Below, piece after piece: positions 1-64,000 of a stretch of 64,000 bases of DNA. The DNA is from an uncultured Kordiimonas sp. GTDB taxonomy: Bacteria; Pseudomonadota; Alphaproteobacteria; Sphingomonadales; Kordiimonadaceae. Both the position numbers and the translations under genes were made by a program. Numbering within the stretch: position 1 is the first letter of the stretch; the number at the start of each line of letters is the position of its first letter. The stretch lies in contig CANNEK010000004.1 in assembly GCA_947503625.1 (NCBI GenBank), forward strand, positions 1 to 64,000, given 5' to 3'. The notes beneath the pieces are model-generated. The model saw nothing but the letters and a program-made list of their open reading frames with translations. It had not been told where the DNA came from and ran no database searches.

Positions 1-81
1 ATAGACCTGGATGATGGCCAGTCCGTCTTCATCCAAGGCATAGCACTTGCCGATCTGTCAGCCAGCAATGTGAGTTTTTAA
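1..81 (+). CDS. C-terminal end of an RTX-type protein (partial)
   Basis: Only the last 26 codons of a gene that begins before the window are present, in frame 1, ending in TAA at 79-81. The residues (SVFIQGIALADLSASNVSF) have the short beta-strand pattern that closes many type I-secreted calcium-binding RTX proteins. A similar tail (TITLEGIDQAELQTIF) closes the RTX lipase at 4897-6771. The assignment is inferred from this tail only; the body of the protein is not visible. Confidence 0.5.
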   Translation: MDLDDGQSVFIQGIALADLSASNVSF

Positions 82-102
82 TGTATGGAGTTGACCCTCA
101 AC

Positions 103-157
103 CCCGACGATGGAGCCGAGCAAAGCCCTTTCGCTTCAATGTCGCTCGGTATCGGTT
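103..157 (+). terminator. Probable terminator of the upstream RTX gene
   Basis: CCGAGC (116-121) pairs with GCTCGG (144-149). An outer CCGA/TCGG pair flanks it and TTTTT follows, as expected for an intrinsic terminator shortly after the stop at 81. The loop is long (about 22 nt), so the call is moderate. The rest of 82-219 shows no gene and presumably holds the promoter of the lipase gene. Confidence 0.45.
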
Positions 158-219
158 TTTGATGGAAAGAGTGCCACTTTTGTTACGCCACACGAAACTA
201 ACTTATGAAGGAAACTCTC

Positions 220-2175
220 ATGCTTCTTCAATTTAGATTACTTTGTACCGCCGTTGTGCTGGGTGTGTTTTTTACAAGTTCTGTTATCAGTGGAGATTCG
301 AAAAATATCCAGTCAAATGACGGGACGGATACTAAAAAAGCATATATGTCATTTTCGGGTGGTGGTTATCATGCCCATGCTGGCGCATCGGCTGTAATGA
401 TGTCATTAATGGACAGAGTGCGATCAACCGATACAAGCGAGTGTGACAAATCCAAAGTTGATATGTGTGACATTACCAAGAATGTTGCCGCAATTTCCTC
501 CAACTCGGGCGGAAGCTGGTTTTTATCCCAAGCGGCCTATACAGAAAAATTCCGCACATCCCTTGAAGAAGAGAATGCTTGGCAAAAATACACAATAAAA
601 CCCAAAAAAAAAGAAACAGGAGAAGGTTACATAGAGGGTGGCTATTTTGGAGAGGCATATGAATATATATCTACGCTAGACGCTTGCGGGTGGATAAAGG
701 AGTTCAGTGAGATACTGTATAGTGTATGCGTGAGTGAGCTTGAGCCTGCGGATTCATATCTGAAATTTCTGTTATCAAGTGAGAATGCCAACTGGCATAA
801 ACTGGCAAAAAACGCTGTGTTTGGGAAAGAGTTTAAAGCAGATCCGCTGAAGGTGAAAAATGGCGATTCATGGACGGATATGGCCTCTTATGCCGAGAAA
901 AACTTGATAACAAGTAGTGCTCGCCAAGATTGGGCAAAAAATATATCACTGATTTTCGCGAGTTCGATACTTACCGACGCCCCGGCACTAACCGACAATG
1001 TTTACTCTTTGAAAAAAACGGTGTCTCTTGAGGGGAGCCAAGAGCAACCTACTGAACCCAAACTTGTTCCCGGTGCAGCTCCGGTCATGTTTACCGTTCC
1101 GGGTGCTTCAACTCAGCATACTGAGTCATCATTTTTCCCGGGCGGCGATACAACTATACAATATGGTCATTGGGAACATTCGTTCGAGAGCGGTGGGCCT
1201 ACAATGAAGCACACGCTTTCCGAAAAAATTACGTATGATGATGCAACTATTCTTGATGTTGCCGCCAGTTCATCTGCTGCGGGTGCCGGGTTTATTAATA
1301 TCCCCGATATGAAAGCAACTGACATCCTTGCAATTAAAGAAGTTCCGGCATTATACGCAAAGTTGCTGGCCAACTTTGCGCCGGCTTTCACCTTCAAGGA
1401 AGATGAAGGTGCCAAATATATTGGCCCCGTAGGTGACAAAAGCGTCGAGGAAATCGCTGATATGAGGGTAGCCAGGCTCGCGGACGGAGGATTTGTTGAT
1501 AATACCGCTGTTGCCTATATGGTGAAATATCTGGCAGACAATGGAAAACTCGAGGAGGGTTTCAATATACTGGCGATGGACAATTATCCATCACAGCCGC
1601 TGGTAGACCAAGGAACCAAAGAGCAATTCCCGACTGGCCCTGATATTGCGGGATTATTCGGTTATCCCATTCCGGCGGCGGATACTCGAACCGTGAGTTT
1701 ATTCAATAAATTCAGCTTCACCGGTATCGTACCGCACATTTTCGAATCTAAAGACTATTTTACTTACAATGGTACGGAAACAGGCGGAGGGCCGCCAACA
1801 ACGCAGCCGGAATGGTGTGCCTGGATAGACCCTGACCCGACAACACTTTCTACAAATACGGATTGCGTTGTTATTGATACAGAGAAACAGTCGCAGTCTT
1901 CAGGGGACAAGCATTGTAATCTATATCTATCCTACACTCCCTACGAAGTTACCGTGAAACAAAATACCCACTTTGGGTTAGGGCCGGAGTATGAAGGTGT
2001 TACTGGCAATCTCCATGTTTTTGCCGTGCTGGGAAAAGAAACCGGGGTTGTCCCAGCCGATAGTATTCAAGCTGGCTGTTACAAACAGTTGATGGAAGGA
2101 GTCCACAAGGTAGTTAGCGATACTAGTACAAACTATTTATTTGGAGATCGCTTGGCATCGCTCCTAGGATTGTAG
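220..2175 (+). CDS. Exported cPLA2/patatin-like lipase
   Basis: Probable lysophospholipase/phospholipase A2-like hydrolase exported from the cytoplasm. An N-terminal hydrophobic stretch (FRLLCTAVVLGVFFTSSVIS) looks like a signal peptide. The oxyanion loop SGGGYHAHAG lies near residue 46. The nucleophile motif NSGGSW follows, with Ser at about residue 96, and the catalytic Asp is in ADGGFVDN near residue 424. This Ser-Asp dyad arrangement matches the cytosolic PLA2/patatin superfamily. An ATG at 205 is also in frame, but GAAGGA lies 8 nt before the ATG at 220, so 220 is preferred (651 aa). The substrate cannot be read from the sequence. The neighbouring RTX lipase and two-component system suggest a locus for extracellular lipid or ester breakdown. 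Confidence 0.8.
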   Translation: MLLQFRLLCTAVVLGVFFTSSVISGDSKNIQSNDGTDTKKAYMSFSGGGYHAHAGASAVMMSLMDRVRSTDTSECDKSKVDMCDITKNVAAISSNSGGSWFLSQAAYTEKFRTSLEEENAWQKYTIKPKKKETGEGYIEGGYFGEAYEYISTLDACGWIKEFSEILYSVCVSELEPADSYLKFLLSSENANWHKLAKNAVFGKEFKADPLKVKNGDSWTDMASYAEKNLITSSARQDWAKNISLIFASSILTDAPALTDNVYSLKKTVSLEGSQEQPTEPKLVPGAAPVMFTVPGASTQHTESSFFPGGDTTIQYGHWEHSFESGGPTMKHTLSEKITYDDATILDVAASSSAAGAGFINIPDMKATDILAIKEVPALYAKLLANFAPAFTFKEDEGAKYIGPVGDKSVEEIADMRVARLADGGFVDNTAVAYMVKYLADNGKLEEGFNILAMDNYPSQPLVDQGTKEQFPTGPDIAGLFGYPIPAADTRTVSLFNKFSFTGIVPHIFESKDYFTYNGTETGGGPPTTQPEWCAWIDPDPTTLSTNTDCVVIDTEKQSQSSGDKHCNLYLSYTPYEVTVKQNTHFGLGPEYEGVTGNLHVFAVLGKETGVVPADSIQAGCYKQLMEGVHKVVSDTSTNYLFGDRLASLLGL

Positions 2176-2187
2176 AAATATGAGAGG

Positions 2188-2205
2188 CAACACAGTCCTG
2201 TGTTG
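2188..2205 (+). terminator. Stem-loop after the lipase gene
   Basis: CAACACAG (2188-2195) and CTGTGTTG (2198-2205) form an 8-bp stem with a 2-nt spacer, 12 nt after the lipase stop. No T-run follows, so it may be a weak terminator or an mRNA 3'-end stabiliser. Confidence 0.4.
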
Positions 2206-2409
2206 TACATGACCCGGAGGACCCAGCCACATTGATCCAGAGGTGAGGTTGCCGAGCTAAATTTATCCGATCGGAGTTTGACTTCTTCGGGGCCCGAAAT
2301 TGTAAGACAAGAGCCTGAAGGACCTTAAAATGAGTTTAGGTAGAATCAAAATTATCACACTTTCTAACGCAGTGGCTTAGCGTTGTTTTATATTATATAA
2401 TAATTTCAA

Positions 2410-2560
2410 TTGGTTATAAACATATCAATCAGGCTCATAACCTGAAGGTCGTAGGTTCAACCGCCGGCGCAGGCAGGCGTTAGCGTGCCGAAATAGCGCC
2501 AAGGAAAAGGAAGCAATGCCGATAGGCATGCGTACCTAAAATCCTACTCCCAAAACCATT
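2410..2560 (+). repeat. tRNA-Met-derived dispersed repeat, copy A
   Basis: A decayed tRNA-like sequence with an interrupted T-loop. TTGGTTA (2410-2416) resembles a D-loop. TCAGG-CTCATAA-CCTGA (2429-2445) is an anticodon arm with a perfect 5-bp stem and anticodon CAT. A variable loop AGGTC and T-stem strand GTAGG (2451-2455) follow. The matching strand CCTAC appears only at 2543-2547, followed by TCCCAAAACCA, so roughly 80 nt of hairpin-rich sequence sits inside the T-loop. No pairing 5' acceptor strand is visible, so this is not a functional tRNA. Related copies lie at 6943-7077 and 19899-20025. It occupies the convergent gap between the lipase and the histidine kinase; the rest of 2176-2629 holds no gene. 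Confidence 0.6.
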
Positions 2561-2571
2561 GAAAAGCCTCG

Positions 2572-2599
2572 GAGCCCGCAAGGGTGCCGGGTCTCTTTT
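2572..2599 (-). terminator. Hairpin at the end of copy A, probable terminator for the kinase operon
   Basis: GAGCCCG (2572-2578) pairs with CGGGTCTC (2588-2595) with one bulge. T-rich sequence follows on the plus strand, and on the minus strand the stem is followed by a TTTT a few bases further on (2561-2565 region). Lying between convergent genes, it could serve both strands. Confidence 0.5.
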
Positions 2600-2629
2600 A
2601 ATGGGTACCATTGAGTGGGTGATGGCTTT

Positions 2630-4021
2630 CTAAGTTTGATAGCAAAACGCAAATTCAAATTTTGTAATGCCAGTTTGAGATATCACGGATATTTCTGCAT
2701 CGTGTAATTCAGAGATTGCTTTGACGAGGCTGAGGCCCAAACCATTCCCTTTAGAGCTCCTGCTTTGATCAAGCTGGACGAATCTTTCAAAAATACGTAG
2801 ACGCATAGTGGAGGGAATTTCGACGCCATCGTTGCAAACTGTCAGGATTATATGCTGTTCAGTTGCTTCTAACTGCAACCAAGCGTTTTCTGCGCCATGC
2901 GCATGCTGAATTACGTTTTCCAGCAGATTTGTAATCATTTGAATTAGAAGGTCTTTATCACCACTAATTTCTATATTCTCCTGAGTGGCGGTTTTTAGAC
3001 AAATCTCGCTGTCTTCAAAAATAGGCCCGTAATTCTCAGCAACATCATTGATAAGATGGGAAAGATCCACTACCCGAAATGATGCTTTTCTTTGACCCGC
3101 TTCAATTTCACCAAGGCGCAATAAGGCATCGAATATTTCTAGCATGACTTTAATGCGTTTATCGATAACATCCAAATGGACCCTAACTTGATCTGAATCG
3201 TGGATGTCTTGTTCAATCATCGCAATGCGGCCAGCTAAATTGGAGAGCGGGATTCTGAGGTCATGCGCGATACCAATTGAGACGTCTTTGATGTTCTGAT
3301 TCAGTGATTGAAGCCTGTCGAGCATTCGGTTGAGCGCAAGCGATAGCTCGTCAAATTCATCGTTTTGCTTGCTGATCGGTGCCCGCTTGTCCAGTGTACC
3401 ACGAGCAACTTTTCTCGTTGTACCCAATAAGGCTTCCAGACGGGAAAACATTCGTTTGCTAAAAACGTAAGCTGTCAACAGTGCGACAGGAAGCAGCAAA
3501 AAAAGCAAGAAGAGGGTACCAAGGTAACGCAAATTCTCGTGAAGGATAATTGCTTCACTTTTGAACTTGGCGATTATCAGCTGGTGCTTGTCTTCAAGGC
3601 TGGTATGAAAGGCGACAAGAGGGTGAAGGTTCTGCAGATTGGTTAGCGTAACTTCAGACCAGCCAGGATCTGCAGACAACTGATCAGAACCTGCGATGAT
3701 AGTACCGTTTTCATCGTAAAGGGCGTGTACAAACTCTTCTTCTGCCATCAAGCCATAAACCCAGTTTTCATTCCAAATGGGTTGGTCATCGATTTTGATG
3801 TCGTCAATGTTCGCTCCTATTCCCCGCCCTGCATGTAATTGCTGTTGCCAGGATAGTTCACTGGTAATTTCTTTATAAATACGGTTTTCAAGCTCATGAA
3901 TAGTGGCGGAGGTGATGGCCCAAAGTAAAATAGAAGCCGCGCCAATGAAGACCAGTGTAGACAAGGACATGTATCTGAAAGTCCTGGATTTCAGTATGAT
4001 GGTGCTAGGCAGAGATGACAT
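2630..4021 (-). CDS. Two-component sensor histidine kinase
   Basis: Inner-membrane sensor kinase, 463 aa. Two membrane segments (about residues 17-38 and 167-188) flank a periplasmic sensing region of about 125 residues, followed by a HAMP linker. A HisKA domain has its phospho-acceptor His253 in IAHDLRIPL, and the ATPase domain shows the N-box NLLENVIQHA and the G-box GNGLGLSL. The ligand is unknown. The start overlaps the end of the response-regulator gene at 4005-4676 by 17 nt, so the two are translated as one operon. Its partner operon is divergent from the RTX lipase gene, which is a plausible target. Confidence 0.9.
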   Translation of the reverse strand: MSSLPSTIILKSRTFRYMSLSTLVFIGAASILLWAITSATIHELENRIYKEITSELSWQQQLHAGRGIGANIDDIKIDDQPIWNENWVYGLMAEEEFVHALYDENGTIIAGSDQLSADPGWSEVTLTNLQNLHPLVAFHTSLEDKHQLIIAKFKSEAIILHENLRYLGTLFLLFLLLPVALLTAYVFSKRMFSRLEALLGTTRKVARGTLDKRAPISKQNDEFDELSLALNRMLDRLQSLNQNIKDVSIGIAHDLRIPLSNLAGRIAMIEQDIHDSDQVRVHLDVIDKRIKVMLEIFDALLRLGEIEAGQRKASFRVVDLSHLINDVAENYGPIFEDSEICLKTATQENIEISGDKDLLIQMITNLLENVIQHAHGAENAWLQLEATEQHIILTVCNDGVEIPSTMRLRIFERFVQLDQSRSSKGNGLGLSLVKAISELHDAEISVISQTGITKFEFAFCYQT

Positions 4022-4676
4022 AGCCCGCTCCGCGAATTGTGGAGATCAATTCCGTGTCAAAAGGCTTGTCAACCTTCATTCTTAGTCGGCTCAGATGCGT
4101 TTGCACCAAACTGGTTTTTGGATCAAAATTGTAACCCCAGACTCTTTCAAGCAGCATCGTTCGTGTCACGACACGGCCCTCATTTTGCATCAAATACTCG
4201 AGAATTTTGTATTCTCTTGGGAGGAGATTTAAAACCGTATCAGACCGGGTTACTATTTGTGTTGTGCGGTCCAGCGACAGGTCATCTATGGTTAATAATG
4301 TTTGTTCCTGTTTAATCGCTGGTCGACGCGCGAGGGCCTGAAGGCGTGCATACATTTCCGAGAAAGCAAATGGTTTAACCAGATAGTCATCAGCGCCGGC
4401 GTTCAACCCGTTAACCCGATCATCGATGCCAGACAAAGCCGTCAGCATTAGAACCGGTGTCAACATATGAGCTTCTCTCATAAGTTTCACTCCGGTCAGG
4501 CCGTCCATATCTGGCAGCAATCTATCAAAAACAACCACGTCAAAATTACCCTCCCTTGCCTTGGAAAGTCCCGACAAAACCGTGCTACAGCATTGAATGG
4601 TGTCACCAAACTCGCTAAGCCCCCGCCTTATAAAAGTGGCTGTTTCTTCGTCATCTTCTATCAATAGAATGCGCAT
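4005..4676 (-). CDS. OmpR-family response regulator
   Basis: DNA-binding response regulator, 223 aa from the start MRILLIEDD. An in-frame upstream extension to 4772 lacks family similarity and is not used. The receiver domain has the acidic pair at residues 8-9, phospho-acceptor Asp51 in VVVFDRLLPDMDG, and the Lys of LVKPF. The C-terminal half is a winged helix of the OmpR/PhoB type (LLPREYKILEYLMQNEGRVV, then VWGYNFDPKTSLVQTHLSRL). It is the cognate partner of the overlapping histidine kinase. The divergent gap to 4897 contains a 14-bp palindrome that may be its operator. Confidence 0.92.
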   Translation of the reverse strand: MRILLIEDDEETATFIRRGLSEFGDTIQCCSTVLSGLSKAREGNFDVVVFDRLLPDMDGLTGVKLMREAHMLTPVLMLTALSGIDDRVNGLNAGADDYLVKPFAFSEMYARLQALARRPAIKQEQTLLTIDDLSLDRTTQIVTRSDTVLNLLPREYKILEYLMQNEGRVVTRTMLLERVWGYNFDPKTSLVQTHLSRLRMKVDKPFDTELISTIRGAGYVISA

Positions 4677-4721
4677 GCAAGTCTGCCGTACTGTTCTGAC
4701 AAATTCTACTCCAAACATATG

Positions 4722-4780
4722 ATTTGTATTAGAAAAAGGGGGTCTTGGGGAAGAATTTGCGAAACAATACAAATTTGTAT
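4722..4780. promoter_or_regulatory. Candidate operator between the two-component operon and the RTX lipase
   Basis: ATACAAATTTGTAT (4767-4780) is a perfect 14-bp palindrome. A half-site ATTTGTAT occurs again at 4722-4729, about five helical turns from the second half-site. Both lie in the divergent gap between the response regulator (start 4676) and the lipase (start 4897). Spaced half-sites are usual for OmpR-type regulators, so autoregulation and control of the lipase are plausible but unproven. Confidence 0.4.
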
Positions 4781-4896
4781 GGTTGTGAGGGCTTCTTTGT
4801 AAAGGGGCACAGATTGTCTCCGGTGCTCATGCACGATAACAACAATCTGCTTGTGTAATTCACCTGGCGATAGCGCCAGAATTCGGAGAAGCTTAT

Positions 4897-6771
4897 ATGC
4901 CTTCCTTAAACGCGGCACATGGAAGATTATTCATATTTGGTGACAGTTTGTCCGATGATGGTGCTGGCTCAGGGCCTTCAGACGATTTTTCAAGTATACC
5001 GTTTGGAGGTCGTGCTTCTAATGGATTTCTGTGGCATGAACAAATCCGAGATGGCTTGTTTATTGCGCCGAACACGACCTCGTTAAGCGCCGCACCGGAC
5101 CTAAACGGTAACCTTGGCGGCTCTCTTGACAATGGTGTGAATTTTGCGCACGGAGGCGCCATTACTTCTAATAGATCATCCGAGGGGCCACCGGGGGCCG
5201 TGCAACAAGCACAGGGTTTTGCGTCGCTAGCCGCGAGCGGGGACATTGCTCCGCCGAATGCCAATGACCTGTTTAGCATTTTGATCGGTGGTAATGACGT
5301 CCTCGGGGCCATCGAACTGGGGACGGCAATTGATACCGTTTCCGTGATTGCCAATATTGATCAGGCAGTAAGTATTCTGCAAAGCGCGGGTGCACAACGC
5401 TTCTTGCTATTGGCCTTACCGAGTTTTGGTGGTGCGTTCCTTGGTACTGAATTGGCTGAAAGCTCTGATACAGTGGCAACTATCAATGAACAGGTCAGCG
5501 CAATCAATGCCGGTATTCGTGGCATTGTTGGTCGCTTAAATAGTGAGAATGGCGAAGGATCAGCTCTTTTTGTTGATCTAGAGGTTTTGATCCAAAATAT
5601 TGAAGCGGGTCCTGCCAGTTTCGGGTTCGAAAATGTTACACTCGACTGTGCAAGCGCAGGAATAAGTCAAGAGAATTGCCAGGATAGCTTCTTCAGCGTC
5701 GATGGAATTCACCCCACGCAAGCTGGTCATGCAGCGATTGCGACCTTTGTTATTGAAACAGCTCAAGCGATGAACTTCAATTTAACAGATGGTTTGCCGA
5801 ACATCACCGCTACTGATGGGGACGACAGTTTGATTGGCGGTGCTGGACAAGACACTGTGCGAGGCGGCAACGGGGATGACACCATTGATGGTGGCGGTAA
5901 CGCAGACTTTCTGCGTGGTGATGCCGGGGATGACCGTGTTCAAGGCGGATCGGGTAATGATACTGTGTTTGCCGGCCCCGATGATAAGGGTAATGATACT
6001 ATTGAAGGTAATTCCGGCGATGATATCCTCGGCGGTGCGGTCGGCGACGATGTGATTGTTGGCGGAGACCTTGACGGCAGCGACACAGTTGATGCTGGCA
6101 GTGACACTCTTTTTGGGGGGGCTGGAAATGACCTGCTTGTTGGTGGGTCATATGACCCCAGCACAGGCACAGCTGTTAATACAGGGGGCGGCCAAAATAC
6201 CATCTGGGCTGGTGTAGGCGACGATACCGTTATAGGTGACGATAGCGGCGACATACTGGGTGGTGGAGACGGTAATGACAAAGTCTCCGGGGGTGCGGGT
6301 GCTGATGTATTTTACGGTGGCAGTGATGACGGCAATGATACCTTGTCGGCTGGCGGCGGTGATGATCAGGCCTTTGCTGGTCAGGGCACAGACCAGGTAA
6401 CCGGTGGCGCCGGAAATGATACACTGTTTGGTGGTGCTGGGCACGACATGGTGGATGGCGATGCTGGCAATGACCTTATCTATGGCGGCACCGGTGACGA
6501 TGTGCTGACGGGCGGCAGCGGTGATGACACCTTTGCCTTCATCACGGGATTTGACTCTGACACGATCAGTGACTTTGGAGCAAATGGCGAGACCGATGTG
6601 CTGGACTTCTCGGAGATTGAGGGTGTTGCGCTTGACGATCTGTTGGCTGCTGCAACATTCGATGCCAGCGGTGTCACATTGACCATCGGCACCCACGGTA
6701 CAATCACACTAGAAGGTATCGACCAAGCCGAACTACAAACCATCTTCGATAGCGGGCAGGTTGTTTTGTAG
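4897..6771 (+). CDS. GDSL lipase/esterase with RTX calcium-binding repeats
   Basis: Predicted secreted esterase, 624 aa. The N-terminal SGNH/GDSL hydrolase domain (residues 8-295) has block I FGDSLSDDG with nucleophile Ser17, the GGND block near residue 132, and catalytic Asp269/His272 in DGIHPTQAGH. Residues of about 305-545 are glycine-aspartate nonapeptide RTX repeats (GGxGxDxxx type) that bind calcium and fold outside the cell. The final 70 residues resemble the C-terminal uncleaved signal of type I secretion. There is no N-terminal signal peptide, which fits that route, but no type I transporter is in the window. GGAGAAG precedes the ATG. The gene diverges from the two-component operon. 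Confidence 0.9.
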   Translation: MPSLNAAHGRLFIFGDSLSDDGAGSGPSDDFSSIPFGGRASNGFLWHEQIRDGLFIAPNTTSLSAAPDLNGNLGGSLDNGVNFAHGGAITSNRSSEGPPGAVQQAQGFASLAASGDIAPPNANDLFSILIGGNDVLGAIELGTAIDTVSVIANIDQAVSILQSAGAQRFLLLALPSFGGAFLGTELAESSDTVATINEQVSAINAGIRGIVGRLNSENGEGSALFVDLEVLIQNIEAGPASFGFENVTLDCASAGISQENCQDSFFSVDGIHPTQAGHAAIATFVIETAQAMNFNLTDGLPNITATDGDDSLIGGAGQDTVRGGNGDDTIDGGGNADFLRGDAGDDRVQGGSGNDTVFAGPDDKGNDTIEGNSGDDILGGAVGDDVIVGGDLDGSDTVDAGSDTLFGGAGNDLLVGGSYDPSTGTAVNTGGGQNTIWAGVGDDTVIGDDSGDILGGGDGNDKVSGGAGADVFYGGSDDGNDTLSAGGGDDQAFAGQGTDQVTGGAGNDTLFGGAGHDMVDGDAGNDLIYGGTGDDVLTGGSGDDTFAFITGFDSDTISDFGANGETDVLDFSEIEGVALDDLLAAATFDASGVTLTIGTHGTITLEGIDQAELQTIFDSGQVVL

Positions 6772-6807
6772 AGTTACAGGTAAAATACGCCGGGATACCG
6801 CCCAAAT

Positions 6808-6846
6808 GCATATGTGACGGCGTTTACCTAAAACCGTCACATATGC
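6808..6846 (+). terminator. Long perfect stem-loop after the RTX lipase
   Basis: GCATATGTGACGG (6808-6820) and CCGTCACATATGC (6834-6846) are perfect 13-nt inverted arms around a 13-nt spacer, 36 nt past the lipase stop. No T-run follows, so it may act as a rho-independent-like or mRNA-stabilising 3' structure, or as a protein site. Confidence 0.5.
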
Positions 6847-6942
6847 GCCTGATGAGCGTTAAAAGAGACTTACCGAATCTTGAAACTCACACAAAAATGC
6901 ACACACGAGTTTTCGGCGATTTGAATATATGAATAAAATCAT

Positions 6943-7077
6943 ATGGTTACACGCCTACCAATCATGCTCACAACCTGGAAGTCGTAGTTGTCTTGAAACC
7001 TGCCGTTCGGACCGAGAAAAGCGGAGGCAACGGAAAAGCGAAGCGCATGTCCGGTAAATTCTGCGAAAGAAACCAAT
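6943..7077 (+). repeat. tRNA-Met-derived dispersed repeat, copy B
   Basis: Aligns with copy A from the D-loop-like ATGGTTAC through the anticodon region (CTCACAACCTGGAAGTCGTAG, about 6966-6987), but the arms are more decayed. The inner block 6984-7010 matches copy C 19938-19964 at 26 of 27 positions. It ends in AAACCAAT, like the CCA end of copy A. It lies between the convergent RTX lipase and pcaJ genes; the remainder of 6772-7154 holds two hairpins and no gene. Confidence 0.55.
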
Positions 7078-7100
7078 AAAAAAACCCGTCCCATACGGGT
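7077..7100 (-). terminator. Terminator of the halocatechol operon
   Basis: Read on the minus strand, ACCCGT (7100-7095) pairs with ACGGGT (7089-7084) around a 5-nt loop and is followed by seven T residues (7084-7078). This is a textbook intrinsic terminator about 55 nt past the pcaJ stop. It is built directly onto the end of repeat copy B. Confidence 0.8.
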
Positions 7101-7154
7101 GGCTTATGCTGCTATGGGACTTGGGATCAGTCTTGGTTTTACAGTAACTCCTGG

Positions 7155-7784
7155 CTAGTTCAAGATCGGAACGCCAGTCTGTGATTGTACTGAGCCGACC
7201 GTCACACCGGGCGCGAGTTCCACGAGCGTGATGCTGCCATCTTGCACATCAAACACTCCAAGGTCGGTGATGATCCGGTCGACACAGGCTTGCCCTGTCA
7301 GCGGCAGGGTGCATTCAGGCAGAATTTTGGGGGCGCCCGATTTTGAAACATGGTCCATCACCACGACAACACGCTGAACACCCGCGACCAAATCCATGGC
7401 GCCGCCCATGCCCTTGACCATCTTGCCGGGGATCATCCAGTTGGCCAGATCGCCGCTGGCAGAGACTTCCATGGCGCCCAGAATGGCCAGGTTAATGTGC
7501 CCGCCCCTGATCATGGCAAAACTGTCTGCTGATGAAAAATATGATGTTTCGGGCAGTTCGGTCACGGTTTGCTTGCCGGCATTTATCAGGTCCGGGTCTT
7601 CGTCACCGAGGTAGGGAAACGGCCCCATCGCCAGCATGCCGTTTTCGGACTGCAGGATCACATCCATGCCACCCGGGATATAGTTGGCAACCAATGTGGG
7701 AATGCCGATGCCAAGGTTAACATAGAATCCGTCTTGCAGCTCTGCAGCAGCCCGTTCGGCCATCTGGTCTCTGGTCCAGGGCAT
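7155..7784 (-). CDS. pcaJ: 3-oxoadipate CoA-transferase subunit B
   Basis: Beta subunit (209 aa) of the class I CoA-transferase that moves CoA from succinyl-CoA to 3-oxoadipate. It carries the catalytic glutamate Glu47 in the conserved SENG motif ([13 protein letters not shown]). It is the last gene of the minus-strand operon, overlaps pcaI by ATGA-type coupling at 7784, and is followed by a terminator at 7077-7100. By sequence alone it could be an acetoacetate CoA-transferase, but the upstream maleylacetate reductase and thiolase make 3-oxoadipate the likely substrate. Confidence 0.88.
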
Positions 7785-8491
7785 TATCCTGCCTCCCGTA
7801 CTCGGTTGGTGGTGAACTCAATCTGCTTGGGTTTCATCGATTTGACGATGCGCTGCACGTAGATGCCCGGCGTGTGAATATGGTCAGGGTTGAGCGTGCC
7901 ACTTGGCACAATGTCCTCGACTTCAACGACGGTCACCTTGGCGGCGGTTGCCATCATCGGGTTAAAATTGCGCGCTGTTTTGCGGTAGATGAGGTTGCCT
8001 TCCTCGTCGGCGATTTCGGCCCTTATCAGCGCCAGGTCTGCGACCAAGCCTGTTTCCAGAATCAAGGTTTCACCGTCAAAATCTTTGTGCTCCTTGCCCT
8101 CCGCAATGAGTGTGCCGACGCCGGTTTTGGTATAAAAACCAGGGATGCCCGCTCCGCCTGCGCGAATGCGTTCTGACATGGTGCCCTGTGGGTTGAACTC
8201 AAGCTCGATGTCCCCGTTTAAATACTGCTCGGCAAACAGTTTGTTGTTGCCCACATAGGATGAGATCATTTTAGAGATCTGGCGGGTTTCAAGGAGTTTG
8301 CCAAGTCCGACGCCATCAATGCCGGCATTGTTGGAAACGGCGGTTAGGCCGATTACGCCTGTTAGCTGAAGGGCGTCGATCAGGCTTTCCGGCATGCCGC
8401 ACAAGCCGAAGCCGCCGCACATAACCGTCATGTTGTCTCTGCAAATGCCTTCCAGCGCATGGGCAGGGCTGTCGAAGAGTTTTTGAACCAT
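7784..8491 (-). CDS. pcaI: 3-oxoadipate CoA-transferase subunit A
   Basis: Alpha subunit (235 aa) of the CoA-transferase completed by pcaJ. The N-terminal glycine-rich motif [13 protein letters not shown] is the CoA-binding signature of family I alpha subunits. Near the C-terminus the protein ends in a [12 protein letters not shown] segment typical of this subunit. Stop and start codons overlap with pcaJ (ATGA), and its own ATG overlaps the stop of the redoxin gene upstream, giving tight translational coupling. It supplies 3-oxoadipyl-CoA to the thiolase encoded in the same operon. Confidence 0.88.
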
Positions 8492-9021
8492 CAGGATTCT
8501 CCCAACTGATATTCACCGCGTGCCGGGATGGACTGCTCTATCACTTTGGGAAGCCATTCGATCAGGCTTTTTAGCTCCGGGCGGCCAAATGGCATGGATT
8601 GGGTCGAAACGAAAAAGAGCTTTTTCTCCCTGTCGATCAGGAACAGGCCAGGCTCGCTGAAAAGGGCCGGTTCAGTGTCCTTGCGTGCCCTGGAGAGATA
8701 CAGGCCCCAAGCTTTGGCTGTTTCAGGGCAAAGGCCGTACCCAAACCTGATATCCGCGCTGGGCAGTGTTTGAAGCATGGTTTGCGTCCCTTCAGCATCG
8801 TCCATCGAAATGGCGATTGTAGCGACGCCAAGCGTACCCAACTCCTGGTTCCGCGCAGCTAATTCTTTTAGATAGGACTGGCAAATACCACAATTTTTAT
8901 GACGATAAAAAACGATCATCAAGAAGTTATCAATCGCACATCTATTAAGTGACCATACTCCGCCACCAAGTGTAGGCACTTTCAATGCCGGGGCATTTTT
9001 ACGAGGTCGAGGTCGGCTCAT
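8491..9021 (-). CDS. AhpC/TSA-family redoxin
   Basis: Thioredoxin-fold protein, 176 aa, of the peroxiredoxin-like/AhpC-TSA group. The active-site region is KNCGICQSYLKE with Cys44 and Cys47 as a CxxC pair. The following beta-alpha unit (VATIAISMDDAEG) is typical of the fold. There is no signal peptide, so it is cytoplasmic. It overlaps the genes on both sides (ATGA junctions at 8491 and 9018-9021), so it is an integral part of the aromatic operon. Its task is not known. Protecting the iron dioxygenase or flavoenzyme from peroxide, or keeping thiols reduced, are inferences. Confidence 0.75.
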   Translation of the reverse strand: MSRPRPRKNAPALKVPTLGGGVWSLNRCAIDNFLMIVFYRHKNCGICQSYLKELAARNQELGTLGVATIAISMDDAEGTQTMLQTLPSADIRFGYGLCPETAKAWGLYLSRARKDTEPALFSEPGLFLIDREKKLFFVSTQSMPFGRPELKSLIEWLPKVIEQSIPARGEYQLGES

Positions 9022-9296
9022 GCGTGTACCTCCAGACCTGAGGTGCGAGAAACGTTAAATTCGAGAAGCAGCATGGCAGTGGAATAAGAGGACACACAGT
9101 AGGGTACGAAATATGTAAGGAGAATTTTCCAGAAGGGCGGAAATGACCCCGCTGCGATCAGGTCGCCTTGATTAATCGCGATAAGGATTGTGCCAACTAC
9201 GCTGCTCACCTTGATCGCTCGCAGTGTCGTGCGCCGCGAGGTAAAAGCTGCTGAAAATTGTAATTTTTCACTCGGATTTTGTACTTTTTTTGTCAT
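9018..9296 (-). CDS. NrtS-like small membrane anion transporter
   Basis: Small membrane protein of 92 aa with two hydrophobic segments, about residues 29-50 and 55-80. The stretch VVGTILIAINQGDLIAAG followed by KILLTYFVPYCVSSYS is the pattern I recall for the NrtS nitrate/nitrite transporter family. The start is the ATG at 9296, which overlaps the thiolase stop as ATGA; its own stop overlaps the redoxin start at 9021. An upstream in-frame extension to 9356 lies inside the thiolase gene and is rejected. Being embedded in a halocatechol operon, it might carry another monovalent anion such as halide; that is inference. Confidence 0.65.
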   Translation of the reverse strand: MTKKVQNPSEKLQFSAAFTSRRTTLRAIKVSSVVGTILIAINQGDLIAAGSFPPFWKILLTYFVPYCVSSYSTAMLLLEFNVSRTSGLEVHA

Positions 9297-10510
9297 CAGT
9301 GCGTTCTTTCGAGCACCATGGCGATGCCTTGACCCACGCCAATACACATGGTGCAAAGACCATAGCGCCCATCCTTGTGTTGTAATTCCCGTGCCGCAGT
9401 CATAGCGAGGCGGGCGCCGCTCATGCCGAGGGGGTGCCCGAGCGCAATTGCGCCCCCATTAGGGTTCACGTGGTTCGCATCGTCGGGCAGACCAAGCGTT
9501 CGTGTCGCTGCCAGCGTCTGGCTTGCGAAGGCTTCATTGAGCTCAATCACATCCAAGTCCGATATGGAAAGGTCAGCCTTTTCAAGCGCTTTCTGGCTGG
9601 CGGGTGCTGGCCCAATGCCCATAATGCGCGGCGGGACGCCCACCGCCGCCATCGTTAAAATGCGCGCAACGGGCACGAGGTTGTAAGTCTCAACGGCTTT
9701 TTCACTTGCGACAACAATAGCAGCAGCACCGTCATTGACACCCGAAGCGTTGCCGGCGGTTACCGTGCCGTTTTCCCTGAAGGGGGCATGCAGTTTTGAA
9801 AGGGCGTCAAAACTGATTTCGGGCCTTGGGTGCTCGTCTTCAGTGATTTCAAGCGGATCTTGTTTGCGTCGCGGAATTTGAACGGGAGTGATTTCTTCAG
9901 CAAACCGGCCACTCACCATCGCCTTTGCGGCTCGTTCCTGGGACCGGCAAGCAAAGTGATCCTGGTCCTCGCGCGAAATGCCAAATTCCTCAGCCACATT
10001 TTCCGCCGTTTCCGGCATGCTGTCGGTGCCATGCATTGAGCGCATCAAAGGGTTCACGAACCGCCAACCAATCGACGTATCGTATATTTCAGCCGTGCGA
10101 GAAAACGCCCGTTCCGCTTTGGGAACTACGAATGGTGCCCGGCTCATCGATTCAACACCACCAGCAATCGCAATCTCAATATCACCCGCTGCGATCGCAC
10201 GTGCCGCCGAGCCCACTGCGTCAAGACCGGAGCCACACAGGCGGTTGATCGTCATACCTGGTACTGAAACCGGTAGCCCCGCTAGCAGGGAGGCCATGCG
10301 TGCCACGTTTCGGTTGTCTTCGCCCGCCTGGTTGGCGCATCCCAGAAACACGTCATCCACGCCCAATTCAGCGATTTTTGAGTTTCGCTCCATGAGTGCT
10401 TTGATCGGCAGTGCAGCCATGTCGTCTGTCCGTATGGAAGAGAGCGCGCCCCCGAGCCGACCAATGGGTGTACGGGTGCTGTCACAGATGAAAACAGATT
10501 TACTCAGCAT
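9296..10510 (-). CDS. pcaF: 3-oxoadipyl-CoA thiolase
   Basis: Thiolase of 404 aa that cleaves 3-oxoadipyl-CoA to succinyl-CoA and acetyl-CoA. The acyl-accepting Cys92 is in NRLCGSGLDAV. The GHP motif is in GGAIALGHPLGMSGAR and the second catalytic Cys lies in CTMCIGVGQG near the C-terminus. Its first 7 nt overlap the end of the maleylacetate reductase gene and its stop overlaps the NrtS-like start. Thiolase substrate cannot be fixed from motifs, but the operon order (maleylacetate reductase, thiolase, CoA-transferase) supports PcaF rather than a fatty-acid thiolase. Confidence 0.88.
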   Translation of the reverse strand: MLSKSVFICDSTRTPIGRLGGALSSIRTDDMAALPIKALMERNSKIAELGVDDVFLGCANQAGEDNRNVARMASLLAGLPVSVPGMTINRLCGSGLDAVGSAARAIAAGDIEIAIAGGVESMSRAPFVVPKAERAFSRTAEIYDTSIGWRFVNPLMRSMHGTDSMPETAENVAEEFGISREDQDHFACRSQERAAKAMVSGRFAEEITPVQIPRRKQDPLEITEDEHPRPEISFDALSKLHAPFRENGTVTAGNASGVNDGAAAIVVASEKAVETYNLVPVARILTMAAVGVPPRIMGIGPAPASQKALEKADLSISDLDVIELNEAFASQTLAATRTLGLPDDANHVNPNGGAIALGHPLGMSGARLAMTAARELQHKDGRYGLCTMCIGVGQGIAMVLERTH

Positions 10511-11565
10511 GTTGGCCGATATCCCGAGAACGCATTTTCCAGCAGGTTCAAGAGCGTATTCGCTTCGAGTGGGCGGGGGTTAAAATACGGATTATTGAGG
10601 GTGATTTCAACAGCTTGTGCCAGTCCTTCGTGTGGCATACCAAGTTCGTCCAGCGACGTTGGAGCTCCCCCCGATTTTGCTATGTCGAAAAGTGCTGCAG
10701 CTGGCGTTTCGGTGTTCATGGCGCGGCGCAGGCGATCCATTGTCTCTGGAACTTCTGGTGCGTTGTAGGCAAGGGCGTGTGGCAGCACGACGGTGTGGGT
10801 TTCAGCGTGAGGCAAGTCAAAGCTCCCGCCAAGCACATGACAGAGTTTGTGATGTAATGCGACCCCGCTGGAGCCAAGGCAAACAGCACACAGCCACGCA
10901 CCATAAAGCGCTTCTGACCGGGCATCCGGGTCATCTGGACTTTTAGTAATGGTGGGTAAAGCACGCACCAGCGCGCCGATCCCTTCTTCCGCCATCAGAC
11001 TCAGTACAGGATTTGCGTTTTCCGCATACAGCGCCTCCACAGCATGCGCGATGGCGTTAAGCCCACTGGTTATGCTCATTACGGGCGGTAGGGTGAGAGT
11101 GAAGTCGACATCGTAAATGACGGTTTCGGGCAAGACCTTCATGGTTTTCTGGGTTGTTTTCAGTCCGTCTTCGGTCTGGCCAATGATAGATGTCATCTCC
11201 GATCCGGCATAGGTGGTGGGTATCACGAGCTGGGGTAGGTCCGTTCTAAGCGCAATGGCTTTGCCCAGGCCAATAGTGGAGCCACCGCCAAATGAAACAA
11301 TCCCGTCTATGCCTAAAGCCTCCACCTGTGCCATTGCACGCTCGGTAACGTCCACCGGCGTATGCATTGTGGCCTCGGTGAAAAGGCCAACACCCTTCGG
11401 ACCCAATTCTTCCAGAATGCCTTGTGATTGATCCGCTTGGGGCGGTGTTGAAAGCACAAGCGCCCGCTCAACTGAAAGAGCGTCCAGTTCATGCTTGATC
11501 TGGTTGATTGTGCCGTGACCAAACACGACCCGCGCTGGCAAACCGGTATATGTAAAATTTTCCAT
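10504..11565 (-). CDS. tfdF: Maleylacetate reductase (tfdF-like)
   Basis: Iron-alcohol-dehydrogenase-fold enzyme, 353 aa, reducing maleylacetate (and halo-maleylacetates) to 3-oxoadipate with NAD(P)H. The start is the ATG of MENFTYTGLPARVVFGHG, matching the usual N-terminus; an in-frame extension to 11682 is rejected. The nucleotide loop is FGGGSTIGLGKA. The His-rich metal region is ALHHKLCHVLGG, followed by DLPHAETHTVVLPHAL. It sits 10 nt after the dienelactone hydrolase gene and overlaps pcaF. It joins the ring-cleavage steps to the 3-oxoadipate steps. Confidence 0.9.
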   Translation of the reverse strand: MENFTYTGLPARVVFGHGTINQIKHELDALSVERALVLSTPPQADQSQGILEELGPKGVGLFTEATMHTPVDVTERAMAQVEALGIDGIVSFGGGSTIGLGKAIALRTDLPQLVIPTTYAGSEMTSIIGQTEDGLKTTQKTMKVLPETVIYDVDFTLTLPPVMSITSGLNAIAHAVEALYAENANPVLSLMAEEGIGALVRALPTITKSPDDPDARSEALYGAWLCAVCLGSSGVALHHKLCHVLGGSFDLPHAETHTVVLPHALAYNAPEVPETMDRLRRAMNTETPAAALFDIAKSGGAPTSLDELGMPHEGLAQAVEITLNNPYFNPRPLEANTLLNLLENAFSGYRPTC

Positions 11566-11575
11566 GAGGGTTTTC

Positions 11576-12280
11576 CTAGGTCGCACGCAATAGTCTATCG
11601 CATTTGGCGAGCGCATCTTCGGCGGTCCTTCGCAAAGCCGGGTCTTCGCTATCCAGAAGGGGTAGAAAGTCATGCCCCACACTGTCGTAAATGGTTAGGT
11701 CCATGCTGGGGACGTCAGGGGCCATTGCTTGCAGGCGTTTCACATTTTCCGGACCAACTGCCGGGTCTTTTGCACCCAGCAACATAGTAAAGGGCGTACC
11801 CACGGTGTGCAGATACTCAAAGGGAACGGGCAGGGGGTCTTGATTGGGGAGCCCCTGCGGGAAGCCATAGAGCCCGATGAGGTTAGCCTGTACACCTCTT
11901 CGGGCCAGCTCGAAAACATATAGCCCGCCAAGGCAAAACCCGATGATGCCTGTTATGCCTTGCGAGGCGACAAAAGCTTCAAAACGGTCGAGGAAATTTT
12001 TGTCTGCTACTTTGCCGCGCCGGGCAAAAGCAGCTTCACGTGTCATTTCCGGCAAATCGCCAAACCCTGTAAAGGTGTCTATGAGATATACGCCGGCACC
12101 CATCTGGTTGAACCGGGTGGCAAGGCCACGATAAAAAGGATTGCAGCCGTATATGTCCGGCAGTATTGCAATCTTGCTGCTGGCACCGGGGTTTGCCCAA
12201 TGGTAGCCCGACACCTCGTTTTCAAAGGCGACAGGTTCAGTGGGGATTGGGAAGGCCGCAACCGCTTTGCCGTGACACAT
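11576..12280 (-). CDS. tfdE: Dienelactone hydrolase (tfdE-like)
   Basis: Alpha/beta hydrolase of 234 aa that opens (halo)dienelactone to maleylacetate. The catalytic triad is visible as Cys116 in GFCLGG, Asp173 in LGAKDPAVGP and His204 in SVGHDFLP. The Cys nucleophile is diagnostic for the dienelactone hydrolase family. AAGGA precedes the ATG. The gene lies 11 nt after the dioxygenase gene and 10 nt before the reductase gene. In this context it is the third enzyme of the modified ortho pathway, as TfdE/ClcD are. Confidence 0.9.
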   Translation of the reverse strand: MCHGKAVAAFPIPTEPVAFENEVSGYHWANPGASSKIAILPDIYGCNPFYRGLATRFNQMGAGVYLIDTFTGFGDLPEMTREAAFARRGKVADKNFLDRFEAFVASQGITGIIGFCLGGLYVFELARRGVQANLIGLYGFPQGLPNQDPLPVPFEYLHTVGTPFTMLLGAKDPAVGPENVKRLQAMAPDVPSMDLTIYDSVGHDFLPLLDSEDPALRRTAEDALAKCDRLLRAT

Positions 12281-12291
12281 AGACTTTGTCC

Positions 12292-13044
12292 TTACGCTGC
12301 TTTGTCGATGATGAAGTTTACTTCCATGACCTTTTTGCCATCTTCTTCCACATGCGGCATGACAAACTCGTCGGTGTGCATGCCGTCGGCGCAGTCGTCA
12401 CCGACCCACTCCCCACCTTCGAAATAGGCTTGAGTGGTCAGATCATGGAAACCATTTTTGAGAATTTTGTAGTGTACATGGGCCGGGCGCCAGGAATGCT
12501 TACCCATCAACTCCAGAAGTTGACCCACCTTGCCCTGGTTCGGGATTTGATAGGGTACGGGAACCGTACTTTCGACAGAATACATACCATTCTCGTCCGT
12601 CTGCAGTTTTCCTCGATAATATTCGGTTGAAATATTGTCGTGGAAACCACTGTATTTTCCGTCAGGAGTCGAGTTCCAGATGAATATCGTTGCATTGGGA
12701 ACTGGCGTGCCGCCGGTATCCGTAACTTGACCACGCAGGATCATCGGATCACCACCAAACTCTTCCATCACCTTTATTTTGCCATCGGTTACTTCGGGCA
12801 CATCTGGCAGGAAGTAGGGCCCCTGAAGGTCGTTAGAGGAACCTTGTCGTTCGCGATTGGCAATCTCAATAATGGTCGTGTTGAAATAGAGGTCGATCAA
12901 AAGCGGGATCTCGCCCTCTTTCATGGTTTCAGCCATGAATTTCATTCCCATGCGATACTCGTCCATGGTGACATTATGATCGCGCAGCGCATTGCGGACG
13001 CCTTCAACAATTGCTTCGACTACTGTCTCTAGTCGGTTGCTCAT
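12292..13044 (-). CDS. tfdC: Chlorocatechol 1,2-dioxygenase (tfdC-like)
   Basis: Non-haem Fe(III) intradiol dioxygenase, 250 aa, that cleaves (halo)catechol to (halo)muconate. Iron ligands are Tyr131 (DGKYSGFH), Tyr165 (VPVPYQIP), His189 and His191 (HSWRPAHVHY). The length and segments such as NSTPDGKYSGFHD and TTQAYFEGGEW fit the chlorocatechol subgroup (about 250-260 aa) rather than catechol (about 310) or hydroxyquinol (about 290) dioxygenases. The ATG at 13044 has GGAGAG 6 nt upstream; an ATG four codons earlier lacks this. It lies 38 nt after tfdB in the same operon. Confidence 0.9.
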   Translation of the reverse strand: MSNRLETVVEAIVEGVRNALRDHNVTMDEYRMGMKFMAETMKEGEIPLLIDLYFNTTIIEIANRERQGSSNDLQGPYFLPDVPEVTDGKIKVMEEFGGDPMILRGQVTDTGGTPVPNATIFIWNSTPDGKYSGFHDNISTEYYRGKLQTDENGMYSVESTVPVPYQIPNQGKVGQLLELMGKHSWRPAHVHYKILKNGFHDLTTQAYFEGGEWVGDDCADGMHTDEFVMPHVEEDGKKVMEVNFIIDKAA

Positions 13045-13082
13045 TTTTCTCTCCATTTCCAGCCAAAAATAAAACTGCTATA

Positions 13083-14867
13083 TCACTCTGCCGCAGCCTG
13101 CACGGACCCGGGCTTTTTGCCCAGTATCTGACCAATAGCATCAATCAAGTCATCAACGGCATTGCTGGCAACAGACTGCGCGCGGTAGGCGACATGAAAG
13201 TCCGGTCGTACCAGCAAGGCTCCACTGTCGCTTGTGCCTCTGATGTCGGCGAAATCACCGTAGGGGTCTTGATAGGTCTTGCCCGGGCCGATGACATATG
13301 CGTCGATCTTGACACCATTGGCTTCTGCAGCGGTTTTTGCGGCTTCCAGCCATGCCTCACCTCCGATGCCGGTGAGCAGCGTGAAGCGTCCACGCCCGCA
13401 CAAATCTTTGGAAGATATCTTGCCGGACTTCGTGTGCAGCCAAACATGTGGCACTGGCGCGCCGGGACGGCTTGATGCCTGATGATATAATTCTTCGTCA
13501 CGGTCCCACGGCTCCGCATCGGTGCCATCAGATACGATAGCGTTCGAATTGTAGCGTTGGTTCAATTCAACGCCGTGGCAGTTATACACGGGGTCCGATT
13601 CCAGTATCGCGTTACGTAACGCTTCGCGCTGTTTCTCAGCCTCCCGTGTGGCCTCTTTTCGCGCAGTCATATTGGCCCGCATTTCTTCAGGGTTTTTCGC
13701 GTTCGTTAACCCAAGGGCTTTTGCGATTGGCGGAAACGCGCCTAAAGACTTGTTGGCGCGCCTGACGATTTGCTCTGCCACCGGCGCGCGCTCGGCCGAG
13801 TATGTGTCTAGCAGGCTTTCGGACGCTTTGCCCTTCAGAACCAGTGCAAGTTTCCATGCAAGGTTGAAACTGTCCTGGATTGAAGTGTTTGACCCAAGGC
13901 CATTTGTTGGCGGGTGCCGGTGGATGGCATCGCCAGCGCAAAATACACGACCGTTTGAAAGCTTGGTCGCATATATGTCGTTAACGGTCCATGTTGAGGT
14001 GCTTTCAATCTGCACGTCAATTGTGTCGTCACCGACTAGTTTGTGAACCACGCCGGTTGCAAATTCTTCTGTAACCTCAGGTGGCCCCTGGTCCACTTCA
14101 TAGCCCCAAATCGCAAGCCATTTGTTCCAGGGGCGTACCATGCGCACAACGCCGATGCCGAGACCACCCACCGCCGATCCTGGCTGGATGACCCAGTAAA
14201 GAACACTGGGGCGATGCGCCACGTATTTGCTCAGGTCAGCCTCAAATACCATGTTAATAGAGCCTGACTTGCCCATCTCGCCTTCCAGTGGCAGGCCGAT
14301 GTCCTGTAAAACCCTTGAGTTGGCACCATCTGCACCAATGAGGTACTTTGCCCGAACCTTGAATTCTGTCCCTGTCAGCCGATCAAGAAGTGTCGCTGTC
14401 ACGCCATCGGAATCCTGCTCCAGGGAAAGATATTCTGTATCAAACCGCACCTTGGTTCCCAGTATGGCTGCGCGCTTAACCAGAATTGGCTCCAACAAGT
14501 TTTGAGGCAGGTCACACATTTGAGTTGGACTTGCCAATTCATAGTCTGCTGAACGGTTGGGGTGCGTGCCCCAGGTCTTGATACGGCCCAGTTCGTCATC
14601 GGCAAGTGACGTGCAGAATGTGTTTTCGCCCATCAGGTCGTTGCCGACCGCATACAGGAGACACTCGTCTTCCAGGCCAAGGTCGCGGAGTACTTCCATG
14701 GTGCGTTGATTTGTTATGTGTGCTCGCGGTGTACGCGCGGTCCAGCCGAATTTGTTGATCAGCATGTTGTCAATGCCATATGTGGACAGCAGTGCGGCAG
14801 CAGAGGCGCCTGCTGGGCCTGTTCCGACGACTAAGACATCTGTTTCAAAAAACTGCGAATCTTCCAC
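13083..14867 (-). CDS. tfdB: Halophenol hydroxylase (tfdB-like flavin monooxygenase)
   Basis: Single-component FAD aromatic hydroxylase, about 594 aa, expected to turn (halo)phenols into (halo)catechols with NADPH and O2. It has the dinucleotide fold VLVVGTGPAGASAAALLS, the DG motif LIGADGANSRV, and the GD motif RVFCAGDAIHRHPP. The segment PRAHITNQRTMEVLRDLGLE is strongly like 2,4-dichlorophenol 6-monooxygenase TfdB, whose length (about 598) also fits. I prefer the GTG start at 14867 because GGAGAG lies 6 nt upstream; a TTG at 14879 would add four residues. It is the first gene of the operon that runs to pcaJ. A LysR box lies about 150 bp upstream. Confidence 0.88.
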   Translation of the reverse strand: MEDSQFFETDVLVVGTGPAGASAAALLSTYGIDNMLINKFGWTARTPRAHITNQRTMEVLRDLGLEDECLLYAVGNDLMGENTFCTSLADDELGRIKTWGTHPNRSADYELASPTQMCDLPQNLLEPILVKRAAILGTKVRFDTEYLSLEQDSDGVTATLLDRLTGTEFKVRAKYLIGADGANSRVLQDIGLPLEGEMGKSGSINMVFEADLSKYVAHRPSVLYWVIQPGSAVGGLGIGVVRMVRPWNKWLAIWGYEVDQGPPEVTEEFATGVVHKLVGDDTIDVQIESTSTWTVNDIYATKLSNGRVFCAGDAIHRHPPTNGLGSNTSIQDSFNLAWKLALVLKGKASESLLDTYSAERAPVAEQIVRRANKSLGAFPPIAKALGLTNAKNPEEMRANMTARKEATREAEKQREALRNAILESDPVYNCHGVELNQRYNSNAIVSDGTDAEPWDRDEELYHQASSRPGAPVPHVWLHTKSGKISSKDLCGRGRFTLLTGIGGEAWLEAAKTAAEANGVKIDAYVIGPGKTYQDPYGDFADIRGTSDSGALLVRPDFHVAYRAQSVASNAVDDLIDAIGQILGKKPGSVQAAAE

Positions 14868-14928
14868 GGCTCTCTCCAACTATCGGTTTGCCCTGCTACG
14901 CACCATAACCTGGTATAGCTTTGAGGGC

Positions 14929-14942
14929 GTGCGATCTCGCAC
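14929..14942. promoter_or_regulatory. Palindrome in the tfdB leader
   Basis: GTGCGA-TC-TCGCAC is a 6-bp-arm inverted repeat 62 bp upstream of the preferred tfdB start and downstream of the LysR box. It may be an operator for another regulator or a leader hairpin. No protein can be assigned to it. Confidence 0.35.
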
Positions 14943-15012
14943 CCATCAGGTAAGCACGCTAAAAGTACGCACCCATTCCTATACGCTCAAATACTTTTGG
15001 GGTGGCCAGATA

Positions 15013-15027
15013 ATACGGAAAGAGTAT
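15013..15027 (-). promoter_or_regulatory. LysR box upstream of the tfdB operon
   Basis: ATACGGAAAGAGTAT fits ATAC-N7-GTAT, the recognition pattern known for CatR/ClcR-type LysR regulators (a T-N11-A core). It lies about 146 bp before the tfdB start and just past the tfdR stop. It shares the form ATACGRRWWRRGTAT with sites at 15932, 17218 and 17394. Confidence 0.7.
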
Positions 15028-15034
15028 TGCGAAA

Positions 15035-15919
15035 TTATATCACTCGTGTTTGTCGTATGGTCTTCAAGAAGGCTTCCAGTACAGGCGCCTGACGATGTTC
15101 CCTGTAAATAATATTGAGCGGCAATCTGACGCTGACCTCGTCCAATTGGATAAATCGGAGTGACGGGAATCGAAGTGAGGCGACCGATGCCGGTACCAGG
15201 CAGCAGGTGCCCCCAAGAGCGGTAATGGACAAAGCGGAGGTCACGTCTTCGGTGATGGTCGATATTTTTGGCTCGAGGCCGGCGTTGCGATAGGCACCCA
15301 CAACAAGGTCTGCAAAGCTGGGCCTGCCACCCTGAGGAAAAAGTACCAGCGGCAGATTTGTCAGGTCACTGAACCCGACAGAAACGTCGCTTGTTAATTC
15401 AGTCTCCCGCGAAACAGCGACATAAACGTCCTCTTCGCCAAGTTTTTCAATCTTTATGCCCGGCACGTCGCTATAGTATCTGCCAAAGCCCACATGAATG
15501 GACCCTTCACGCAGCGCGTTTACCTGCGCCGTTTTGCCGAGTCTCTTGATCGCAACCTTTGCTTCAGGCAGGGAATTCTGGAATGCGCGAAGCGCGGTAG
15601 GTACTGTATTGTATATCACTGACCCAAAGAAACCGACCTCCAGCTGGCCTATTTCACCGCGGTCAGCGGCCTGACTACGTTCTTTGGCGCGATCGGCCTG
15701 CGCCAAAATTTTGCGGGCATCTTCCAAGAAGGTTTTGCCAGCATCTGTCAGGGAAACTCCCTTTGTTGTGCGAACCAGCAACTGGGCTTTAAGCTCCTGT
15801 TCCAAATATTGGATCTGGCGACTGATTGGCGGTTGGGATACATGGAGGCGACGGGCCGCCTTTCCGATATTACCCTCCTCAGCAACAGCAACAAAATATC
15901 TTAACTGACGAAACTCCAT
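15035..15919 (-). CDS. tfdR: LysR-type regulator of halocatechol catabolism (TfdR/ClcR-like)
   Basis: LysR-family transcription regulator, 294 aa. It starts at MEFRQLRYFVAVAEEG with GAGGTG just upstream; the in-frame extension to 15949 is not used. The winged helix covers residues 1-60 (IGKAARRLHVSQPPISRQIQ). The inducer-binding domain includes GFGRYYSDVPGI. These segments and the length match TfdR/TcbR/ClcR (about 295 aa), which respond to chloromuconates. The gene lies between the tfdB operon (same strand) and the divergent tfdD. An ATAC-N7-GTAT site begins 13 bp before its start codon, which suggests autoregulation. Confidence 0.9.
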   Translation of the reverse strand: MEFRQLRYFVAVAEEGNIGKAARRLHVSQPPISRQIQYLEQELKAQLLVRTTKGVSLTDAGKTFLEDARKILAQADRAKERSQAADRGEIGQLEVGFFGSVIYNTVPTALRAFQNSLPEAKVAIKRLGKTAQVNALREGSIHVGFGRYYSDVPGIKIEKLGEEDVYVAVSRETELTSDVSVGFSDLTNLPLVLFPQGGRPSFADLVVGAYRNAGLEPKISTITEDVTSALSITALGGTCCLVPASVASLRFPSLRFIQLDEVSVRLPLNIIYREHRQAPVLEAFLKTIRQTRVI

Positions 15920-15931
15920 TTCATTCACCTC

Positions 15932-15946
15932 ATACGGGAAAGGTAT
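15932..15946. promoter_or_regulatory. LysR box between tfdR and tfdD
   Basis: ATACGGGAAAGGTAT matches ATAC-N7-GTAT exactly. It lies 13 bp from the tfdR start and 98 bp from the tfdD start, the usual place for a LysR recognition site serving a divergent target and the regulator itself. Confidence 0.75.
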
Positions 15947-16043
15947 CAATAACTGCCTTTATTAGAATTTTACCGCAAGCTTTTTCTTTGCGTAAGCTGC
16001 GCCATCCTGGTTTCGAGTGCAATGTTAAAAAGGAACGATCACA

Positions 16044-17192
16044 TTGGAAGGCACAGCGTTAAGTTTGGATCAGTCGCCGCGGATTAGCAGTATTGAAACA
16101 GCTATTCTAGATGTACCGTTTGTGCGGTTGCAGCAGTTTGCGCGTTTCGAATCACGCGTGCAAAGCACTGTGCTCATCAGAATCAGAACTGACGGCGAGC
16201 ATGAAGGTGTGGGAGAAGTCGTAACACCCTGTGGCCCATGGTGGAGTGGCGATAGTGTCGAAGCCGTAAAAAGCATCATTGACCTGTATTTTGCTCGCGA
16301 ACTGATTGGTGCAGACCCTCTAAAGTCGTGCGATCTTCTGTGCAAACTGGATAAAGTTGCTCGTGGCAATGCCTTCGCTAAGGCCGGAATCGAGATGGCT
16401 TTGCTTGACCTGGCGGGCAAAATTTATCAAATGCCAGTTTATGATTTGCTCGGTGGCAAAGTTCGGGATGCTCTGCCGGTTGCATGGCCTATAGCAAGCG
16501 GTAACCTTGAACAAGACAAAGCGGAAATGCACAAGATGGTGCAACAATCTCTTGCCAGATCGTTTAAGGTTAAGATGGGCATGATGCCAATTGTGGATGA
16601 CCTGTCGCGGGTTGAACAATTGTGCGATGAGGCGGCACGCCTGGGTGCTTCAATCAGGGTGGACCCCAATGAGGCCTGGACAGAAGTTGACGCGCGACGT
16701 GCGTTGCCGGTTTTAGCTGAACTTGGCGTGGAGATGGTAGAGCAGCCACTGGCAAGATGGAACCTGAAGGCTATGGCTCGTCTCAATAGCTCCTCAGCGG
16801 TAGCTCTTATGTTGGATGAGAGCATATGTACGACGCAGGAGATGTTTGAGGCTGCGGCGCTTGGCTCCGGAAGCATGGTCTCGTTGAAGCTGATGAAGTC
16901 AGGTGGCCTGAGGCGCTCGCAGGCCGTAGCACACATCGCGGAAGCGGCTGGTATATCGCTCTATATGGGTACATTTCTTGAGACATCAGTTGGAACCGCA
17001 GCCAGCCTCCATTTTGCGGCCACTTTGCAGAGTTTGCCATTGGGCGGCGAAACAATTGGGCCGCTTCTGATGGCGGACGATATAGTGACGTGCCCGATTA
17101 CATACCGGGACGGCTGTGCCCATTTGCCGGATGGTGTTGGACTTGGTGTCACTGTGGACGAAGAAAAAGTCACCGAATTCAAGCGACGCTGA
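16044..17192 (+). CDS. tfdD: Chloromuconate cycloisomerase (tfdD-like)
   Basis: Enolase-superfamily muconate cycloisomerase, about 382 aa, that lactonises (halo)muconate; with halomuconates, halide is lost to give dienelactone. The catalytic Lys pair is in FKVKMG (about residue 176). Metal ligands are in VDPNEAW, VEQPL and MLDESI, and the general base is in SLKLMKSGG. The start is a TTG with AAGGAA 8 nt upstream; no better ATG exists. It is divergent from tfdR, so it is split from the rest of the pathway operon, yet it shares the LysR box. An ordinary muconate cycloisomerase activity is possible, but the dienelactone hydrolase and maleylacetate reductase argue for halo-substrates. Confidence 0.87.
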   Translation: MEGTALSLDQSPRISSIETAILDVPFVRLQQFARFESRVQSTVLIRIRTDGEHEGVGEVVTPCGPWWSGDSVEAVKSIIDLYFARELIGADPLKSCDLLCKLDKVARGNAFAKAGIEMALLDLAGKIYQMPVYDLLGGKVRDALPVAWPIASGNLEQDKAEMHKMVQQSLARSFKVKMGMMPIVDDLSRVEQLCDEAARLGASIRVDPNEAWTEVDARRALPVLAELGVEMVEQPLARWNLKAMARLNSSSAVALMLDESICTTQEMFEAAALGSGSMVSLKLMKSGGLRRSQAVAHIAEAAGISLYMGTFLETSVGTAASLHFAATLQSLPLGGETIGPLLMADDIVTCPITYRDGCAHLPDGVGLGVTVDEEKVTEFKRR

Positions 17193-17217
17193 TAGTAACA
17201 GACTCAAGAAAATATAC

Positions 17218-17232
17218 ATACGAAATAGGTAT
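17218..17232 (+). promoter_or_regulatory. LysR box upstream of the TonB receptor, distal
   Basis: ATACGAAATAGGTAT fits ATAC-N7-GTAT and lies 25 bp after the tfdD stop. A near copy lies at 17394-17408. Together they make the 17193-17537 gap a promoter region without a gene. Confidence 0.62.
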
Positions 17233-17393
17233 TGTAGTTAAATAATACATACCACTATGGGTGTACAGTCGCGAGCATTCGCGCTGCATGACTGAACTAC
17301 GTTCGTTCAGTCTTTTTCTGTCAAAAATTCATTATTTTTGCGCCTAATAGTAACATTTTCCATTCGATGGTGTGACTGATACCAGATATGGCA

Positions 17394-17408
17394 ATACGAA
17401 TTAGGTAT
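17394..17408 (+). promoter_or_regulatory. LysR box upstream of the TonB receptor, proximal
   Basis: ATACGAATTAGGTAT differs from the distal site at one position and fits ATAC-N7-GTAT. It lies 129 bp before the receptor start at 17538. Its presence inside an upstream in-frame extension is a further reason to place the start at 17538. Confidence 0.65.
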
Positions 17409-17537
17409 AATATATCGGACTACAAAGTATTAGACCGTATGGTAATGGGTCTTTATCTTTTTCTTCAGAGAGTGAGGGCAATTGACTTGGGTCTTGGCGG
17501 GTTTGCTGAGCCGGTCAACCGCACGTGGGAGAGAGAC

Positions 17538-19841
17538 ATGACGACAAAAAAACGTACCGACGCGAGGACGGCCAGTCTTCGTTGTCTGGCAAGTGGCGCT
17601 TCGATGATTGCATTAGCCAATGGTGCTTTCACGGCTGCCTCGGCGCAGCAGGAAGCACAATCCGGCGATGTCCAGATTGAAGAAATTACGGTATCTGCCA
17701 CGCGCCGGGTTGAAAGCATTCAGGATGTGCCCGTTTCGGTTGCTACTGTATCGGCGGAAACGATCTCTAAAACCGGCGTGATCGATATGGCGGAGCTTTC
17801 GCGCTACATCCCCAATTTCGAGTTTTCAGACGCCAGTATTTTGCCTAACCTTTATGTGCGGGGTATTGGGTCAGGTACCACCCACTCGATTGAACAATCC
17901 GTGGGTCGTTTTATCGATGACGTTTATATCGGCCGCGCTGCAATCAACCTGCACCCGCTGCTTGATGTGGCTTCGGTGGAGGTCTTGCGAGGCCCACAGG
18001 GAACGCTGTTTGGCAAAAACACCCTCGCAGGAGCCATGATTGTCAACACTGCCAATCCAACCCGTGAGTTTGAGGCGGGATTAACCGGCAGCTATAGCGA
18101 TTTCAGCACCACAGGTGGCATTCTTGGGTTTGAAGGATTTCTCTCCGGCCCCCTGAGCGATACGGTCAGCGCCCGCGCGGCTTTCATTTACAAGGATCGC
18201 GACGGTTTTATTGAAAATAACGCACCCGGACCCGATGGCGGCACGCGAGAGGATTTTGGTGGCCGATTGAAAATTCGCTGGGACGCGGGCGACTATACAA
18301 CAGTCGACTTGAAAGCCGAATATATGACCTACACCGAAGAGGGTCAAACCCCCTCTGAAGTGGTGGCGTCCGGGCCTCCAATACAAGCGTTTCAGGCGTT
18401 TAACCCTGAATTCACATTTGAACGCGATTGGGTCAGTCACATTGACTGTACAGCTGAAATTGAGGGTACCACCTTTTGCCCCGATCGCGATCAGGACAGC
18501 GTCAACCTAACCCTGAATGCGGCGCATGAGTTTGAGGGCGCAGGTGAACTGAGGGTTATCAGCGCCTATCAGCAATATGATTATGTGCATCGATTTGTTG
18601 CTGTAGATGGCGGCGTTGCGGGCGGTGCTTTCCGGGCGACACGAGACGAGGAATTCGACGGCTTCACACAGGAGATCCGCTTCACCTCGGAAGAGTTTGA
18701 CAGATTTGATTATATCGTTGGCGCATTCTATGAAAACAGCAGCGTGACACGGCTTCAAAATGATGACACGAATGTGCCGGCATTCCTGGGCGGTGGCCCG
18801 CCAGCGAACACTTTAAACGAGGACTGGTCACAAGACACGGAAACCATTGCTGTGTTTGGCCAGACACGTATTCGGTTTGCCGATAAATGGTCAGCTATTT
18901 TAGGCGGTCGCTGGTCTTACGAAGAAAAAGAGTTCGACTTTTTCAGCCGAACAGTTGCCTACAACGGCAACCCCAATACAGACCCCATTCTGCCTGGAAC
19001 TGCAGAAGATATCTTCTCATTAAGCCGCAGCGAAGATCGGTTTACGCCGTCCTTCACGCTTCGTTATGAAGCCAACGACGACCTGATGCTGTTCGCATCC
19101 ATTTCGCAGGGTCACAAAACCGGCGGTTTCAGTGACCGGCCACAGGATGATCAGGATTTTGATGAAGAAGTGAATACTGCTTACGAAATCGGGATTAAGG
19201 GTAATTTCCTCGATGGACGCCTGCAAGCGAACCTCGCCTTTTACAGAATGGAGCTCGACGACCTGCAGGTTGCACGCGCACTGCCCGGGCCAACGGTCAC
19301 CTTCGAAGTCCAGAATGCGGCAGAAGCTGTCAGTCAGGGATTCGAGTTCGACGCCACCTATTTTATAGATGACAATTGGACCATTGGCGGCAACTTTGCT
19401 TATACTGACGCCACCTATGACGATTTCCCCGGCGCGCAAGCCACCTGTCCTGAAGTGGGCGGTTTTATTGAAAACGGCCTTTGCAACTTCCGGGGTATTC
19501 CACTTATTTTTGCGCCTGAATTCAAAGGGGCTGTATTTGCTGAGTATCAATCCGGGCCAATCATTGGTGATTGGACCATGAGTGCGCGGGCAGACGCCAA
19601 TTACTCCGGCAAATACTATACCGAGCTGGCATATTTCGAGAATCTCTCGCAAGACGACTATGTTTTGCTGAACGCCAGCGTTCAGTTCGCCTCGCCAGAT
19701 GGTCAATATGCAATCTCACTCATCGGCAAAAACCTGACTGACCAACATGTCTTGGCCTGGGGGTTGGAAGCCGGACCAAGCCAGTTTGTAGCACCAAACC
19801 CGCCGCGAGAAATTGGTATACGAGCAAGCTATCGCTACTAG
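17538..19841 (+). CDS. TonB-dependent outer-membrane receptor of the halocatechol regulon
   Basis: Outer-membrane TonB-dependent receptor, 767 aa. The start is the ATG after GGGAGAGAGAC; the in-frame extension to 17388 covers a LysR box. A signal peptide ends near AASAQ. A TonB box-like EEITVSATRR and plug domain follow (ESIQDVPVSVATVSAETI, then VEVLRGPQGTLFGKNTLAG). The rest is a 22-strand-type barrel closing with an aromatic residue (GIRASYRY). The ligand is not readable. Placement next to tfdD and two LysR boxes suggest import of an aromatic substrate rather than iron. Confidence 0.92.
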   Translation: MTTKKRTDARTASLRCLASGASMIALANGAFTAASAQQEAQSGDVQIEEITVSATRRVESIQDVPVSVATVSAETISKTGVIDMAELSRYIPNFEFSDASILPNLYVRGIGSGTTHSIEQSVGRFIDDVYIGRAAINLHPLLDVASVEVLRGPQGTLFGKNTLAGAMIVNTANPTREFEAGLTGSYSDFSTTGGILGFEGFLSGPLSDTVSARAAFIYKDRDGFIENNAPGPDGGTREDFGGRLKIRWDAGDYTTVDLKAEYMTYTEEGQTPSEVVASGPPIQAFQAFNPEFTFERDWVSHIDCTAEIEGTTFCPDRDQDSVNLTLNAAHEFEGAGELRVISAYQQYDYVHRFVAVDGGVAGGAFRATRDEEFDGFTQEIRFTSEEFDRFDYIVGAFYENSSVTRLQNDDTNVPAFLGGGPPANTLNEDWSQDTETIAVFGQTRIRFADKWSAILGGRWSYEEKEFDFFSRTVAYNGNPNTDPILPGTAEDIFSLSRSEDRFTPSFTLRYEANDDLMLFASISQGHKTGGFSDRPQDDQDFDEEVNTAYEIGIKGNFLDGRLQANLAFYRMELDDLQVARALPGPTVTFEVQNAAEAVSQGFEFDATYFIDDNWTIGGNFAYTDATYDDFPGAQATCPEVGGFIENGLCNFRGIPLIFAPEFKGAVFAEYQSGPIIGDWTMSARADANYSGKYYTELAYFENLSQDDYVLLNASVQFASPDGQYAISLIGKNLTDQHVLAWGLEAGPSQFVAPNPPREIGIRASYRY

Positions 19842-19868
19842 AGTCCTGCGGATATCAAGTTCATAAGG

Positions 19869-19893
19869 GGAGGCTGGTTCGGCCTCCTTTTTT
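19869..19893 (+). terminator. Terminator of the TonB receptor gene
   Basis: GGAGGC (19869-19874) pairs with GCCTCC (19882-19887) and six T residues follow (19888-19893), 28 nt past the receptor stop. Confidence 0.85.
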
Positions 19894-19898
19894 ATAGG

Positions 19899-20025
19899 AT
19901 GGTTGCCTGCGATATAGAGTCACGCAGTTTGAACTGGGTAGTTGTATTGAAACCTGCCGTTCGGGCTAAGAGCTATAACACGCAGGCTAACGGGCGTGCG
20001 TTAGTCCAACAGTGGTAAATCCAAT
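19899..20025 (+). repeat. tRNA-Met-derived dispersed repeat, copy C
   Basis: The third copy of the family, the most decayed in the anticodon part. It begins with ATGGTTGC, matches copy B through 19938-19964 at 26 of 27 positions, and ends in AAATCCAATAAAAAAAC, like the end of copy B. It has inner hairpin sequence (GCAGGCTAACGGGCGTGC). As with copies A and B it sits between convergent genes (the TonB receptor and the racemase-like gene). Confidence 0.55.
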
Positions 20026-20109
20026 AAAAAAACAACTCAATTTGCGAGGCAAACTCATCAGACCTATTGGGGGAAAGTCGTATGACTGGTGGCTTGCTTG
20101 CATGGCGGG

Positions 20110-21174
20110 CTACTTTTCAGTTCTCTTTTCAAAAAGACTGGGCTGTTTCGGTCGCTTCAATTCTGCGTTCCGGTATCTGGGGGACGGGGCAGGTTGCGTA
20201 ATGCCATCAACGGCAATAAATGCTTTTCGGGCAGAGTTCTGAGGGTGACGGCACACCTGTTCGGTGGACAGCACAGGTGCGAAGCATGCGTCAGTCCCCT
20301 CCAAAAGCGCACGCCATTCATTTTGCGTTTTGGTCCGAAATATATCGGTGAAAAGATTGGAGAGCCGGGGCCAGTGCTGTTTGTTCAGATGATCTTCAAT
20401 CGACGGGTCATCACCCAAGCCCAGATTCTCCATCAGAATCCTGAAAAAACCAGGCTCCAGTGCGCCGACTGCGATGTATGCACCGTCCGAGGTTTCGTAT
20501 GTGTCATAAAATGGCGCCCCGGAGTCCAGCAGGTTAACACCTCTTTGCGGTTCCCAGCCGTGCGTGTCCTGGAAGCCCCAAACGGTGCTCATCAGCAGGG
20601 AACTACCCTCCGACATCGAGCAATCGATAACATCCCCCTGGCCAGTTTTTTCGGCTTTCAGCATGGCCGCTGTCATGGCAAATACAAGCATCATCGCGCC
20701 GCCTCCAAAGTCTCCCACCGTGTTAACCGGGGGGGTTGGCTTTTCGCCAACTCGTCCAAACGCATGCAGTGCGCCTGAGATCGAAATATAGTTGATATCG
20801 TGTCCAGCTGTGTGAGCGACCGGGCCGGTTTGGCCCCAGCCTGTCATCCGGCCGATTACCAGTCTTGGTGTCCTGTCCAGCAGGACATCGGGTGCCAGGT
20901 CAAGACGCTCAAGTACGCCAGGTCTGAACGCCTCGATCAGGCCGTCGGCAGACTCAATGAGTTCAAGGACCCGTGCGTGATCTTTTTTATTTTTGAGATC
21001 TGCAGCAACGGTAAGGCGGGACCGGTTTACCGGGTCCCGCGGATTGAGCGGCATGTCGGGTCGATGAACAGTAATAACTTCTGCACCATGATCGGCAAAC
21101 ATCATGCCGGCAAACGGCCCGGGCCCGATGCCGGCCAGTTCAATTATGCGTGTCCCTTCCAGTGGTCCCGGCAT
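20110..21174 (-). CDS. Alpha-methylacyl-CoA racemase-like class III CoA-transferase family protein
   Basis: CaiB/BaiF-family protein, 354 aa, closest in motif to alpha-methylacyl-CoA racemase, which epimerises 2-methylacyl-CoAs. The N-terminus is GPLEGTRIIELAGIGPGPFA. The putative catalytic pair is His125 (AGHDINYIS) and Asp155 (VGDFGGGAM), with Glu240 in GALEPGFF; these sit at nearly the same positions as His126, Asp156 and Glu241 of the mycobacterial enzyme. It lacks the catalytic Asp context of formyl-CoA transferases. It is followed upstream by a remnant acyl-CoA synthetase on the same strand. Its substrate is unknown; a branched side chain is an inference. Confidence 0.85.
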   Translation of the reverse strand: MPGPLEGTRIIELAGIGPGPFAGMMFADHGAEVITVHRPDMPLNPRDPVNRSRLTVAADLKNKKDHARVLELIESADGLIEAFRPGVLERLDLAPDVLLDRTPRLVIGRMTGWGQTGPVAHTAGHDINYISISGALHAFGRVGEKPTPPVNTVGDFGGGAMMLVFAMTAAMLKAEKTGQGDVIDCSMSEGSSLLMSTVWGFQDTHGWEPQRGVNLLDSGAPFYDTYETSDGAYIAVGALEPGFFRILMENLGLGDDPSIEDHLNKQHWPRLSNLFTDIFRTKTQNEWRALLEGTDACFAPVLSTEQVCRHPQNSARKAFIAVDGITQPAPSPRYRNAELKRPKQPSLFEKRTEK

Positions 21175-21193
21175 GGCTTTATCTCATTTAATG

Positions 21194-21508
21194 TTAAACG
21201 TTTTGTTTTCTGCTAGCTGGCGCACCCGACCCCGTGTGTGGCTTTTCCTGTTTTAACCGGGCACGCAATTCGAATTTTTGTATTTTTCCGATGGATGTTT
21301 TTGGCAGGATTTCGAACCTTGTAGAGGTTGGGCGTTTAAAATGAGCAAGGTGGTTGCGGCTGAATTCAATCAGGTCCTGCTCTGAAATGGTGTGCGCTTC
21401 GGGAAATGCATTGGATGCACGGCGGATAAACGATGTGGGGGACAGGGGGGCGTAGTCGGCTTCGCACTTGTCAAGATTCACGTCATACTTGCTGATAGAC
21501 TGACGCAT
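21194..21508 (-). pseudogene. Internally deleted acyl-CoA synthetase remnant
   Basis: The 104-aa reading frame joins two distant parts of an AMP-forming acyl-CoA synthetase. Residues 1-41 (LDKCEADYAPLSPTSFIRRA) look like the N-terminus. Residues 42-92 (DLIEFSRNHLAHFKRP, then LPKTSIGKIQKFELRARL) are the extreme C-terminal lid with the catalytic Lys. The roughly 430 residues of adenylation core between them are missing, although the frame stays open. It is too short to activate an acid and is best read as an in-frame deletion product. It precedes the racemase-like gene by 20 nt on the same strand. An intact ligase lies at 23690-25309. Confidence 0.75.
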
Positions 21509-21688
21509 TCAATCCCCTCCTTGTTGCGGCTTAATTAATCACGCCATCAAAGTGTTACAATGCCAAAGGTTCGTGGCTGATTTTGTATAGTCGGTCTCTG
21601 TCACGGCATTCTCTGTTCTTTGACCTAACCTGACTAACCGTGTACAAGATTGACAAAATATACTCAACAGTAGATTTTAATTGAAATA

Positions 21689-21702
21689 GTATATTTTTAT
21701 AC
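21689..21702. promoter_or_regulatory. Candidate TetR operator upstream of the Fe-ADH/TetR/ligase genes
   Basis: GTATA-TTTT-TATAC is an inverted repeat 42 bp before the alcohol dehydrogenase start. Its minus-strand GTATAAAAATAT occurs again at 25366-25377 before the TonB receptor gene of the same cluster. The AT-rich composition makes chance likely enough that this stays tentative. Confidence 0.35.
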
Positions 21703-21743
21703 ATATGGTAAGATGGTTTTGTTGATTCCGAGGGAGGGAAGAC

Positions 21744-22928
21744 ATGAGCGGAGCTTACCGGATGCTTCTCACATCTACCGAACAAGTGCTGTTCGGGCGA
21801 CGCGCAGCAGACTGTGTAAAAGAGTTGGTTGAACAACACGGTTATAAGCGCGTGATGCTTTTGGCGAGCAAATCGCTGCGGGACAATACGTCGGAAATTT
21901 CGAATATTGAAAAGGCGCTGGGCGGCAGTCTTGCTCTAACGGTGGATGGCATTCAACCGCACGCACCGCGCGCATGTGTTGTGCGTGTCGCGGATGCTGT
22001 CAGGGCATGTAATGCGGATTTGATTTTAACCGTCGGTGGCGGGTCAGTGACCGATGCCGGGAAAATTGCAGCCCTGCTGACCAAGCATAAAGTAACAGCG
22101 TCGGATCAAATGGAAGCCTTGCGCATCACGATGACCGATGACGGTGCGATGGTGAACCCGCTGGCGGGTAAACAGGACGCGGGCCCCACCATACCTATCA
22201 TTTGTATCCCGACAACACTTTCGGGGGGCGAGTTCAACCCGCTTTCTGGCGCAACAGATGAAGAGACCGGCCATAAGCAGGCATATGAACATCGCGATAT
22301 GGCGCCGAAGGCTGTCATCCTGGACCCGGCGATAACCGTTCACACGCCCAATTGGCTGTGGTTGTCGACCGGTGTGAGGTCTGTTGACCATTGTGTTGAA
22401 ACGCTCGCGTCTCACTTGTCTAATGATTATGCCGACGGCGTGGCCGCAAACGCCCTGGGTATGCTGGCGAAAGGACTGGTTCGAGTGAAAGAGGACCCAC
22501 GGGACATGGACGCCCGTCTGATGTGCCAAATGGGTGCGTGGCAATCGATGATACCAATTGTTGGGGGAGTGCCCATGGGGGCAAGTCATGCAATTGGGCA
22601 CATATTAGGCGGTGCATGTGATGTGCCCCATGGTTACACCTCCTGTGTAATGTCGCCGTATGTGCTGGAGTGGAATATATCTCACAACGCCAATCGACAG
22701 GAGCGGATCCGCGAGTCGCTGGCAGCGGGGGATAAAACGGCTTCTCAGGCGCTGGATGAATTGATTGGTTGCCTTGGCATGCCCCGCACGCTTGAAGAAG
22801 TGGGTGTTGGCGTCGATAAATTTGATATGGTTGCCGAACTGACACTGGAAGATATTTGGGGACGCACGAACCCCAGGCCAATTGAAGGTGCGGCAAGCGT
22901 CAAAGAAATCCTTAATATGGCTGTATAG
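21744..22928 (+). CDS. Iron-containing alcohol dehydrogenase
   Basis: Group III metal-dependent dehydrogenase, 394 aa, NAD(P)-linked and cytoplasmic. The nucleotide loop is TVGGGSVTDAGK. Metal ligands are expected in VRSVDHCVE and the His-rich ASHAIGHILGGACDVPHG. The overall pattern is closer to the maleylacetate reductase-like branch of the family than to 1,2-propanediol or butanol dehydrogenases, but it differs clearly from tfdF at 10504-11565. GGGAGGGAAG precedes the ATG. It begins a plus-strand series with TetR (5-nt gap) and an acyl-CoA ligase. Its substrate is unknown. Confidence 0.85.
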   Translation: MSGAYRMLLTSTEQVLFGRRAADCVKELVEQHGYKRVMLLASKSLRDNTSEISNIEKALGGSLALTVDGIQPHAPRACVVRVADAVRACNADLILTVGGGSVTDAGKIAALLTKHKVTASDQMEALRITMTDDGAMVNPLAGKQDAGPTIPIICIPTTLSGGEFNPLSGATDEETGHKQAYEHRDMAPKAVILDPAITVHTPNWLWLSTGVRSVDHCVETLASHLSNDYADGVAANALGMLAKGLVRVKEDPRDMDARLMCQMGAWQSMIPIVGGVPMGASHAIGHILGGACDVPHGYTSCVMSPYVLEWNISHNANRQERIRESLAAGDKTASQALDELIGCLGMPRTLEEVGVGVDKFDMVAELTLEDIWGRTNPRPIEGAASVKEILNMAV

Positions 22929-22933
22929 AAAAC

Positions 22934-23626
22934 ATGAGTTTAAAACTGGACAGTACGGGCAACACTGCTGCTGATCATGACGGCAGCGTGAAAAGCATCA
23001 AACGCCACCTGAAAAAAGAATTGCTCACGTTGAAGCGCAACAGAATTCTGGAGGAGGCGACAGAGCTGTTTTTTGATCAGGGATACAGCGGTACAACGGT
23101 GGACGAGATTGCTGCCCGACTGCAGGTAACAAAGCCGTTTATCTATAGCTACTTTAAAAATAAAGAGGCGATCCTGGCGGCAATTTGTGAGACAGGCATC
23201 AGCGAAGCGCTGGATGTGTTGCGGGCAGTTTTGGCGGCGAAAGGCTCGTATCGTGATCAACTCATTCAAACTCTATGGCAAGTGGGTGACATGGTCATAG
23301 TGCGCCAACCGTGCGTCGTGATTTATACGCGAGAAATGAAAAAGCTGAATCCCGATGACGCACAACGTATCCTCAGCAAACGCTCTGAGTTTGATCAGCG
23401 TATAGCGAAGCTTATCGATGACGGCGTGAAAGCCGGTGAGTTTGCCGCCGGACCGCATGCAATGGACGCCATCTGGATTGGCGGTCTCATCAGCTGGTTG
23501 CCTGTATGGTACTCGGCGTCAGGCAAACTATCCAAAAAGGACGTTTTGTTTGGGCTCGTGGAAGCCGGTTTGAAACTTATCGGCGCAGGCCAGCTGACAG
23601 ATTTGGAAAAGGCCGGCCTGAATTAA
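22934..23626 (+). CDS. TetR-family transcription regulator
   Basis: TetR-type regulator, 230 aa. The helix-turn-helix covers about residues 38-85: LFFDQGYSGTTVDEIAARL, then VTKPFIYSYFKNKEAILAA. The remainder is a variable ligand-binding domain of the AcrR-like size. It follows the alcohol dehydrogenase by 5 nt and precedes the acyl-CoA ligase by 63 nt, so it is probably co-transcribed and self-regulating. Regulators of this type in acyl-CoA clusters often sense the CoA ester; here that is inference. Candidate operators are the repeats at 21689 and 25366. Confidence 0.88.
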   Translation: MSLKLDSTGNTAADHDGSVKSIKRHLKKELLTLKRNRILEEATELFFDQGYSGTTVDEIAARLQVTKPFIYSYFKNKEAILAAICETGISEALDVLRAVLAAKGSYRDQLIQTLWQVGDMVIVRQPCVVIYTREMKKLNPDDAQRILSKRSEFDQRIAKLIDDGVKAGEFAAGPHAMDAIWIGGLISWLPVWYSASGKLSKKDVLFGLVEAGLKLIGAGQLTDLEKAGLN

Positions 23627-23689
23627 ATACCGGTGACATTCAGGGTCGCCTTAAACACGGGCTTCCAATATTGGGGAGCGGAGGGAAGA

Positions 23690-25309
23690 ATGGCAAAGCA
23701 TGATTTTTATGATCATCGCATACCAGATCGTGATCAATGTGTGGTCAGGTATCTGATTGATCGCTGGGCGCAAGAGGCACCTGATAAAATTTATGTTCAG
23801 TTCGAAGATGGAGAAAGCTGGACCTATGCCGAGCTGAGAAAAAAGGTAATGGCTCTGGCGGTTGGTTACCAAAAGCTGGGCGTCAAACAGGGGGACACGG
23901 TCGCGATATGGTTGCCCAACGGTAAGGAAGTATTGCTCACGTTTTTTGCTCTTAACTATATTGGTGCAGTTTTTGTCCCCTTCAACACCGCTTATCGCGG
24001 AAACATCCTGCATCACGTGATCGACAATTCCATGGCGTCGATCATAGTTGTTCATGCGGACCTTATGCCCCGCCTCACAGAAATTGAACTGGCGAAACTT
24101 GAGTTGCAGGTGATAACCGGCGGCAAGCCCACAGTGGAAACCGGGCTGAAGACATATTTTTTCGATGATCTAAATGGTAGTCCGGCGGACCTGTTGCCGC
24201 TCGATCGTGAGATCGAACCATGGGACCCGCAGTCGATCATTTATACGTCGGGGACGACGGGACCCTCCAAAGGAGTGCTGTCCTCCTATTTACACATGTA
24301 CAGCAATGCAGGCCCAGAGTCCTGGCCTATGGTAACGCATGAGGACCGGTACCTTGTCGCTGCACCCTTTTTCCATATAGGAGGCATGGCCCCTCCCTAT
24401 GTGATGTTGGTGCGCGGCGCTTCCGTCGCGCTGCTAAGCGGATTTTCCACGGAAAAATTTTGGGAAGCTGCCAAGCGCACAAAAGCGACAGTTGTCTTTT
24501 TGCTTGGTGTGATGGCGACTTTTCTGATGAAGCAATCCCCTGGCCCGGAGGACAAAAAACACGGTGTCAAAAAAGCCTTCATGGTGCCGTTATCGGATGA
24601 TGCACTCGCGTTTCATGAGAGGTTCAATGTAGATATCTACACGATATTCAACATGACAGAGATTTCTTCACCCATCGTCTCCGGGCCCAACCCGACCGTA
24701 CGCGGGACATGCGGCACTGTGCGGCCAGGTGTCGATGTTCGGTTGGTTGATGAAAACGACTGCGAAATTCCGGTTGGCGAAGTCGGCGAGATGATCATTC
24801 GCACAGATCGCCCGTGGGGTATGAATAGCGGCTATTTCAATAATGCCAAGGCAACCGCCGAGGCCTGGCGCAATGGCTGGTTCCATACAGGTGATGCTTT
24901 TCGTCAGGATGAAAACGGCTATTTTTATTTTGTTGACCGTATAAAGGATGCCATTCGCCGACGGGGGGAAAATATCTCGTCTTTTGAGGTGGAGGTAGAG
25001 GTTTGCAGCCACCCAGCGGTGCGTGAGGCCGCTGCAATCGGCGTGCCCAGTGAAGCAACCGAGGACGATGTTATGGTCGTTGTTGCCCTCGTTGAAGATG
25101 CGGAAATTGATCCTGAAGGACTGTGTGCTTACCTGCAGGAGCGGATGCCATACTATATGGTCCCGCGCCATATAAGAATTGTAGACGCGCTTCCAAAAAC
25201 GCCAACGGAAAAAGTGAAAAAGGCTGAGTTGCGTGCCGTTGGTGTCACACCAGATACGTGGGACAGGGAAGCCGCGGGCATTCGTTTAAAGCGAGAGAAC
25301 CTACGATAA
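23690..25309 (+). CDS. AMP-forming acyl-CoA ligase (CaiC-like)
   Basis: Adenylate-forming ligase, 539 aa, that couples a carboxylic acid to CoA using ATP. The start is the ATG following GGAGGGAAGA; the longer frame from 23633 is not used. Motifs in order: A3 IIYTSGTTGPSKG, A5-like FNMTEIS, A7-A8 GWFHTGDAFRQDENGYFYFV then DRIKDAIRRRGENIS, and the A10 Lys in PTEKVKKAEL. The general pattern is like crotonobetaine/carnitine-CoA ligases, but the acid is unknown. With the racemase-like gene, the dehydrogenase and the monooxygenase nearby, it likely handles a side-chain acid from the same substrate. Confidence 0.88.
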   Translation: MAKHDFYDHRIPDRDQCVVRYLIDRWAQEAPDKIYVQFEDGESWTYAELRKKVMALAVGYQKLGVKQGDTVAIWLPNGKEVLLTFFALNYIGAVFVPFNTAYRGNILHHVIDNSMASIIVVHADLMPRLTEIELAKLELQVITGGKPTVETGLKTYFFDDLNGSPADLLPLDREIEPWDPQSIIYTSGTTGPSKGVLSSYLHMYSNAGPESWPMVTHEDRYLVAAPFFHIGGMAPPYVMLVRGASVALLSGFSTEKFWEAAKRTKATVVFLLGVMATFLMKQSPGPEDKKHGVKKAFMVPLSDDALAFHERFNVDIYTIFNMTEISSPIVSGPNPTVRGTCGTVRPGVDVRLVDENDCEIPVGEVGEMIIRTDRPWGMNSGYFNNAKATAEAWRNGWFHTGDAFRQDENGYFYFVDRIKDAIRRRGENISSFEVEVEVCSHPAVREAAAIGVPSEATEDDVMVVVALVEDAEIDPEGLCAYLQERMPYYMVPRHIRIVDALPKTPTEKVKKAELRAVGVTPDTWDREAAGIRLKRENLR

Positions 25310-25365
25310 AGACGACGTTAAAAGTTAGCACCAGTCCTATGCATTATCACGTTTAATACTGGTGA

Positions 25366-25377
25366 GTATAAAAATAT
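25366..25377. promoter_or_regulatory. Second copy of the candidate TetR motif
   Basis: GTATAAAAATAT is identical over 12 bp to the minus strand of 21691-21702 and lies 36 bp before the receptor start. Both copies sit in promoter positions within one cluster that encodes a TetR protein. Confidence 0.3.
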
Positions 25378-25413
25378 GTAGTGAGTAAAATTTAACTCGG
25401 GGAGATAAGAGCC

Positions 25414-27663
25414 ATGAAGATGCGTAACAGATTGGGGATTGGCGTAGCGCTTTGCACTCTTGTGCAGCCAAGTCAGGTGCTGGCACAGGAAAGCAATGAC
25501 ACGCCTGACGACGAAGAGCTTCAAATGGAGGTTATCGTTGTTCAGGCCACAAGGCGTAATTCTGCTTTGGAAGATATTGCGGGATCACTGAATGTGGTGT
25601 CCGGTGAGGACGTTGGTGCGGGTGGCATACAGAACTCATCCGATCTGTCCTTTGAAGTTCCGAACTTGTCTATTGGCGATCAGTTCGGTGTCAATCGGGC
25701 GTTCATTCGGGGCATCGGTTTCAACAGTATTGACCTCGGGGCAGATGGTGCAGTTGCATTCCTCCAAAACGGCTCCGTTATCACCAGACCGGCAGCTCAG
25801 CTCTCGGGGTTTTATGACCTTGAGCAATTGGAGGTGCTGCGTGGACCTCAGGGAACTCTTTACGGTCGCGGTGCGACGGGCGGTGTCGTGAATATGGTGA
25901 CAGCCCGTCCGACAGAAGACCTTGAAGGTTATGCCCGTTTCACTTACGGCAATTTCGATGCGGTCACTCTTGAGGGCGCGATTAGCGGCCCCATCAGTGA
26001 AAAAGTGATGTTTCGCCTTGCTGGCGAGTATGAAAACCGTGATGGGTATGGAACCAACCTTGCGACAGGCAATCCTGTAGATGACCGCGATGCCTACGCA
26101 CTAAGGGGTTCACTCCTCTTTGATGCGAGTGAGGAGCTGGAATTCCTGCTCATCGGTGACTATTTCCGTGAAGATGATTTCAACTATGCTTTTCATGACT
26201 TCGGACCCTCCATCGTGCCGAGAGAAGCCTTGCCAGGGCCGGTTTTTGGCGGCTCCACTATTTTTGACCTGACGGACGACCCTGAAACGCGGGACATTAA
26301 TTCTGATCAGGATGCTATCAATGATCGCGAAGGGTGGGGGTTGCAAGCTATAGCGACATGGTCGCGCGACGAATGGCGGGTCGTTTCCACAACAGCCTAC
26401 AAGCAATTTGAGCGTTTCAACCGCGATGATTTGGACGTTACAGAGGTCGATGCTTTTGGACAAAACAACTATACGGAAGATAGTCAGGCGTTTTCGCAAG
26501 ACCTGACGATTAACTACGAGCAGGATAACTGGTCTATCTTGGCCGGAGCGACCTATCTTAACGAAAGTCTCGATGGTCAGGTGCTGGTCCGCGTAAACAA
26601 TATTGGCGAGATCTTGTTTGGTGCGCCTCCGGGCGCCATTCCAGACGGAATTTTCCTTCAGGACGGGAGCGTCACTACAGATGCGTTTGGTATCTTCCTG
26701 GAAGGCACCCTTGAAATTGCGCCTGACTTCCGGGTGACAGCGGGCGGTCGTTACAACTATGAGAAACGCGACGGTGTCGGCAATTTCACCTTCACCCTTT
26801 TTGGCACGGATGTCAGCACAGATCAGGCAGAAAGCTGGGGAGCATTCACGCCCAAATTGCTTTTGGAGTATGATGTTAGCGATGACCTGCTTCTGTATGC
26901 GAGCGTTACCCGCGGCTTCAAAAGCGGTGTTATCAACGTAGGCAGTGTTAACCCTGTAATTGACCCGGAATTTATCTGGAGCTACGAAGCAGGGTTCAAA
27001 GTGCAGGACCGCGAGAATGGCTTCACCATGAGCGGTGCTGGTTTCTATTACGATTATAGCGATTTGCAGGTTGGTTTTGTGAATTCTGCGAATATTGTTG
27101 AGACAATCAACGCGGCATCGGCCCGGATTTGGGGTGTTGAGCTTGATGCATCTCTTGCGGTTACGGATGCTCTCTCCTTGCGCGGGTTTGTCACTTACCT
27201 GAATGCTGAATTTACAGACTTTTGTACCGGTTATTACGCTGCAGGTAACGCTTCGCGCCGGCAGTTCCCTGCCTGTCCAACTGACCCGAGTATTGTTGAC
27301 CTTACAGGAAATCGCCTACCCAATGCGCCAGAGTTCACAGCTGCCGTCTTCGCGGACTATTACGTGGACCTGGGCGATTCAGGGCAGCTCGATTTCTCTG
27401 TTGATGTGAACTATCAGGATGATGTTTTCTTCACCGAATTCAACAATCAGGATGCGGTTCAGGATGGCTTTGTTAACGTCAATGCGCGTATCACCTATGC
27501 GCCTGCGAGCGAAAGCTGGTCTCTCTCTGTTTGGGGGCGCAACCTGACGGATGAGTATGTTCAGGCAAATAACATCGTGACGGCGCCACTATATGGTTTT
27601 GTCCGGGTCGGATCGCTCCGTCCGCCACGTACTTACGGCATATCTTTCAATAAAAACTTCTGA
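25414..27663 (+). CDS. TonB-dependent outer-membrane receptor
   Basis: TonB-dependent receptor, 749 aa. The signal peptide ends around VLAQ (residues 1-24). A TonB box-like region and plug follow (MEVIVVQATRRNSALEDIAG, then LEVLRGPQGTLYGRGATGG). The barrel ends in aromatic FNKNF. GGGGAGATAAG precedes the ATG. It stands between the acyl-CoA ligase and a Baeyer-Villiger monooxygenase, all on the plus strand, so it is likely the uptake porin for the cluster's substrate. Nothing links it to siderophores. Confidence 0.92.
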   Translation: MKMRNRLGIGVALCTLVQPSQVLAQESNDTPDDEELQMEVIVVQATRRNSALEDIAGSLNVVSGEDVGAGGIQNSSDLSFEVPNLSIGDQFGVNRAFIRGIGFNSIDLGADGAVAFLQNGSVITRPAAQLSGFYDLEQLEVLRGPQGTLYGRGATGGVVNMVTARPTEDLEGYARFTYGNFDAVTLEGAISGPISEKVMFRLAGEYENRDGYGTNLATGNPVDDRDAYALRGSLLFDASEELEFLLIGDYFREDDFNYAFHDFGPSIVPREALPGPVFGGSTIFDLTDDPETRDINSDQDAINDREGWGLQAIATWSRDEWRVVSTTAYKQFERFNRDDLDVTEVDAFGQNNYTEDSQAFSQDLTINYEQDNWSILAGATYLNESLDGQVLVRVNNIGEILFGAPPGAIPDGIFLQDGSVTTDAFGIFLEGTLEIAPDFRVTAGGRYNYEKRDGVGNFTFTLFGTDVSTDQAESWGAFTPKLLLEYDVSDDLLLYASVTRGFKSGVINVGSVNPVIDPEFIWSYEAGFKVQDRENGFTMSGAGFYYDYSDLQVGFVNSANIVETINAASARIWGVELDASLAVTDALSLRGFVTYLNAEFTDFCTGYYAAGNASRRQFPACPTDPSIVDLTGNRLPNAPEFTAAVFADYYVDLGDSGQLDFSVDVNYQDDVFFTEFNNQDAVQDGFVNVNARITYAPASESWSLSVWGRNLTDEYVQANNIVTAPLYGFVRVGSLRPPRTYGISFNKNF

Positions 27664-27679
27664 GGGCTGTTGCTTTAAC

Positions 27680-27702
27680 ACCGCAAGGTTCTGCCTTGCG
27701 GT
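27680..27702 (+). terminator. Stem-loop between the receptor and monooxygenase genes
   Basis: ACCGCAAGG (27680-27688) and CCTTGCGGT (27694-27702) are perfect 9-nt arms with a 5-nt loop. No T-run follows, so it may reduce rather than stop transcription into the monooxygenase gene. Confidence 0.5.
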
Positions 27703-27742
27703 GAGACTGTTACCTTAAACTAGTAATCGAATGGAGAGCTGG

Positions 27743-29665
27743 ATGCCTGACACTTACAACGTTCACGTATCATCAGAGATGGAAAACCGGCTGAGAGAGG
27801 CAGTGGATGTCGCCAACGTGCCGACACTTCTGATGGTTCTTGTTCAATTGACCGGTGACATGCGCTGGCTTGATGAACCCTATCGCCCAACACGTGCTCG
27901 TGGTTTGGACGATAACGACAGTGGCGGCTTGCCTGAAGCGATACAAAAGGAAGTCCGCATTGCGGCCGCTGATGCCATTATCGAGTGGAAGAAGGGCAAG
28001 CCTGTCGCCCTTGGTGACCCTTCTTCAGAACTATTGACCCGTATGATTAGCATATCAACCGGAGAGACGGTTCCAGACAACTATGGAGAGGTCATTGCGG
28101 CTGAGCTGATACCAAGTATCCCGACCCCCAACAGCCGCAAGTTTTCCGGCACGGTGCCGAAGGGGTTTAAAGCCATTATTATCGGCGGTGGTGTGTCAGG
28201 GATATGTGCGGCTATTCAATTGCAATCTTACGGCATTGATTTCGAAATCATCGAGAAGAATGATGGTTTTGGCGGTACATGGAAAGAAAACCAATACCCT
28301 GCTTCAGGGGTGGACACGCCCAATCACCTTTATTCCTTTTCTTTTGCGCCTCATAATTGGAGCAAGTATTTTGCGCTGCAGGGAGAGATACTTGAATACA
28401 TAGAAGGTGTCGCCAACGACTATAACCTTGCTGACCGCACCAGCTTCAACACAACGGTGCATGAAGCGAGATATGACGAAAGTACCTGCAAATGGACGGT
28501 CGTTACACACGGCGCAGACGGCCAAAAAGATACCTCGATTGGTGATATTGTGCTTAGTGCCGTTGGCATACTGAGCATTCCCTTGATTCCGGATATCCCG
28601 GGCCTGGGTACATTCAAGGGAACCGTTTGCCATTCAGCAGAATGGCCCAAGGGCCTTGATGTGACAGGAAAAAAAGTCGCCGTCGTCGGCAATGGTGCCA
28701 GTGCCATGCAGATCGTGCCTGCGATAGCCGACAGTGTTGAAAGCTTGTGTGTATTTGCTCGTTCAAAACAATGGGCCGCACCTTTCCCACAGTTTCGCAA
28801 ACCTGTTCCTGATGCCATTCGTTTTCTACTAAAGGAAGTGCCACTATACCAAGCTTGGTATAGGCAGCGGCTCGCTTGGGCCTTCAATGACAAATTGCAT
28901 AGTGTGCTTCAAAAAGATGACTCTTGGCCTGAGAAAGATCGTTCAATCAACGCGACAAATGACCGCCATCGCAGCATGTTTATTGAGTATATGAAGGCTG
29001 AGCTTGGTGATTGTCAGGATTTGCTGTCAGATGTCTTGCCCGACTTCCCTCCTTACGGGAAGCGTATCTTGTTGGATAACGGCTGGTTTAGAACAGTGGC
29101 AAAGCCTCATGTCACATTGGTGCCTGAACGCCTGATAGAAGTGAAAGATAGTGTTTTGACTGCGGCCGATGGACGACAGTTCGAGGCAGATGTTCTGATC
29201 CTGGCAACCGGGTTCAAGGCCGCAGAAATCATGTCGTCTTATGATGTAATTGGTGTGAATGGTCAGCACCTTAAGGATTTTTGGGATACAGATAACCCTA
29301 AAGCCTACAAAGGCACTGTTGTGCCGGATTTTCCAAATCTGTTTACGCTTCTGGGGCCCAATACCGGCCTTGGACACGGCGGCAGCATCATTCCTGTTGC
29401 GGAACGGCAAATGAATTATGTTTTACGTTTGCTGGAAATGAGGTTTGAAAATAACGCTAAAAGCGTCGAAGTGCGCCGGGATGTGTTTGATACCTATAAC
29501 CAGAAATTGGATGACGCGCACGATAAGATGATCTGGACACATCCGGGTTCTACCAATTGGTATCAGAATAAAAGAGGCAGAGTCGTTGCAATAACGCCTT
29601 GGCGCAACGATGACTTTTGGCGAATGACCCGCGAGGTGGACAAGCGGGAGTTTGTGATCAAGTGA
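27743..29665 (+). CDS. Baeyer-Villiger monooxygenase, 4-hydroxyacetophenone monooxygenase-like
   Basis: FAD- and NADPH-dependent monooxygenase, 640 aa from the ATG at 27743, which has GGAGAG 5 nt upstream; an ATG four codons earlier lacks a ribosome site. An N-terminal extension of about 135 residues precedes the first Rossmann motif IIGGGVSGICAAIQL. The Baeyer-Villiger fingerprint is FKGTVCHSAEWP, and the NADPH fold is VAVVGNGASAMQI. The extension and the length match 4-hydroxyacetophenone monooxygenase (640 aa), which turns aryl ketones into esters. No esterase for the product is adjacent, so substrate assignment is tentative. It ends the second catabolic cluster. Confidence 0.85.
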   Translation: MPDTYNVHVSSEMENRLREAVDVANVPTLLMVLVQLTGDMRWLDEPYRPTRARGLDDNDSGGLPEAIQKEVRIAAADAIIEWKKGKPVALGDPSSELLTRMISISTGETVPDNYGEVIAAELIPSIPTPNSRKFSGTVPKGFKAIIIGGGVSGICAAIQLQSYGIDFEIIEKNDGFGGTWKENQYPASGVDTPNHLYSFSFAPHNWSKYFALQGEILEYIEGVANDYNLADRTSFNTTVHEARYDESTCKWTVVTHGADGQKDTSIGDIVLSAVGILSIPLIPDIPGLGTFKGTVCHSAEWPKGLDVTGKKVAVVGNGASAMQIVPAIADSVESLCVFARSKQWAAPFPQFRKPVPDAIRFLLKEVPLYQAWYRQRLAWAFNDKLHSVLQKDDSWPEKDRSINATNDRHRSMFIEYMKAELGDCQDLLSDVLPDFPPYGKRILLDNGWFRTVAKPHVTLVPERLIEVKDSVLTAADGRQFEADVLILATGFKAAEIMSSYDVIGVNGQHLKDFWDTDNPKAYKGTVVPDFPNLFTLLGPNTGLGHGGSIIPVAERQMNYVLRLLEMRFENNAKSVEVRRDVFDTYNQKLDDAHDKMIWTHPGSTNWYQNKRGRVVAITPWRNDDFWRMTREVDKREFVIK

Positions 29666-29864
29666 GGGCAGTCGACTGGAATACGGATAACGTTATGGGC
29701 TGCGAAACAGGCTGGGCTACGCCAGTTACACAGAGTGCCATGTCAGGTTTAGAGACAGATGCTGCAAGCAAATAGATTATGGAGCTGATTGCCCGGCTTC
29801 CCCGGGCTTAATTTCGAAGGCAACTTTACACTTGGATCTGGTCTCATTCATTTTTTCATCTGGA

Positions 29865-30668
29865 TTAATATTCATAGATAAGATTGAAGAGCAGCTGATA
29901 ATTGTCGCTGTCTTCCTCCAGACCTATTCCTGCGCCTAATCCCAATTCCCAACCACTGCCAGGTTTAAAGGTTATACCAGGCGTCAAAAATTGCTCCTCT
30001 TCGCTCCAATTCCATTCTAGTGAAAGGGCAACAGTATCGAAAGGCAGGATGCCTCCCATGTTTACAAATGCCTCCTGCTCTCCACCACTAAACTCAACCC
30101 CCGCTTCTGTGTAGAGATACAGACCATCCAACTGATCAATGGTTGCGGCAAAAATGGCTGACGGTGCGTAGCTTGACCTATGTTTTTCTTCATTGTCTTC
30201 GCTACTGTTAAAGGTCGACTCCTGCTGTTGAAGGACAGTTTCAAATTCTCCTGCCAGTGAAAAATGCAGGCCACTGCCGGCAATATCAATCCAGCTATAT
30301 TGCAGGCCAAAGCCAAGTTCATTCCCAGTAAAGTGAGACGCACGGTCCAGTCTATCAAAGATTCGGCTCTGCTCCCATTCGATTTCGAACTGAAAAGCAT
30401 CTGTAATGCCGTATTCAAAGGATACCGGCAGAGTGAGCGAGTTTACAAGCTTATCGCTGCTAAAGCTTGGCGCAAAAGTCCATTGACTTTCGCCTTTTTC
30501 CTGAGGAAATACGATACCTGACCGAAACAGTTCGTTCAAAGGGACGTCTGACTTTGCATCGTCATCGTCGCCAAAGGCTGGCACGAATCCGAACAGAAGC
30601 AAGCATATGCCGGCGAACCTTATACTGGTGTGACGTACCGAGATTAGGATCGCCTTGATAAGAACCAC
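29865..30668 (-). CDS. Exported beta-barrel-like protein of unknown function
   Basis: I do not recognise the family with certainty. The mature part consists of alternating amphipathic strands (SLTLPVSFEYGITDAFQFEI, GNELGFGLQYSWIDI, LGLGAGIGLEED) and ends in NLIYEY, like an outer-membrane beta-barrel; Phenol_MetA_deg-type proteins have this look. A hydrophobic signal (IRFAGICLLLFGFVPAFG) lies near the N-terminus. I place the start at GTG 30668, one base after the kinase stop, giving a normal signal peptide. An ATG at 30737 would overlap the kinase by 68 nt and give an unusually long leader. The tight spacing suggests co-transcription with the hybrid kinase. Confidence 0.65.
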   Translation of the reverse strand: MVLIKAILISVRHTSIRFAGICLLLFGFVPAFGDDDDAKSDVPLNELFRSGIVFPQEKGESQWTFAPSFSSDKLVNSLTLPVSFEYGITDAFQFEIEWEQSRIFDRLDRASHFTGNELGFGLQYSWIDIAGSGLHFSLAGEFETVLQQQESTFNSSEDNEEKHRSSYAPSAIFAATIDQLDGLYLYTEAGVEFSGGEQEAFVNMGGILPFDTVALSLEWNWSEEEQFLTPGITFKPGSGWELGLGAGIGLEEDSDNYQLLFNLIYEY

Positions 30669-30669
30669 A

Positions 30670-33234
30670 CTATTCACTTTGTCGGTCTTTGCGCTCGTAT
30701 TTGGCCCATTTTGCGTACAATGCCTCGACATCATCAAAACTCACTGGTTTTGACAGATAGTCATCCATGCCGTGGTCAAAGCATTTTTTGCGATCTTCGG
30801 GCATTGCATGCGCAGTCATCCCGATGATGACTGCGCGGGGTGCTCCTGTTTCCGTATCTCGGATCATCCGGGTTGCCTCCAAGCCATCCAATATGGGCAT
30901 TGAGATGTCCATCAAGATAATATCCGGACGATGCGACTTAACCAGTTCAAGGGCTTCCTGGCCATTTTCCGCGGTAATAAAACGCTGGCCCAGTAGTGAA
31001 AGAATTTCTGTTCCCACTCTTAAGTTCATTGGGTTGTCATCAACGAGAAGCGTTAGCGGAGATGCATCGGGCGAATATGAAACCGAAAAAGTAGGCTCGG
31101 GCACCGGGTGCTTTTTACCGGTGTACTTCTCTATATTCTTTGCGTCGACGATTGCCAGCTTTCTATCTGTATCTTTGATGTTCACTGGTTGGATTGTTTC
31201 TGAATTCTGTATTTTTCCGGCGCTTATGCCCGCTTTTTTAGACTGTGAGCCCCTCAGGCCTGCCGCAAGTTCCTGTACCAATTGATCACGGGTGAAGGGT
31301 TTATACAGGGATGAATAACCATTGGTCAGGGCTGGCTCGCCTGAGCCTCGCCATTGAGTAACGATTGTGTATATGTTTCTGGCCCTGGCATATAGGCTAA
31401 CGAGCTCCGCTTTTTCCCGTTCCAGTATGTCAGCTGAGAGGATGACAAGCACATGGCTTGTCGGTGATAGGTTCAATTGCTGAATTTTGTTGATACCTTC
31501 TCGAATATTCGAAGCGGTGTGTGCTGTTAACTCCCACGCTTTCAGGCAGTCAGCCAAACAGCTTCTGGCCAATGAATTCCCTTCAATAATAAGGCACTCT
31601 TGTTTGCCCCCAGTTTTTGGTAAGGCAAAAACATCCGGTGCCTCGTCAACAATCGGGAGTTCCAGTGTAACTGTAAAGCAACTCCCCAAATTGACCTGGC
31701 TGTAGGCTGTGACCTCACCGTCCATTAACTCGGTGAGCTGTTTGCAAATTGAGAGGCCCAGTCCGGAACCCTGCTGTGTTCGGTTGTGTTCGTTGTCGGC
31801 TTGTGTAAACCGTGTAAAAAGACTGGGGAGTGCTTCGGCATCGATGCCGCATCCTGTATCGGTAACCTGTATAGTTGCCAATAAACTGCCTTTGTCAGAT
31901 ACTTCTCCGCGCAGTTCGGTGAGAATATGGCCATTTTCGGTGAACTTCATTGCATTGCCAAAAATGTTGGTGACAATCTGACGCAGGCGTTCAGCATCGA
32001 CCATGACAGTGCGTGGTAAACTTGGTTGAATTTTAAAAATGACCTCAACGCGGCAATCATTAGGCCGACTAATTGCAAGGGCCACTACCGTTTCCTCTAT
32101 CAATCGCCCCAGATCAGTTGGTCTTGGATTGAGGTCAATCTTGCCGGCTTCTATTCTCGAGAAATCTAGGACATCATTGATTATAACAAGCAGGTTTTTG
32201 CCGGAATCAATTAGCATCCTGACGAAGTCTCTTTGTTTGGGGTCCAAATTGCCTTTTTCAAGGATTTGTGCCATCCCCAATATGCCGTTAATTGGCGTGC
32301 GAATTTCGTGGCTCATGTTGGCAAGAAAGGTAGATTTTGCTTTATCCGCACTTTGCGCGGTCTTGGCGGCCTTTGCCAAAGCGGCAAGCGCTTCCACGAT
32401 TGTGCGCCGCATTGGCCGGAAGATAAACATGGTGTTAATACCGGCAGCAACAAGAACCATAAATGCCGAGACAAGAAGAATGAACAGCAAGGATTGCTGT
32501 TTATCCTGCCGGGTATCTGCCATGATATCGGTCATTACCGTCAAGGCAGGTATGATTTTCAATTCGGTTAGTTGCCCAATTTCATTCCCAAGTTCCAAAA
32601 GGTCCTGACCTTGGCCTCCATTAGGAACGGCCAGTCTTCCTCCGAGATTAAGAAGTGTAAAACACAGAGCTTCGACTTTATCGGTACCTTGTGAAGGGTC
32701 CCAGTTTTTCAAAGCATATTGGCTGTAATCAAAAGTATCATCGTCAGTGGAACCAATTTCGTCCTCCCGGTCTTCCCAAAAGGGGTTCAGGTTTTCAGGG
32801 AACTCAATATCCTGCTGAGAGATTGGAAATGCATCTATCCCATGCCGTGTGGACGTGTATTCCCCGAATAGCCATGGATGATCGTTTTTTAGTTCGGCAA
32901 GCTTGCCGCCTTCCTGACCATCACTGTCCGTTGAGGCAATGATGTCCATGTCATGTGCCAGGTTGGCAAGAGACTGGCGTAGTTCGACCGCTGCCTTTGA
33001 GCGTGCGTCTGAGGTGGGCGCATAAACAAGTTGATAAGCCCGAATATTGATATGGTGGGCGTCATCTCGCAATTGTTGGAATGCAAGTTCGTACCATGCG
33101 TGGTTTTGCAGCGCTTTGAATTGCGTTACCGTCGCAATTGCGCTTAGCGTTACTGCGAGAAGAGTAATTGATAACGCAGAATAAATACGCGTATTGAAGA
33201 ATGAATTTGAACGGCGATAGTCCCCGGTACGCAT
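30670..33234 (-). CDS. Hybrid sensor histidine kinase with a receiver domain
   Basis: Membrane-bound hybrid kinase, 854 aa. The first membrane segment is at about residues 18-40 and the second at 248-272, enclosing a periplasmic sensor of about 205 residues. HisKA has NMSHEIRTPINGILGMAQ. The ATPase domain has DTGCGIDAEALP and GSGLGLSICKQL. A middle segment (about 545-665) folds like a receiver but has VLVILSADI where the phospho-Asp should be, so it is probably a non-phosphorylated pseudo-receiver. The C-terminal receiver is intact (LLVDDNPMNL, IILMDISMP, YLSKPVS). No output protein is adjacent except the AraC regulator transcribed divergently at 33460. Confidence 0.9.
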   Translation of the reverse strand: MRTGDYRRSNSFFNTRIYSALSITLLAVTLSAIATVTQFKALQNHAWYELAFQQLRDDAHHINIRAYQLVYAPTSDARSKAAVELRQSLANLAHDMDIIASTDSDGQEGGKLAELKNDHPWLFGEYTSTRHGIDAFPISQQDIEFPENLNPFWEDREDEIGSTDDDTFDYSQYALKNWDPSQGTDKVEALCFTLLNLGGRLAVPNGGQGQDLLELGNEIGQLTELKIIPALTVMTDIMADTRQDKQQSLLFILLVSAFMVLVAAGINTMFIFRPMRRTIVEALAALAKAAKTAQSADKAKSTFLANMSHEIRTPINGILGMAQILEKGNLDPKQRDFVRMLIDSGKNLLVIINDVLDFSRIEAGKIDLNPRPTDLGRLIEETVVALAISRPNDCRVEVIFKIQPSLPRTVMVDAERLRQIVTNIFGNAMKFTENGHILTELRGEVSDKGSLLATIQVTDTGCGIDAEALPSLFTRFTQADNEHNRTQQGSGLGLSICKQLTELMDGEVTAYSQVNLGSCFTVTLELPIVDEAPDVFALPKTGGKQECLIIEGNSLARSCLADCLKAWELTAHTASNIREGINKIQQLNLSPTSHVLVILSADILEREKAELVSLYARARNIYTIVTQWRGSGEPALTNGYSSLYKPFTRDQLVQELAAGLRGSQSKKAGISAGKIQNSETIQPVNIKDTDRKLAIVDAKNIEKYTGKKHPVPEPTFSVSYSPDASPLTLLVDDNPMNLRVGTEILSLLGQRFITAENGQEALELVKSHRPDIILMDISMPILDGLEATRMIRDTETGAPRAVIIGMTAHAMPEDRKKCFDHGMDDYLSKPVSFDDVEALYAKWAKYERKDRQSE

Positions 33235-33459
33235 AAACGTTCCTTGTTTATCCCCCTTCGCGCACCCCCCACCATACTAACAACAGGTTAACAAGCAATG
33301 ATCAGAGTCACGTGTCCGGCGTTCTGCAAAAAAGAATATGGTGGCCCCAGCGAACTGCGCGAAAAACATATGCGAAAATTGGCAGTACAGTTCGTGTATG
33401 CTGGATCATTGTGAAGACACTCACATCGTCTTCGTTGTCATGTTAAGTTTGCTTCCTCG

Positions 33460-34593
33460 ATGTGTCCGGACTGCTATACCCGCTCTGGAAACATTAAGGT
33501 GAAAAGCACAGAGTTCGCAGAATGGAAAGACACTACCTTTGGCGGAAAAGACCATTATAGTAGGTTCATGAATTATACCGATGACTATGATATTTTGAGA
33601 ATTTACCAGAGCTTCAATGAGCCAGAACGCTCTAATCCACTACCCTTTGATACATTGGACAATGCCGATATTTCCGAGGAGGGTGATAGTGTTGTACTGG
33701 ATTTAAATGATGAAGTAGCAACTGGTTACTGGGAACTGTTCCGGCCCAATCGCGGTTTGTTGGTGTGTTTGACAGACGGCATTTACCATCAGGAATACAT
33801 GCAAAAAATTCACCCTCAGCATGATATAATCACTATCCGTTTTGTCTTGTCCGGCAAATTGTCCATTACATTCGATGAACGGGGCACTTTGCACATACCC
33901 CAAGCCAGTTCATCCATTATGTTTACACATCAAGATCGAGAATTCGATCTCGGGATTCACAAGAGCTGTCATCTTAGTTCAGTTACCTTTCATGTGCACC
34001 CAAAGGCTTTATATTCGAACTTTCAAATTGATCAGGACAAATTTCCTCAACACCTTCAGGACATTTTGTTTGGCCGGGCGGTAAAAAAGCACTTGTACAG
34101 CTTTCCCATTACACCAGACATGATGAACAATGTTATGGAGCTGCTAAAAATGCCCTATGTGGGTGTGAGGCGTCGCAAGTTTACCGAAGCAAAGTCTGTC
34201 GAGCTGATCTGCAGATTGTTCCAGGAAATCGAAGATGACTTCCATAAAACACCCGTTGTTACAACGACAGAACATTCTATAAAAGCCAGAGTATACGAAG
34301 CTCAGCGTATTCTGGTTGAAAGCTACAAAAACCCTCCAACTCTTGCCGAGGTTGCCCGCCGCGTGGGCCTCAACCGCACAAGTTTATGCAAAGAATTCAA
34401 AGCCACCTTTGGAACGACGGTATTTGAATTTTGCCAGCGGTATCGCATGAGCAAAGCGCAGGAATTGTTGCAGGACAGGAACTTAAGTATATCGCAAGTC
34501 GCTAATGAAGTGGGTTACGATTATCCAGGCAATTTCACCGCTGCTTTCAAAAAACACTTTGGCGACCTCCCCAAAGTTATTCGCAAAGCCTGA
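33460..34593 (+). CDS. AraC-family transcription regulator
   Basis: AraC/XylS-type regulator, about 377 aa. The C-terminal 100 residues hold two helix-turn-helix units (PTLAEVARRVGLNRTSLCKE and LSISQVANEVGYDYPGNF) and the family signature end (FTAAFKKHFGDLP). The N-terminal 260 residues include a cupin-like strand region (ISLRF-type barrel, TIRFVLSGKLSITFDERG) that may bind a ligand. The assigned ATG gives a long N-terminus; an internal ATG at residue 37 is possible. The next gene downstream is a TonB receptor on the same strand, 261 nt away, so the regulator may respond to that receptor's substrate, as PchR-like regulators do. Confidence 0.88.
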   Translation: MCPDCYTRSGNIKVKSTEFAEWKDTTFGGKDHYSRFMNYTDDYDILRIYQSFNEPERSNPLPFDTLDNADISEEGDSVVLDLNDEVATGYWELFRPNRGLLVCLTDGIYHQEYMQKIHPQHDIITIRFVLSGKLSITFDERGTLHIPQASSSIMFTHQDREFDLGIHKSCHLSSVTFHVHPKALYSNFQIDQDKFPQHLQDILFGRAVKKHLYSFPITPDMMNNVMELLKMPYVGVRRRKFTEAKSVELICRLFQEIEDDFHKTPVVTTTEHSIKARVYEAQRILVESYKNPPTLAEVARRVGLNRTSLCKEFKATFGTTVFEFCQRYRMSKAQELLQDRNLSISQVANEVGYDYPGNFTAAFKKHFGDLPKVIRKA

Positions 34594-34854
34594 CTTGATA
34601 TCAAGCGCGCGCAAAACTTCTCCCGAAGAACAAACCGTTCGTTTAGCGGCATTTCTACATATTTATGATCGCATTATTCATACAGACGTTTGCATCATTC
34701 TTTCCATATTTCTTCTGATACGATCTTTCCAAGGTCGACGGTTAAGCGGCCTCTGAACAATCAGAGACTTATAAAAGTTGATAATAAAGCAACTTTTGAT
34801 TGTCAGGAACTTATTGAATTTGCTGCTATTTAGGCAAATCCTCAGGAGGAATAT

Positions 34855-37110
34855 ATGCAAAAAAAACCATCCAAAAAACAGGGCGGCTCACGTTTTCTGA
34901 GTTCGACGGCGATAGCCACATGCGTGTTCGCCAGCGGATTTTTGGCGCCCTATGAAAACAGCGGTGTAATGGCCGCTGATGATGAAAAAGCGACACCATA
35001 TGATGAGATCGTTGTTACCGCACGTAAACGCTCGGAAACGCTGAGCGATATTCCGATCAGTATCAATGTTGTGTCTGAAGACTTTATCGAAAAAGTAGGC
35101 GCTGTAGATTATACAGACCTGTTGGGATCTGTTGCAAGCTTGACCGCTTACCAGAATGGTCCAGGCCGCACGCGCATATCCATTCGTGGTGTAGCAAACG
35201 GTGGCGGCAACGATAATGACACACAAAATCAGGAGACTGTTGGTATTTATCTGGATGAAATACCAATTTCAGTCGGCGCGATGAACCCCGAACTCAGCCT
35301 GTTTGACCTGGAGCGTGTCGAGGTTTTGCGCGGGCCGCAGGGCACGCTCTACGGTGCAGGCTCTCTGACAGGTACGATACGACTGGTGTCGAAAAAACCA
35401 AACCTGGAGGAATTCGAAGGTAAAGCCGAAGGCACACTGAGCACGATACAGCGTGGCGGGGAAAACTATGGATTTAGGGCGCTGGTGAATGTGCCGGTGG
35501 TGGAAGACAAATTCGCAATCCGTACAAGTGGCTATTACAATAAATTCGGTGGTTACATTGACAACATCCTGACGGGTGAAGAAGACGTCAACAACGGCGA
35601 AGCGAAAGGCGTTAAGGTTGCAGCACGTTTGCAAGCCAGTGAAGAGCTGACGATTGATTTCTCATTCTTCCATCATGACTACTCAGATAACGGACGCCCG
35701 GAAGACTTGGACCGGACACCTTTTCTAACACGCGACTTTCCGTCTTTTGATGGCTACGATGATGAAATGCAGATTTATAATCTGGCCATCAATTATGATC
35801 TGGGTTGGGCTGAAGTGGTATCTTCAACATCGTATTTTGACCGTGAAGTGTTTAACCGCCGTTCTCTGGATACGTTATTTGAAGTTGCGCTGCCGCCCGG
35901 GATTACGCCAAGCGAGCTCGTTGACAACACCAATTGGGAAACATGGGTTCAGGAGTTACGTTTGTCATCAACCACAGACAGTCCGTTGCAGTGGACCGTT
36001 GGGGGATACTTTGACAACAGAGATGTTCTTTATCTGAACACTTTCCCTGTTCCTGGTGCCGATGCCGTTATTGGTACGCCGTCCTCCGACTTCGGTGCGC
36101 CAGATGACCATCTCTTCTTCGGGTTTGATGATTTGACCGTGCAGACATTTGCTTTCTTTGGTGAAGCGTATTACACGATTGATAAATTCACTATTACAGC
36201 GGGCTTGCGCTATTTTAACTGGCGCCAGGATATTGAGTTTTTCCAGTCTGGTTTGTTCAACGGAGGAGCTAATAGTGACATCAGGCCAAGGGGCCGGGAA
36301 AACGGCTTCAATCCGAAAATAAATCTTTCATATGATGTTAATGACGATGTTCTTGTCTACGCCCAAGCAGCTCGTGGTTTCCGGTACGGTGGCATAAACG
36401 GTGCTATTCCGGAGGCCGTTTGTGGCGCTGAACTGGAACAGGTAGAGCGGGAAGGGGGCGATACACGTTTCTTCGGGCCCGACAAGACATGGAATTATGA
36501 AGTCGGCACAAAAGCCACCTTGGCAGATGGAAAGGTTTCGATCAACGCGGCATACTTCAACATCAAGTGGGATGATGTGCAAACCGCGCGCGCCTTCGAT
36601 TGTGGTTTCGGTTTTCGTGAAAATGTTGGTGAAGCGACAAGCCAGGGCATTGAGTTCGAGATCAATGCGCAGGTCACTGAAAACCTGTACTTCAATTTTG
36701 GTACCTCTTACATCAATTCGGAACTGGATCAGGATGTTGCGAACATCGGTGCTGTTGCCGGAGATCGGGCACCGTTTGTCCCTGAGTTCTCCTTCAATGG
36801 GTCACTGGAATACACACGGCCACTAACCGATACCATGGACGGGTTTATCTGGACCAACGTTCAGCATGTGGGCACGCGCAATACTGAATTTGATCTGGAA
36901 GCCGCTAACAACCGGCGGATGGATGACTATACACTTGCGAATGCCCGCATTGGTGTGAAGTGGGATACCGTTGAAGTGTCTTTGTTTGCAAATAACCTGC
37001 TCAGCAGCCGTGGCACAGTTCGCGCACTGCGCAGGCCACCTTTCGACCCGGATGCGCGTATCAGAGTGGAGCCGCGAACTATCGGCATTACGGTACGCAC
37101 TGAGTTTTAA
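34855..37110 (+). CDS. TonB-dependent outer-membrane receptor
   Basis: TonB-dependent receptor, 751 aa. The N-terminus has a basic leader (MQKKPSKKQGGSRF), a hydrophobic core and a likely cleavage near VMAADD. The plug includes DEIVVTARKRSETLSDIPIS and VEVLRGPQGTLYGAGSLTG. The barrel closes with TIGITVRTEF. AGGAGG precedes the ATG by 6 nt. Between an AraC regulator and an exported catalase-peroxidase, its substrate is unclear; the plug is of the type frequent in receptors of non-iron substrates in alphaproteobacteria. Confidence 0.92.
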   Translation: MQKKPSKKQGGSRFLSSTAIATCVFASGFLAPYENSGVMAADDEKATPYDEIVVTARKRSETLSDIPISINVVSEDFIEKVGAVDYTDLLGSVASLTAYQNGPGRTRISIRGVANGGGNDNDTQNQETVGIYLDEIPISVGAMNPELSLFDLERVEVLRGPQGTLYGAGSLTGTIRLVSKKPNLEEFEGKAEGTLSTIQRGGENYGFRALVNVPVVEDKFAIRTSGYYNKFGGYIDNILTGEEDVNNGEAKGVKVAARLQASEELTIDFSFFHHDYSDNGRPEDLDRTPFLTRDFPSFDGYDDEMQIYNLAINYDLGWAEVVSSTSYFDREVFNRRSLDTLFEVALPPGITPSELVDNTNWETWVQELRLSSTTDSPLQWTVGGYFDNRDVLYLNTFPVPGADAVIGTPSSDFGAPDDHLFFGFDDLTVQTFAFFGEAYYTIDKFTITAGLRYFNWRQDIEFFQSGLFNGGANSDIRPRGRENGFNPKINLSYDVNDDVLVYAQAARGFRYGGINGAIPEAVCGAELEQVEREGGDTRFFGPDKTWNYEVGTKATLADGKVSINAAYFNIKWDDVQTARAFDCGFGFRENVGEATSQGIEFEINAQVTENLYFNFGTSYINSELDQDVANIGAVAGDRAPFVPEFSFNGSLEYTRPLTDTMDGFIWTNVQHVGTRNTEFDLEAANNRRMDDYTLANARIGVKWDTVEVSLFANNLLSSRGTVRALRRPPFDPDARIRVEPRTIGITVRTEF

Positions 37111-37149
37111 ACGATCATTCTTTTCGCGAAAAAGATAGTAGACGAACGG

Positions 37150-37171
37150 GCGGCCCTCAAAAGGGGGCCGT
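37150..37171 (+). terminator. Stem-loop after the TonB receptor gene
   Basis: CGGCCC (37151-37156) pairs with GGGCCG (37165-37170) around an 8-nt loop, about 40 nt past the stop. No T-run follows, so its strength as a terminator is uncertain. Confidence 0.5.
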
Positions 37172-37204
37172 CTGATGGTAGTGGCAGCGTTAACAGTCGT
37201 TGCC

Positions 37205-37233
37205 TATATTAATCGTATTTAACGATTAATATA
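37205..37233. promoter_or_regulatory. Perfect 12-bp-arm inverted repeat upstream of katG
   Basis: TATATTAATCGT (37205-37216) and ACGATTAATATA (37222-37233) are perfect inverted arms around ATTTA. The repeat ends 73 bp before the katG start, in the promoter zone. Its size and AT-richness fit a dimeric repressor or activator site. It does not match an OxyR or Fur consensus I can recall with confidence. Confidence 0.6.
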
Positions 37234-37252
37234 ATATAAGTAATCAATTTAG

Positions 37253-39523
<2,271 letters not shown>

Positions 39524-39548
39524 CAATTAGGCAGCGCTAAGCTGGGAA

Positions 39549-39583
39549 AAAACGCCAGTATCCGAGAAGGGGTGCTGGCGTTT
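39549..39583 (+). terminator. Terminator of katG
   Basis: AACGCCAG (39551-39558) pairs with CTGGCGTT (39575-39582) and is flanked by A-rich and T-rich sequence, 26 nt past the katG stop. Confidence 0.7.
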
Positions 39584-39940
39584 CGCTGTGTAACCCCTCT
39601 GTTCGCTGGTCCATGCCAATCAGGGTCGGGCCTTTCATCCTTCAGTGTATTCTGGTTGGCGATACAGGCTTTTTTGATTGCAGTTGACACCAAGTGCAAT
39701 GTGGTCAGCATCGATGAAGCCATGACCCACTTTTTTCAAGACAGCGGCTTGGTTTGCGAACAATGGCCAATTGTCCAGTAAGTTTCAGGTTCATATTGGG
39801 TTACCATGCTTCAAGTTAGAGTAGTGCAGTGCCAGTGCTTTGAATTGTCGCAGGAATTGCGGAGAAACTTCTGCTGGTATAGTTTGTGATGAGCGAAAAA
39901 AACGCGCGCCGGCCGCAACAAAATTTTGGTTAGTCCTTCT
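39584..39940. other. Intergenic stretch with no gene seen
   Basis: About 360 bp between the katG terminator and the Lrp gene. Short open frames on both strands show no start context or family pattern. The end of the stretch must hold the Lrp promoter, but no convincing box was found. Confidence 0.5.
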
Positions 39941-40375
39941 ATGACATTTGACGATATCGATAAAAAGATTTTGATGCTTTTGAGGGAAGATGCTCGCAAG
40001 CCTCTTAGTCAGATCGCCAAAGAAATAAACCGGTCTCGCACCGCGGTGCAGGCCCGAGTGGCCAAACTGGAATCAACTGGTGCAATTCTAGGTTATACAA
40101 CACTGTCGCCAGAAACCCCGAAGAGTAAAATGAGCGCGATGGTGACCGTTTACCTGCATGAGCGGCTGCAACCGGGCAGTATTATCAATTTGTTGAGTGA
40201 GTTCCCGGAGGCCCGGTTTTGCCATAGGATCAGCGGTGATGCAGACCTTCTTGTGGAGCTTTGGGGCGGGCCTCATGAGCGTATTCAGGAAATATGCAAA
40301 ATTCTGTGGGACCACGAAAACGTGCGCCTGACCGAAACAGTTTTTGTGATGGATACTGTCCTGGAAAAAAAATAG
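39941..40375 (+). CDS. Lrp/AsnC-family transcription regulator
   Basis: Lrp/AsnC-type regulator, 144 aa. The N-terminal helix-turn-helix (DDIDKKILMLLREDARKPLS, QIAKEINRSRTAVQARVAKL) is followed by a linker and a RAM ligand-binding domain (VTVYLHERLQPG, CHRISGDADLLVELWG). The ATG at 39941 is used; the frame could be extended five codons to a TTG. It converges with the branched-chain aminotransferase gene, leaving 9 bp between stops. Control of amino-acid metabolism is the usual role of the family; the target is not shown by the sequence. Confidence 0.88.
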   Translation: MTFDDIDKKILMLLREDARKPLSQIAKEINRSRTAVQARVAKLESTGAILGYTTLSPETPKSKMSAMVTVYLHERLQPGSIINLLSEFPEARFCHRISGDADLLVELWGGPHERIQEICKILWDHENVRLTETVFVMDTVLEKK

Positions 40376-40384
40376 AAGTCCGGC

Positions 40385-41482
40385 TTACTTTTCGAGGCGA
40401 TCAAGCAGTTTTCTGCTATCCGTCGCGGAAGCCATCCAGCCGAAAGCATCTTTTGCACGCCCTTCCTGAATATTCAACAGCGCCGATTTTATCGTTGCGG
40501 ACATGTTGCCCACATCAAGCAGTTTTCTTGTGCTTCCGTCTGCCTCGCCAATTTCGGATATCGGGCTTATAATTGCAGCAGTTCCTGTCGCGAACAACTC
40601 TGTACAATTGCCTTTGTCAATATCTGCGAGCAGTTCCGCAATAGGCATGGACCTCTCGACGACACCCATGCCTAAGCAACCGGCTAACTCGATTATTGAT
40701 GCCCGTGTTATGCCGGGCAGTATTGTGCCTGTTAGTGCAGGTGTGTGAAGTTCGCCGTTTACAACCGCCATAAAATTCATACCCGACAATTCTTCAATAT
40801 ACTCGTGAGTTGACGCATCCAGCCATAGGGGCTGGTCAAACCCTGAAGCGATGCTTCTTGAGGTTGATTGCAGAGACCCAGCGTAATTGCCTCCAACCTT
40901 TTCGGAACCGGTGCCGCCTGCTGCAGCTCTGGAATGTTGACGTTCCACCATGATTTTGATGGGGTCGCTATAGTAAGCGTCTGAAGGGCTGGCAATCAGA
41001 ATAAACGCAAAGGTACGCGAACTTTTGACTGCAAACGTGGGGTCAAGGCCAATGAGGGTAGGGCGGAGGTAGAGCGACTGACCGCTATCGTTTGGTATAA
41101 AGTTCTCCAGAGCACTGGTTAGGCCTGAAATTGCCTCAGCGAACAGGCTGGCGGTTGGCGGTGGCATGCACAGCCGGTGCGCAGAACGGGTGAGGCGGGC
41201 AAAATTTGCTTCGGGCCGAAAAAGCTCAGGACGGCTTTGTTCAATCGCATAGGCTTTCATGCCTTCAAAACACTGCTGTCCAAACTGCACGCAGGTGGCC
41301 GCCGGATTAATTCCTATCTCGCCAAAGGGGCACAGATGGCCGCCTTGCCAACTGCCGTTCGTGTAGTTAGCCCTATACATAATCGGCGCAAGTTCCTGGC
41401 CGAACCCCAATGGCGAGGGGAGCGCATATTGTTCCAATAGCGCTGTGACATTCCTATGGTTGGCGATTGTCGCGGTTTCCAT
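40385..41482 (-). CDS. ilvE: Branched-chain amino-acid aminotransferase (class IV)
   Basis: PLP-dependent class IV aminotransferase, 365 aa, of the type II (eukaryote-like) branched-chain aminotransferase group. The PLP lysine is expected at Lys195 in SEKVGGNYAGSL. Other matching blocks are QQCFEGMKAY, LYLRPTLIG and PLWLDASTHEYIEELSGMN. It would interconvert leucine, isoleucine and valine with their 2-oxoacids. Its ATG overlaps the stop of the cupin gene upstream (ATGA), so the two are coupled. Because it is joined to a cupin and a flavin monooxygenase, a role in a specialised pathway instead of housekeeping synthesis is possible. Confidence 0.85.
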   Translation of the reverse strand: METATIANHRNVTALLEQYALPSPLGFGQELAPIMYRANYTNGSWQGGHLCPFGEIGINPAATCVQFGQQCFEGMKAYAIEQSRPELFRPEANFARLTRSAHRLCMPPPTASLFAEAISGLTSALENFIPNDSGQSLYLRPTLIGLDPTFAVKSSRTFAFILIASPSDAYYSDPIKIMVERQHSRAAAGGTGSEKVGGNYAGSLQSTSRSIASGFDQPLWLDASTHEYIEELSGMNFMAVVNGELHTPALTGTILPGITRASIIELAGCLGMGVVERSMPIAELLADIDKGNCTELFATGTAAIISPISEIGEADGSTRKLLDVGNMSATIKSALLNIQEGRAKDAFGWMASATDSRKLLDRLEK

Positions 41483-41868
41483 TATGAGGAACCGTCTCGC
41501 AGGTAGGCGTCGGTTCCATCCAGCCAGTCTTCACGAGGCGGATTGAAAACGTCGACATCAACGGTGTCCTCCAGCGCCTCGGCGCTGTGAGGTAAATGAG
41601 GTGGTATTACAAGCACTTCGCCCGCCCTGACAATTATCTCTTCGTCCTGAGCATCCCCCATCAGAAATTTCAATGCGCCGCTCAGGATGTACGTTATTTG
41701 CTCGTTGTGATGGCTGTGTTTTGGCACGATACCACCTTTTCTTATATAGACATGAGCAATCATCATATTGGTGCCGGTAACCAGCCGGCGGTCAATATCA
41801 TCATTGAGTTTCTCAAGCGGCATATCCTCCCAATTGTGGAGGTGCGCTTTTCCTGTTTTATCTGACAT
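41482..41868 (-). CDS. Small cupin-domain protein
   Basis: Single-domain cupin, 128 aa, cytoplasmic. Motif 1 is KHSHHNEQITYILSGALKF with the metal-binding His and Glu residues; motif 2 is VLVIPPHLPHSAEAL. The metal-ligand pattern is complete, so it may be an enzyme (dioxygenase or isomerase) or a binding protein. It cannot be assigned further. It is translationally coupled to ilvE and lies 162 nt after the flavin monooxygenase gene on the same strand. Confidence 0.8.
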   Translation of the reverse strand: MSDKTGKAHLHNWEDMPLEKLNDDIDRRLVTGTNMMIAHVYIRKGGIVPKHSHHNEQITYILSGALKFLMGDAQDEEIIVRAGEVLVIPPHLPHSAEALEDTVDVDVFNPPREDWLDGTDAYLRDGSS

Positions 41869-42030
41869 TTACTGATCCCCGATTGCTAGCACGCTGAACC
41901 AGCATGAAAGCCAGCAGAGTGTGCAGAAACAGAAGGTAAAAAAAAATAGCGAAAACGACGTTTTATAGTTGTCAAATTTACTATTGAGGCAGTGATTTCG
42001 TTTGCCATGACTTGGCTATGTGGCCGGCAC

Positions 42031-43488
42031 CTAACTGAATTTCATTACGCCATCATCAAGGCGTTCAAATTTCAAGTGCAAAAGATCTGCAATATAGTTC
42101 TGATGATTTTTCCAGGGTTGAACGCCGCCTTGTTTAGGCAGGTCTTTGATCGAACGTTGAATGTAACCAGATGAAAAATCCAGCAACGGAGCTGACCCCG
42201 GGGCTTCACCGTCAAGTTTTGGAACACAGACTTGATAATGATGCTTATCCATATAGTTAAGTATTCGGCAGACATAGCTCGACGTTAAATCCGCCTTGAG
42301 GGTCCAAGAAGCGTTTGTGTAGCCGACTGTCCAGGCAAAATTAGGTACATTGCTAAGAGTCATCCCTTTGTAATTGGTTGTTTCGCCAATGTTTACCTGT
42401 TCGCCATCCACGACGAGAGCCATGCCCCCAAGAGACTGAAGCGACAAACCTGTTGCCGGAACGATGATATCTGCTGTCAACTTTTTGCCAGATTTGAGCT
42501 TGATGCCATCCGGGGTGAAGCGTTCTATATGATCCGTAACGACACTGGCTTTCTTGTCCCGAATAGCCTCAAACAAGTCGGCGTCTGGTACGGCGCACAA
42601 TCTTTGGTCCCATGGATCGTATTTTGGGGTGAAATGGGTGGCGACGTCATAGTCTTGCCCCAGCTCTTCCTGCACGAGCTTCAACAAGTTTGCCTTAAAA
42701 GCTCGTGGATACTTACGTGCCAGATTAAAGAAGAAGATATTGAGTAGAATATTCTTGGTCCGTGTAATTTTATACGCAAGCCAATCTGGCAGGAATTTTC
42801 GCATTCCATTAGCGATTTTATCTTGCTGCGGACGGGACGCCACGTATGAAGGTGATCGCTGCAGCATCGTAACATGAGCCGCCTTTTCAGCCATCGCTGG
42901 CACAACGGTGACGGCGGTTGCTCCGCTGCCGATAACGATTACGTTTTTTCCATTATAGTCCAGTTCCTCGGGCCAGTGTTGTGGATGGGCAATGACGCCT
43001 TCATAGTCAGAGTATCCATCAAACTCGGGCAGGTAGCCGTTTTCGTAGTTGTAATACCCGCTGCACATGAAGAGGTAACTACATGTATGGGTTTCAGCTT
43101 TTCCGGTGGTGCAGCAGATGACAGATAATGCCCAAATACATTTCTCAGACGACCATCGTGCTTCGGTTACCTTGCGACCAAACTGTATTTTGTTTCGCAG
43201 CCCATATTCGTCAATCGTCTCGTCGAGGTATTTTATAATGCTGTCGCCATCTGCAATAGCGTCACCTTCTTTCCAGGGTTTAAACGAGTAACCCAGCGTG
43301 TACATGTCGGAGTCTGACCGAATTCCGGGGTAGCGGAATAGGTCCCAGGTGCCGCCGAAGTTAGAGCGTGCATCAAGAATTGCGAAGCTTTTGCCCGGAG
43401 ATTTCATTTTTAGGTGACATGCTGCCCCAATACCGGAAATGCCGGCCCCTACAATAATCACGTCAAGATGATTGGATGAGTTCGTCAT
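42031..43488 (-). CDS. Flavin-containing monooxygenase (BVMO-like)
   Basis: FAD/NADPH class B monooxygenase, 485 aa. The first Rossmann motif is VIIVGAGISGIGAACHL, followed by FGGTWDLFRYPGIRSDSD, a segment shared with FMO and type I Baeyer-Villiger enzymes. A fingerprint-like YEGVIAHPQHWP has Tyr where Phe is usual. The second fold is VIVIGSGATAVTV. It lacks the long N-terminal extension seen in the 27743-29665 enzyme. It is likely the first gene of an operon with the cupin and aminotransferase. The substrate is unknown. Confidence 0.85.
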   Translation of the reverse strand: MTNSSNHLDVIIVGAGISGIGAACHLKMKSPGKSFAILDARSNFGGTWDLFRYPGIRSDSDMYTLGYSFKPWKEGDAIADGDSIIKYLDETIDEYGLRNKIQFGRKVTEARWSSEKCIWALSVICCTTGKAETHTCSYLFMCSGYYNYENGYLPEFDGYSDYEGVIAHPQHWPEELDYNGKNVIVIGSGATAVTVVPAMAEKAAHVTMLQRSPSYVASRPQQDKIANGMRKFLPDWLAYKITRTKNILLNIFFFNLARKYPRAFKANLLKLVQEELGQDYDVATHFTPKYDPWDQRLCAVPDADLFEAIRDKKASVVTDHIERFTPDGIKLKSGKKLTADIIVPATGLSLQSLGGMALVVDGEQVNIGETTNYKGMTLSNVPNFAWTVGYTNASWTLKADLTSSYVCRILNYMDKHHYQVCVPKLDGEAPGSAPLLDFSSGYIQRSIKDLPKQGGVQPWKNHQNYIADLLHLKFERLDDGVMKFS

Positions 43489-43638
43489 GGTTTTGACAGT
43501 TCCCCATTATAAACAGGTTTCCAAATACAAGCCTGTTATTGATTTAATTATCAATTAGAGCAAGGGGTAAAAAAGTAAAGCGATAGATATGCGTTGAGCG
43601 TGAGTGTCATGCTTCTCATCGTTCTCTCCCGGCGTTTG

Positions 43639-45633
43639 TCACGCGGTTGGCACTGTTCCGTGATGCAAGGAACAGTTGCCCAGTGCCAAAACGGATGATG
43701 GCAACAAGGTTTCATACTCTCGCCAGCGTTTTACTGCGGAAAGATATATCGGCTTGCGAACCTGACTGCCGCTGAGGGTATAAACAGGGCGTCCAGTCGT
43801 GTGAAAATCCAGACAGACGGGGTCCCACTGTTGACCAGTGAAGGCAACCAGCCTTTTGGCTTCTGTTTCCGTGTTTTCAACCAACTGCTCGTATTGATAC
43901 TCTGTCGTTTCAAGCGAAGTAACCCTGCGCCAGTAGTCCATTGTTTCCAAATGAAATCTATAATAGTGGGCGAGGTGGTCCAGGTTGTTCGCAAAGGTGA
44001 AGGAATGGGGAAAGCGCAATCTGAATATCGATAGACAGGTGTCTATCGGATCGCGGCGAGCATATATGATTTTGGCATTAGGTATCATTAGTGCGATCAG
44101 GCCAATGTATCTAAAGTTTAAAGGCGCTTTATCGATGTACACTGAAGCTGCGGTACTGGCATCCGCCATCGCTCGGTCATATATTTGAGCCCACCCTTTC
44201 AGGTTTGACTCCAGAAAGTCCTGGATGTCTGTTCCGCTTCGCCATTCTTGCGTTAGCAACCTCCAGAAGTTTCCAATGATACCCCGTTCGCCCATGCCGG
44301 TGATTTGAGGATGAGCAGACAGTATCTGTTCGCACAGTGTCGTGCCGGAACGGGGCATGCCGAGGATAAAAACGTATTCTTTGGAAGATGCCTGACCAAG
44401 CTGACAGTTCACCATATTGTCGTCGTTGAAGATTTCTTGGCTCATAGCAAGTTCTTCTTCAACCAGAGCTTTGTCGTATCCATTGCCAAGTGAATGATAG
44501 TGGTTTTCCAGAAGGGCGTTTGCTTTGGAAAAATACTGAAAAGCTCCGGGATAGTTTTTTTTGGCCTCCTGGCTTCGTGCCAGAGTTAGAATGCCTGAGG
44601 CCCGGATTTCCGGATCCATGGATGTGTTATTTATGGCTTTGGCCAAGTCCTTGGTTTGACGTTCGGTGATGGCCGAAGCGTCAATTTCACTCAGCATTGC
44701 ATACGCATTCACCTGCTTCGGCGAGAGCTCTATGCTTTTCAAAAGACACCGTTTGGCTTTGGTCAGGTCCCCTAGTTGGATATAACAGCGGCCCAGCGTA
44801 GCATAAATGCCGCCTTCGTCAGGCTGTAAGTCAGCGGCTTTTTGCAAATGCAACTCGGCATCCTCTGGCTGATAGGCCTTCAACAACAGTTCGCCGTAGC
44901 GCCAAACGTGTTCGAATGAATTCGTATTGGCTTCCATTAAAGGTCTGTACACTATGGCAGCAGACATAAAGTGCCTCATGTGCTCCAGCATATCAGACCA
45001 TTCGGTTATAATGCTCGCCGCTATGCTCTTGCTTTGTTGCTGCATCCAATCAAGACACAATTGTGTATCGCGCTCAGATCTTTCTGCAAGTGCTGGCGGC
45101 AAAAGTGCCTTGGCTGCATGATAGGTGTTCGGGTTTGCAGACCATGACCTGCGTGCAGTCAGAAGAGCTGCGCCATATTCGCCCATATGTGTTTGGCATA
45201 TCGCCAACATGCTCGCCAGCGTCCCGCTATCCTTAATAATGCTATTTGCTTTGACCAGAATCGGCAGGGCTTCACGATGCTGATTGATGCCGGTATATGC
45301 AGCGGCAACCTCCGCCAATAAATAGGGGTCGTTTCCGGCAAGCGCCTTGGCCTCCAGCAGTAACTGGGCGGCTGTTCTGGTGGACGCAAAATCTGGTGCA
45401 CATCTTGCCATGAACGCACACGTGCGCGCATTACGGAAACCTTTGGAGTTCAGCCGGGACAAAGACATGTGCAATGTCTGCATGTCACCATTTTGGTCTG
45501 CGCTGGCCATGTGCATTATAGCGTTAATCTGAGGGTCCGTAACGCCATTATTGAGCAAAGCGTTGCACTGTATGATAGCCTGGGCAGGGTACCCGGCCAA
45601 CCGGGTCAAAGCAGCACGGTCTGTCGCTTTCAT
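43639..45633 (-). CDS. TPR-repeat sulfotransferase
   Basis: Two-part protein, 664 aa. The first 400 residues are tetratricopeptide helices (for example DLQPDEGGIYATLGRCYIQL, then KAKRCLLKSIELSPKQVNAY). The C-terminal 260 residues are a sulfotransferase domain with the PAPS 5'-phosphosulfate loop FILGMPRSGTTLCEQIL and the 3'-phosphate region IYARRDPIDTCLSIFRLRF. No signal peptide or membrane segment is seen, so it is probably cytoplasmic. Proteins of this build are frequent in marine alphaproteobacteria, but acceptors are rarely known. It stands alone, divergent from the small ORF and ABC transporter. Confidence 0.87.
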   Translation of the reverse strand: MKATDRAALTRLAGYPAQAIIQCNALLNNGVTDPQINAIMHMASADQNGDMQTLHMSLSRLNSKGFRNARTCAFMARCAPDFASTRTAAQLLLEAKALAGNDPYLLAEVAAAYTGINQHREALPILVKANSIIKDSGTLASMLAICQTHMGEYGAALLTARRSWSANPNTYHAAKALLPPALAERSERDTQLCLDWMQQQSKSIAASIITEWSDMLEHMRHFMSAAIVYRPLMEANTNSFEHVWRYGELLLKAYQPEDAELHLQKAADLQPDEGGIYATLGRCYIQLGDLTKAKRCLLKSIELSPKQVNAYAMLSEIDASAITERQTKDLAKAINNTSMDPEIRASGILTLARSQEAKKNYPGAFQYFSKANALLENHYHSLGNGYDKALVEEELAMSQEIFNDDNMVNCQLGQASSKEYVFILGMPRSGTTLCEQILSAHPQITGMGERGIIGNFWRLLTQEWRSGTDIQDFLESNLKGWAQIYDRAMADASTAASVYIDKAPLNFRYIGLIALMIPNAKIIYARRDPIDTCLSIFRLRFPHSFTFANNLDHLAHYYRFHLETMDYWRRVTSLETTEYQYEQLVENTETEAKRLVAFTGQQWDPVCLDFHTTGRPVYTLSGSQVRKPIYLSAVKRWREYETLLPSSVLALGNCSLHHGTVPTA

Positions 45634-45760
45634 GGCATTCTCGTTTTCATTGGTTTCTTTGGTATCTCTCTACCGTAATGTTGTTGCAATTGAACAATAG
45701 GTTAGAGCAACAAGATAAATCTTAAACTTAAGAGATAAGAGTCTGTCGGGGGCTAGAACA

Positions 45761-45928
45761 ATGATACAAAAAATTATCGGTTTCAGTGAATTGTGGTGCG
45801 AACCATTAATGGTTCGCTTGTGTGCGTGGACAGCAGAATTATTTTGCCGGCACATGTTAAAATGTGTCACCAATGAATACGATGCCGAGACCAATATGAG
45901 TTTGGCACAAAAAGGTGATGTCGATTGA
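45761..45928 (+). CDS. Small protein of 55 aa coupled to the ABC transporter
   Basis: An ATG-started frame of 55 codons with GGGGG about 10 nt upstream. Its TGA (45926-45928) overlaps the TTG start of the transporter as TTGA, the usual sign of translational coupling. The sequence is rich in Cys, Trp and Met (SELWCEPLMVRLCAWTAELF, then four Cys in total) and ends in an acidic tail. No family is recognised. Either a real small protein or a leader peptide for the transporter would fit; the overlap is the main evidence. Confidence 0.5.
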   Translation: MIQKIIGFSELWCEPLMVRLCAWTAELFCRHMLKCVTNEYDAETNMSLAQKGDVD

Positions 45929-47796
45929 GAAGTAGAGTCTTGGCGGAGGACGATGCAGAAACCTCCGGGCGTAACCAATGGGCCACTGTTAAAAGCCTGA
46001 GCCCCTATCTTTGGGTTAGGGGGCGAGCAGACCTGCGCGTGCGCGTCGTTATCGCGATGACGCTACTCATCCTTGCCAAAGCTATTGGCGTATACGTTCC
46101 GTTTCTTTTTAAAGACGCTGTTGACATGCTGACGCCGGGGCAAACGCCAGGCGCGGAGCAGATGCTGGCCGTTGTGCCGGTCACCTTGATCGTTGCTTAC
46201 GGCATTGCGCGGGTTCTGACGCTGCTTTTTGGCGAACTCAGAGATGCGGTTTTTGTCAAAGTCGGACAGCACGCAATGCGGCAGATTGCGCTAAGCACCT
46301 TTCGACATTTACACCAGCTTTCCATGCGTTTTCATATGGACCGCAAGACGGGTGGCCTCAGCAGGATCATTGAACGCGGAACGCGTGGAATTGATTTTCT
46401 ACTGCGGTTTATGTTGTTTAACATCCTGCCGACATTGCTTGAAATTGTCCTTATCTCCACCATTTTCTGGCTCAAGTTTGGTTTTCTGTATGCTGCAGTT
46501 ACTTTCGCCTGTTTGGTATCATACATCTATTTTACCACCAAAATTACAGACTGGCGCCTGAAATTCCGCCGCGAGATGAATGAGCAGGATACGCAGGCAA
46601 ACTCAAAGGCAATTGATAGTCTGCTTAACTATGAAACAGTGAAATATTTCACCAACGAGAACTACGAAAGTCAGCGGTATGATGCCGCACTTGAACAATA
46701 TGAGTCTGCAGCGGTTCGCAGCCAGCTCTCTCTTACGCTGCTCAACGTTGGGCAGGGGGCTATTATTTCTCTCGGTCTGGTGGTTGTTCTCTGGATGGCG
46801 GCACAGGGTGTTGTCGACGGGCGATTTACGATTGGGGAGTTTGTTCTTGTTAACAGCCTGCTCATTCAGATTTACATGCCGCTTAATTTCCTTGGGTTTG
46901 TCTATAGAGAGATCAAACAATCTCTTACTGACATGGAGAAGATGTTTGATGTAATTGCCACCAATCCTGATGTTGAGAACAAACCTGGTGCGGTTGATCT
47001 GGTTGTGACTGGCGGAGCCGTTGCTTTCAATGATGTTTGTTTCGAATACAATCCGGATCGCCGGATCCTGCATGGGATTAGCTTTGAGGTTCCCGCCGGA
47101 ACAACGACTGCAATTGTAGGAGCCAGCGGCGCAGGAAAGTCCACTATCTCGCGTATTCTGTTCCGGTTCTACGATATCGCGTCAGGCAGTGTATGTGTTG
47201 ATAATCAGGATATTAGCCTTATTACGCAAAAAAGCTTACGTGATCAAATTGGCGTCGTGCCTCAGGATACGGTGCTTTTCAATGATACCGTTTTATACAA
47301 CATCCGATATGGTCGCCCGGATGCGTCCGACGAAGAAGTTCAGGAAGCAGCGCGGTTGGCCCAGATACATGATTTCATCGGCAGCCTGCCGGACGGTTAT
47401 GAAACCCAGGTTGGGGAGAGGGGACTCAAGTTGTCAGGCGGCGAAAAACAGCGTGTTGCCATTGCTCGAACCATTCTCAAAAATCCGGCAATACTGTTAC
47501 TTGATGAAGCAACGTCGGCGCTCGATAGCCAAACAGAGCAAGAAATACAGGCTGCATTCGAGCTTGTGTCGGAAGGTAGAACGACGCTTGTTATCGCGCA
47601 TCGATTGTCGACTGTCATCAAGGCTGATGAAATTCTCGTCATGGATCAAGGACGTATTGTTGAACGGGGCACCCATGACGTACTTCTGGAAAAAGCAGGT
47701 GTGTATCAGGCCATGTGGCAACGCCAGCAAGAGGCTTCGGCAGCGCAGGAAAAACTGGTTGAACTCGTGGGTGTTACTGAAGCAACAAAACAATAG
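45925..47796 (+). CDS. Atm1/HMT-type ABC exporter
   Basis: Half-size ABC exporter, 623 aa, with a six-helix membrane domain (about residues 30-330) fused to an ATPase domain. The ATPase shows Walker A GASGAGKST, signature LSGGEKQRVAIARTI and Walker B ILLLDEATSALD. The membrane domain has the Atm1-type segments RAFRHLHQLSMRFH-like (STFRHLHQLSMRFHMDRKTG) and SKAIDSLLNYETVKYF, which contact glutathione-like substrates in the family. It is likely a homodimer that exports glutathione-metal or sulfur species. The TTG start has AGGTGA upstream and overlaps the small ORF stop. Confidence 0.87.
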   Translation: MRSRVLAEDDAETSGRNQWATVKSLSPYLWVRGRADLRVRVVIAMTLLILAKAIGVYVPFLFKDAVDMLTPGQTPGAEQMLAVVPVTLIVAYGIARVLTLLFGELRDAVFVKVGQHAMRQIALSTFRHLHQLSMRFHMDRKTGGLSRIIERGTRGIDFLLRFMLFNILPTLLEIVLISTIFWLKFGFLYAAVTFACLVSYIYFTTKITDWRLKFRREMNEQDTQANSKAIDSLLNYETVKYFTNENYESQRYDAALEQYESAAVRSQLSLTLLNVGQGAIISLGLVVVLWMAAQGVVDGRFTIGEFVLVNSLLIQIYMPLNFLGFVYREIKQSLTDMEKMFDVIATNPDVENKPGAVDLVVTGGAVAFNDVCFEYNPDRRILHGISFEVPAGTTTAIVGASGAGKSTISRILFRFYDIASGSVCVDNQDISLITQKSLRDQIGVVPQDTVLFNDTVLYNIRYGRPDASDEEVQEAARLAQIHDFIGSLPDGYETQVGERGLKLSGGEKQRVAIARTILKNPAILLLDEATSALDSQTEQEIQAAFELVSEGRTTLVIAHRLSTVIKADEILVMDQGRIVERGTHDVLLEKAGVYQAMWQRQQEASAAQEKLVELVGVTEATKQ

Positions 47797-47876
47797 CTGG
47801 CTATTGTCACAGCCTTGAAATTAACACTCCAATTGAGGATAAACTACATCTTGTCTGGTTTTGTTTTGGCGCGTTT

Positions 47877-49901
47877 GTGTATTCTTCCTTCATAAATATC
47901 AGTAGGTTAACCGTTTTTATTGTGACTTTGGTTGCAGTTGCGCAGGTGGTTGCATCGAGCCATAGTGCCTTGGCAGCAGGTCTTGTGACTTCAAATAACT
48001 ATCAGAATGTCGAAACTGTTGAGGTCACTGCAAGGGCAATACCTACTGCGGATGAGATGGGCACCAACACGCGTATAATTATAGAGGATATAGGGTTTTC
48101 AGGAGCTGTGAACCTGGCTCAAACGCTGACCCAGGTTCCTTCTGTCAATTTGCGAACCAACTCTCGCGGTGAAGTCCTGGCGTCTTTTCGGGGTAGTGGT
48201 GAGAGGCAACTGGCAGTTTTTTGGGATGGCGTGCCAATCAACGTTCCTTGGGACAATAGATTTGATCTAAGTCTGGTTCCGACTTTGGCGCTGCAGTCCA
48301 TATCGGTTCACCGTGGGCCGGCATCTGCGTCTTTCGGTGCCAACACAGCAGGTGGTGTAGTCAACATAACCACTAAGACCCTTGCAGATTCTTCTTTTCG
48401 ATTTGTTGCAGGCACTGTCGGGCAGATTGCGGCTGACGCTACCGCCTCAATTGATGGTGGTAAGGTCAAGACACTTCTGGCGGGACTTCACGCTCGAGCT
48501 GATGGCCAAACGGCGCCAAGCGTTGAGTTCTCGGCCGAGAACAATGGCCTGATAACCAATACAGATTATCAACGAACCAGTTTCCTGGCCAAAACGGTCT
48601 TGCAGGGAAATCCATTTCAGTTAGGTTTTTCGGTTCTGTATTCTTCTGCTGATTTTGGTATTGCGCCAGAACAAGGCGCACGTATTACCCCAGAGGATGC
48701 CCGCTATTGGCGCTATCCTGATAGCGAGCATTTACTGGTTTCCAGCAGTGTCGCAATCCCGGTGTCATCGTCGCTGGTATTAGATGGGCGTGTTTGGAAT
48801 CAGTCTTTTGATCAGAATATTCAATCATACACTGATATCTCTTACAGGGAAGTGGAAGCGTTTCAACAAGACGAAAACAGCTCATCCGGCACTAAAGTGC
48901 AGGCAAGGTATCGAAGTGAAAACCAGTCCGCGACGTTTAGTGCAGTTGGACAATGGGCGAACCACCAACAGCTTGATCAGGAAGTCGGCCTTGCGGCGGC
49001 AGAGGCCGACAGGTTTACGCACTTTATGGGAAGTATTGGTTTCGACTATGGTTGGCAGTTTTCATCCAGCAATGAAGTTGCTGTCGGGGTGTCATATGAC
49101 GTTTTTGATCCTGGCCATACGGCCGGAAGAGAGAGTGCGGGGCACTTTGATGGATTGAATGTGTCAACAGAACTAAACCTGAGTTTATCAGATCATTGGG
49201 ATTTAAGATTTGCGGCTGCGAAAAAAGTGCGATTGCCGACAATGCGAGAGCTGTTTGGGGGAGCAATCGGCCGGTTTGTGTTGAATCCGGATTTGGCCCC
49301 GGAAACCAGTTGGCTTTTTGAAGCGGCGGCAGAAATCAGTTTTCCTTCCGGCTTTATTCATGTGATCCCTTTTTGGGTCGAGACAGACGATACCTTGGAT
49401 CAACAACGCGTTGAGATTGCCGGTGAAACTTTTAGTCAACGTGTCAATTTATCTGGTAGCCGAACCTACGGCATTGAAAGTCAGGCAAAATTTGACGTAA
49501 GCGAAAGAATGCAAGTCTCGGCCAACGCGACCTGGAGCCGTACGAAGCTGAAGCCGGATTTAGTTGCCAACTCCGCTCATCGTCTTTACCTTTCAGATCG
49601 TCCCAATTTGCTTGCGCGTGTCGACGCACGATATCAGGTAGGTTCAGAAACAACTTTTGGGCTATCAGTTGTTCACAGGGGTGAGGCAAAATCGGAAGAC
49701 GCCAGTGGCGACTTTCTTGATTTGTCACCGGCAACGAAAATTGACCTTTCGTTGTTACATCAGTTTCAACTAGCCCCAAATGGGCCATTGATTGAGTTAT
49801 TTGCATTGCTCAATAATCTGGCCGACGTGATTGTAGAACCTCAGTTAGGTTTGCCCGAGCAAGGGCGCGTATTTACACTGGGGATCAAGGCGGTGTTTTG
49901 A
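47877..49901 (+). CDS. TonB-dependent outer-membrane receptor (siderophore/cobalamin-type)
   Basis: TonB-dependent receptor, 674 aa, shorter than the other three. It has a GTG start, a hydrophobic signal (LTVFIVTLVAVAQVVASSHS) and a TonB-box-like VETVEVTARAIPTADEM. The plug holds ISVHRGPASASFGANTAGGV. The barrel ends in GRVFTLGIKAVF with terminal Phe. It overlaps the PepSY gene, a pairing often seen for metal-chelate uptake with inner-membrane reduction. It lies 80 nt after the ABC exporter. Confidence 0.9.
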   Translation: MYSSFINISRLTVFIVTLVAVAQVVASSHSALAAGLVTSNNYQNVETVEVTARAIPTADEMGTNTRIIIEDIGFSGAVNLAQTLTQVPSVNLRTNSRGEVLASFRGSGERQLAVFWDGVPINVPWDNRFDLSLVPTLALQSISVHRGPASASFGANTAGGVVNITTKTLADSSFRFVAGTVGQIAADATASIDGGKVKTLLAGLHARADGQTAPSVEFSAENNGLITNTDYQRTSFLAKTVLQGNPFQLGFSVLYSSADFGIAPEQGARITPEDARYWRYPDSEHLLVSSSVAIPVSSSLVLDGRVWNQSFDQNIQSYTDISYREVEAFQQDENSSSGTKVQARYRSENQSATFSAVGQWANHQQLDQEVGLAAAEADRFTHFMGSIGFDYGWQFSSSNEVAVGVSYDVFDPGHTAGRESAGHFDGLNVSTELNLSLSDHWDLRFAAAKKVRLPTMRELFGGAIGRFVLNPDLAPETSWLFEAAAEISFPSGFIHVIPFWVETDDTLDQQRVEIAGETFSQRVNLSGSRTYGIESQAKFDVSERMQVSANATWSRTKLKPDLVANSAHRLYLSDRPNLLARVDARYQVGSETTFGLSVVHRGEAKSEDASGDFLDLSPATKIDLSLLHQFQLAPNGPLIELFALLNNLADVIVEPQLGLPEQGRVFTLGIKAVF

Positions 49902-50494
49902 CCGCTGTGAATATTAGGTTGGGGGTTTGCTTGAAGCCACAGATTCTATTTCGCAAGATTCATCACTGGGGCTCGATATTTGTCGCCTTGCCTCTGCTGT
50001 TGATGATTGGTGCCGGCATTTTACTGATGCTGAAGAAAGAGAACAGCTGGATACAGCCTCCGACCGTTTCAGGCAGCCAGTCAGGTGTGCCTTCCTTATC
50101 GATAAAGCAGTTGTTCGACGCGGCCAAGGCGTCGCCTCAGGCCGGTTTAACGGATTGGAATAGCCTGGAACGGGTAGACTTCAAGCCTGGCAAAGGTGTT
50201 GCCAAGTTTGTCGGCGCTAACAACTGGGAAGTCCAGGTTGATACCCATACTGGTGAGATATTGCAGGTTGCATACCGACGTTCTGATATCATTGAAAGTT
50301 TGCACGATGGCAGTTTTTTCAGCGACACAATCAAACTCTATTTGTTCCTGCCTGCCGGAATAGGCCTGTTTATCTTGTGGGTTACAGGACTTTACCTGTT
50401 CTTTCTTCCGCATATAAAAAAACGCCAGAAAAGAATAAAGAAAGTTAATAATGCCAACTCTTCGACAGAAGGAGTTCGTCAACCGGCGGAATAG
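49898..50494 (+). CDS. PepSY-associated membrane protein
   Basis: Membrane protein of up to 198 aa with two hydrophobic segments (FVALPLLLMIGAGILLMLKK and LYLFLPAGIGLFILWVTGLY). Between them is a periplasmic PepSY-like region (WEVQVDTHTGEILQVAYRR). The His-containing start of helix 1 (KIHHWGS) is the pattern of the PepSY_TM family that includes siderophore reductases, but it has only two helices. Start is uncertain: TTG 49898 overlaps the receptor stop, GTG 49907 is possible, and TTG 49931 has GGGGG upstream. It likely works with the preceding receptor. Confidence 0.75.
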   Translation: MTAVNIRLGVCLKPQILFRKIHHWGSIFVALPLLLMIGAGILLMLKKENSWIQPPTVSGSQSGVPSLSIKQLFDAAKASPQAGLTDWNSLERVDFKPGKGVAKFVGANNWEVQVDTHTGEILQVAYRRSDIIESLHDGSFFSDTIKLYLFLPAGIGLFILWVTGLYLFFLPHIKKRQKRIKKVNNANSSTEGVRQPAE

Positions 50495-50569
50495 ACGCCG
50501 ACACTGGTTTAGGTGCCGACACATGCCCGCAATGAGATGGGCGATCGGCCAATTAAGAGGAGCTACCTG

Positions 50570-53500
50570 ATGAATATTCGAAAAAAACTGACAGTTTTGC
50601 TTGCCAGTACAATGCTTGCCGGTACGGCACTGGTTTCACCCGTTTATGCGGAAACGGATGTTGATGATTACTATGTTGCGCCTGAATTTCTGGAAGGCAT
50701 GCAATACCGTAACATCGGACCCTGGCGCGGTGGTCGGGTAACGACTGTTGCAGGCACAACAAGTGACACCCGGGTCTATTACATGGGTGCGACAGGCGGG
50801 GGGGTATGGAAAACCACCAACGCTGGTGGTAGCTGGGAAAACGTCTCGGACAAGTTTTTTAAGACGGGATCTGTGGGTGCGCTGGCAGTTGCTCCATCGG
50901 ACCCCAATGTTGTCGTGGCGGGCATGGGTGAAAGCCCGTTCAGGGGCGTAGCGTCCTCTCATGGCGATGGCGTATATATTTCAAAAGATGCTGGTAAAAC
51001 CTGGACCAATATGGGCCTGGAAAACAGTCGTCAGATTTCTACGGTACATATTCATCCGACAGATCCTGATGTTGTTTGGGTGGCCGTGCAGGGCTCTCCT
51101 TGGGCACCAACCGAGGAGCGGGGCGTCTATAAAACGACCGACGGTGGCAAAACATGGAATAGAACTCTGTTTGTTGATGAGACAACCGGCGTCATTGATC
51201 TCACAATCGACATGAATAACCCACGCATTCTTTACGCAGCAATGTGGGATACGGATAGAGAGCCCTGGCTGATCCGTTCAGGTGGCCCGGGCTCGGCAAT
51301 ATGGAAATCTGTCGACGGCGGTGAAACATGGGCAAAGACTGGCAAAGGCCTGCCAGAGGAAATGGGCAAGATTGGCGTGGTTGCTTCTGCTGCGAAATCT
51401 GACCTTGTATGGGCAATCGTTGAAGCCAGTGAAAAAGGCGGTCTTTATAAGTCAACAGATGGCGGTGAAAACTGGGTCCATGTGAATGGGGATCGACGGT
51501 TACATGCCCGTTCTTGGTACTACATGCATATTTTTGCAGACCCTGAGGATGAAAATACTGTGTTCGTCTTAAACGCGCCATTCATGAAATCAATTGATGG
51601 CGGCAAAAGTTTCGCCCAGGTATCAGTTCCTCACGGTGACACACACGATTTGTGGATTAACCCTGACAACACTGACATCATGGTAAATGCCAATGATGGC
51701 GGCGGAACTGTTTCGCTAGACGGTGCCCAAAGCTGGTCGACAGTCTATAATCAGCCCACTACTCAGATATACAGACTGAATGCAGACAATCGCTTTGCCT
51801 ACAAACTTTATGGTGGTCAACAGGACAACAGTACAGTTGCTATCACCAGCCGGGCACCTGATGGTTCAATCGGCCTTGAGGACTTTCACGCGGTAGCCGG
51901 TTGTGAAAGCGGGTTTGTTGGTTTGGACCGGAACAATCCTCGTTATGCTTACTCTGGATGTTATCTGGGGCAGATCGAGGAGTATGACTTCGAAACGGAA
52001 ACTGAGCGCAGTGTCAGTGCTTATCCGGAGATTTCTTTCGGGAACGCGCCCAAGCATCGCAAATATCGTTTCAACTGGAACGCGCCGATATTGGTATCAC
52101 AGCATGACCCATCAGCGATTTATCATGCTGGTAACAAACTGCTGAAGTCCACCGACAGGGGCGTTAGCTGGGCGGAAGTAAGTCCTGACCTGACCAGAAA
52201 TGAAGAAGACAAGCAGGGCCCAATGGGCGGCCCGATAACCAATGAGGTATCCGAGAACTACAATACAATTACTTATGTAGCGGAGAGTTCGCACGAGGCG
52301 GGCACCTTCTACGCTGGAACGGATGACGGGCTCTTGCATATAACGCGGGATGACGGAGCCACCTGGCAGGCCATCACGCCGCCCAGAATTGGTCGTGCAC
52401 TTGTCAACGCAATTGATGTGTCTCCGCATGACCCCGCTACAGCCTATGTTGCGGTGACGCGTTACAAAGAGAATGACCATACACCGTTGATCTTCAAAAC
52501 AACCAATTATGGCAAGCGCTGGGAGCAGCTTGCTGATGGCATCCCCGATGGCGATTTTGTCCGTGTGGTTCGGGAAGATACTGAGCGTCAGGGCCTGCTG
52601 TATGCAGGTACGGAAACGGGCGTCTATGTATCATTTGATGATGGAGATGATTGGCAGCCACTTAGAATGAACTTGCCCCATGTGCCGGTGACTGACATCA
52701 AAGTGCATGGCAAGGATCTTTTGTTGTCAACGCAAGGGCGTGGTTTCTGGATATTGGATGATATTGCACCTTTGAGGCAGATGTCCGAAGATTCTGACGA
52801 AGGAACAACACTGTTTGCCCCTTCAACTGCCTATCATGTTATGACCGCTGGTGGACGCAATGGTGGGCCTAGCAGTCCGAATCCTCCAGCTGGTGCAACA
52901 ATATACTACAGCCTGACGGATGCTCCTGAAGATGGCATTGCGCTTGAAATTCTCGACAGTCAGGGCAATGTCATCCGGACGCTCAAGTCTGACGAGAAAA
53001 AAGGTGAAGAAGGTGGGGGATCAGGTAGCAGCTATAACCTGCCAATGAAAACCGGCCTTAATCGCGCGCAATGGGATTTGCGTACAGATGCTCTTAAGCC
53101 GGTCAAGGGGCTTTGGTCTATCGCTGGCGGCTCTGATCGTAAAGTAGATGGTTATGTCGTTGCCGATGGCACTTATTCGGCGCGTTTGAAGGTTGGTGAC
53201 TCAGTTACGGAGCAAACATTTGCCGTGGAATGGGACCCAAGACTGGACATCTCTTCTGAGCAGATTGCCGAGCAAACGCAGATGGTTTCGCAAACTTTCA
53301 GTATGCTGGCAGAACTACAGCAATCTGTGATGTCCATGCGCAAGGCCAAGAAACTCGCGAAAACGCAAACTGATGCCAATGGCGATGTTGAGGCTCTCAA
53401 AGCAGCCGGCGATGCAGCTGTCAAAGCAATAGAAGACTGGGAGAAAGGCCTGATCAATACAGATCGTGAATTCTTTCAGGATGTCCTCAATTGGCCGGAC

Positions 53501-53725
53501 AAACTGCATTCCGATATTCAGTTCCTGCTGGGGAATTTGAACGGCGGTATACCGCCAGTTAATGCTGGCACAAAAGAGCGGTTTGAAGATGTTGCAGCAG
53601 TGTTCCGGGACGCGATGGCGGCGCGAGATGCAGTCGTATCCAACGAGATTGCGGCTTTCAATGCAGCTTTTGCCAGTAGCGGACGTGATGCTGTGACTGT
53701 GCCAAGCTTTACCGAAGCTGAGTGA
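50570..53725 (+). CDS. Exported VPS10/BNR-type beta-propeller protein 1
   Basis: Large exported protein, 1,051 aa. Signal peptide MNIRKKLTVLLASTMLAGTA ends near VYAE; GAGGAG precedes this ATG, so the in-frame extension to 50513 is not used. About 700 residues form Asp-box/BNR beta-propeller blades with repeated S/T-x-D-G-G-x-T/N-W motifs (KTTDGGKTWN, KSVDGGETWA, KSTDGGENWV). Such sortilin/VPS10-like proteins are often annotated as glycosyl hydrolases without proof. The C-terminal part has GLNRAQWDLR and a helical tail. It is the first of three tandem paralogues and lies 75 nt after the PepSY gene. Confidence 0.88.
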   Translation: MNIRKKLTVLLASTMLAGTALVSPVYAETDVDDYYVAPEFLEGMQYRNIGPWRGGRVTTVAGTTSDTRVYYMGATGGGVWKTTNAGGSWENVSDKFFKTGSVGALAVAPSDPNVVVAGMGESPFRGVASSHGDGVYISKDAGKTWTNMGLENSRQISTVHIHPTDPDVVWVAVQGSPWAPTEERGVYKTTDGGKTWNRTLFVDETTGVIDLTIDMNNPRILYAAMWDTDREPWLIRSGGPGSAIWKSVDGGETWAKTGKGLPEEMGKIGVVASAAKSDLVWAIVEASEKGGLYKSTDGGENWVHVNGDRRLHARSWYYMHIFADPEDENTVFVLNAPFMKSIDGGKSFAQVSVPHGDTHDLWINPDNTDIMVNANDGGGTVSLDGAQSWSTVYNQPTTQIYRLNADNRFAYKLYGGQQDNSTVAITSRAPDGSIGLEDFHAVAGCESGFVGLDRNNPRYAYSGCYLGQIEEYDFETETERSVSAYPEISFGNAPKHRKYRFNWNAPILVSQHDPSAIYHAGNKLLKSTDRGVSWAEVSPDLTRNEEDKQGPMGGPITNEVSENYNTITYVAESSHEAGTFYAGTDDGLLHITRDDGATWQAITPPRIGRALVNAIDVSPHDPATAYVAVTRYKENDHTPLIFKTTNYGKRWEQLADGIPDGDFVRVVREDTERQGLLYAGTETGVYVSFDDGDDWQPLRMNLPHVPVTDIKVHGKDLLLSTQGRGFWILDDIAPLRQMSEDSDEGTTLFAPSTAYHVMTAGGRNGGPSSPNPPAGATIYYSLTDAPEDGIALEILDSQGNVIRTLKSDEKKGEEGGGSGSSYNLPMKTGLNRAQWDLRTDALKPVKGLWSIAGGSDRKVDGYVVADGTYSARLKVGDSVTEQTFAVEWDPRLDISSEQIAEQTQMVSQTFSMLAELQQSVMSMRKAKKLAKTQTDANGDVEALKAAGDAAVKAIEDWEKGLINTDREFFQDVLNWPDKLHSDIQFLLGNLNGGIPPVNAGTKERFEDVAAVFRDAMAARDAVVSNEIAAFNAAFASSGRDAVTVPSFTEAE

Positions 53726-53738
53726 ACAACATTGGGCA

Positions 53739-53760
53739 GGGAGGCGTGTTCGCCTCCCTT
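53739..53760 (+). terminator. Terminator or attenuator between propeller genes 1 and 2
   Basis: GGGAGGC (53739-53745) pairs with GCCTCCC (53752-53758) around 6 nt, followed by TTATT. It is 14 nt past the stop of propeller gene 1 and 23 nt before the next start. Confidence 0.6.
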
Positions 53761-53780
53761 ATTATCGACGGGATAGGGTT

Positions 53781-56700
53781 ATGAAAAACATATTTAAAAC
53801 AGTCACATGCGCAGCTGCCTTGATGATTGGCGCTGGTACGGCGAATGCAGAAATAGACAGTGATTTGCTTTCTGGCTTGGAGGCGAGGGTTGTCGGGCCC
53901 GCAGCGATGAGTGGTCGGGTTGCCGCGATTGATGCAGTGGTGTCGGACCCCAATCATATAGTGGTTGGCGCAGCAACAGGGGGTGTTTGGATTTCAGACA
54001 ACGGTGGCCTTAACTGGGAGCCTGTGTTTGATGATGAAGAATGTGCTTCTGTCGGTGCTGTTGCCATTAATCAGGCCAATCCGGATATCATCTGGATTGG
54101 TACCGGCGAGGGTAATACTCGTAACTCCACTTCGATTGGCTGCGGTATGTTCAAGTCATTGGACGGTGGCGAAACTTGGACCAAGGTCGGTCTGGAAAAT
54201 TCCGAACGCATCAACCGTATTGCGCTGCATCCGACTGACCCGGACGTTGCCTATACAGCAGTTCTTGGCAAGCTTTGGGGCGATAGTGAAGAGCGTGGGC
54301 TATACAAAACAACCGATGGCGGCGAAACATGGTCTCGCCTTTTGTATTCAAACGAAAGCACTGGAGCGACTGACATCCAGATGGATCCATCGAATCCGAA
54401 CAAGTTGTTCGCCTCGATGTGGCAATTCAGGCGCTGGCCATTTTTCTTTGAATCCGGTGGTGAAGGTTCGGGCCTTTACGTATCGCACGACGCCGGTGAA
54501 AACTGGGAGGAGCTGACGGAAGACGATGGCTTGCCACCGGGGGAGCTTGGCAGGTCTGCTTTTGCAATTTCCCGCAGCAATCCCAATCGTGTGTACGCTC
54601 TTATCGAAGCTGAAAAAAGTGCCTTGTCCCGGTCTGACGACGGTGGCCGGACATGGACCAGCATCAATACGGATTTCGATATTAACGACCGCCCATTCTA
54701 CTACAATGACTTGGCCGTCGATCCTAAAAACCCGGACAGGGTTTACCGCATAGGCTCACGGGTTAAAATGTCGATTGATGGTGGTAAAACCTTTGAATTT
54801 ATTGATGCTATTGCTTGTTGTGCGCCAACAAACAGCATTCACATCGATAATCATGCATGGTGGATAAACCCCAATAACCCCCAGCATATGATTGACGGAA
54901 ACGATGGTGGTATTGGTATAACTCATGATGGCGGCGAAACCTGGCGTTTTGTCGAAAATTTGCCGCTGGCGCAGTTCTATCACATCGCCGTGGACAACGA
55001 TATGCCGTACAACATCTATGGCGGCCTTCAGGACAATGGCGCTTGGCGTGGGCCTGCTGAAGTCTTCGAAAACGGTGGCATTAGAAACCTGCATTGGCAG
55101 GAAGTTGCTTTTGGTGACGGTTTCGACACGGTACCACATCCAGATAACAGCCGTGAAGGCATCTCCATGAGCCAGGGTGGTTTTTTGGTGAACTGGAATC
55201 TCGATACGGGAGAGCGTCGTCTGATACGCCCAAAAGGTCCGGATGATGGTGCCGAACTACGCTTCAACTGGAACGCCGGGTTTGCTCAAAGTCCGTTTGA
55301 CGCCAACACCATTTTCTACGGCAGTCAGTTTGTTCACAAATCGACAGACCGTGGTAAAACCTGGGAAATTATCAGTGGTGATATGACGACAAATAACCCG
55401 GAGTTTCAAACCTACAAAGAAAGTGGCGGCATTACATCGGACGTTACTGCGGCCGAAAATTACACCACAATTACCTCGATCAACCCTTCACCAATAGACC
55501 AGAATGTTATCTGGATTGGCACTGATGATGGCCGGGTTCATGTGACGCGCGATGGCGGCGAAACATGGAACAGCGTTGAGGACAACATTCGTCGTGGCCC
55601 TGAGGGCGCCTGGATACCGATGATCGAGCCATCCCGCTATGACGCATCTGTCGCTTTCATCACAGTTGACGACCATCGTCGCGGTGACAGCAGGCCATAC
55701 GTGTATCGTATGGAAAACTATGGCGCGCGCTGGCGTTCACTTGTTACCGATGATCTGAGCGGCTATGCGCTTTCGGTTCGTCAAGATCATGTGGATGAAA
55801 ATCTGTTGTTCCTGGGGACTGAATTTGGGCTGTTCTTCAGCACTAACGCTGGCCGGACATGGACCAAGTTCACGGAAGGGGTGCCGACGGTTTCTGTCAT
55901 GGATATGGCTATTCAGGAACGCGAAAATGATCTTGTGCTTGGTACGCATGGTCGGTCCGCGTTCGTTATTGATGACTACAGCGCTCTAAGGGGCCTGAAT
56001 GACGATAGTTTCAATGAACCATTGACACTCTTGTCGCTTGCAGACGGGCAGCAGTATATTGCAAACCAGACACCAGGCACCCGTTTTCCCGGCAGTGGTG
56101 AGTTCCGGGCCTTGAACGAGGCTTTCGGCGTGATGATAACCTTTATGGCATCCGGTGGTGATCTGAAACACCCTGACCCTGATAAGGAGAAAGCTCGCAT
56201 GGTTGCGATGCGCGCCGCAGATAAAGGTGATGAAACCGAAGATCAGGATGAGAGTAAAGATGCTGGCGGCCAGGTGACAATCAAGGTTGCGAATTCTGCC
56301 GGGGAAACCATCAGAACTTTCAAAGCCGACGTGCATCAGGGCGTTAATCGGATAATGTGGGACATGCGTCAGGATGGAACAGCCGCAGCACCTCCAGCGC
56401 GTGCTCGTGCTGATGGCACCTTGCCTCCTGGGCTAGGCGTGCTTCCTGGCACTTACACAGTGACTATAGAGCATGGTGAGAACTCTGTTAGTGGCGAGGC
56501 GAAGGTTCTCAGCGACCCGCGCAGTTCTTTTTCGGCCGAAGCGCAGCGCGCAAACTACGCCATGCGCACCGAATTGGCAGGACTGAATGAGCGGGTGCAA
56601 GCTGCGCTTACGCGCGTCATGCATGCCGGTCGTGACATCGATACTCTGATGGCTCTTATTAAATCTGCAGACGATGAAGGTTTGAAGGAACTCTCCAAAC

Positions 56701-57014
56701 AGGCGGGTGAGGTTAAGGAAGCATTTGAAGAAATGGAGAAACGCTTCCGTAACCCTCGCGGAACCAGGGGTATTGTTTTCTCTGGTGACAAAGTTGGTGC
56801 AATTCTGAGTCTTGCCAACACGTTTGTCGGCAGTACCCGTGACGAGCCATCCGAAGCAGCGCTGCAGCAGGTCGAACGAGCCAGGCAGGCAGTTTCCAGT
56901 TCTGTCGCAGAAGTCAATTCATTGATTGCTGGTGATTTGGCAGAGCTGAAAGCTGCGGTAGCGCAAGCTGGGGTGGGGCTCTTCAATCAATCTCCAGTCG
57001 AGGCGACAGAATAG
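53781..57014 (+). CDS. Exported VPS10/BNR-type beta-propeller protein 2
   Basis: Second paralogue, 1,077 aa, with signal peptide MKNIFKTVTCAAALMIGAGT (cleaved near ANAE). Propeller motifs recur (ISDNGGLNWE, KSLDGGETWT, KTTDGGETWS, RSDDGGRTWT, VTRDGGETWN). After about residue 740 comes an acidic, charged insert (DKGDETEDQDESKD). It is followed by a domain with GVNRIMWDMR and GTYTVTIEHG, then a helical tail. The gene is separated from paralogue 1 by only 55 nt and shares its order of domains, so it arose by tandem duplication and later diverged. The function is unknown. Confidence 0.88.
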   Translation: MKNIFKTVTCAAALMIGAGTANAEIDSDLLSGLEARVVGPAAMSGRVAAIDAVVSDPNHIVVGAATGGVWISDNGGLNWEPVFDDEECASVGAVAINQANPDIIWIGTGEGNTRNSTSIGCGMFKSLDGGETWTKVGLENSERINRIALHPTDPDVAYTAVLGKLWGDSEERGLYKTTDGGETWSRLLYSNESTGATDIQMDPSNPNKLFASMWQFRRWPFFFESGGEGSGLYVSHDAGENWEELTEDDGLPPGELGRSAFAISRSNPNRVYALIEAEKSALSRSDDGGRTWTSINTDFDINDRPFYYNDLAVDPKNPDRVYRIGSRVKMSIDGGKTFEFIDAIACCAPTNSIHIDNHAWWINPNNPQHMIDGNDGGIGITHDGGETWRFVENLPLAQFYHIAVDNDMPYNIYGGLQDNGAWRGPAEVFENGGIRNLHWQEVAFGDGFDTVPHPDNSREGISMSQGGFLVNWNLDTGERRLIRPKGPDDGAELRFNWNAGFAQSPFDANTIFYGSQFVHKSTDRGKTWEIISGDMTTNNPEFQTYKESGGITSDVTAAENYTTITSINPSPIDQNVIWIGTDDGRVHVTRDGGETWNSVEDNIRRGPEGAWIPMIEPSRYDASVAFITVDDHRRGDSRPYVYRMENYGARWRSLVTDDLSGYALSVRQDHVDENLLFLGTEFGLFFSTNAGRTWTKFTEGVPTVSVMDMAIQERENDLVLGTHGRSAFVIDDYSALRGLNDDSFNEPLTLLSLADGQQYIANQTPGTRFPGSGEFRALNEAFGVMITFMASGGDLKHPDPDKEKARMVAMRAADKGDETEDQDESKDAGGQVTIKVANSAGETIRTFKADVHQGVNRIMWDMRQDGTAAAPPARARADGTLPPGLGVLPGTYTVTIEHGENSVSGEAKVLSDPRSSFSAEAQRANYAMRTELAGLNERVQAALTRVMHAGRDIDTLMALIKSADDEGLKELSKQAGEVKEAFEEMEKRFRNPRGTRGIVFSGDKVGAILSLANTFVGSTRDEPSEAALQQVERARQAVSSSVAEVNSLIAGDLAELKAAVAQAGVGLFNQSPVEATE

Positions 57015-57035
57015 GAAACAGTCACAATTATTTGG

Positions 57036-57071
57036 GGCCGCGGCTACCATGTCGCGGTCTTAACTTTTTTA
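57036..57071 (+). terminator. Terminator or attenuator between propeller genes 2 and 3
   Basis: CCGCG (57039-57043) pairs with CGCGG (57054-57058) and the stem is followed by a T-rich tract ending in TTTTTT at 57066-57071. It lies 22 nt after the stop of gene 2. Confidence 0.6.
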
Positions 57072-57095
57072 GCCAACTATCCAAGGGGCGATACG

Positions 57096-60000
57096 ATGAA
57101 AAATCGATTTGGTGCGACCATGATCAAAGCCGGCTTAATCAGTGCTGCATTGGTTTTGGGCGCAAATGGTCATGTAACCATTGCTCAAGATAATCCGTTT
57201 GCCGGATTAAAGTTTCGCAACATTGGCCCTGCTTTAACGTCGGGGCGGATTTCTGATTTCGCATTTCATAAAGGTGCCGTGCAATCTTTCTATGTGGCAA
57301 CGTCTTCCGGAAACCTGTGGAAGACTGAAAATAACGGGACGACATGGCAGCCTCTTTTTGAGAACGAAGGTTCTTATGCACTTGGCGTTGTCGAAATTGA
57401 CCCCAACAACCCGCATACCGTTTGGGTTGGAACGGGAGAAAACAATGCACAGCGGTCTGTCGCCAATGGCGACGGTGTTTATAAGTCGGTTGATGGCGGG
57501 AAAACATGGAAAAACATGGGCCTTCAGGACTCGGGTCACATCAGTCAGATATGGATAAACCCGGACGATAGCGACATGGTTATGGTTGCTGCTCAAGGCC
57601 CGCTTTGGAATGATGGAGGCGATCGTGGTCTTTACCGCACCAATGATGGCGGAGAGAGTTGGTCCAGAATTCTGGAAATAGACGAACATACGGGTGTCAA
57701 CGAATTTGTCGTTGATCCGAGAAATTTCGACAACATCGTTGTTTCCACTTATCAGCGGCGTCGCCATGTGTGGGTTCTGATCAATGGCGGACCCGGTAGT
57801 GGTATTCAGCGCACAACAGATGGCGGTGCGACCTGGCAGAAAGTTTCAAACGGCCTGCCAAATAAAGATGATATGGGTCGTATCGGCCTCGCAGGCGCGC
57901 CTTCTGCGCCTGACACGATCTATGCCATTGTTGAAGCAAGCGATGCTGAACGCGGCATATACAGGTCTGATGATTTCGGAATCACATGGCGCAAACAATC
58001 AAGCCACATGACCACCAGTCCGCAGTACTATAACGAAATTGTGGTTGACCCGAATAATCCGGAACGCCTGTATTCGATGGACACTTTTAGCCAGGTTTCA
58101 CACGATGGTGGCAAGACATGGGCACCTTTGTCCAATCGTTTCCGGCATGTTGATGACCATGCATTGTGGATTGATCCTTCTAACAGTAATCACCTTTATA
58201 TGGGAGGCGACGGCGGTATCTACGAAAGCTGGGACATGGGCCAGAAATGGCGTCATGTTCGCAATCTGCCGATCGCACAATTTTATCGAATTCAACCAGA
58301 CAATGCGGAGCCTTTCTACAATGTGTGTGGCGGCACTCAGGATAACAACTCGCTGTGCGCTCCGTCCCGGACACTTGATATGCACGGCGTTGGTAACGAG
58401 GACTGGACGATCATTCTTGGCGGCGATGGTTACGAGCCTCAAATCGACCCTCGGGATCCGAATATCATCTACACGCAGTATCAGTATGGTGGCTTGGCAC
58501 GCTATGATCGGCGCACCGGGGAGCGCGTTTACATGACACCACAAGCAGCATCTGGTGAAAATGCGCCTAAATGGAACTGGAATACACCGCTTCTTATCAG
58601 TCCTCATAACCCCGAACGAATTTATTACGCGGCTGAACGTGTTTACAGGTCTGATGACCGCGGCGATAACTGGACTGTGATTAGCCCCGACCTGACCCGC
58701 CAGATTGACCGCAACCAGCTTGAGGTTATGGGGCGCGTCTGGAGTGTTGATGCCATCGCCAAGAACGACTCCACATCCATTTACGGCAGCATCATTGGTT
58801 TCAGTGAAAGCGCAATAGCACAAGACCTTTTGTATGTTGGCACTGACGATGGCCTGCTGAGTGTTTCTGAAGATGGTGGTGAAAACTGGCGTACCGTTGA
58901 AAGTGTACGCGGTGTGCCGGACATGTCACTTGTGGAGGACGTGCAAGCGTCCATGCATGATGAGAGTGTGGCCTACGCCACAATCGACAACCACAAGCGG
59001 GGTGACTACAAACCATATGTCCTTAAGACCACCAATAAAGGCAGAAGCTGGCGTCTGATTAGTGGCAATCTGCCAGAACGTGGTTCTGCCCACACGATTG
59101 TTGAAGACCATGTAAACCCGAACTTGTTGTTTGTAGGCACGGAATATGGTGTGTTCTTTACGCAGGACGGTGGCGAAAACTGGCAACAGATGAAGTCCGG
59201 TATTCCGACAATTGCGGTGAGGGACCTTGAGATACAGCGTCGTGAAAATGACCTTGTTGTTGGAACGTTTGGTCGTGGTGTCTATATCCTTGATGACTAT
59301 TCGCCGTTACGAAATGATGCTGAGGCGGTTTCGGGGGCAAGGGCGACGACTTTCCCTGTAAAAGACACCTGGCTCTATGTTGAGGGCGACCAGTACGGAA
59401 ATGAGTTTAAGGGAAGCCAGGGCGATGAGTATTTTGCCAGTGAAAACCCACCGTTTGGTGCCATTTTCACTTACTATCTCAACGATGGATATCGCACCAA
59501 AGCCGAGATGAGACGTTCGGCCGAACGCGCCATCGAAAAAGACAATGGGGATACTCCTTATCCTTCATGGGATACGCTACGCGCCGAAGATACTGAAGAA
59601 GCACCCATGTTATTGTTGACCGTGACAGATACCGATGGAAACATCGTTCGCCGTCTTGGTGCACCAAAAACCAAAGGCCTTCACAGGGTCGCGTGGGACC
59701 TTCGTCTGGACGCACCAAACCGTGTCCGGTTGCCGTCAACTTCCGGCTACCGTCCGCCTTGGGTTCGGGATCCTTTTGGTCCGATGGTTTTGCCAGGTGA
59801 ATATACGGTGTCGCTGGCTGTTCGACAGGACGGTGAACTGACAATGCTCGGCGCACCACAAAGCTTTACCGTAAAATCGCTTGAGAACAGCCCTGAGATC
59901 AGTTCAGACAGGGCAGCGTTGTTGGAATTCCAGCAAAAGACGGCGACGCTTCGCGGTGCGGTCGATGGAGCAAATGGCCTGATGAGTGAGATGCAGGGCA

Positions 60001-60380
60001 GGATTGATCACCTGAGTGCAGCCTTGACCCGTACAGAAGTGTCGACTGAAGCACACAAGGAAACCCTCACTGTTATCAACAATGATCTTCAGGCTGTCAG
60101 GGTACTGATGACGGGCGACAGAACCATTGGGTCACGCAACGAGCCAGTACCGATGTCAATTTCAGGGCGTGTATCCTCGATCATATTTGGTCATTGGCGT
60201 TCTCAGGCTGATCCCACAGGCGTTCACGTGGGAGCTTACGATATCGCGGCCACCGAGTTTGAAGCGGCCCTTGGGCAGCTTCGCTCGCTTGACGATCGTT
60301 TGCAGGCCTTTGAGCAGGAGATGGAAGCGCTGGGCGCGCCCTGGACACCAGGTCGAGTTCCAGCCTGGCAGCCAAAGTAA
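57096..60380 (+). CDS. Exported VPS10/BNR-type beta-propeller protein 3
   Basis: Third paralogue, 1,094 aa. Signal peptide with hydrophobic LISAALVLGANGHVTIAQ. Propeller blades show KTENNGTTWQ, KSVDGGKTWK, RTNDGGESWS, RTTDGGATWQ and TQDGGENWQQ. The region after residue 740 carries GLHRVAWDLR and GEYTVSLAVRQDGE, then a helical tail that closes with the basic-proline end. A terminator ends the trio at 60399. Its best relatives are the two genes before it. It presumably acts in the periplasm or at the cell surface with them. Confidence 0.88.
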   Translation: MKNRFGATMIKAGLISAALVLGANGHVTIAQDNPFAGLKFRNIGPALTSGRISDFAFHKGAVQSFYVATSSGNLWKTENNGTTWQPLFENEGSYALGVVEIDPNNPHTVWVGTGENNAQRSVANGDGVYKSVDGGKTWKNMGLQDSGHISQIWINPDDSDMVMVAAQGPLWNDGGDRGLYRTNDGGESWSRILEIDEHTGVNEFVVDPRNFDNIVVSTYQRRRHVWVLINGGPGSGIQRTTDGGATWQKVSNGLPNKDDMGRIGLAGAPSAPDTIYAIVEASDAERGIYRSDDFGITWRKQSSHMTTSPQYYNEIVVDPNNPERLYSMDTFSQVSHDGGKTWAPLSNRFRHVDDHALWIDPSNSNHLYMGGDGGIYESWDMGQKWRHVRNLPIAQFYRIQPDNAEPFYNVCGGTQDNNSLCAPSRTLDMHGVGNEDWTIILGGDGYEPQIDPRDPNIIYTQYQYGGLARYDRRTGERVYMTPQAASGENAPKWNWNTPLLISPHNPERIYYAAERVYRSDDRGDNWTVISPDLTRQIDRNQLEVMGRVWSVDAIAKNDSTSIYGSIIGFSESAIAQDLLYVGTDDGLLSVSEDGGENWRTVESVRGVPDMSLVEDVQASMHDESVAYATIDNHKRGDYKPYVLKTTNKGRSWRLISGNLPERGSAHTIVEDHVNPNLLFVGTEYGVFFTQDGGENWQQMKSGIPTIAVRDLEIQRRENDLVVGTFGRGVYILDDYSPLRNDAEAVSGARATTFPVKDTWLYVEGDQYGNEFKGSQGDEYFASENPPFGAIFTYYLNDGYRTKAEMRRSAERAIEKDNGDTPYPSWDTLRAEDTEEAPMLLLTVTDTDGNIVRRLGAPKTKGLHRVAWDLRLDAPNRVRLPSTSGYRPPWVRDPFGPMVLPGEYTVSLAVRQDGELTMLGAPQSFTVKSLENSPEISSDRAALLEFQQKTATLRGAVDGANGLMSEMQGRIDHLSAALTRTEVSTEAHKETLTVINNDLQAVRVLMTGDRTIGSRNEPVPMSISGRVSSIIFGHWRSQADPTGVHVGAYDIAATEFEAALGQLRSLDDRLQAFEQEMEALGAPWTPGRVPAWQPK

Positions 60381-60398
60381 ATCTTCATTGAAATTCAA

Positions 60399-60422
60399 GG
60401 CAGAGAGGCTCGCCTCTCTGCC
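60399..60422. terminator. Bidirectional terminator between propeller gene 3 and LysR
   Basis: Perfect 11-nt inverted arms (60399-60409 and 60412-60422) around 2 nt lie between the convergent stops at 60380 and 60437. A-rich sequence follows on the right, giving a T-rich tract for the minus strand only upstream; the stem itself is very stable. Confidence 0.75.
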
Positions 60423-60436
60423 AAAAGAAAGATCGT

Positions 60437-61327
60437 TCAGGTTTTCGAGCGGTTATACATGTTGCCAGAGAAAGTTTCGGCAAGCTCATCCGCGTGGGAA
60501 AAAATAAACTCTCTGAATACTTTGAGGCGGCCAGTATCCTTCAGGTCACGATGTGTAAGAACCCAAAAGTCCAGTGAAGGTTTTGGTTCGGTGATCCTTA
60601 CAAAGTCATCATCCTTGTCCATTATTGCGCAGGGCAGATAACCCAAGCCCATCTTTTGTCTGACTGCTTCTTTCTGTATGAGTGCATTATCAAAGTGCCC
60701 TGCGAGTTTCAGGTGAGGATACGGCGTCTTCGCGATCCAGGATGGTGCTTCCACAGGCTCACCCCAACCCACCCATTGAGCTCCGCTATCGGGAGCGGCC
60801 GGATCGTGCATCTCAAGATAACTCCTGTGGCCATAAACAGCCTGATGAGCATTTGCTATACGTCGTCCAATCAAGTGCTCCGCTGGTTCATTTGTGAACC
60901 GGAGCGCAATATCAGCTTCGCGGCGGTTCAAATCATACATTTCCAGAGAATCATCAACTTTGACGGTGATTTGAGGATATTGGACATGAAACCGCGCGAT
61001 GTATGGAATTAAAATTTCGACTGCGACGACATCTGGCATTGTTATACTGATCTGTCCTTCGAGCTCGGTATCTCGCCCCAATACCTTGAGGCTGTATGAA
61101 TCCACCCTTTCTCTGAGTTCTCTGGAAATAGGCAATAAATCGCGGCCTGCAGGCGTTAAACGGTACCCTTCCGGCATCCGGTCAAAAAGTCTTGCTGCGA
61201 GCTTTGTTTCAAGCGCTTCAATTCTCCTTGAAACAGTGCTGTGGCTGACACGCAGGTTTTTCGCCGCGGTTCGCATGGACGGGGCTTCTGCCACCGCCAG
61301 AAATATTTTCAGGTCATCCCAATTCAT
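60437..61327 (-). CDS. LysR-family transcription regulator
   Basis: LysR-type regulator, 296 aa, started at MNWDDLKIFLAVAEAPS; the in-frame extension to 61348 runs through a palindrome and is not used. The helix-turn-helix is TAAKNLRVSHSTVSRRIEAL. The effector domain begins near residue 90. This N-terminus (NWDDLKIFLAVA) is of the branch that often controls a neighbouring divergent gene, here the MAPEG gene at 61454. The palindrome at 61331-61346 touches its start codon region, consistent with self-control. Confidence 0.88.
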   Translation of the reverse strand: MNWDDLKIFLAVAEAPSMRTAAKNLRVSHSTVSRRIEALETKLAARLFDRMPEGYRLTPAGRDLLPISRELRERVDSYSLKVLGRDTELEGQISITMPDVVAVEILIPYIARFHVQYPQITVKVDDSLEMYDLNRREADIALRFTNEPAEHLIGRRIANAHQAVYGHRSYLEMHDPAAPDSGAQWVGWGEPVEAPSWIAKTPYPHLKLAGHFDNALIQKEAVRQKMGLGYLPCAIMDKDDDFVRITEPKPSLDFWVLTHRDLKDTGRLKVFREFIFSHADELAETFSGNMYNRSKT

Positions 61328-61330
61328 ATC

Positions 61331-61346
61331 GGTGCATATATGCACC
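61331..61346. promoter_or_regulatory. Perfect 16-bp palindrome at the LysR start
   Basis: GGTGCATATATGCACC reads the same on both strands and lies 4 bp upstream of the LysR start codon, in the divergent gap to the MAPEG gene. It is a strong candidate operator or a structure at the ribosome site. Confidence 0.55.
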
Positions 61347-61453
61347 ACTTTGTTCGATATTCAATGCCTGTTTCAGAATAATTGCGCTCCCCAGTTGTAT
61401 GATGGTTGGAAACCAGCGGGGACTGCCTGCAATTCTATAAAAGGGGAACTAAG

Positions 61454-61852
61454 ATGACATTACCATTAACAACAGCGATGGCGGCGGCGGTTATCGCCGT
61501 CCTGCAAGTCGTTTTAATGCTCGCTGTGGGCTTGAAACGTCAAGCCTCCGGCGTCTCGCTCGGCGATGGCGGTGATCAGGAACTTTTGAGGCGCATGCGT
61601 CGACACGGTAACCTGATCGAAAACGCGCCGATGTTTCTGATCTTGCTAATGCTACTTGAAATAATCGGCGGTACACCATCTATCGTTCTTATATTTGCCG
61701 GGCTCTTTGTTTTGGCCCGCTTATCCCACGCGATCTCACTTTCAAGCGAAGGTGCACCGTTGGCTCTTCGTGCGATAGGTGCCATGGGGACGATTCTGAG
61801 TTTATTGGGGACAGCCGGCATGTTGATTTGGCAGTTATCCGGTATTGGATGA
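61454..61852 (+). CDS. MAPEG-family membrane protein
   Basis: Integral membrane protein, 132 aa, of the MAPEG family (microsomal glutathione transferase-like). Four hydrophobic helices are visible, with the conserved glutathione-contact motif RRHGNLIENAPMFL between helices 1 and 2. AGGGGAACTAAG precedes the ATG; the frame upstream to 61406 is not used. A role in glutathione-dependent detoxification is typical of the family, but bacterial members are mostly uncharacterised. It diverges from the LysR gene. Confidence 0.85.
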   Translation: MTLPLTTAMAAAVIAVLQVVLMLAVGLKRQASGVSLGDGGDQELLRRMRRHGNLIENAPMFLILLMLLEIIGGTPSIVLIFAGLFVLARLSHAISLSSEGAPLALRAIGAMGTILSLLGTAGMLIWQLSGIG

Positions 61853-62012
61853 TGCTTGCAGGTTGATGAGTACGGGAATCTGCTGGTCCGCGTCATGCTG
61901 CGTTGGCCAGCAGTAATCGAATTCATCAATATATATATTATAATAAATCAATTAGCCTTGATCGGAATGCCGGGCTAGGGTTTGTGAAATGAAACGCTTC
62001 AGGAGAGCCCAG

Positions 62013-62534
62013 ATGATTAAACATGTTCCAAACACGGTATTTAAAACACGCGTCCGCAATGACGCTCTTGATGGCCCAAACCCTTTCGAGTGGAAAGATT
62101 TGAGTTCTGACGATATTTTCAAAGGAAAAAAGGTCGTTGTTTTTTCTCTTCCCGGCGCTTTCACACCTACATGTTCCACGAGCCATTTGCCTCGCTTTGA
62201 AGAGCTTTACGATGAGTTTAAGGCTCAAGGCGTTGATGCCATCGTTTGTATTTCGGTAAATGATGCTTTTGTGATGTACCAATGGGGTAAGTCGCAGGGC
62301 GCAAAAAACGTATTCCTGCTTCCTGATGGAAGTGGCGATTTCACCCGAAAAATGGGTATGCTGGTGTGCAAGGACAATCTGGGATTTGGTATGAGAAGCT
62401 GGCGCTACTCCATGTTGGTGGACGACGGCGAGATTAGGGAAATGTTCGTAGAGGACGGCTTCGAAGACAATTGCCCGACAGATCCTTTCGAGGTTTCTGA
62501 CGCCGATACCATGCTGAACTATCTGAAATCCTGA
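62013..62534 (+). CDS. Type II (Prx5-like) peroxiredoxin
   Basis: Cytoplasmic peroxiredoxin, 173 aa, reducing hydroperoxides. The peroxidatic Cys54 is in [14 protein letters not shown], the Prx5 active-site motif. Further family blocks are [13 protein letters not shown] and [23 protein letters not shown] precedes the ATG; an upstream in-frame ATG at 61989 is less likely. It stands between the MAPEG gene and a strong bidirectional terminator. The reductant (glutathione/glutaredoxin or thioredoxin) is not shown. Confidence 0.92.
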
Positions 62535-62560
62535 CAGAACAAGCGACCCCCAAAAACTGA

Positions 62561-62588
62561 AAACCGACCTTTCGAGGTCGGTTTTTTT
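62561..62588. terminator. Bidirectional terminator between the peroxiredoxin and Lrp genes
   Basis: ACCGACCT (62563-62570) and AGGTCGGT (62575-62582) form an 8-bp stem with a TTCG loop, flanked by A4 on the left and T7 on the right. It serves the convergent pair; the Lrp stop lies within it. Confidence 0.9.
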
Positions 62589-63042
62589 AAGCTTGAGGCA
62601 GTTGGTAAGACCTTTTCACTGTTCCGTAGGCGATATGTGATTCAATTGAAGCTATCCCCTGGATTTTGTGAAGTTTGAGTTTCACAAAACTCTCGTAATC
62701 CGCAAGGCTTTTTGCAACGATATGGACCAGATAGTCTGCCGATCCGGCCATCAGGAAGCACTCCAGTATTTTATCCAGTTCCTGCACACTGTGCTCAAAG
62801 GCCTTAACAGTCGCTTCGTCGTGACGCTGCAACCTGATCATGGCAAATACGCTGATCGGCCAACCACATTTATCGTGATCAACCACCGCCGTATAGTTGC
62901 GTACTACTCCATCCCGTTCCAATTTTCGAACTCGTCTAAGGCAGGGCGATGGAGACAGGTTAACAGCAGCAGCCAGGTCGTTGTTGGTGATACGGCCATC
63001 TTTTTGCAGTTCATGCACTATATTTCGATCAATGGTATCCAT
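62587..63042 (-). CDS. Lrp/AsnC-family transcription regulator
   Basis: Lrp-type regulator, 151 aa, started at MDTIDRNIVHELQKDGRITN with GGAGG 7 nt upstream; longer in-frame starts are not used. The helix-turn-helix is NNDLAAAVNLSPSPCLRRVR and the RAM domain carries CFLMAGSADYLVHIVA. It is divergent from the methionine gamma-lyase gene. In pseudomonads the Lrp-type MdeR gene is divergent from mdeA (methionine gamma-lyase) and activates it, so the same role is likely here. Confidence 0.9.
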   Translation of the reverse strand: MDTIDRNIVHELQKDGRITNNDLAAAVNLSPSPCLRRVRKLERDGVVRNYTAVVDHDKCGWPISVFAMIRLQRHDEATVKAFEHSVQELDKILECFLMAGSADYLVHIVAKSLADYESFVKLKLHKIQGIASIESHIAYGTVKRSYQLPQA

Positions 63043-63183
63043 TAAAGCCTCCATTTTAGCATAAGTTGCCAATATATGGCCATTTAAGGGTGAATGTTGC
63101 AAGCATATTGCGCTCTAAATTTGTTACACTTGTTACCAATATTTATTTGGACCCTTTGGGTTCGAAGCTGTCAGGAGCGGACC

Positions 63184-64000
63184 ATGAGCAAAACCGGCAA
63201 TCTCTCGAAATCTTCAGGCTTTGCAACGCGGGCAATTCATCAGGGGCATAGAGCGGCAGATCACCATGGTGCGTTAAATCCGCCGGTTTACATGTCCTCA
63301 ACGTTTGCGTTCGAGACAGCCGAGCAGGGTGGGGAAATATTCGCAGGCGAACGTGAAGGATATTTTTATTCTCGCATATCCAACCCCACGCTGGCTTTGC
63401 TGGAAACGCGACTGGCGAGCCTGGAGGGCGGTGAAGCTGCAGTGTCTGCTTCGAGCGGTATGGGGGCGATTTGCTCTGCAATCTGGGCGCTGGTTGAGCC
63501 CGGTGACGAGATCATCACAGATGGCACACTGTATGGATGCACTTTCTCATTCTTTAGAGAGTCCCTGCAGAAATTCGGCATTACGATTACGCATGTTGAC
63601 CTGACACGTCCAGCCAAACTTGAAGAGGCTATCAACGCAAAAACCAAAGTCGTTTATTTCGAGACGCCGGCGAACCCGAATATGCGGATTGTTGACATTG
63701 AGGCGATCTCGACCATTGCACATACTGTTGACGCAACGGTTGTTGTTGATAACACCTACAGCACGCCTTATCTGCAGCAACCCTTGTCACTGGGTGCGGA
63801 CCTCGTTGTACATTCTGCGACCAAATACCTTGGTGGCCACGGTGATTTGGTTGCCGGCGCCGTTGTTGGTTCTGCCGAACTAATACAGCATATTCGGCTC
63901 GTTGGGCTTAAGGATATGACCGGCGCAGTACTTTCGGCGCAAGATGCGAACCTTATCTTGCGGGGTATAAAGACGCTTGAACTGAGAATGGAACGTCATT
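63184..64000 (+). CDS. Methionine gamma-lyase, partial (cut by the window end)
   Basis: PLP enzyme of the Cys/Met metabolism family; 272 codons are visible and the frame is open at 64000. It starts at ATG 63184 with AGGAG upstream. Lys214 in HSATKYLGGHG is the PLP lysine. Tyr117 and Cys119 in LYGCTF correspond to Tyr114 and Cys116 of the Pseudomonas methionine gamma-lyase; this Cys is characteristic of gamma-lyases acting on methionine and not of cystathionine gamma-synthase. YSRISNPT is also conserved. It would release methanethiol, ammonia and 2-oxobutyrate. The gene is probably controlled by the divergent Lrp. Confidence 0.88.
   Translation, partial: MSKTGNLSKSSGFATRAIHQGHRAADHHGALNPPVYMSSTFAFETAEQGGEIFAGEREGYFYSRISNPTLALLETRLASLEGGEAAVSASSGMGAICSAIWALVEPGDEIITDGTLYGCTFSFFRESLQKFGITITHVDLTRPAKLEEAINAKTKVVYFETPANPNMRIVDIEAISTIAHTVDATVVVDNTYSTPYLQQPLSLGADLVVHSATKYLGGHGDLVAGAVVGSAELIQHIRLVGLKDMTGAVLSAQDANLILRGIKTLELRMERH

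Follow-up and report, generated by a model that had tools for sequence, protein, structure and literature searches.

A LysR-type regulator of the CbnR/ClcR/TfdR type is, with high probability, the common regulator of an operon running from tfdB to a thiolase gene, of tfdD, and of a gene for a TonB-dependent receptor. All of them are located in the window, as the whole analysed stretch of 64,000 nucleotides is called here, and their coordinates are listed in Table 1 (tfdB, HbpA, and similar gene names serve as labels that we assume to fit). The host is a marine Kordiimonas-like alphaproteobacterium. The sites, their common architecture and conservation, the type of regulator, and the gene content are established here, whereas binding, activation, inducer, and cargo are inferred. 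One LysR regulon including the TonB receptor was claimed in the original prediction; promoter anatomy and comparative genomics bear this out for three of the four boxes, weakly at tfdD, and the fourth box does not fit it.

Table 1. Predicted genes and regulatory features of the locus, in positions of the window.
Feature	Position	Strand	Basis
Two CoA-transferase genes (7155-7784 and 7784-8491), putative operon members	7155..8491	-	PF01144
Thiolase, probably 3-oxoadipyl-CoA thiolase (putative role)	9296..10510	-	Profile
Fe-ADH family protein, probably maleylacetate reductase, tfdF-like, predicted start	10504..11565	-	Profile
Dienelactone hydrolase family protein, tfdE-like	11576..12280	-	Profile; no NCBIfam match
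Chlorocatechol-type 1,2-dioxygenase, tfdC-like, predicted start	12292..13044	-	Profile search
FAD phenol hydroxylase, tfdB-like, predicted GTG start	13083..14867	-	Profile and sequence search
Second element GTATTTGAGCGTAT, 18 bp after box, tfdB promoter	14981..14994	-	In 21-bp block identical in L048
Box ATACTCTTTCCGTAT, tfdB operon promoter	15013..15027	-	Exact match; half-sites kept in L048
CbnR/ClcR/TfdR-type LysR regulator, 294 aa	15035..15919	-	Profile and structure-sequence matches
Box between divergent lysR and tfdD	15932..15946	+	Exact match; identical in L048
Weaker second element GAATTTTACCGCAA, tfdD	15965..15978	+	9/14 positions common with each other element
Muconate/chloromuconate-family cycloisomerase, tfdD-like, predicted start	16044..17192	+	TIGR02534 above cut-off
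Orphan box just 3' of tfdD stop	17218..17232	.	Exact match
Terminator-like hairpin then T-run, between tfdD and receptor promoter	17290..17312	+	Terminator scan and folding
Box ATACGAATTAGGTAT, receptor promoter	17394..17408	+	Exact match
Second element GTATTAGACCGTAT, receptor promoter	17427..17440	+	In 23-bp block identical in L048
TonB-dependent receptor gene, 767 aa from predicted ATG, Plug and beta-barrel	17538..19841	+	Profile search

Boxes at 15013, 15932, 17218, and 17394 are exact matches to ATAC-N7-GTAT when checked against the letters of the window, and all fit also ATACGRRWWRRGTAT, exactly as originally predicted. The window contains five matches to ATAC-N7-GTAT, with 0.47 expected from shuffles; the fifth, at 55697, lies within ORF 53781-57014. 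Genome-wide the bare motif is unexceptional, because it was found at 36 distinct places compared with 29 for the reversed-pattern control. Twenty-five of the 31 places outside the window are within ORFs of at least 90 aa, and none of the other six has GTATT 18 bp downstream on either strand. About 0.015 boxes were expected in the three intergenic regions where four are observed, and four or more were reached in 0/5000 dinucleotide shuffles. By the genome scan that had been suggested for judging whether the boxes are exceptional, the motif alone is ordinary; what stands out is the four-box cluster. Among the 36 genomic places, C2:684607 is the sole other fit to ATACGRRWWRRGTAT; it is one of those six, but it extends over the 3' end of a long ORF whose product looks like a permease by eye, and we rejected it as a chance match. 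Among named relatives, an uncultured Kordiimonas sp. (locus L048) is the nearest, with tfdD 83% identical. None of the 32 half-site bases in its four boxes is changed, and the 7-bp core differs at three of the four. The inner consensus ATACGRRWWRRGTAT is therefore not the conserved part, and the importance given to it earlier is not upheld.

A longer element consists of the box, 18 bp, and GTATT(A/T)GA(C/G)CGTAT. With up to two mismatches, it occurs in the host genome only before tfdB and the TonB receptor. After the box, these two promoters match at 31 of 50 positions, and none of 5000 shuffle pairs was as good; the second element of tfdB runs into TTGAGC, a -35-like hexamer with which it probably overlaps. 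The tfdD promoter compared with the other two over 50 bp gave no significant similarity (of 5000 shuffle pairs, 1110 and 286, respectively, did equally well). A box with a second site thus stands before the target genes, the second site being weak at tfdD. The pattern ATAC-N7-GTAT-N17-AGNATT has three exact matches in 4.07 Mb, which are the three promoters from which it was derived; with up to two mismatches, it has 60 matches on both strands compared with 46 for the control, little above background. GTATT is located at exactly +18 in 21 of 25 tabulated non-orphan promoters, a hand-picked set (promoters of L096, L097, L099, and L100 were left out) and a partly circular count, because scanning for that element was itself the source of some rows. 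The remaining four are tfdB of L071 (off by one), tfdD of the window and of L048 (both GAATT), and tfdD of L092. The spacing of the composite is 18 in 15/15 rows, not all of them independent, with 17 and 19 also permitted. A strict scan for sigma-70 promoters listed none in the region, compared with 2.8 in shuffles; this fits an activator-dependent promoter and is no proof of it. By eye, -10 boxes can be drawn.

In L048, the 23-bp block over the second element of the receptor promoter is identical within an alignment whose overall identity is 58%. Boxes were scanned in nine of 22 relative loci (L048-L056). Among 29 genomes of the family, the composite with up to two mismatches was matched six times, twice in each of three genomes, while the reversed control gave two matches. 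The receptor ortholog is present in these same three genomes only, as are tfdD relatives at least 47% identical. Family genome G008 codes for a cycloisomerase 38% identical to TfdD and has no composite; it presumably represents an ordinary catechol pathway. In G019, from another genus, gene order is changed, with receptor and tfdB divergent and 6-9 kb from lysR. Its receptor gene is preceded by the full element and its tfdC by the element with one box mismatch; these matches represent an independent test, because the composite was derived from the window.

Four intact receptor orthologs were found, in the window, L048, G019, and G478, and each of them has box-N18-GTATT. In G478 (Henriciella), the box with GTATT is located about 630 bp before the receptor start and is followed by a small ORF (106 aa) and then by the receptor. 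Two of the 105 genomes of the G478 family have a receptor match, one of them truncated. The ortholog in G489 is 5'-truncated, residue 221 being the first that is matched; there, box-N18-GTATT is found at a different TonB receptor gene, which lies immediately behind lysR and whose product is about 30% identical. Plasmid records with a LysR relative numbered 42, and six regions of them were scanned. On plasmid pDB-4 of Sphingopyxis sp. DBS4, a short ORF with Plug domain is divergent from a LysR gene and has the element with one box mismatch. Neither of the two TonB receptors beside tfd genes on Sphingomonas plasmid pCADAB1 has the element, and two Halieaceae loci have boxes and no match to the receptor within the 14-15 kb examined. 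Judged from these loci, coupling of the receptor to tfd genes is not universal. The looser element with one mismatch was found in four of 385 genomes drawn from the class, the host genome included, and in two of the others (G264 and G360) it adjoins a related LysR gene (products 40-41% identical) with no TonB receptor tied to either. A one-mismatch match was seen in G247.

That each box lies upstream of its target gene is true of three. The 17218 box starts 26 bases past the last base of the tfdD stop codon, ahead of a terminator-like hairpin and not of a recognisable promoter. Neither strand has a second element at this box, whether in the window or in L048. A box at the equivalent relative place is present in L048 (8184), and the orphan box may be an auxiliary operator. 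The stretch has six terminator-like sites compared with 2.7 expected, and the stability of the hairpin at 17290-17312 has a z of -2.09 (4 of 200 shuffles equally stable). This hairpin parts tfdD from the receptor promoter, and therefore the receptor gene probably has its own promoter and is not merely read through from tfdD.

In another reading, LysR mainly represses the receptor, e.g., through a loop that joins the box at 17218 to the one at 17394, at a distance of 176 bp. Repression is unlikely as the main mode of control, and it could partly coexist with activation. Effector-free BenM/CatM tetramers bind two sites to repress, according to the available part of PMC6628147, and both boxes are found also in L048, 186 bp apart. 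However, the receptor promoter has the box and second-element geometry of the tfdB promoter, no second exact box is located ahead of that of the receptor in the G478 stretch examined, and in G019 the next upstream box, at 263 bp, has been assigned to tfdB, which is divergent there.

The receptor matches PF07715 and PF00593 above cut-off and is thus a TonB-dependent receptor by its domains. A structure predicted from a three-sequence alignment had a mean pLDDT of 26.8, too low for a fold search. At 1e-170, no receptor was found beyond the host genome among the 385 class genomes, and no relatives were found on plasmids at 1e-100; at 1e-40, 64 plasmid records were matched, and the 25 of 64 listed are 26.7-30.4% identical. 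These searches score the best candidates per genome, i.e., two in the 385 class genomes, up to 36 in the 29 family genomes, and 10 in the G478 family. It is very unlikely that the receptor-side boxes are chance or relic sequences and the receptor an unrelated iron or nutrient transporter adjoining the tfd genes. ATAC-N7-GTAT is indeed frequent in the genome, TonB receptors are abundant (four in the window), and the best NCBIfam match of the receptor is a siderophore-receptor subfamily, below cut-off. Against this, the two-part element is kept in L048 amid diverged DNA, the same element precedes the ortholog in the rearranged locus of G019, and receptor and element occur together in three of the 29 family genomes. 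Nor was any Fur-like site better than shuffles found upstream of the receptor, the best one (12/19) being equalled by 45% of shuffles. With Irr-like and alphaproteobacterial Fur-like motifs, the scan covered the best match alone and no shuffles.

The closest solved structure to the LysR protein is PDB 1ixc (E 3e-87), which we take to be CbnR. The HTH and substrate-binding domains of the LysR protein are closest to those of chlorocatechol-type regulators, the SQPP(I/V)(S/T)R segment is kept in all eight aligned proteins, itself included, and it is the sole match at E<=1e-40 among 34 candidates in the genome. From this sole match and the conserved two-part element, the boxes at 15013, 15932, and 17394 are probable promoter operators, and on the same sequence grounds the regulon very probably includes the receptor. 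The 15932 box probably drives tfdD and autoregulates lysR as well. That the receptor promoter is real but is read by some other LysR protein, one that prefers the same half-sites, is very unlikely: the genome codes for other LysR proteins (e.g., 60437-61348) and ATAC-N7-GTAT suits several CatR-group regulators, but only one of the 34 candidates passes the threshold given above, and a single protein should read the promoters of receptor and tfdB, because the element is common to both in its whole length.

The lysR and cycloisomerase genes are divergent, and the TonB receptor lies beyond the cycloisomerase gene. The families of a chlorocatechol (modified ortho) pathway, i.e., dioxygenase, cycloisomerase, dienelactone hydrolase, and reductase, are all present, the last to the level of Fe-ADH; the Fe-ADH protein is probably a maleylacetate reductase, as suggested by its context and a 44%-identical relative in the L049 cluster. 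No match to muconolactone isomerase (PF02426) was found in the host genome, while the control search matched in two of 14 genomes, and this fits the dienelactone route of halocatechols. The pathway probably breaks down halogenated phenols. The earlier naming of these genes as halocatechol genes is likely and needs tempering on three points. The hydroxylase is nearer to 2-hydroxybiphenyl 3-monooxygenase (E 1.7e-202) than to 2,4-dichlorophenol 6-monooxygenase (3.5e-156), and therefore the substrate may be another ortho-substituted phenol. The dioxygenase reached 333.9 bits against TIGR02465, below the cut-off of 359.25, and the cycloisomerase scored slightly better against muconate than against chloromuconate cycloisomerases.

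In the preferred reading of activation by this regulator, a LysR tetramer would occupy the ATAC-N7-GTAT box and bind a pathway intermediate, by analogy with its subgroup a halomuconate. The inducer-bound protein would also engage the second element 18 bp downstream, overlapping the -35 region, and would there recruit RNA polymerase. In this way tfdD and the tfdB operon would be activated along with the receptor gene, which would have its own LysR-activated promoter. Because of this common activation, outer-membrane uptake and ring cleavage would be switched on together, probably as a positive feedback via the inducing intermediate: if the inducer is halomuconate, expression of the receptor would depend on its metabolised cargo. 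A tentative extension, for which we hold somewhat less than even confidence, is that the receptor actively imports a halogenated aromatic or larger halophenol precursor, that cargo-derived halomuconate induces its gene, and that the receptor is replaceable, as in G489, with the promoter logic kept. Chlorocatechol-type LysR regulators would then have recruited TonB receptors into a positive-feedback uptake circuit. On the other hand, phenols are small and might need no receptor to cross the outer membrane.

The locus resembles chlorocatechol regulons of CbnR, ClcR, and TfdR in the type of regulator, the box with second element, and lysR divergent from the cycloisomerase gene. Box-N18-GTATT is also located before tfd-type genes of Paraburkholderia (L049) and of pCADAB1. 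Unlike in those regulons, a TonB receptor very probably belongs to the regulon here; in the available main text of a survey of them in Betaproteobacteria, 'TonB' and 'porin' do not occur and 'outer membrane' occurs once (PMC6449761). As described in the accessible part of PMC6628147, the Site 1 consensus of BenM/CatM from Acinetobacter is ATAC-N7-GTAT, and a model of PbenA has Site 2 overlapping the -35 region, much as the tfdB second element meets a -35-like hexamer; that system serves the benzoate/catechol pathway, and no TonB receptor is named in that part. The closest precedent is ThnR of Sphingopyxis granuli TFA, a LysR-type activator of the PM promoter, which heads an operon beginning with thnM, a gene for a TonB-dependent protein; footprinting located sites of high and of low affinity in every promoter region (accessible parts of PMC6563040 and PMC4834489). 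Here predicted sites are present and conserved at the receptor promoter, and a LysR protein that directly bound and activated it would make the regulon ThnR-like; ThnR differs in its tetralin pathway, the need for the co-activator ThnY, and thnM sharing an operon with catabolic genes. In Sphingobium SYK-6, an aromatic-pathway regulator likewise co-controls a TonB receptor, ddvT, with substrate import shown with mutants, but that regulator, DdvR, is a MarR-type repressor and the substrate a lignin-derived biphenyl (PMC6874591, part available). Deletion of the repressor PheR raises expression of a TonB receptor (excerpt of PMC13273656), and TonB receptors beside tfd genes are described, without LysR-type regulation being stated, in the consulted portion of PMC3877037. 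LysR control of a TonB receptor, called unusual in the original prediction, thus has a precedent in ThnR and thnM, as far as those excerpts go. Among the matches listed in a literature search, whose coverage mostly leaves out subscription journals, there was no report of a regulon of ClcR, TfdR, or CbnR type with a TonB receptor. A LysR-driven operon with a TonB-protein gene is already known, and this regulator subgroup and the conservation appear to be new.

Marine and sphingomonad-like bacteria have many TonB receptors, and the cargo is known for few of them. Where a conserved operator links such a receptor to a single catabolic pathway, a testable cargo hypothesis follows. If the regulon is real, active uptake across the outer membrane can be part of a chlorocatechol-type LysR regulon, and box-N18-GTATT would be a short promoter signature for finding further pathway-linked receptors.

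Directly past the stop of the cycloisomerase gene tfdD, an orphan ATAC-N7-GTAT box (putative LysR site) is located in both the window (17218-17232) and the nearest relative, the uncultured Kordiimonas sp. locus L048 (8184-8198). The surrounding sequence has diverged between the two, and the second element, a GTATT-type stretch 18 bp past a box, is absent at both. The rearranged locus L071 of G019, a member of another genus, has a further box at 8961, about 470 bp beyond the end of the tfdD match, that is assigned to no gene. At L111 (G000:C6:39600-45400), ATACCAATCCGGTAT is present in three identical copies, all inside a single frame that stays open for 1933 aa or more and perhaps encodes a repeat-rich protein.

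Coordinates of additional genes and gene groups
Feature	Locus	Position	Content or context
AhpC/TSA-family (peroxiredoxin-like) gene	window	8491-9021	between thiolase and CoA-transferase genes of the tfd-like pathway
Second catabolic-looking cluster	window	21744-29665	Fe-ADH, TetR regulator, AMP-binding enzyme, TonB receptor, flavin monooxygenase-like protein
TonB receptor	window	25414-27663	second catabolic-looking cluster
Consecutive genes	window	30670-39523	hybrid histidine kinase, AraC regulator, TonB receptor, peroxidase-family protein
TonB receptor	window	34855-37110	histidine kinase/AraC row
Peroxidase-family protein	window	37307-39523	
Sortilin/Vps10 trio	window	43639-60380	position spans the trio and, ahead of it, sulfotransferase/TPR protein, ABC transporter, TonB receptor, PepSY-TM protein
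TonB receptor	window	47877-49901	near Sortilin/Vps10 trio
Small ORF, 106 aa	L092 (Henriciella)	4096-4416	between box and receptor gene
5'-truncated receptor ortholog + different TonB receptor	L094 (G489)	9287-10999 + 13822-16095	

No exact box was found in the second catabolic-looking cluster. The peroxidase-family protein is perhaps a catalase-peroxidase. The Sortilin/Vps10 trio consists of long tandem proteins (1070-1094 aa), also with BNR repeats. The Henriciella small ORF product has no Pfam match, and its N-terminus is signal-like as judged by eye. In G489, the LysR-type promoter element is carried by the different TonB receptor, which adjoins the regulator gene lysR, and the arrangement resembles the outcome of a receptor swap.
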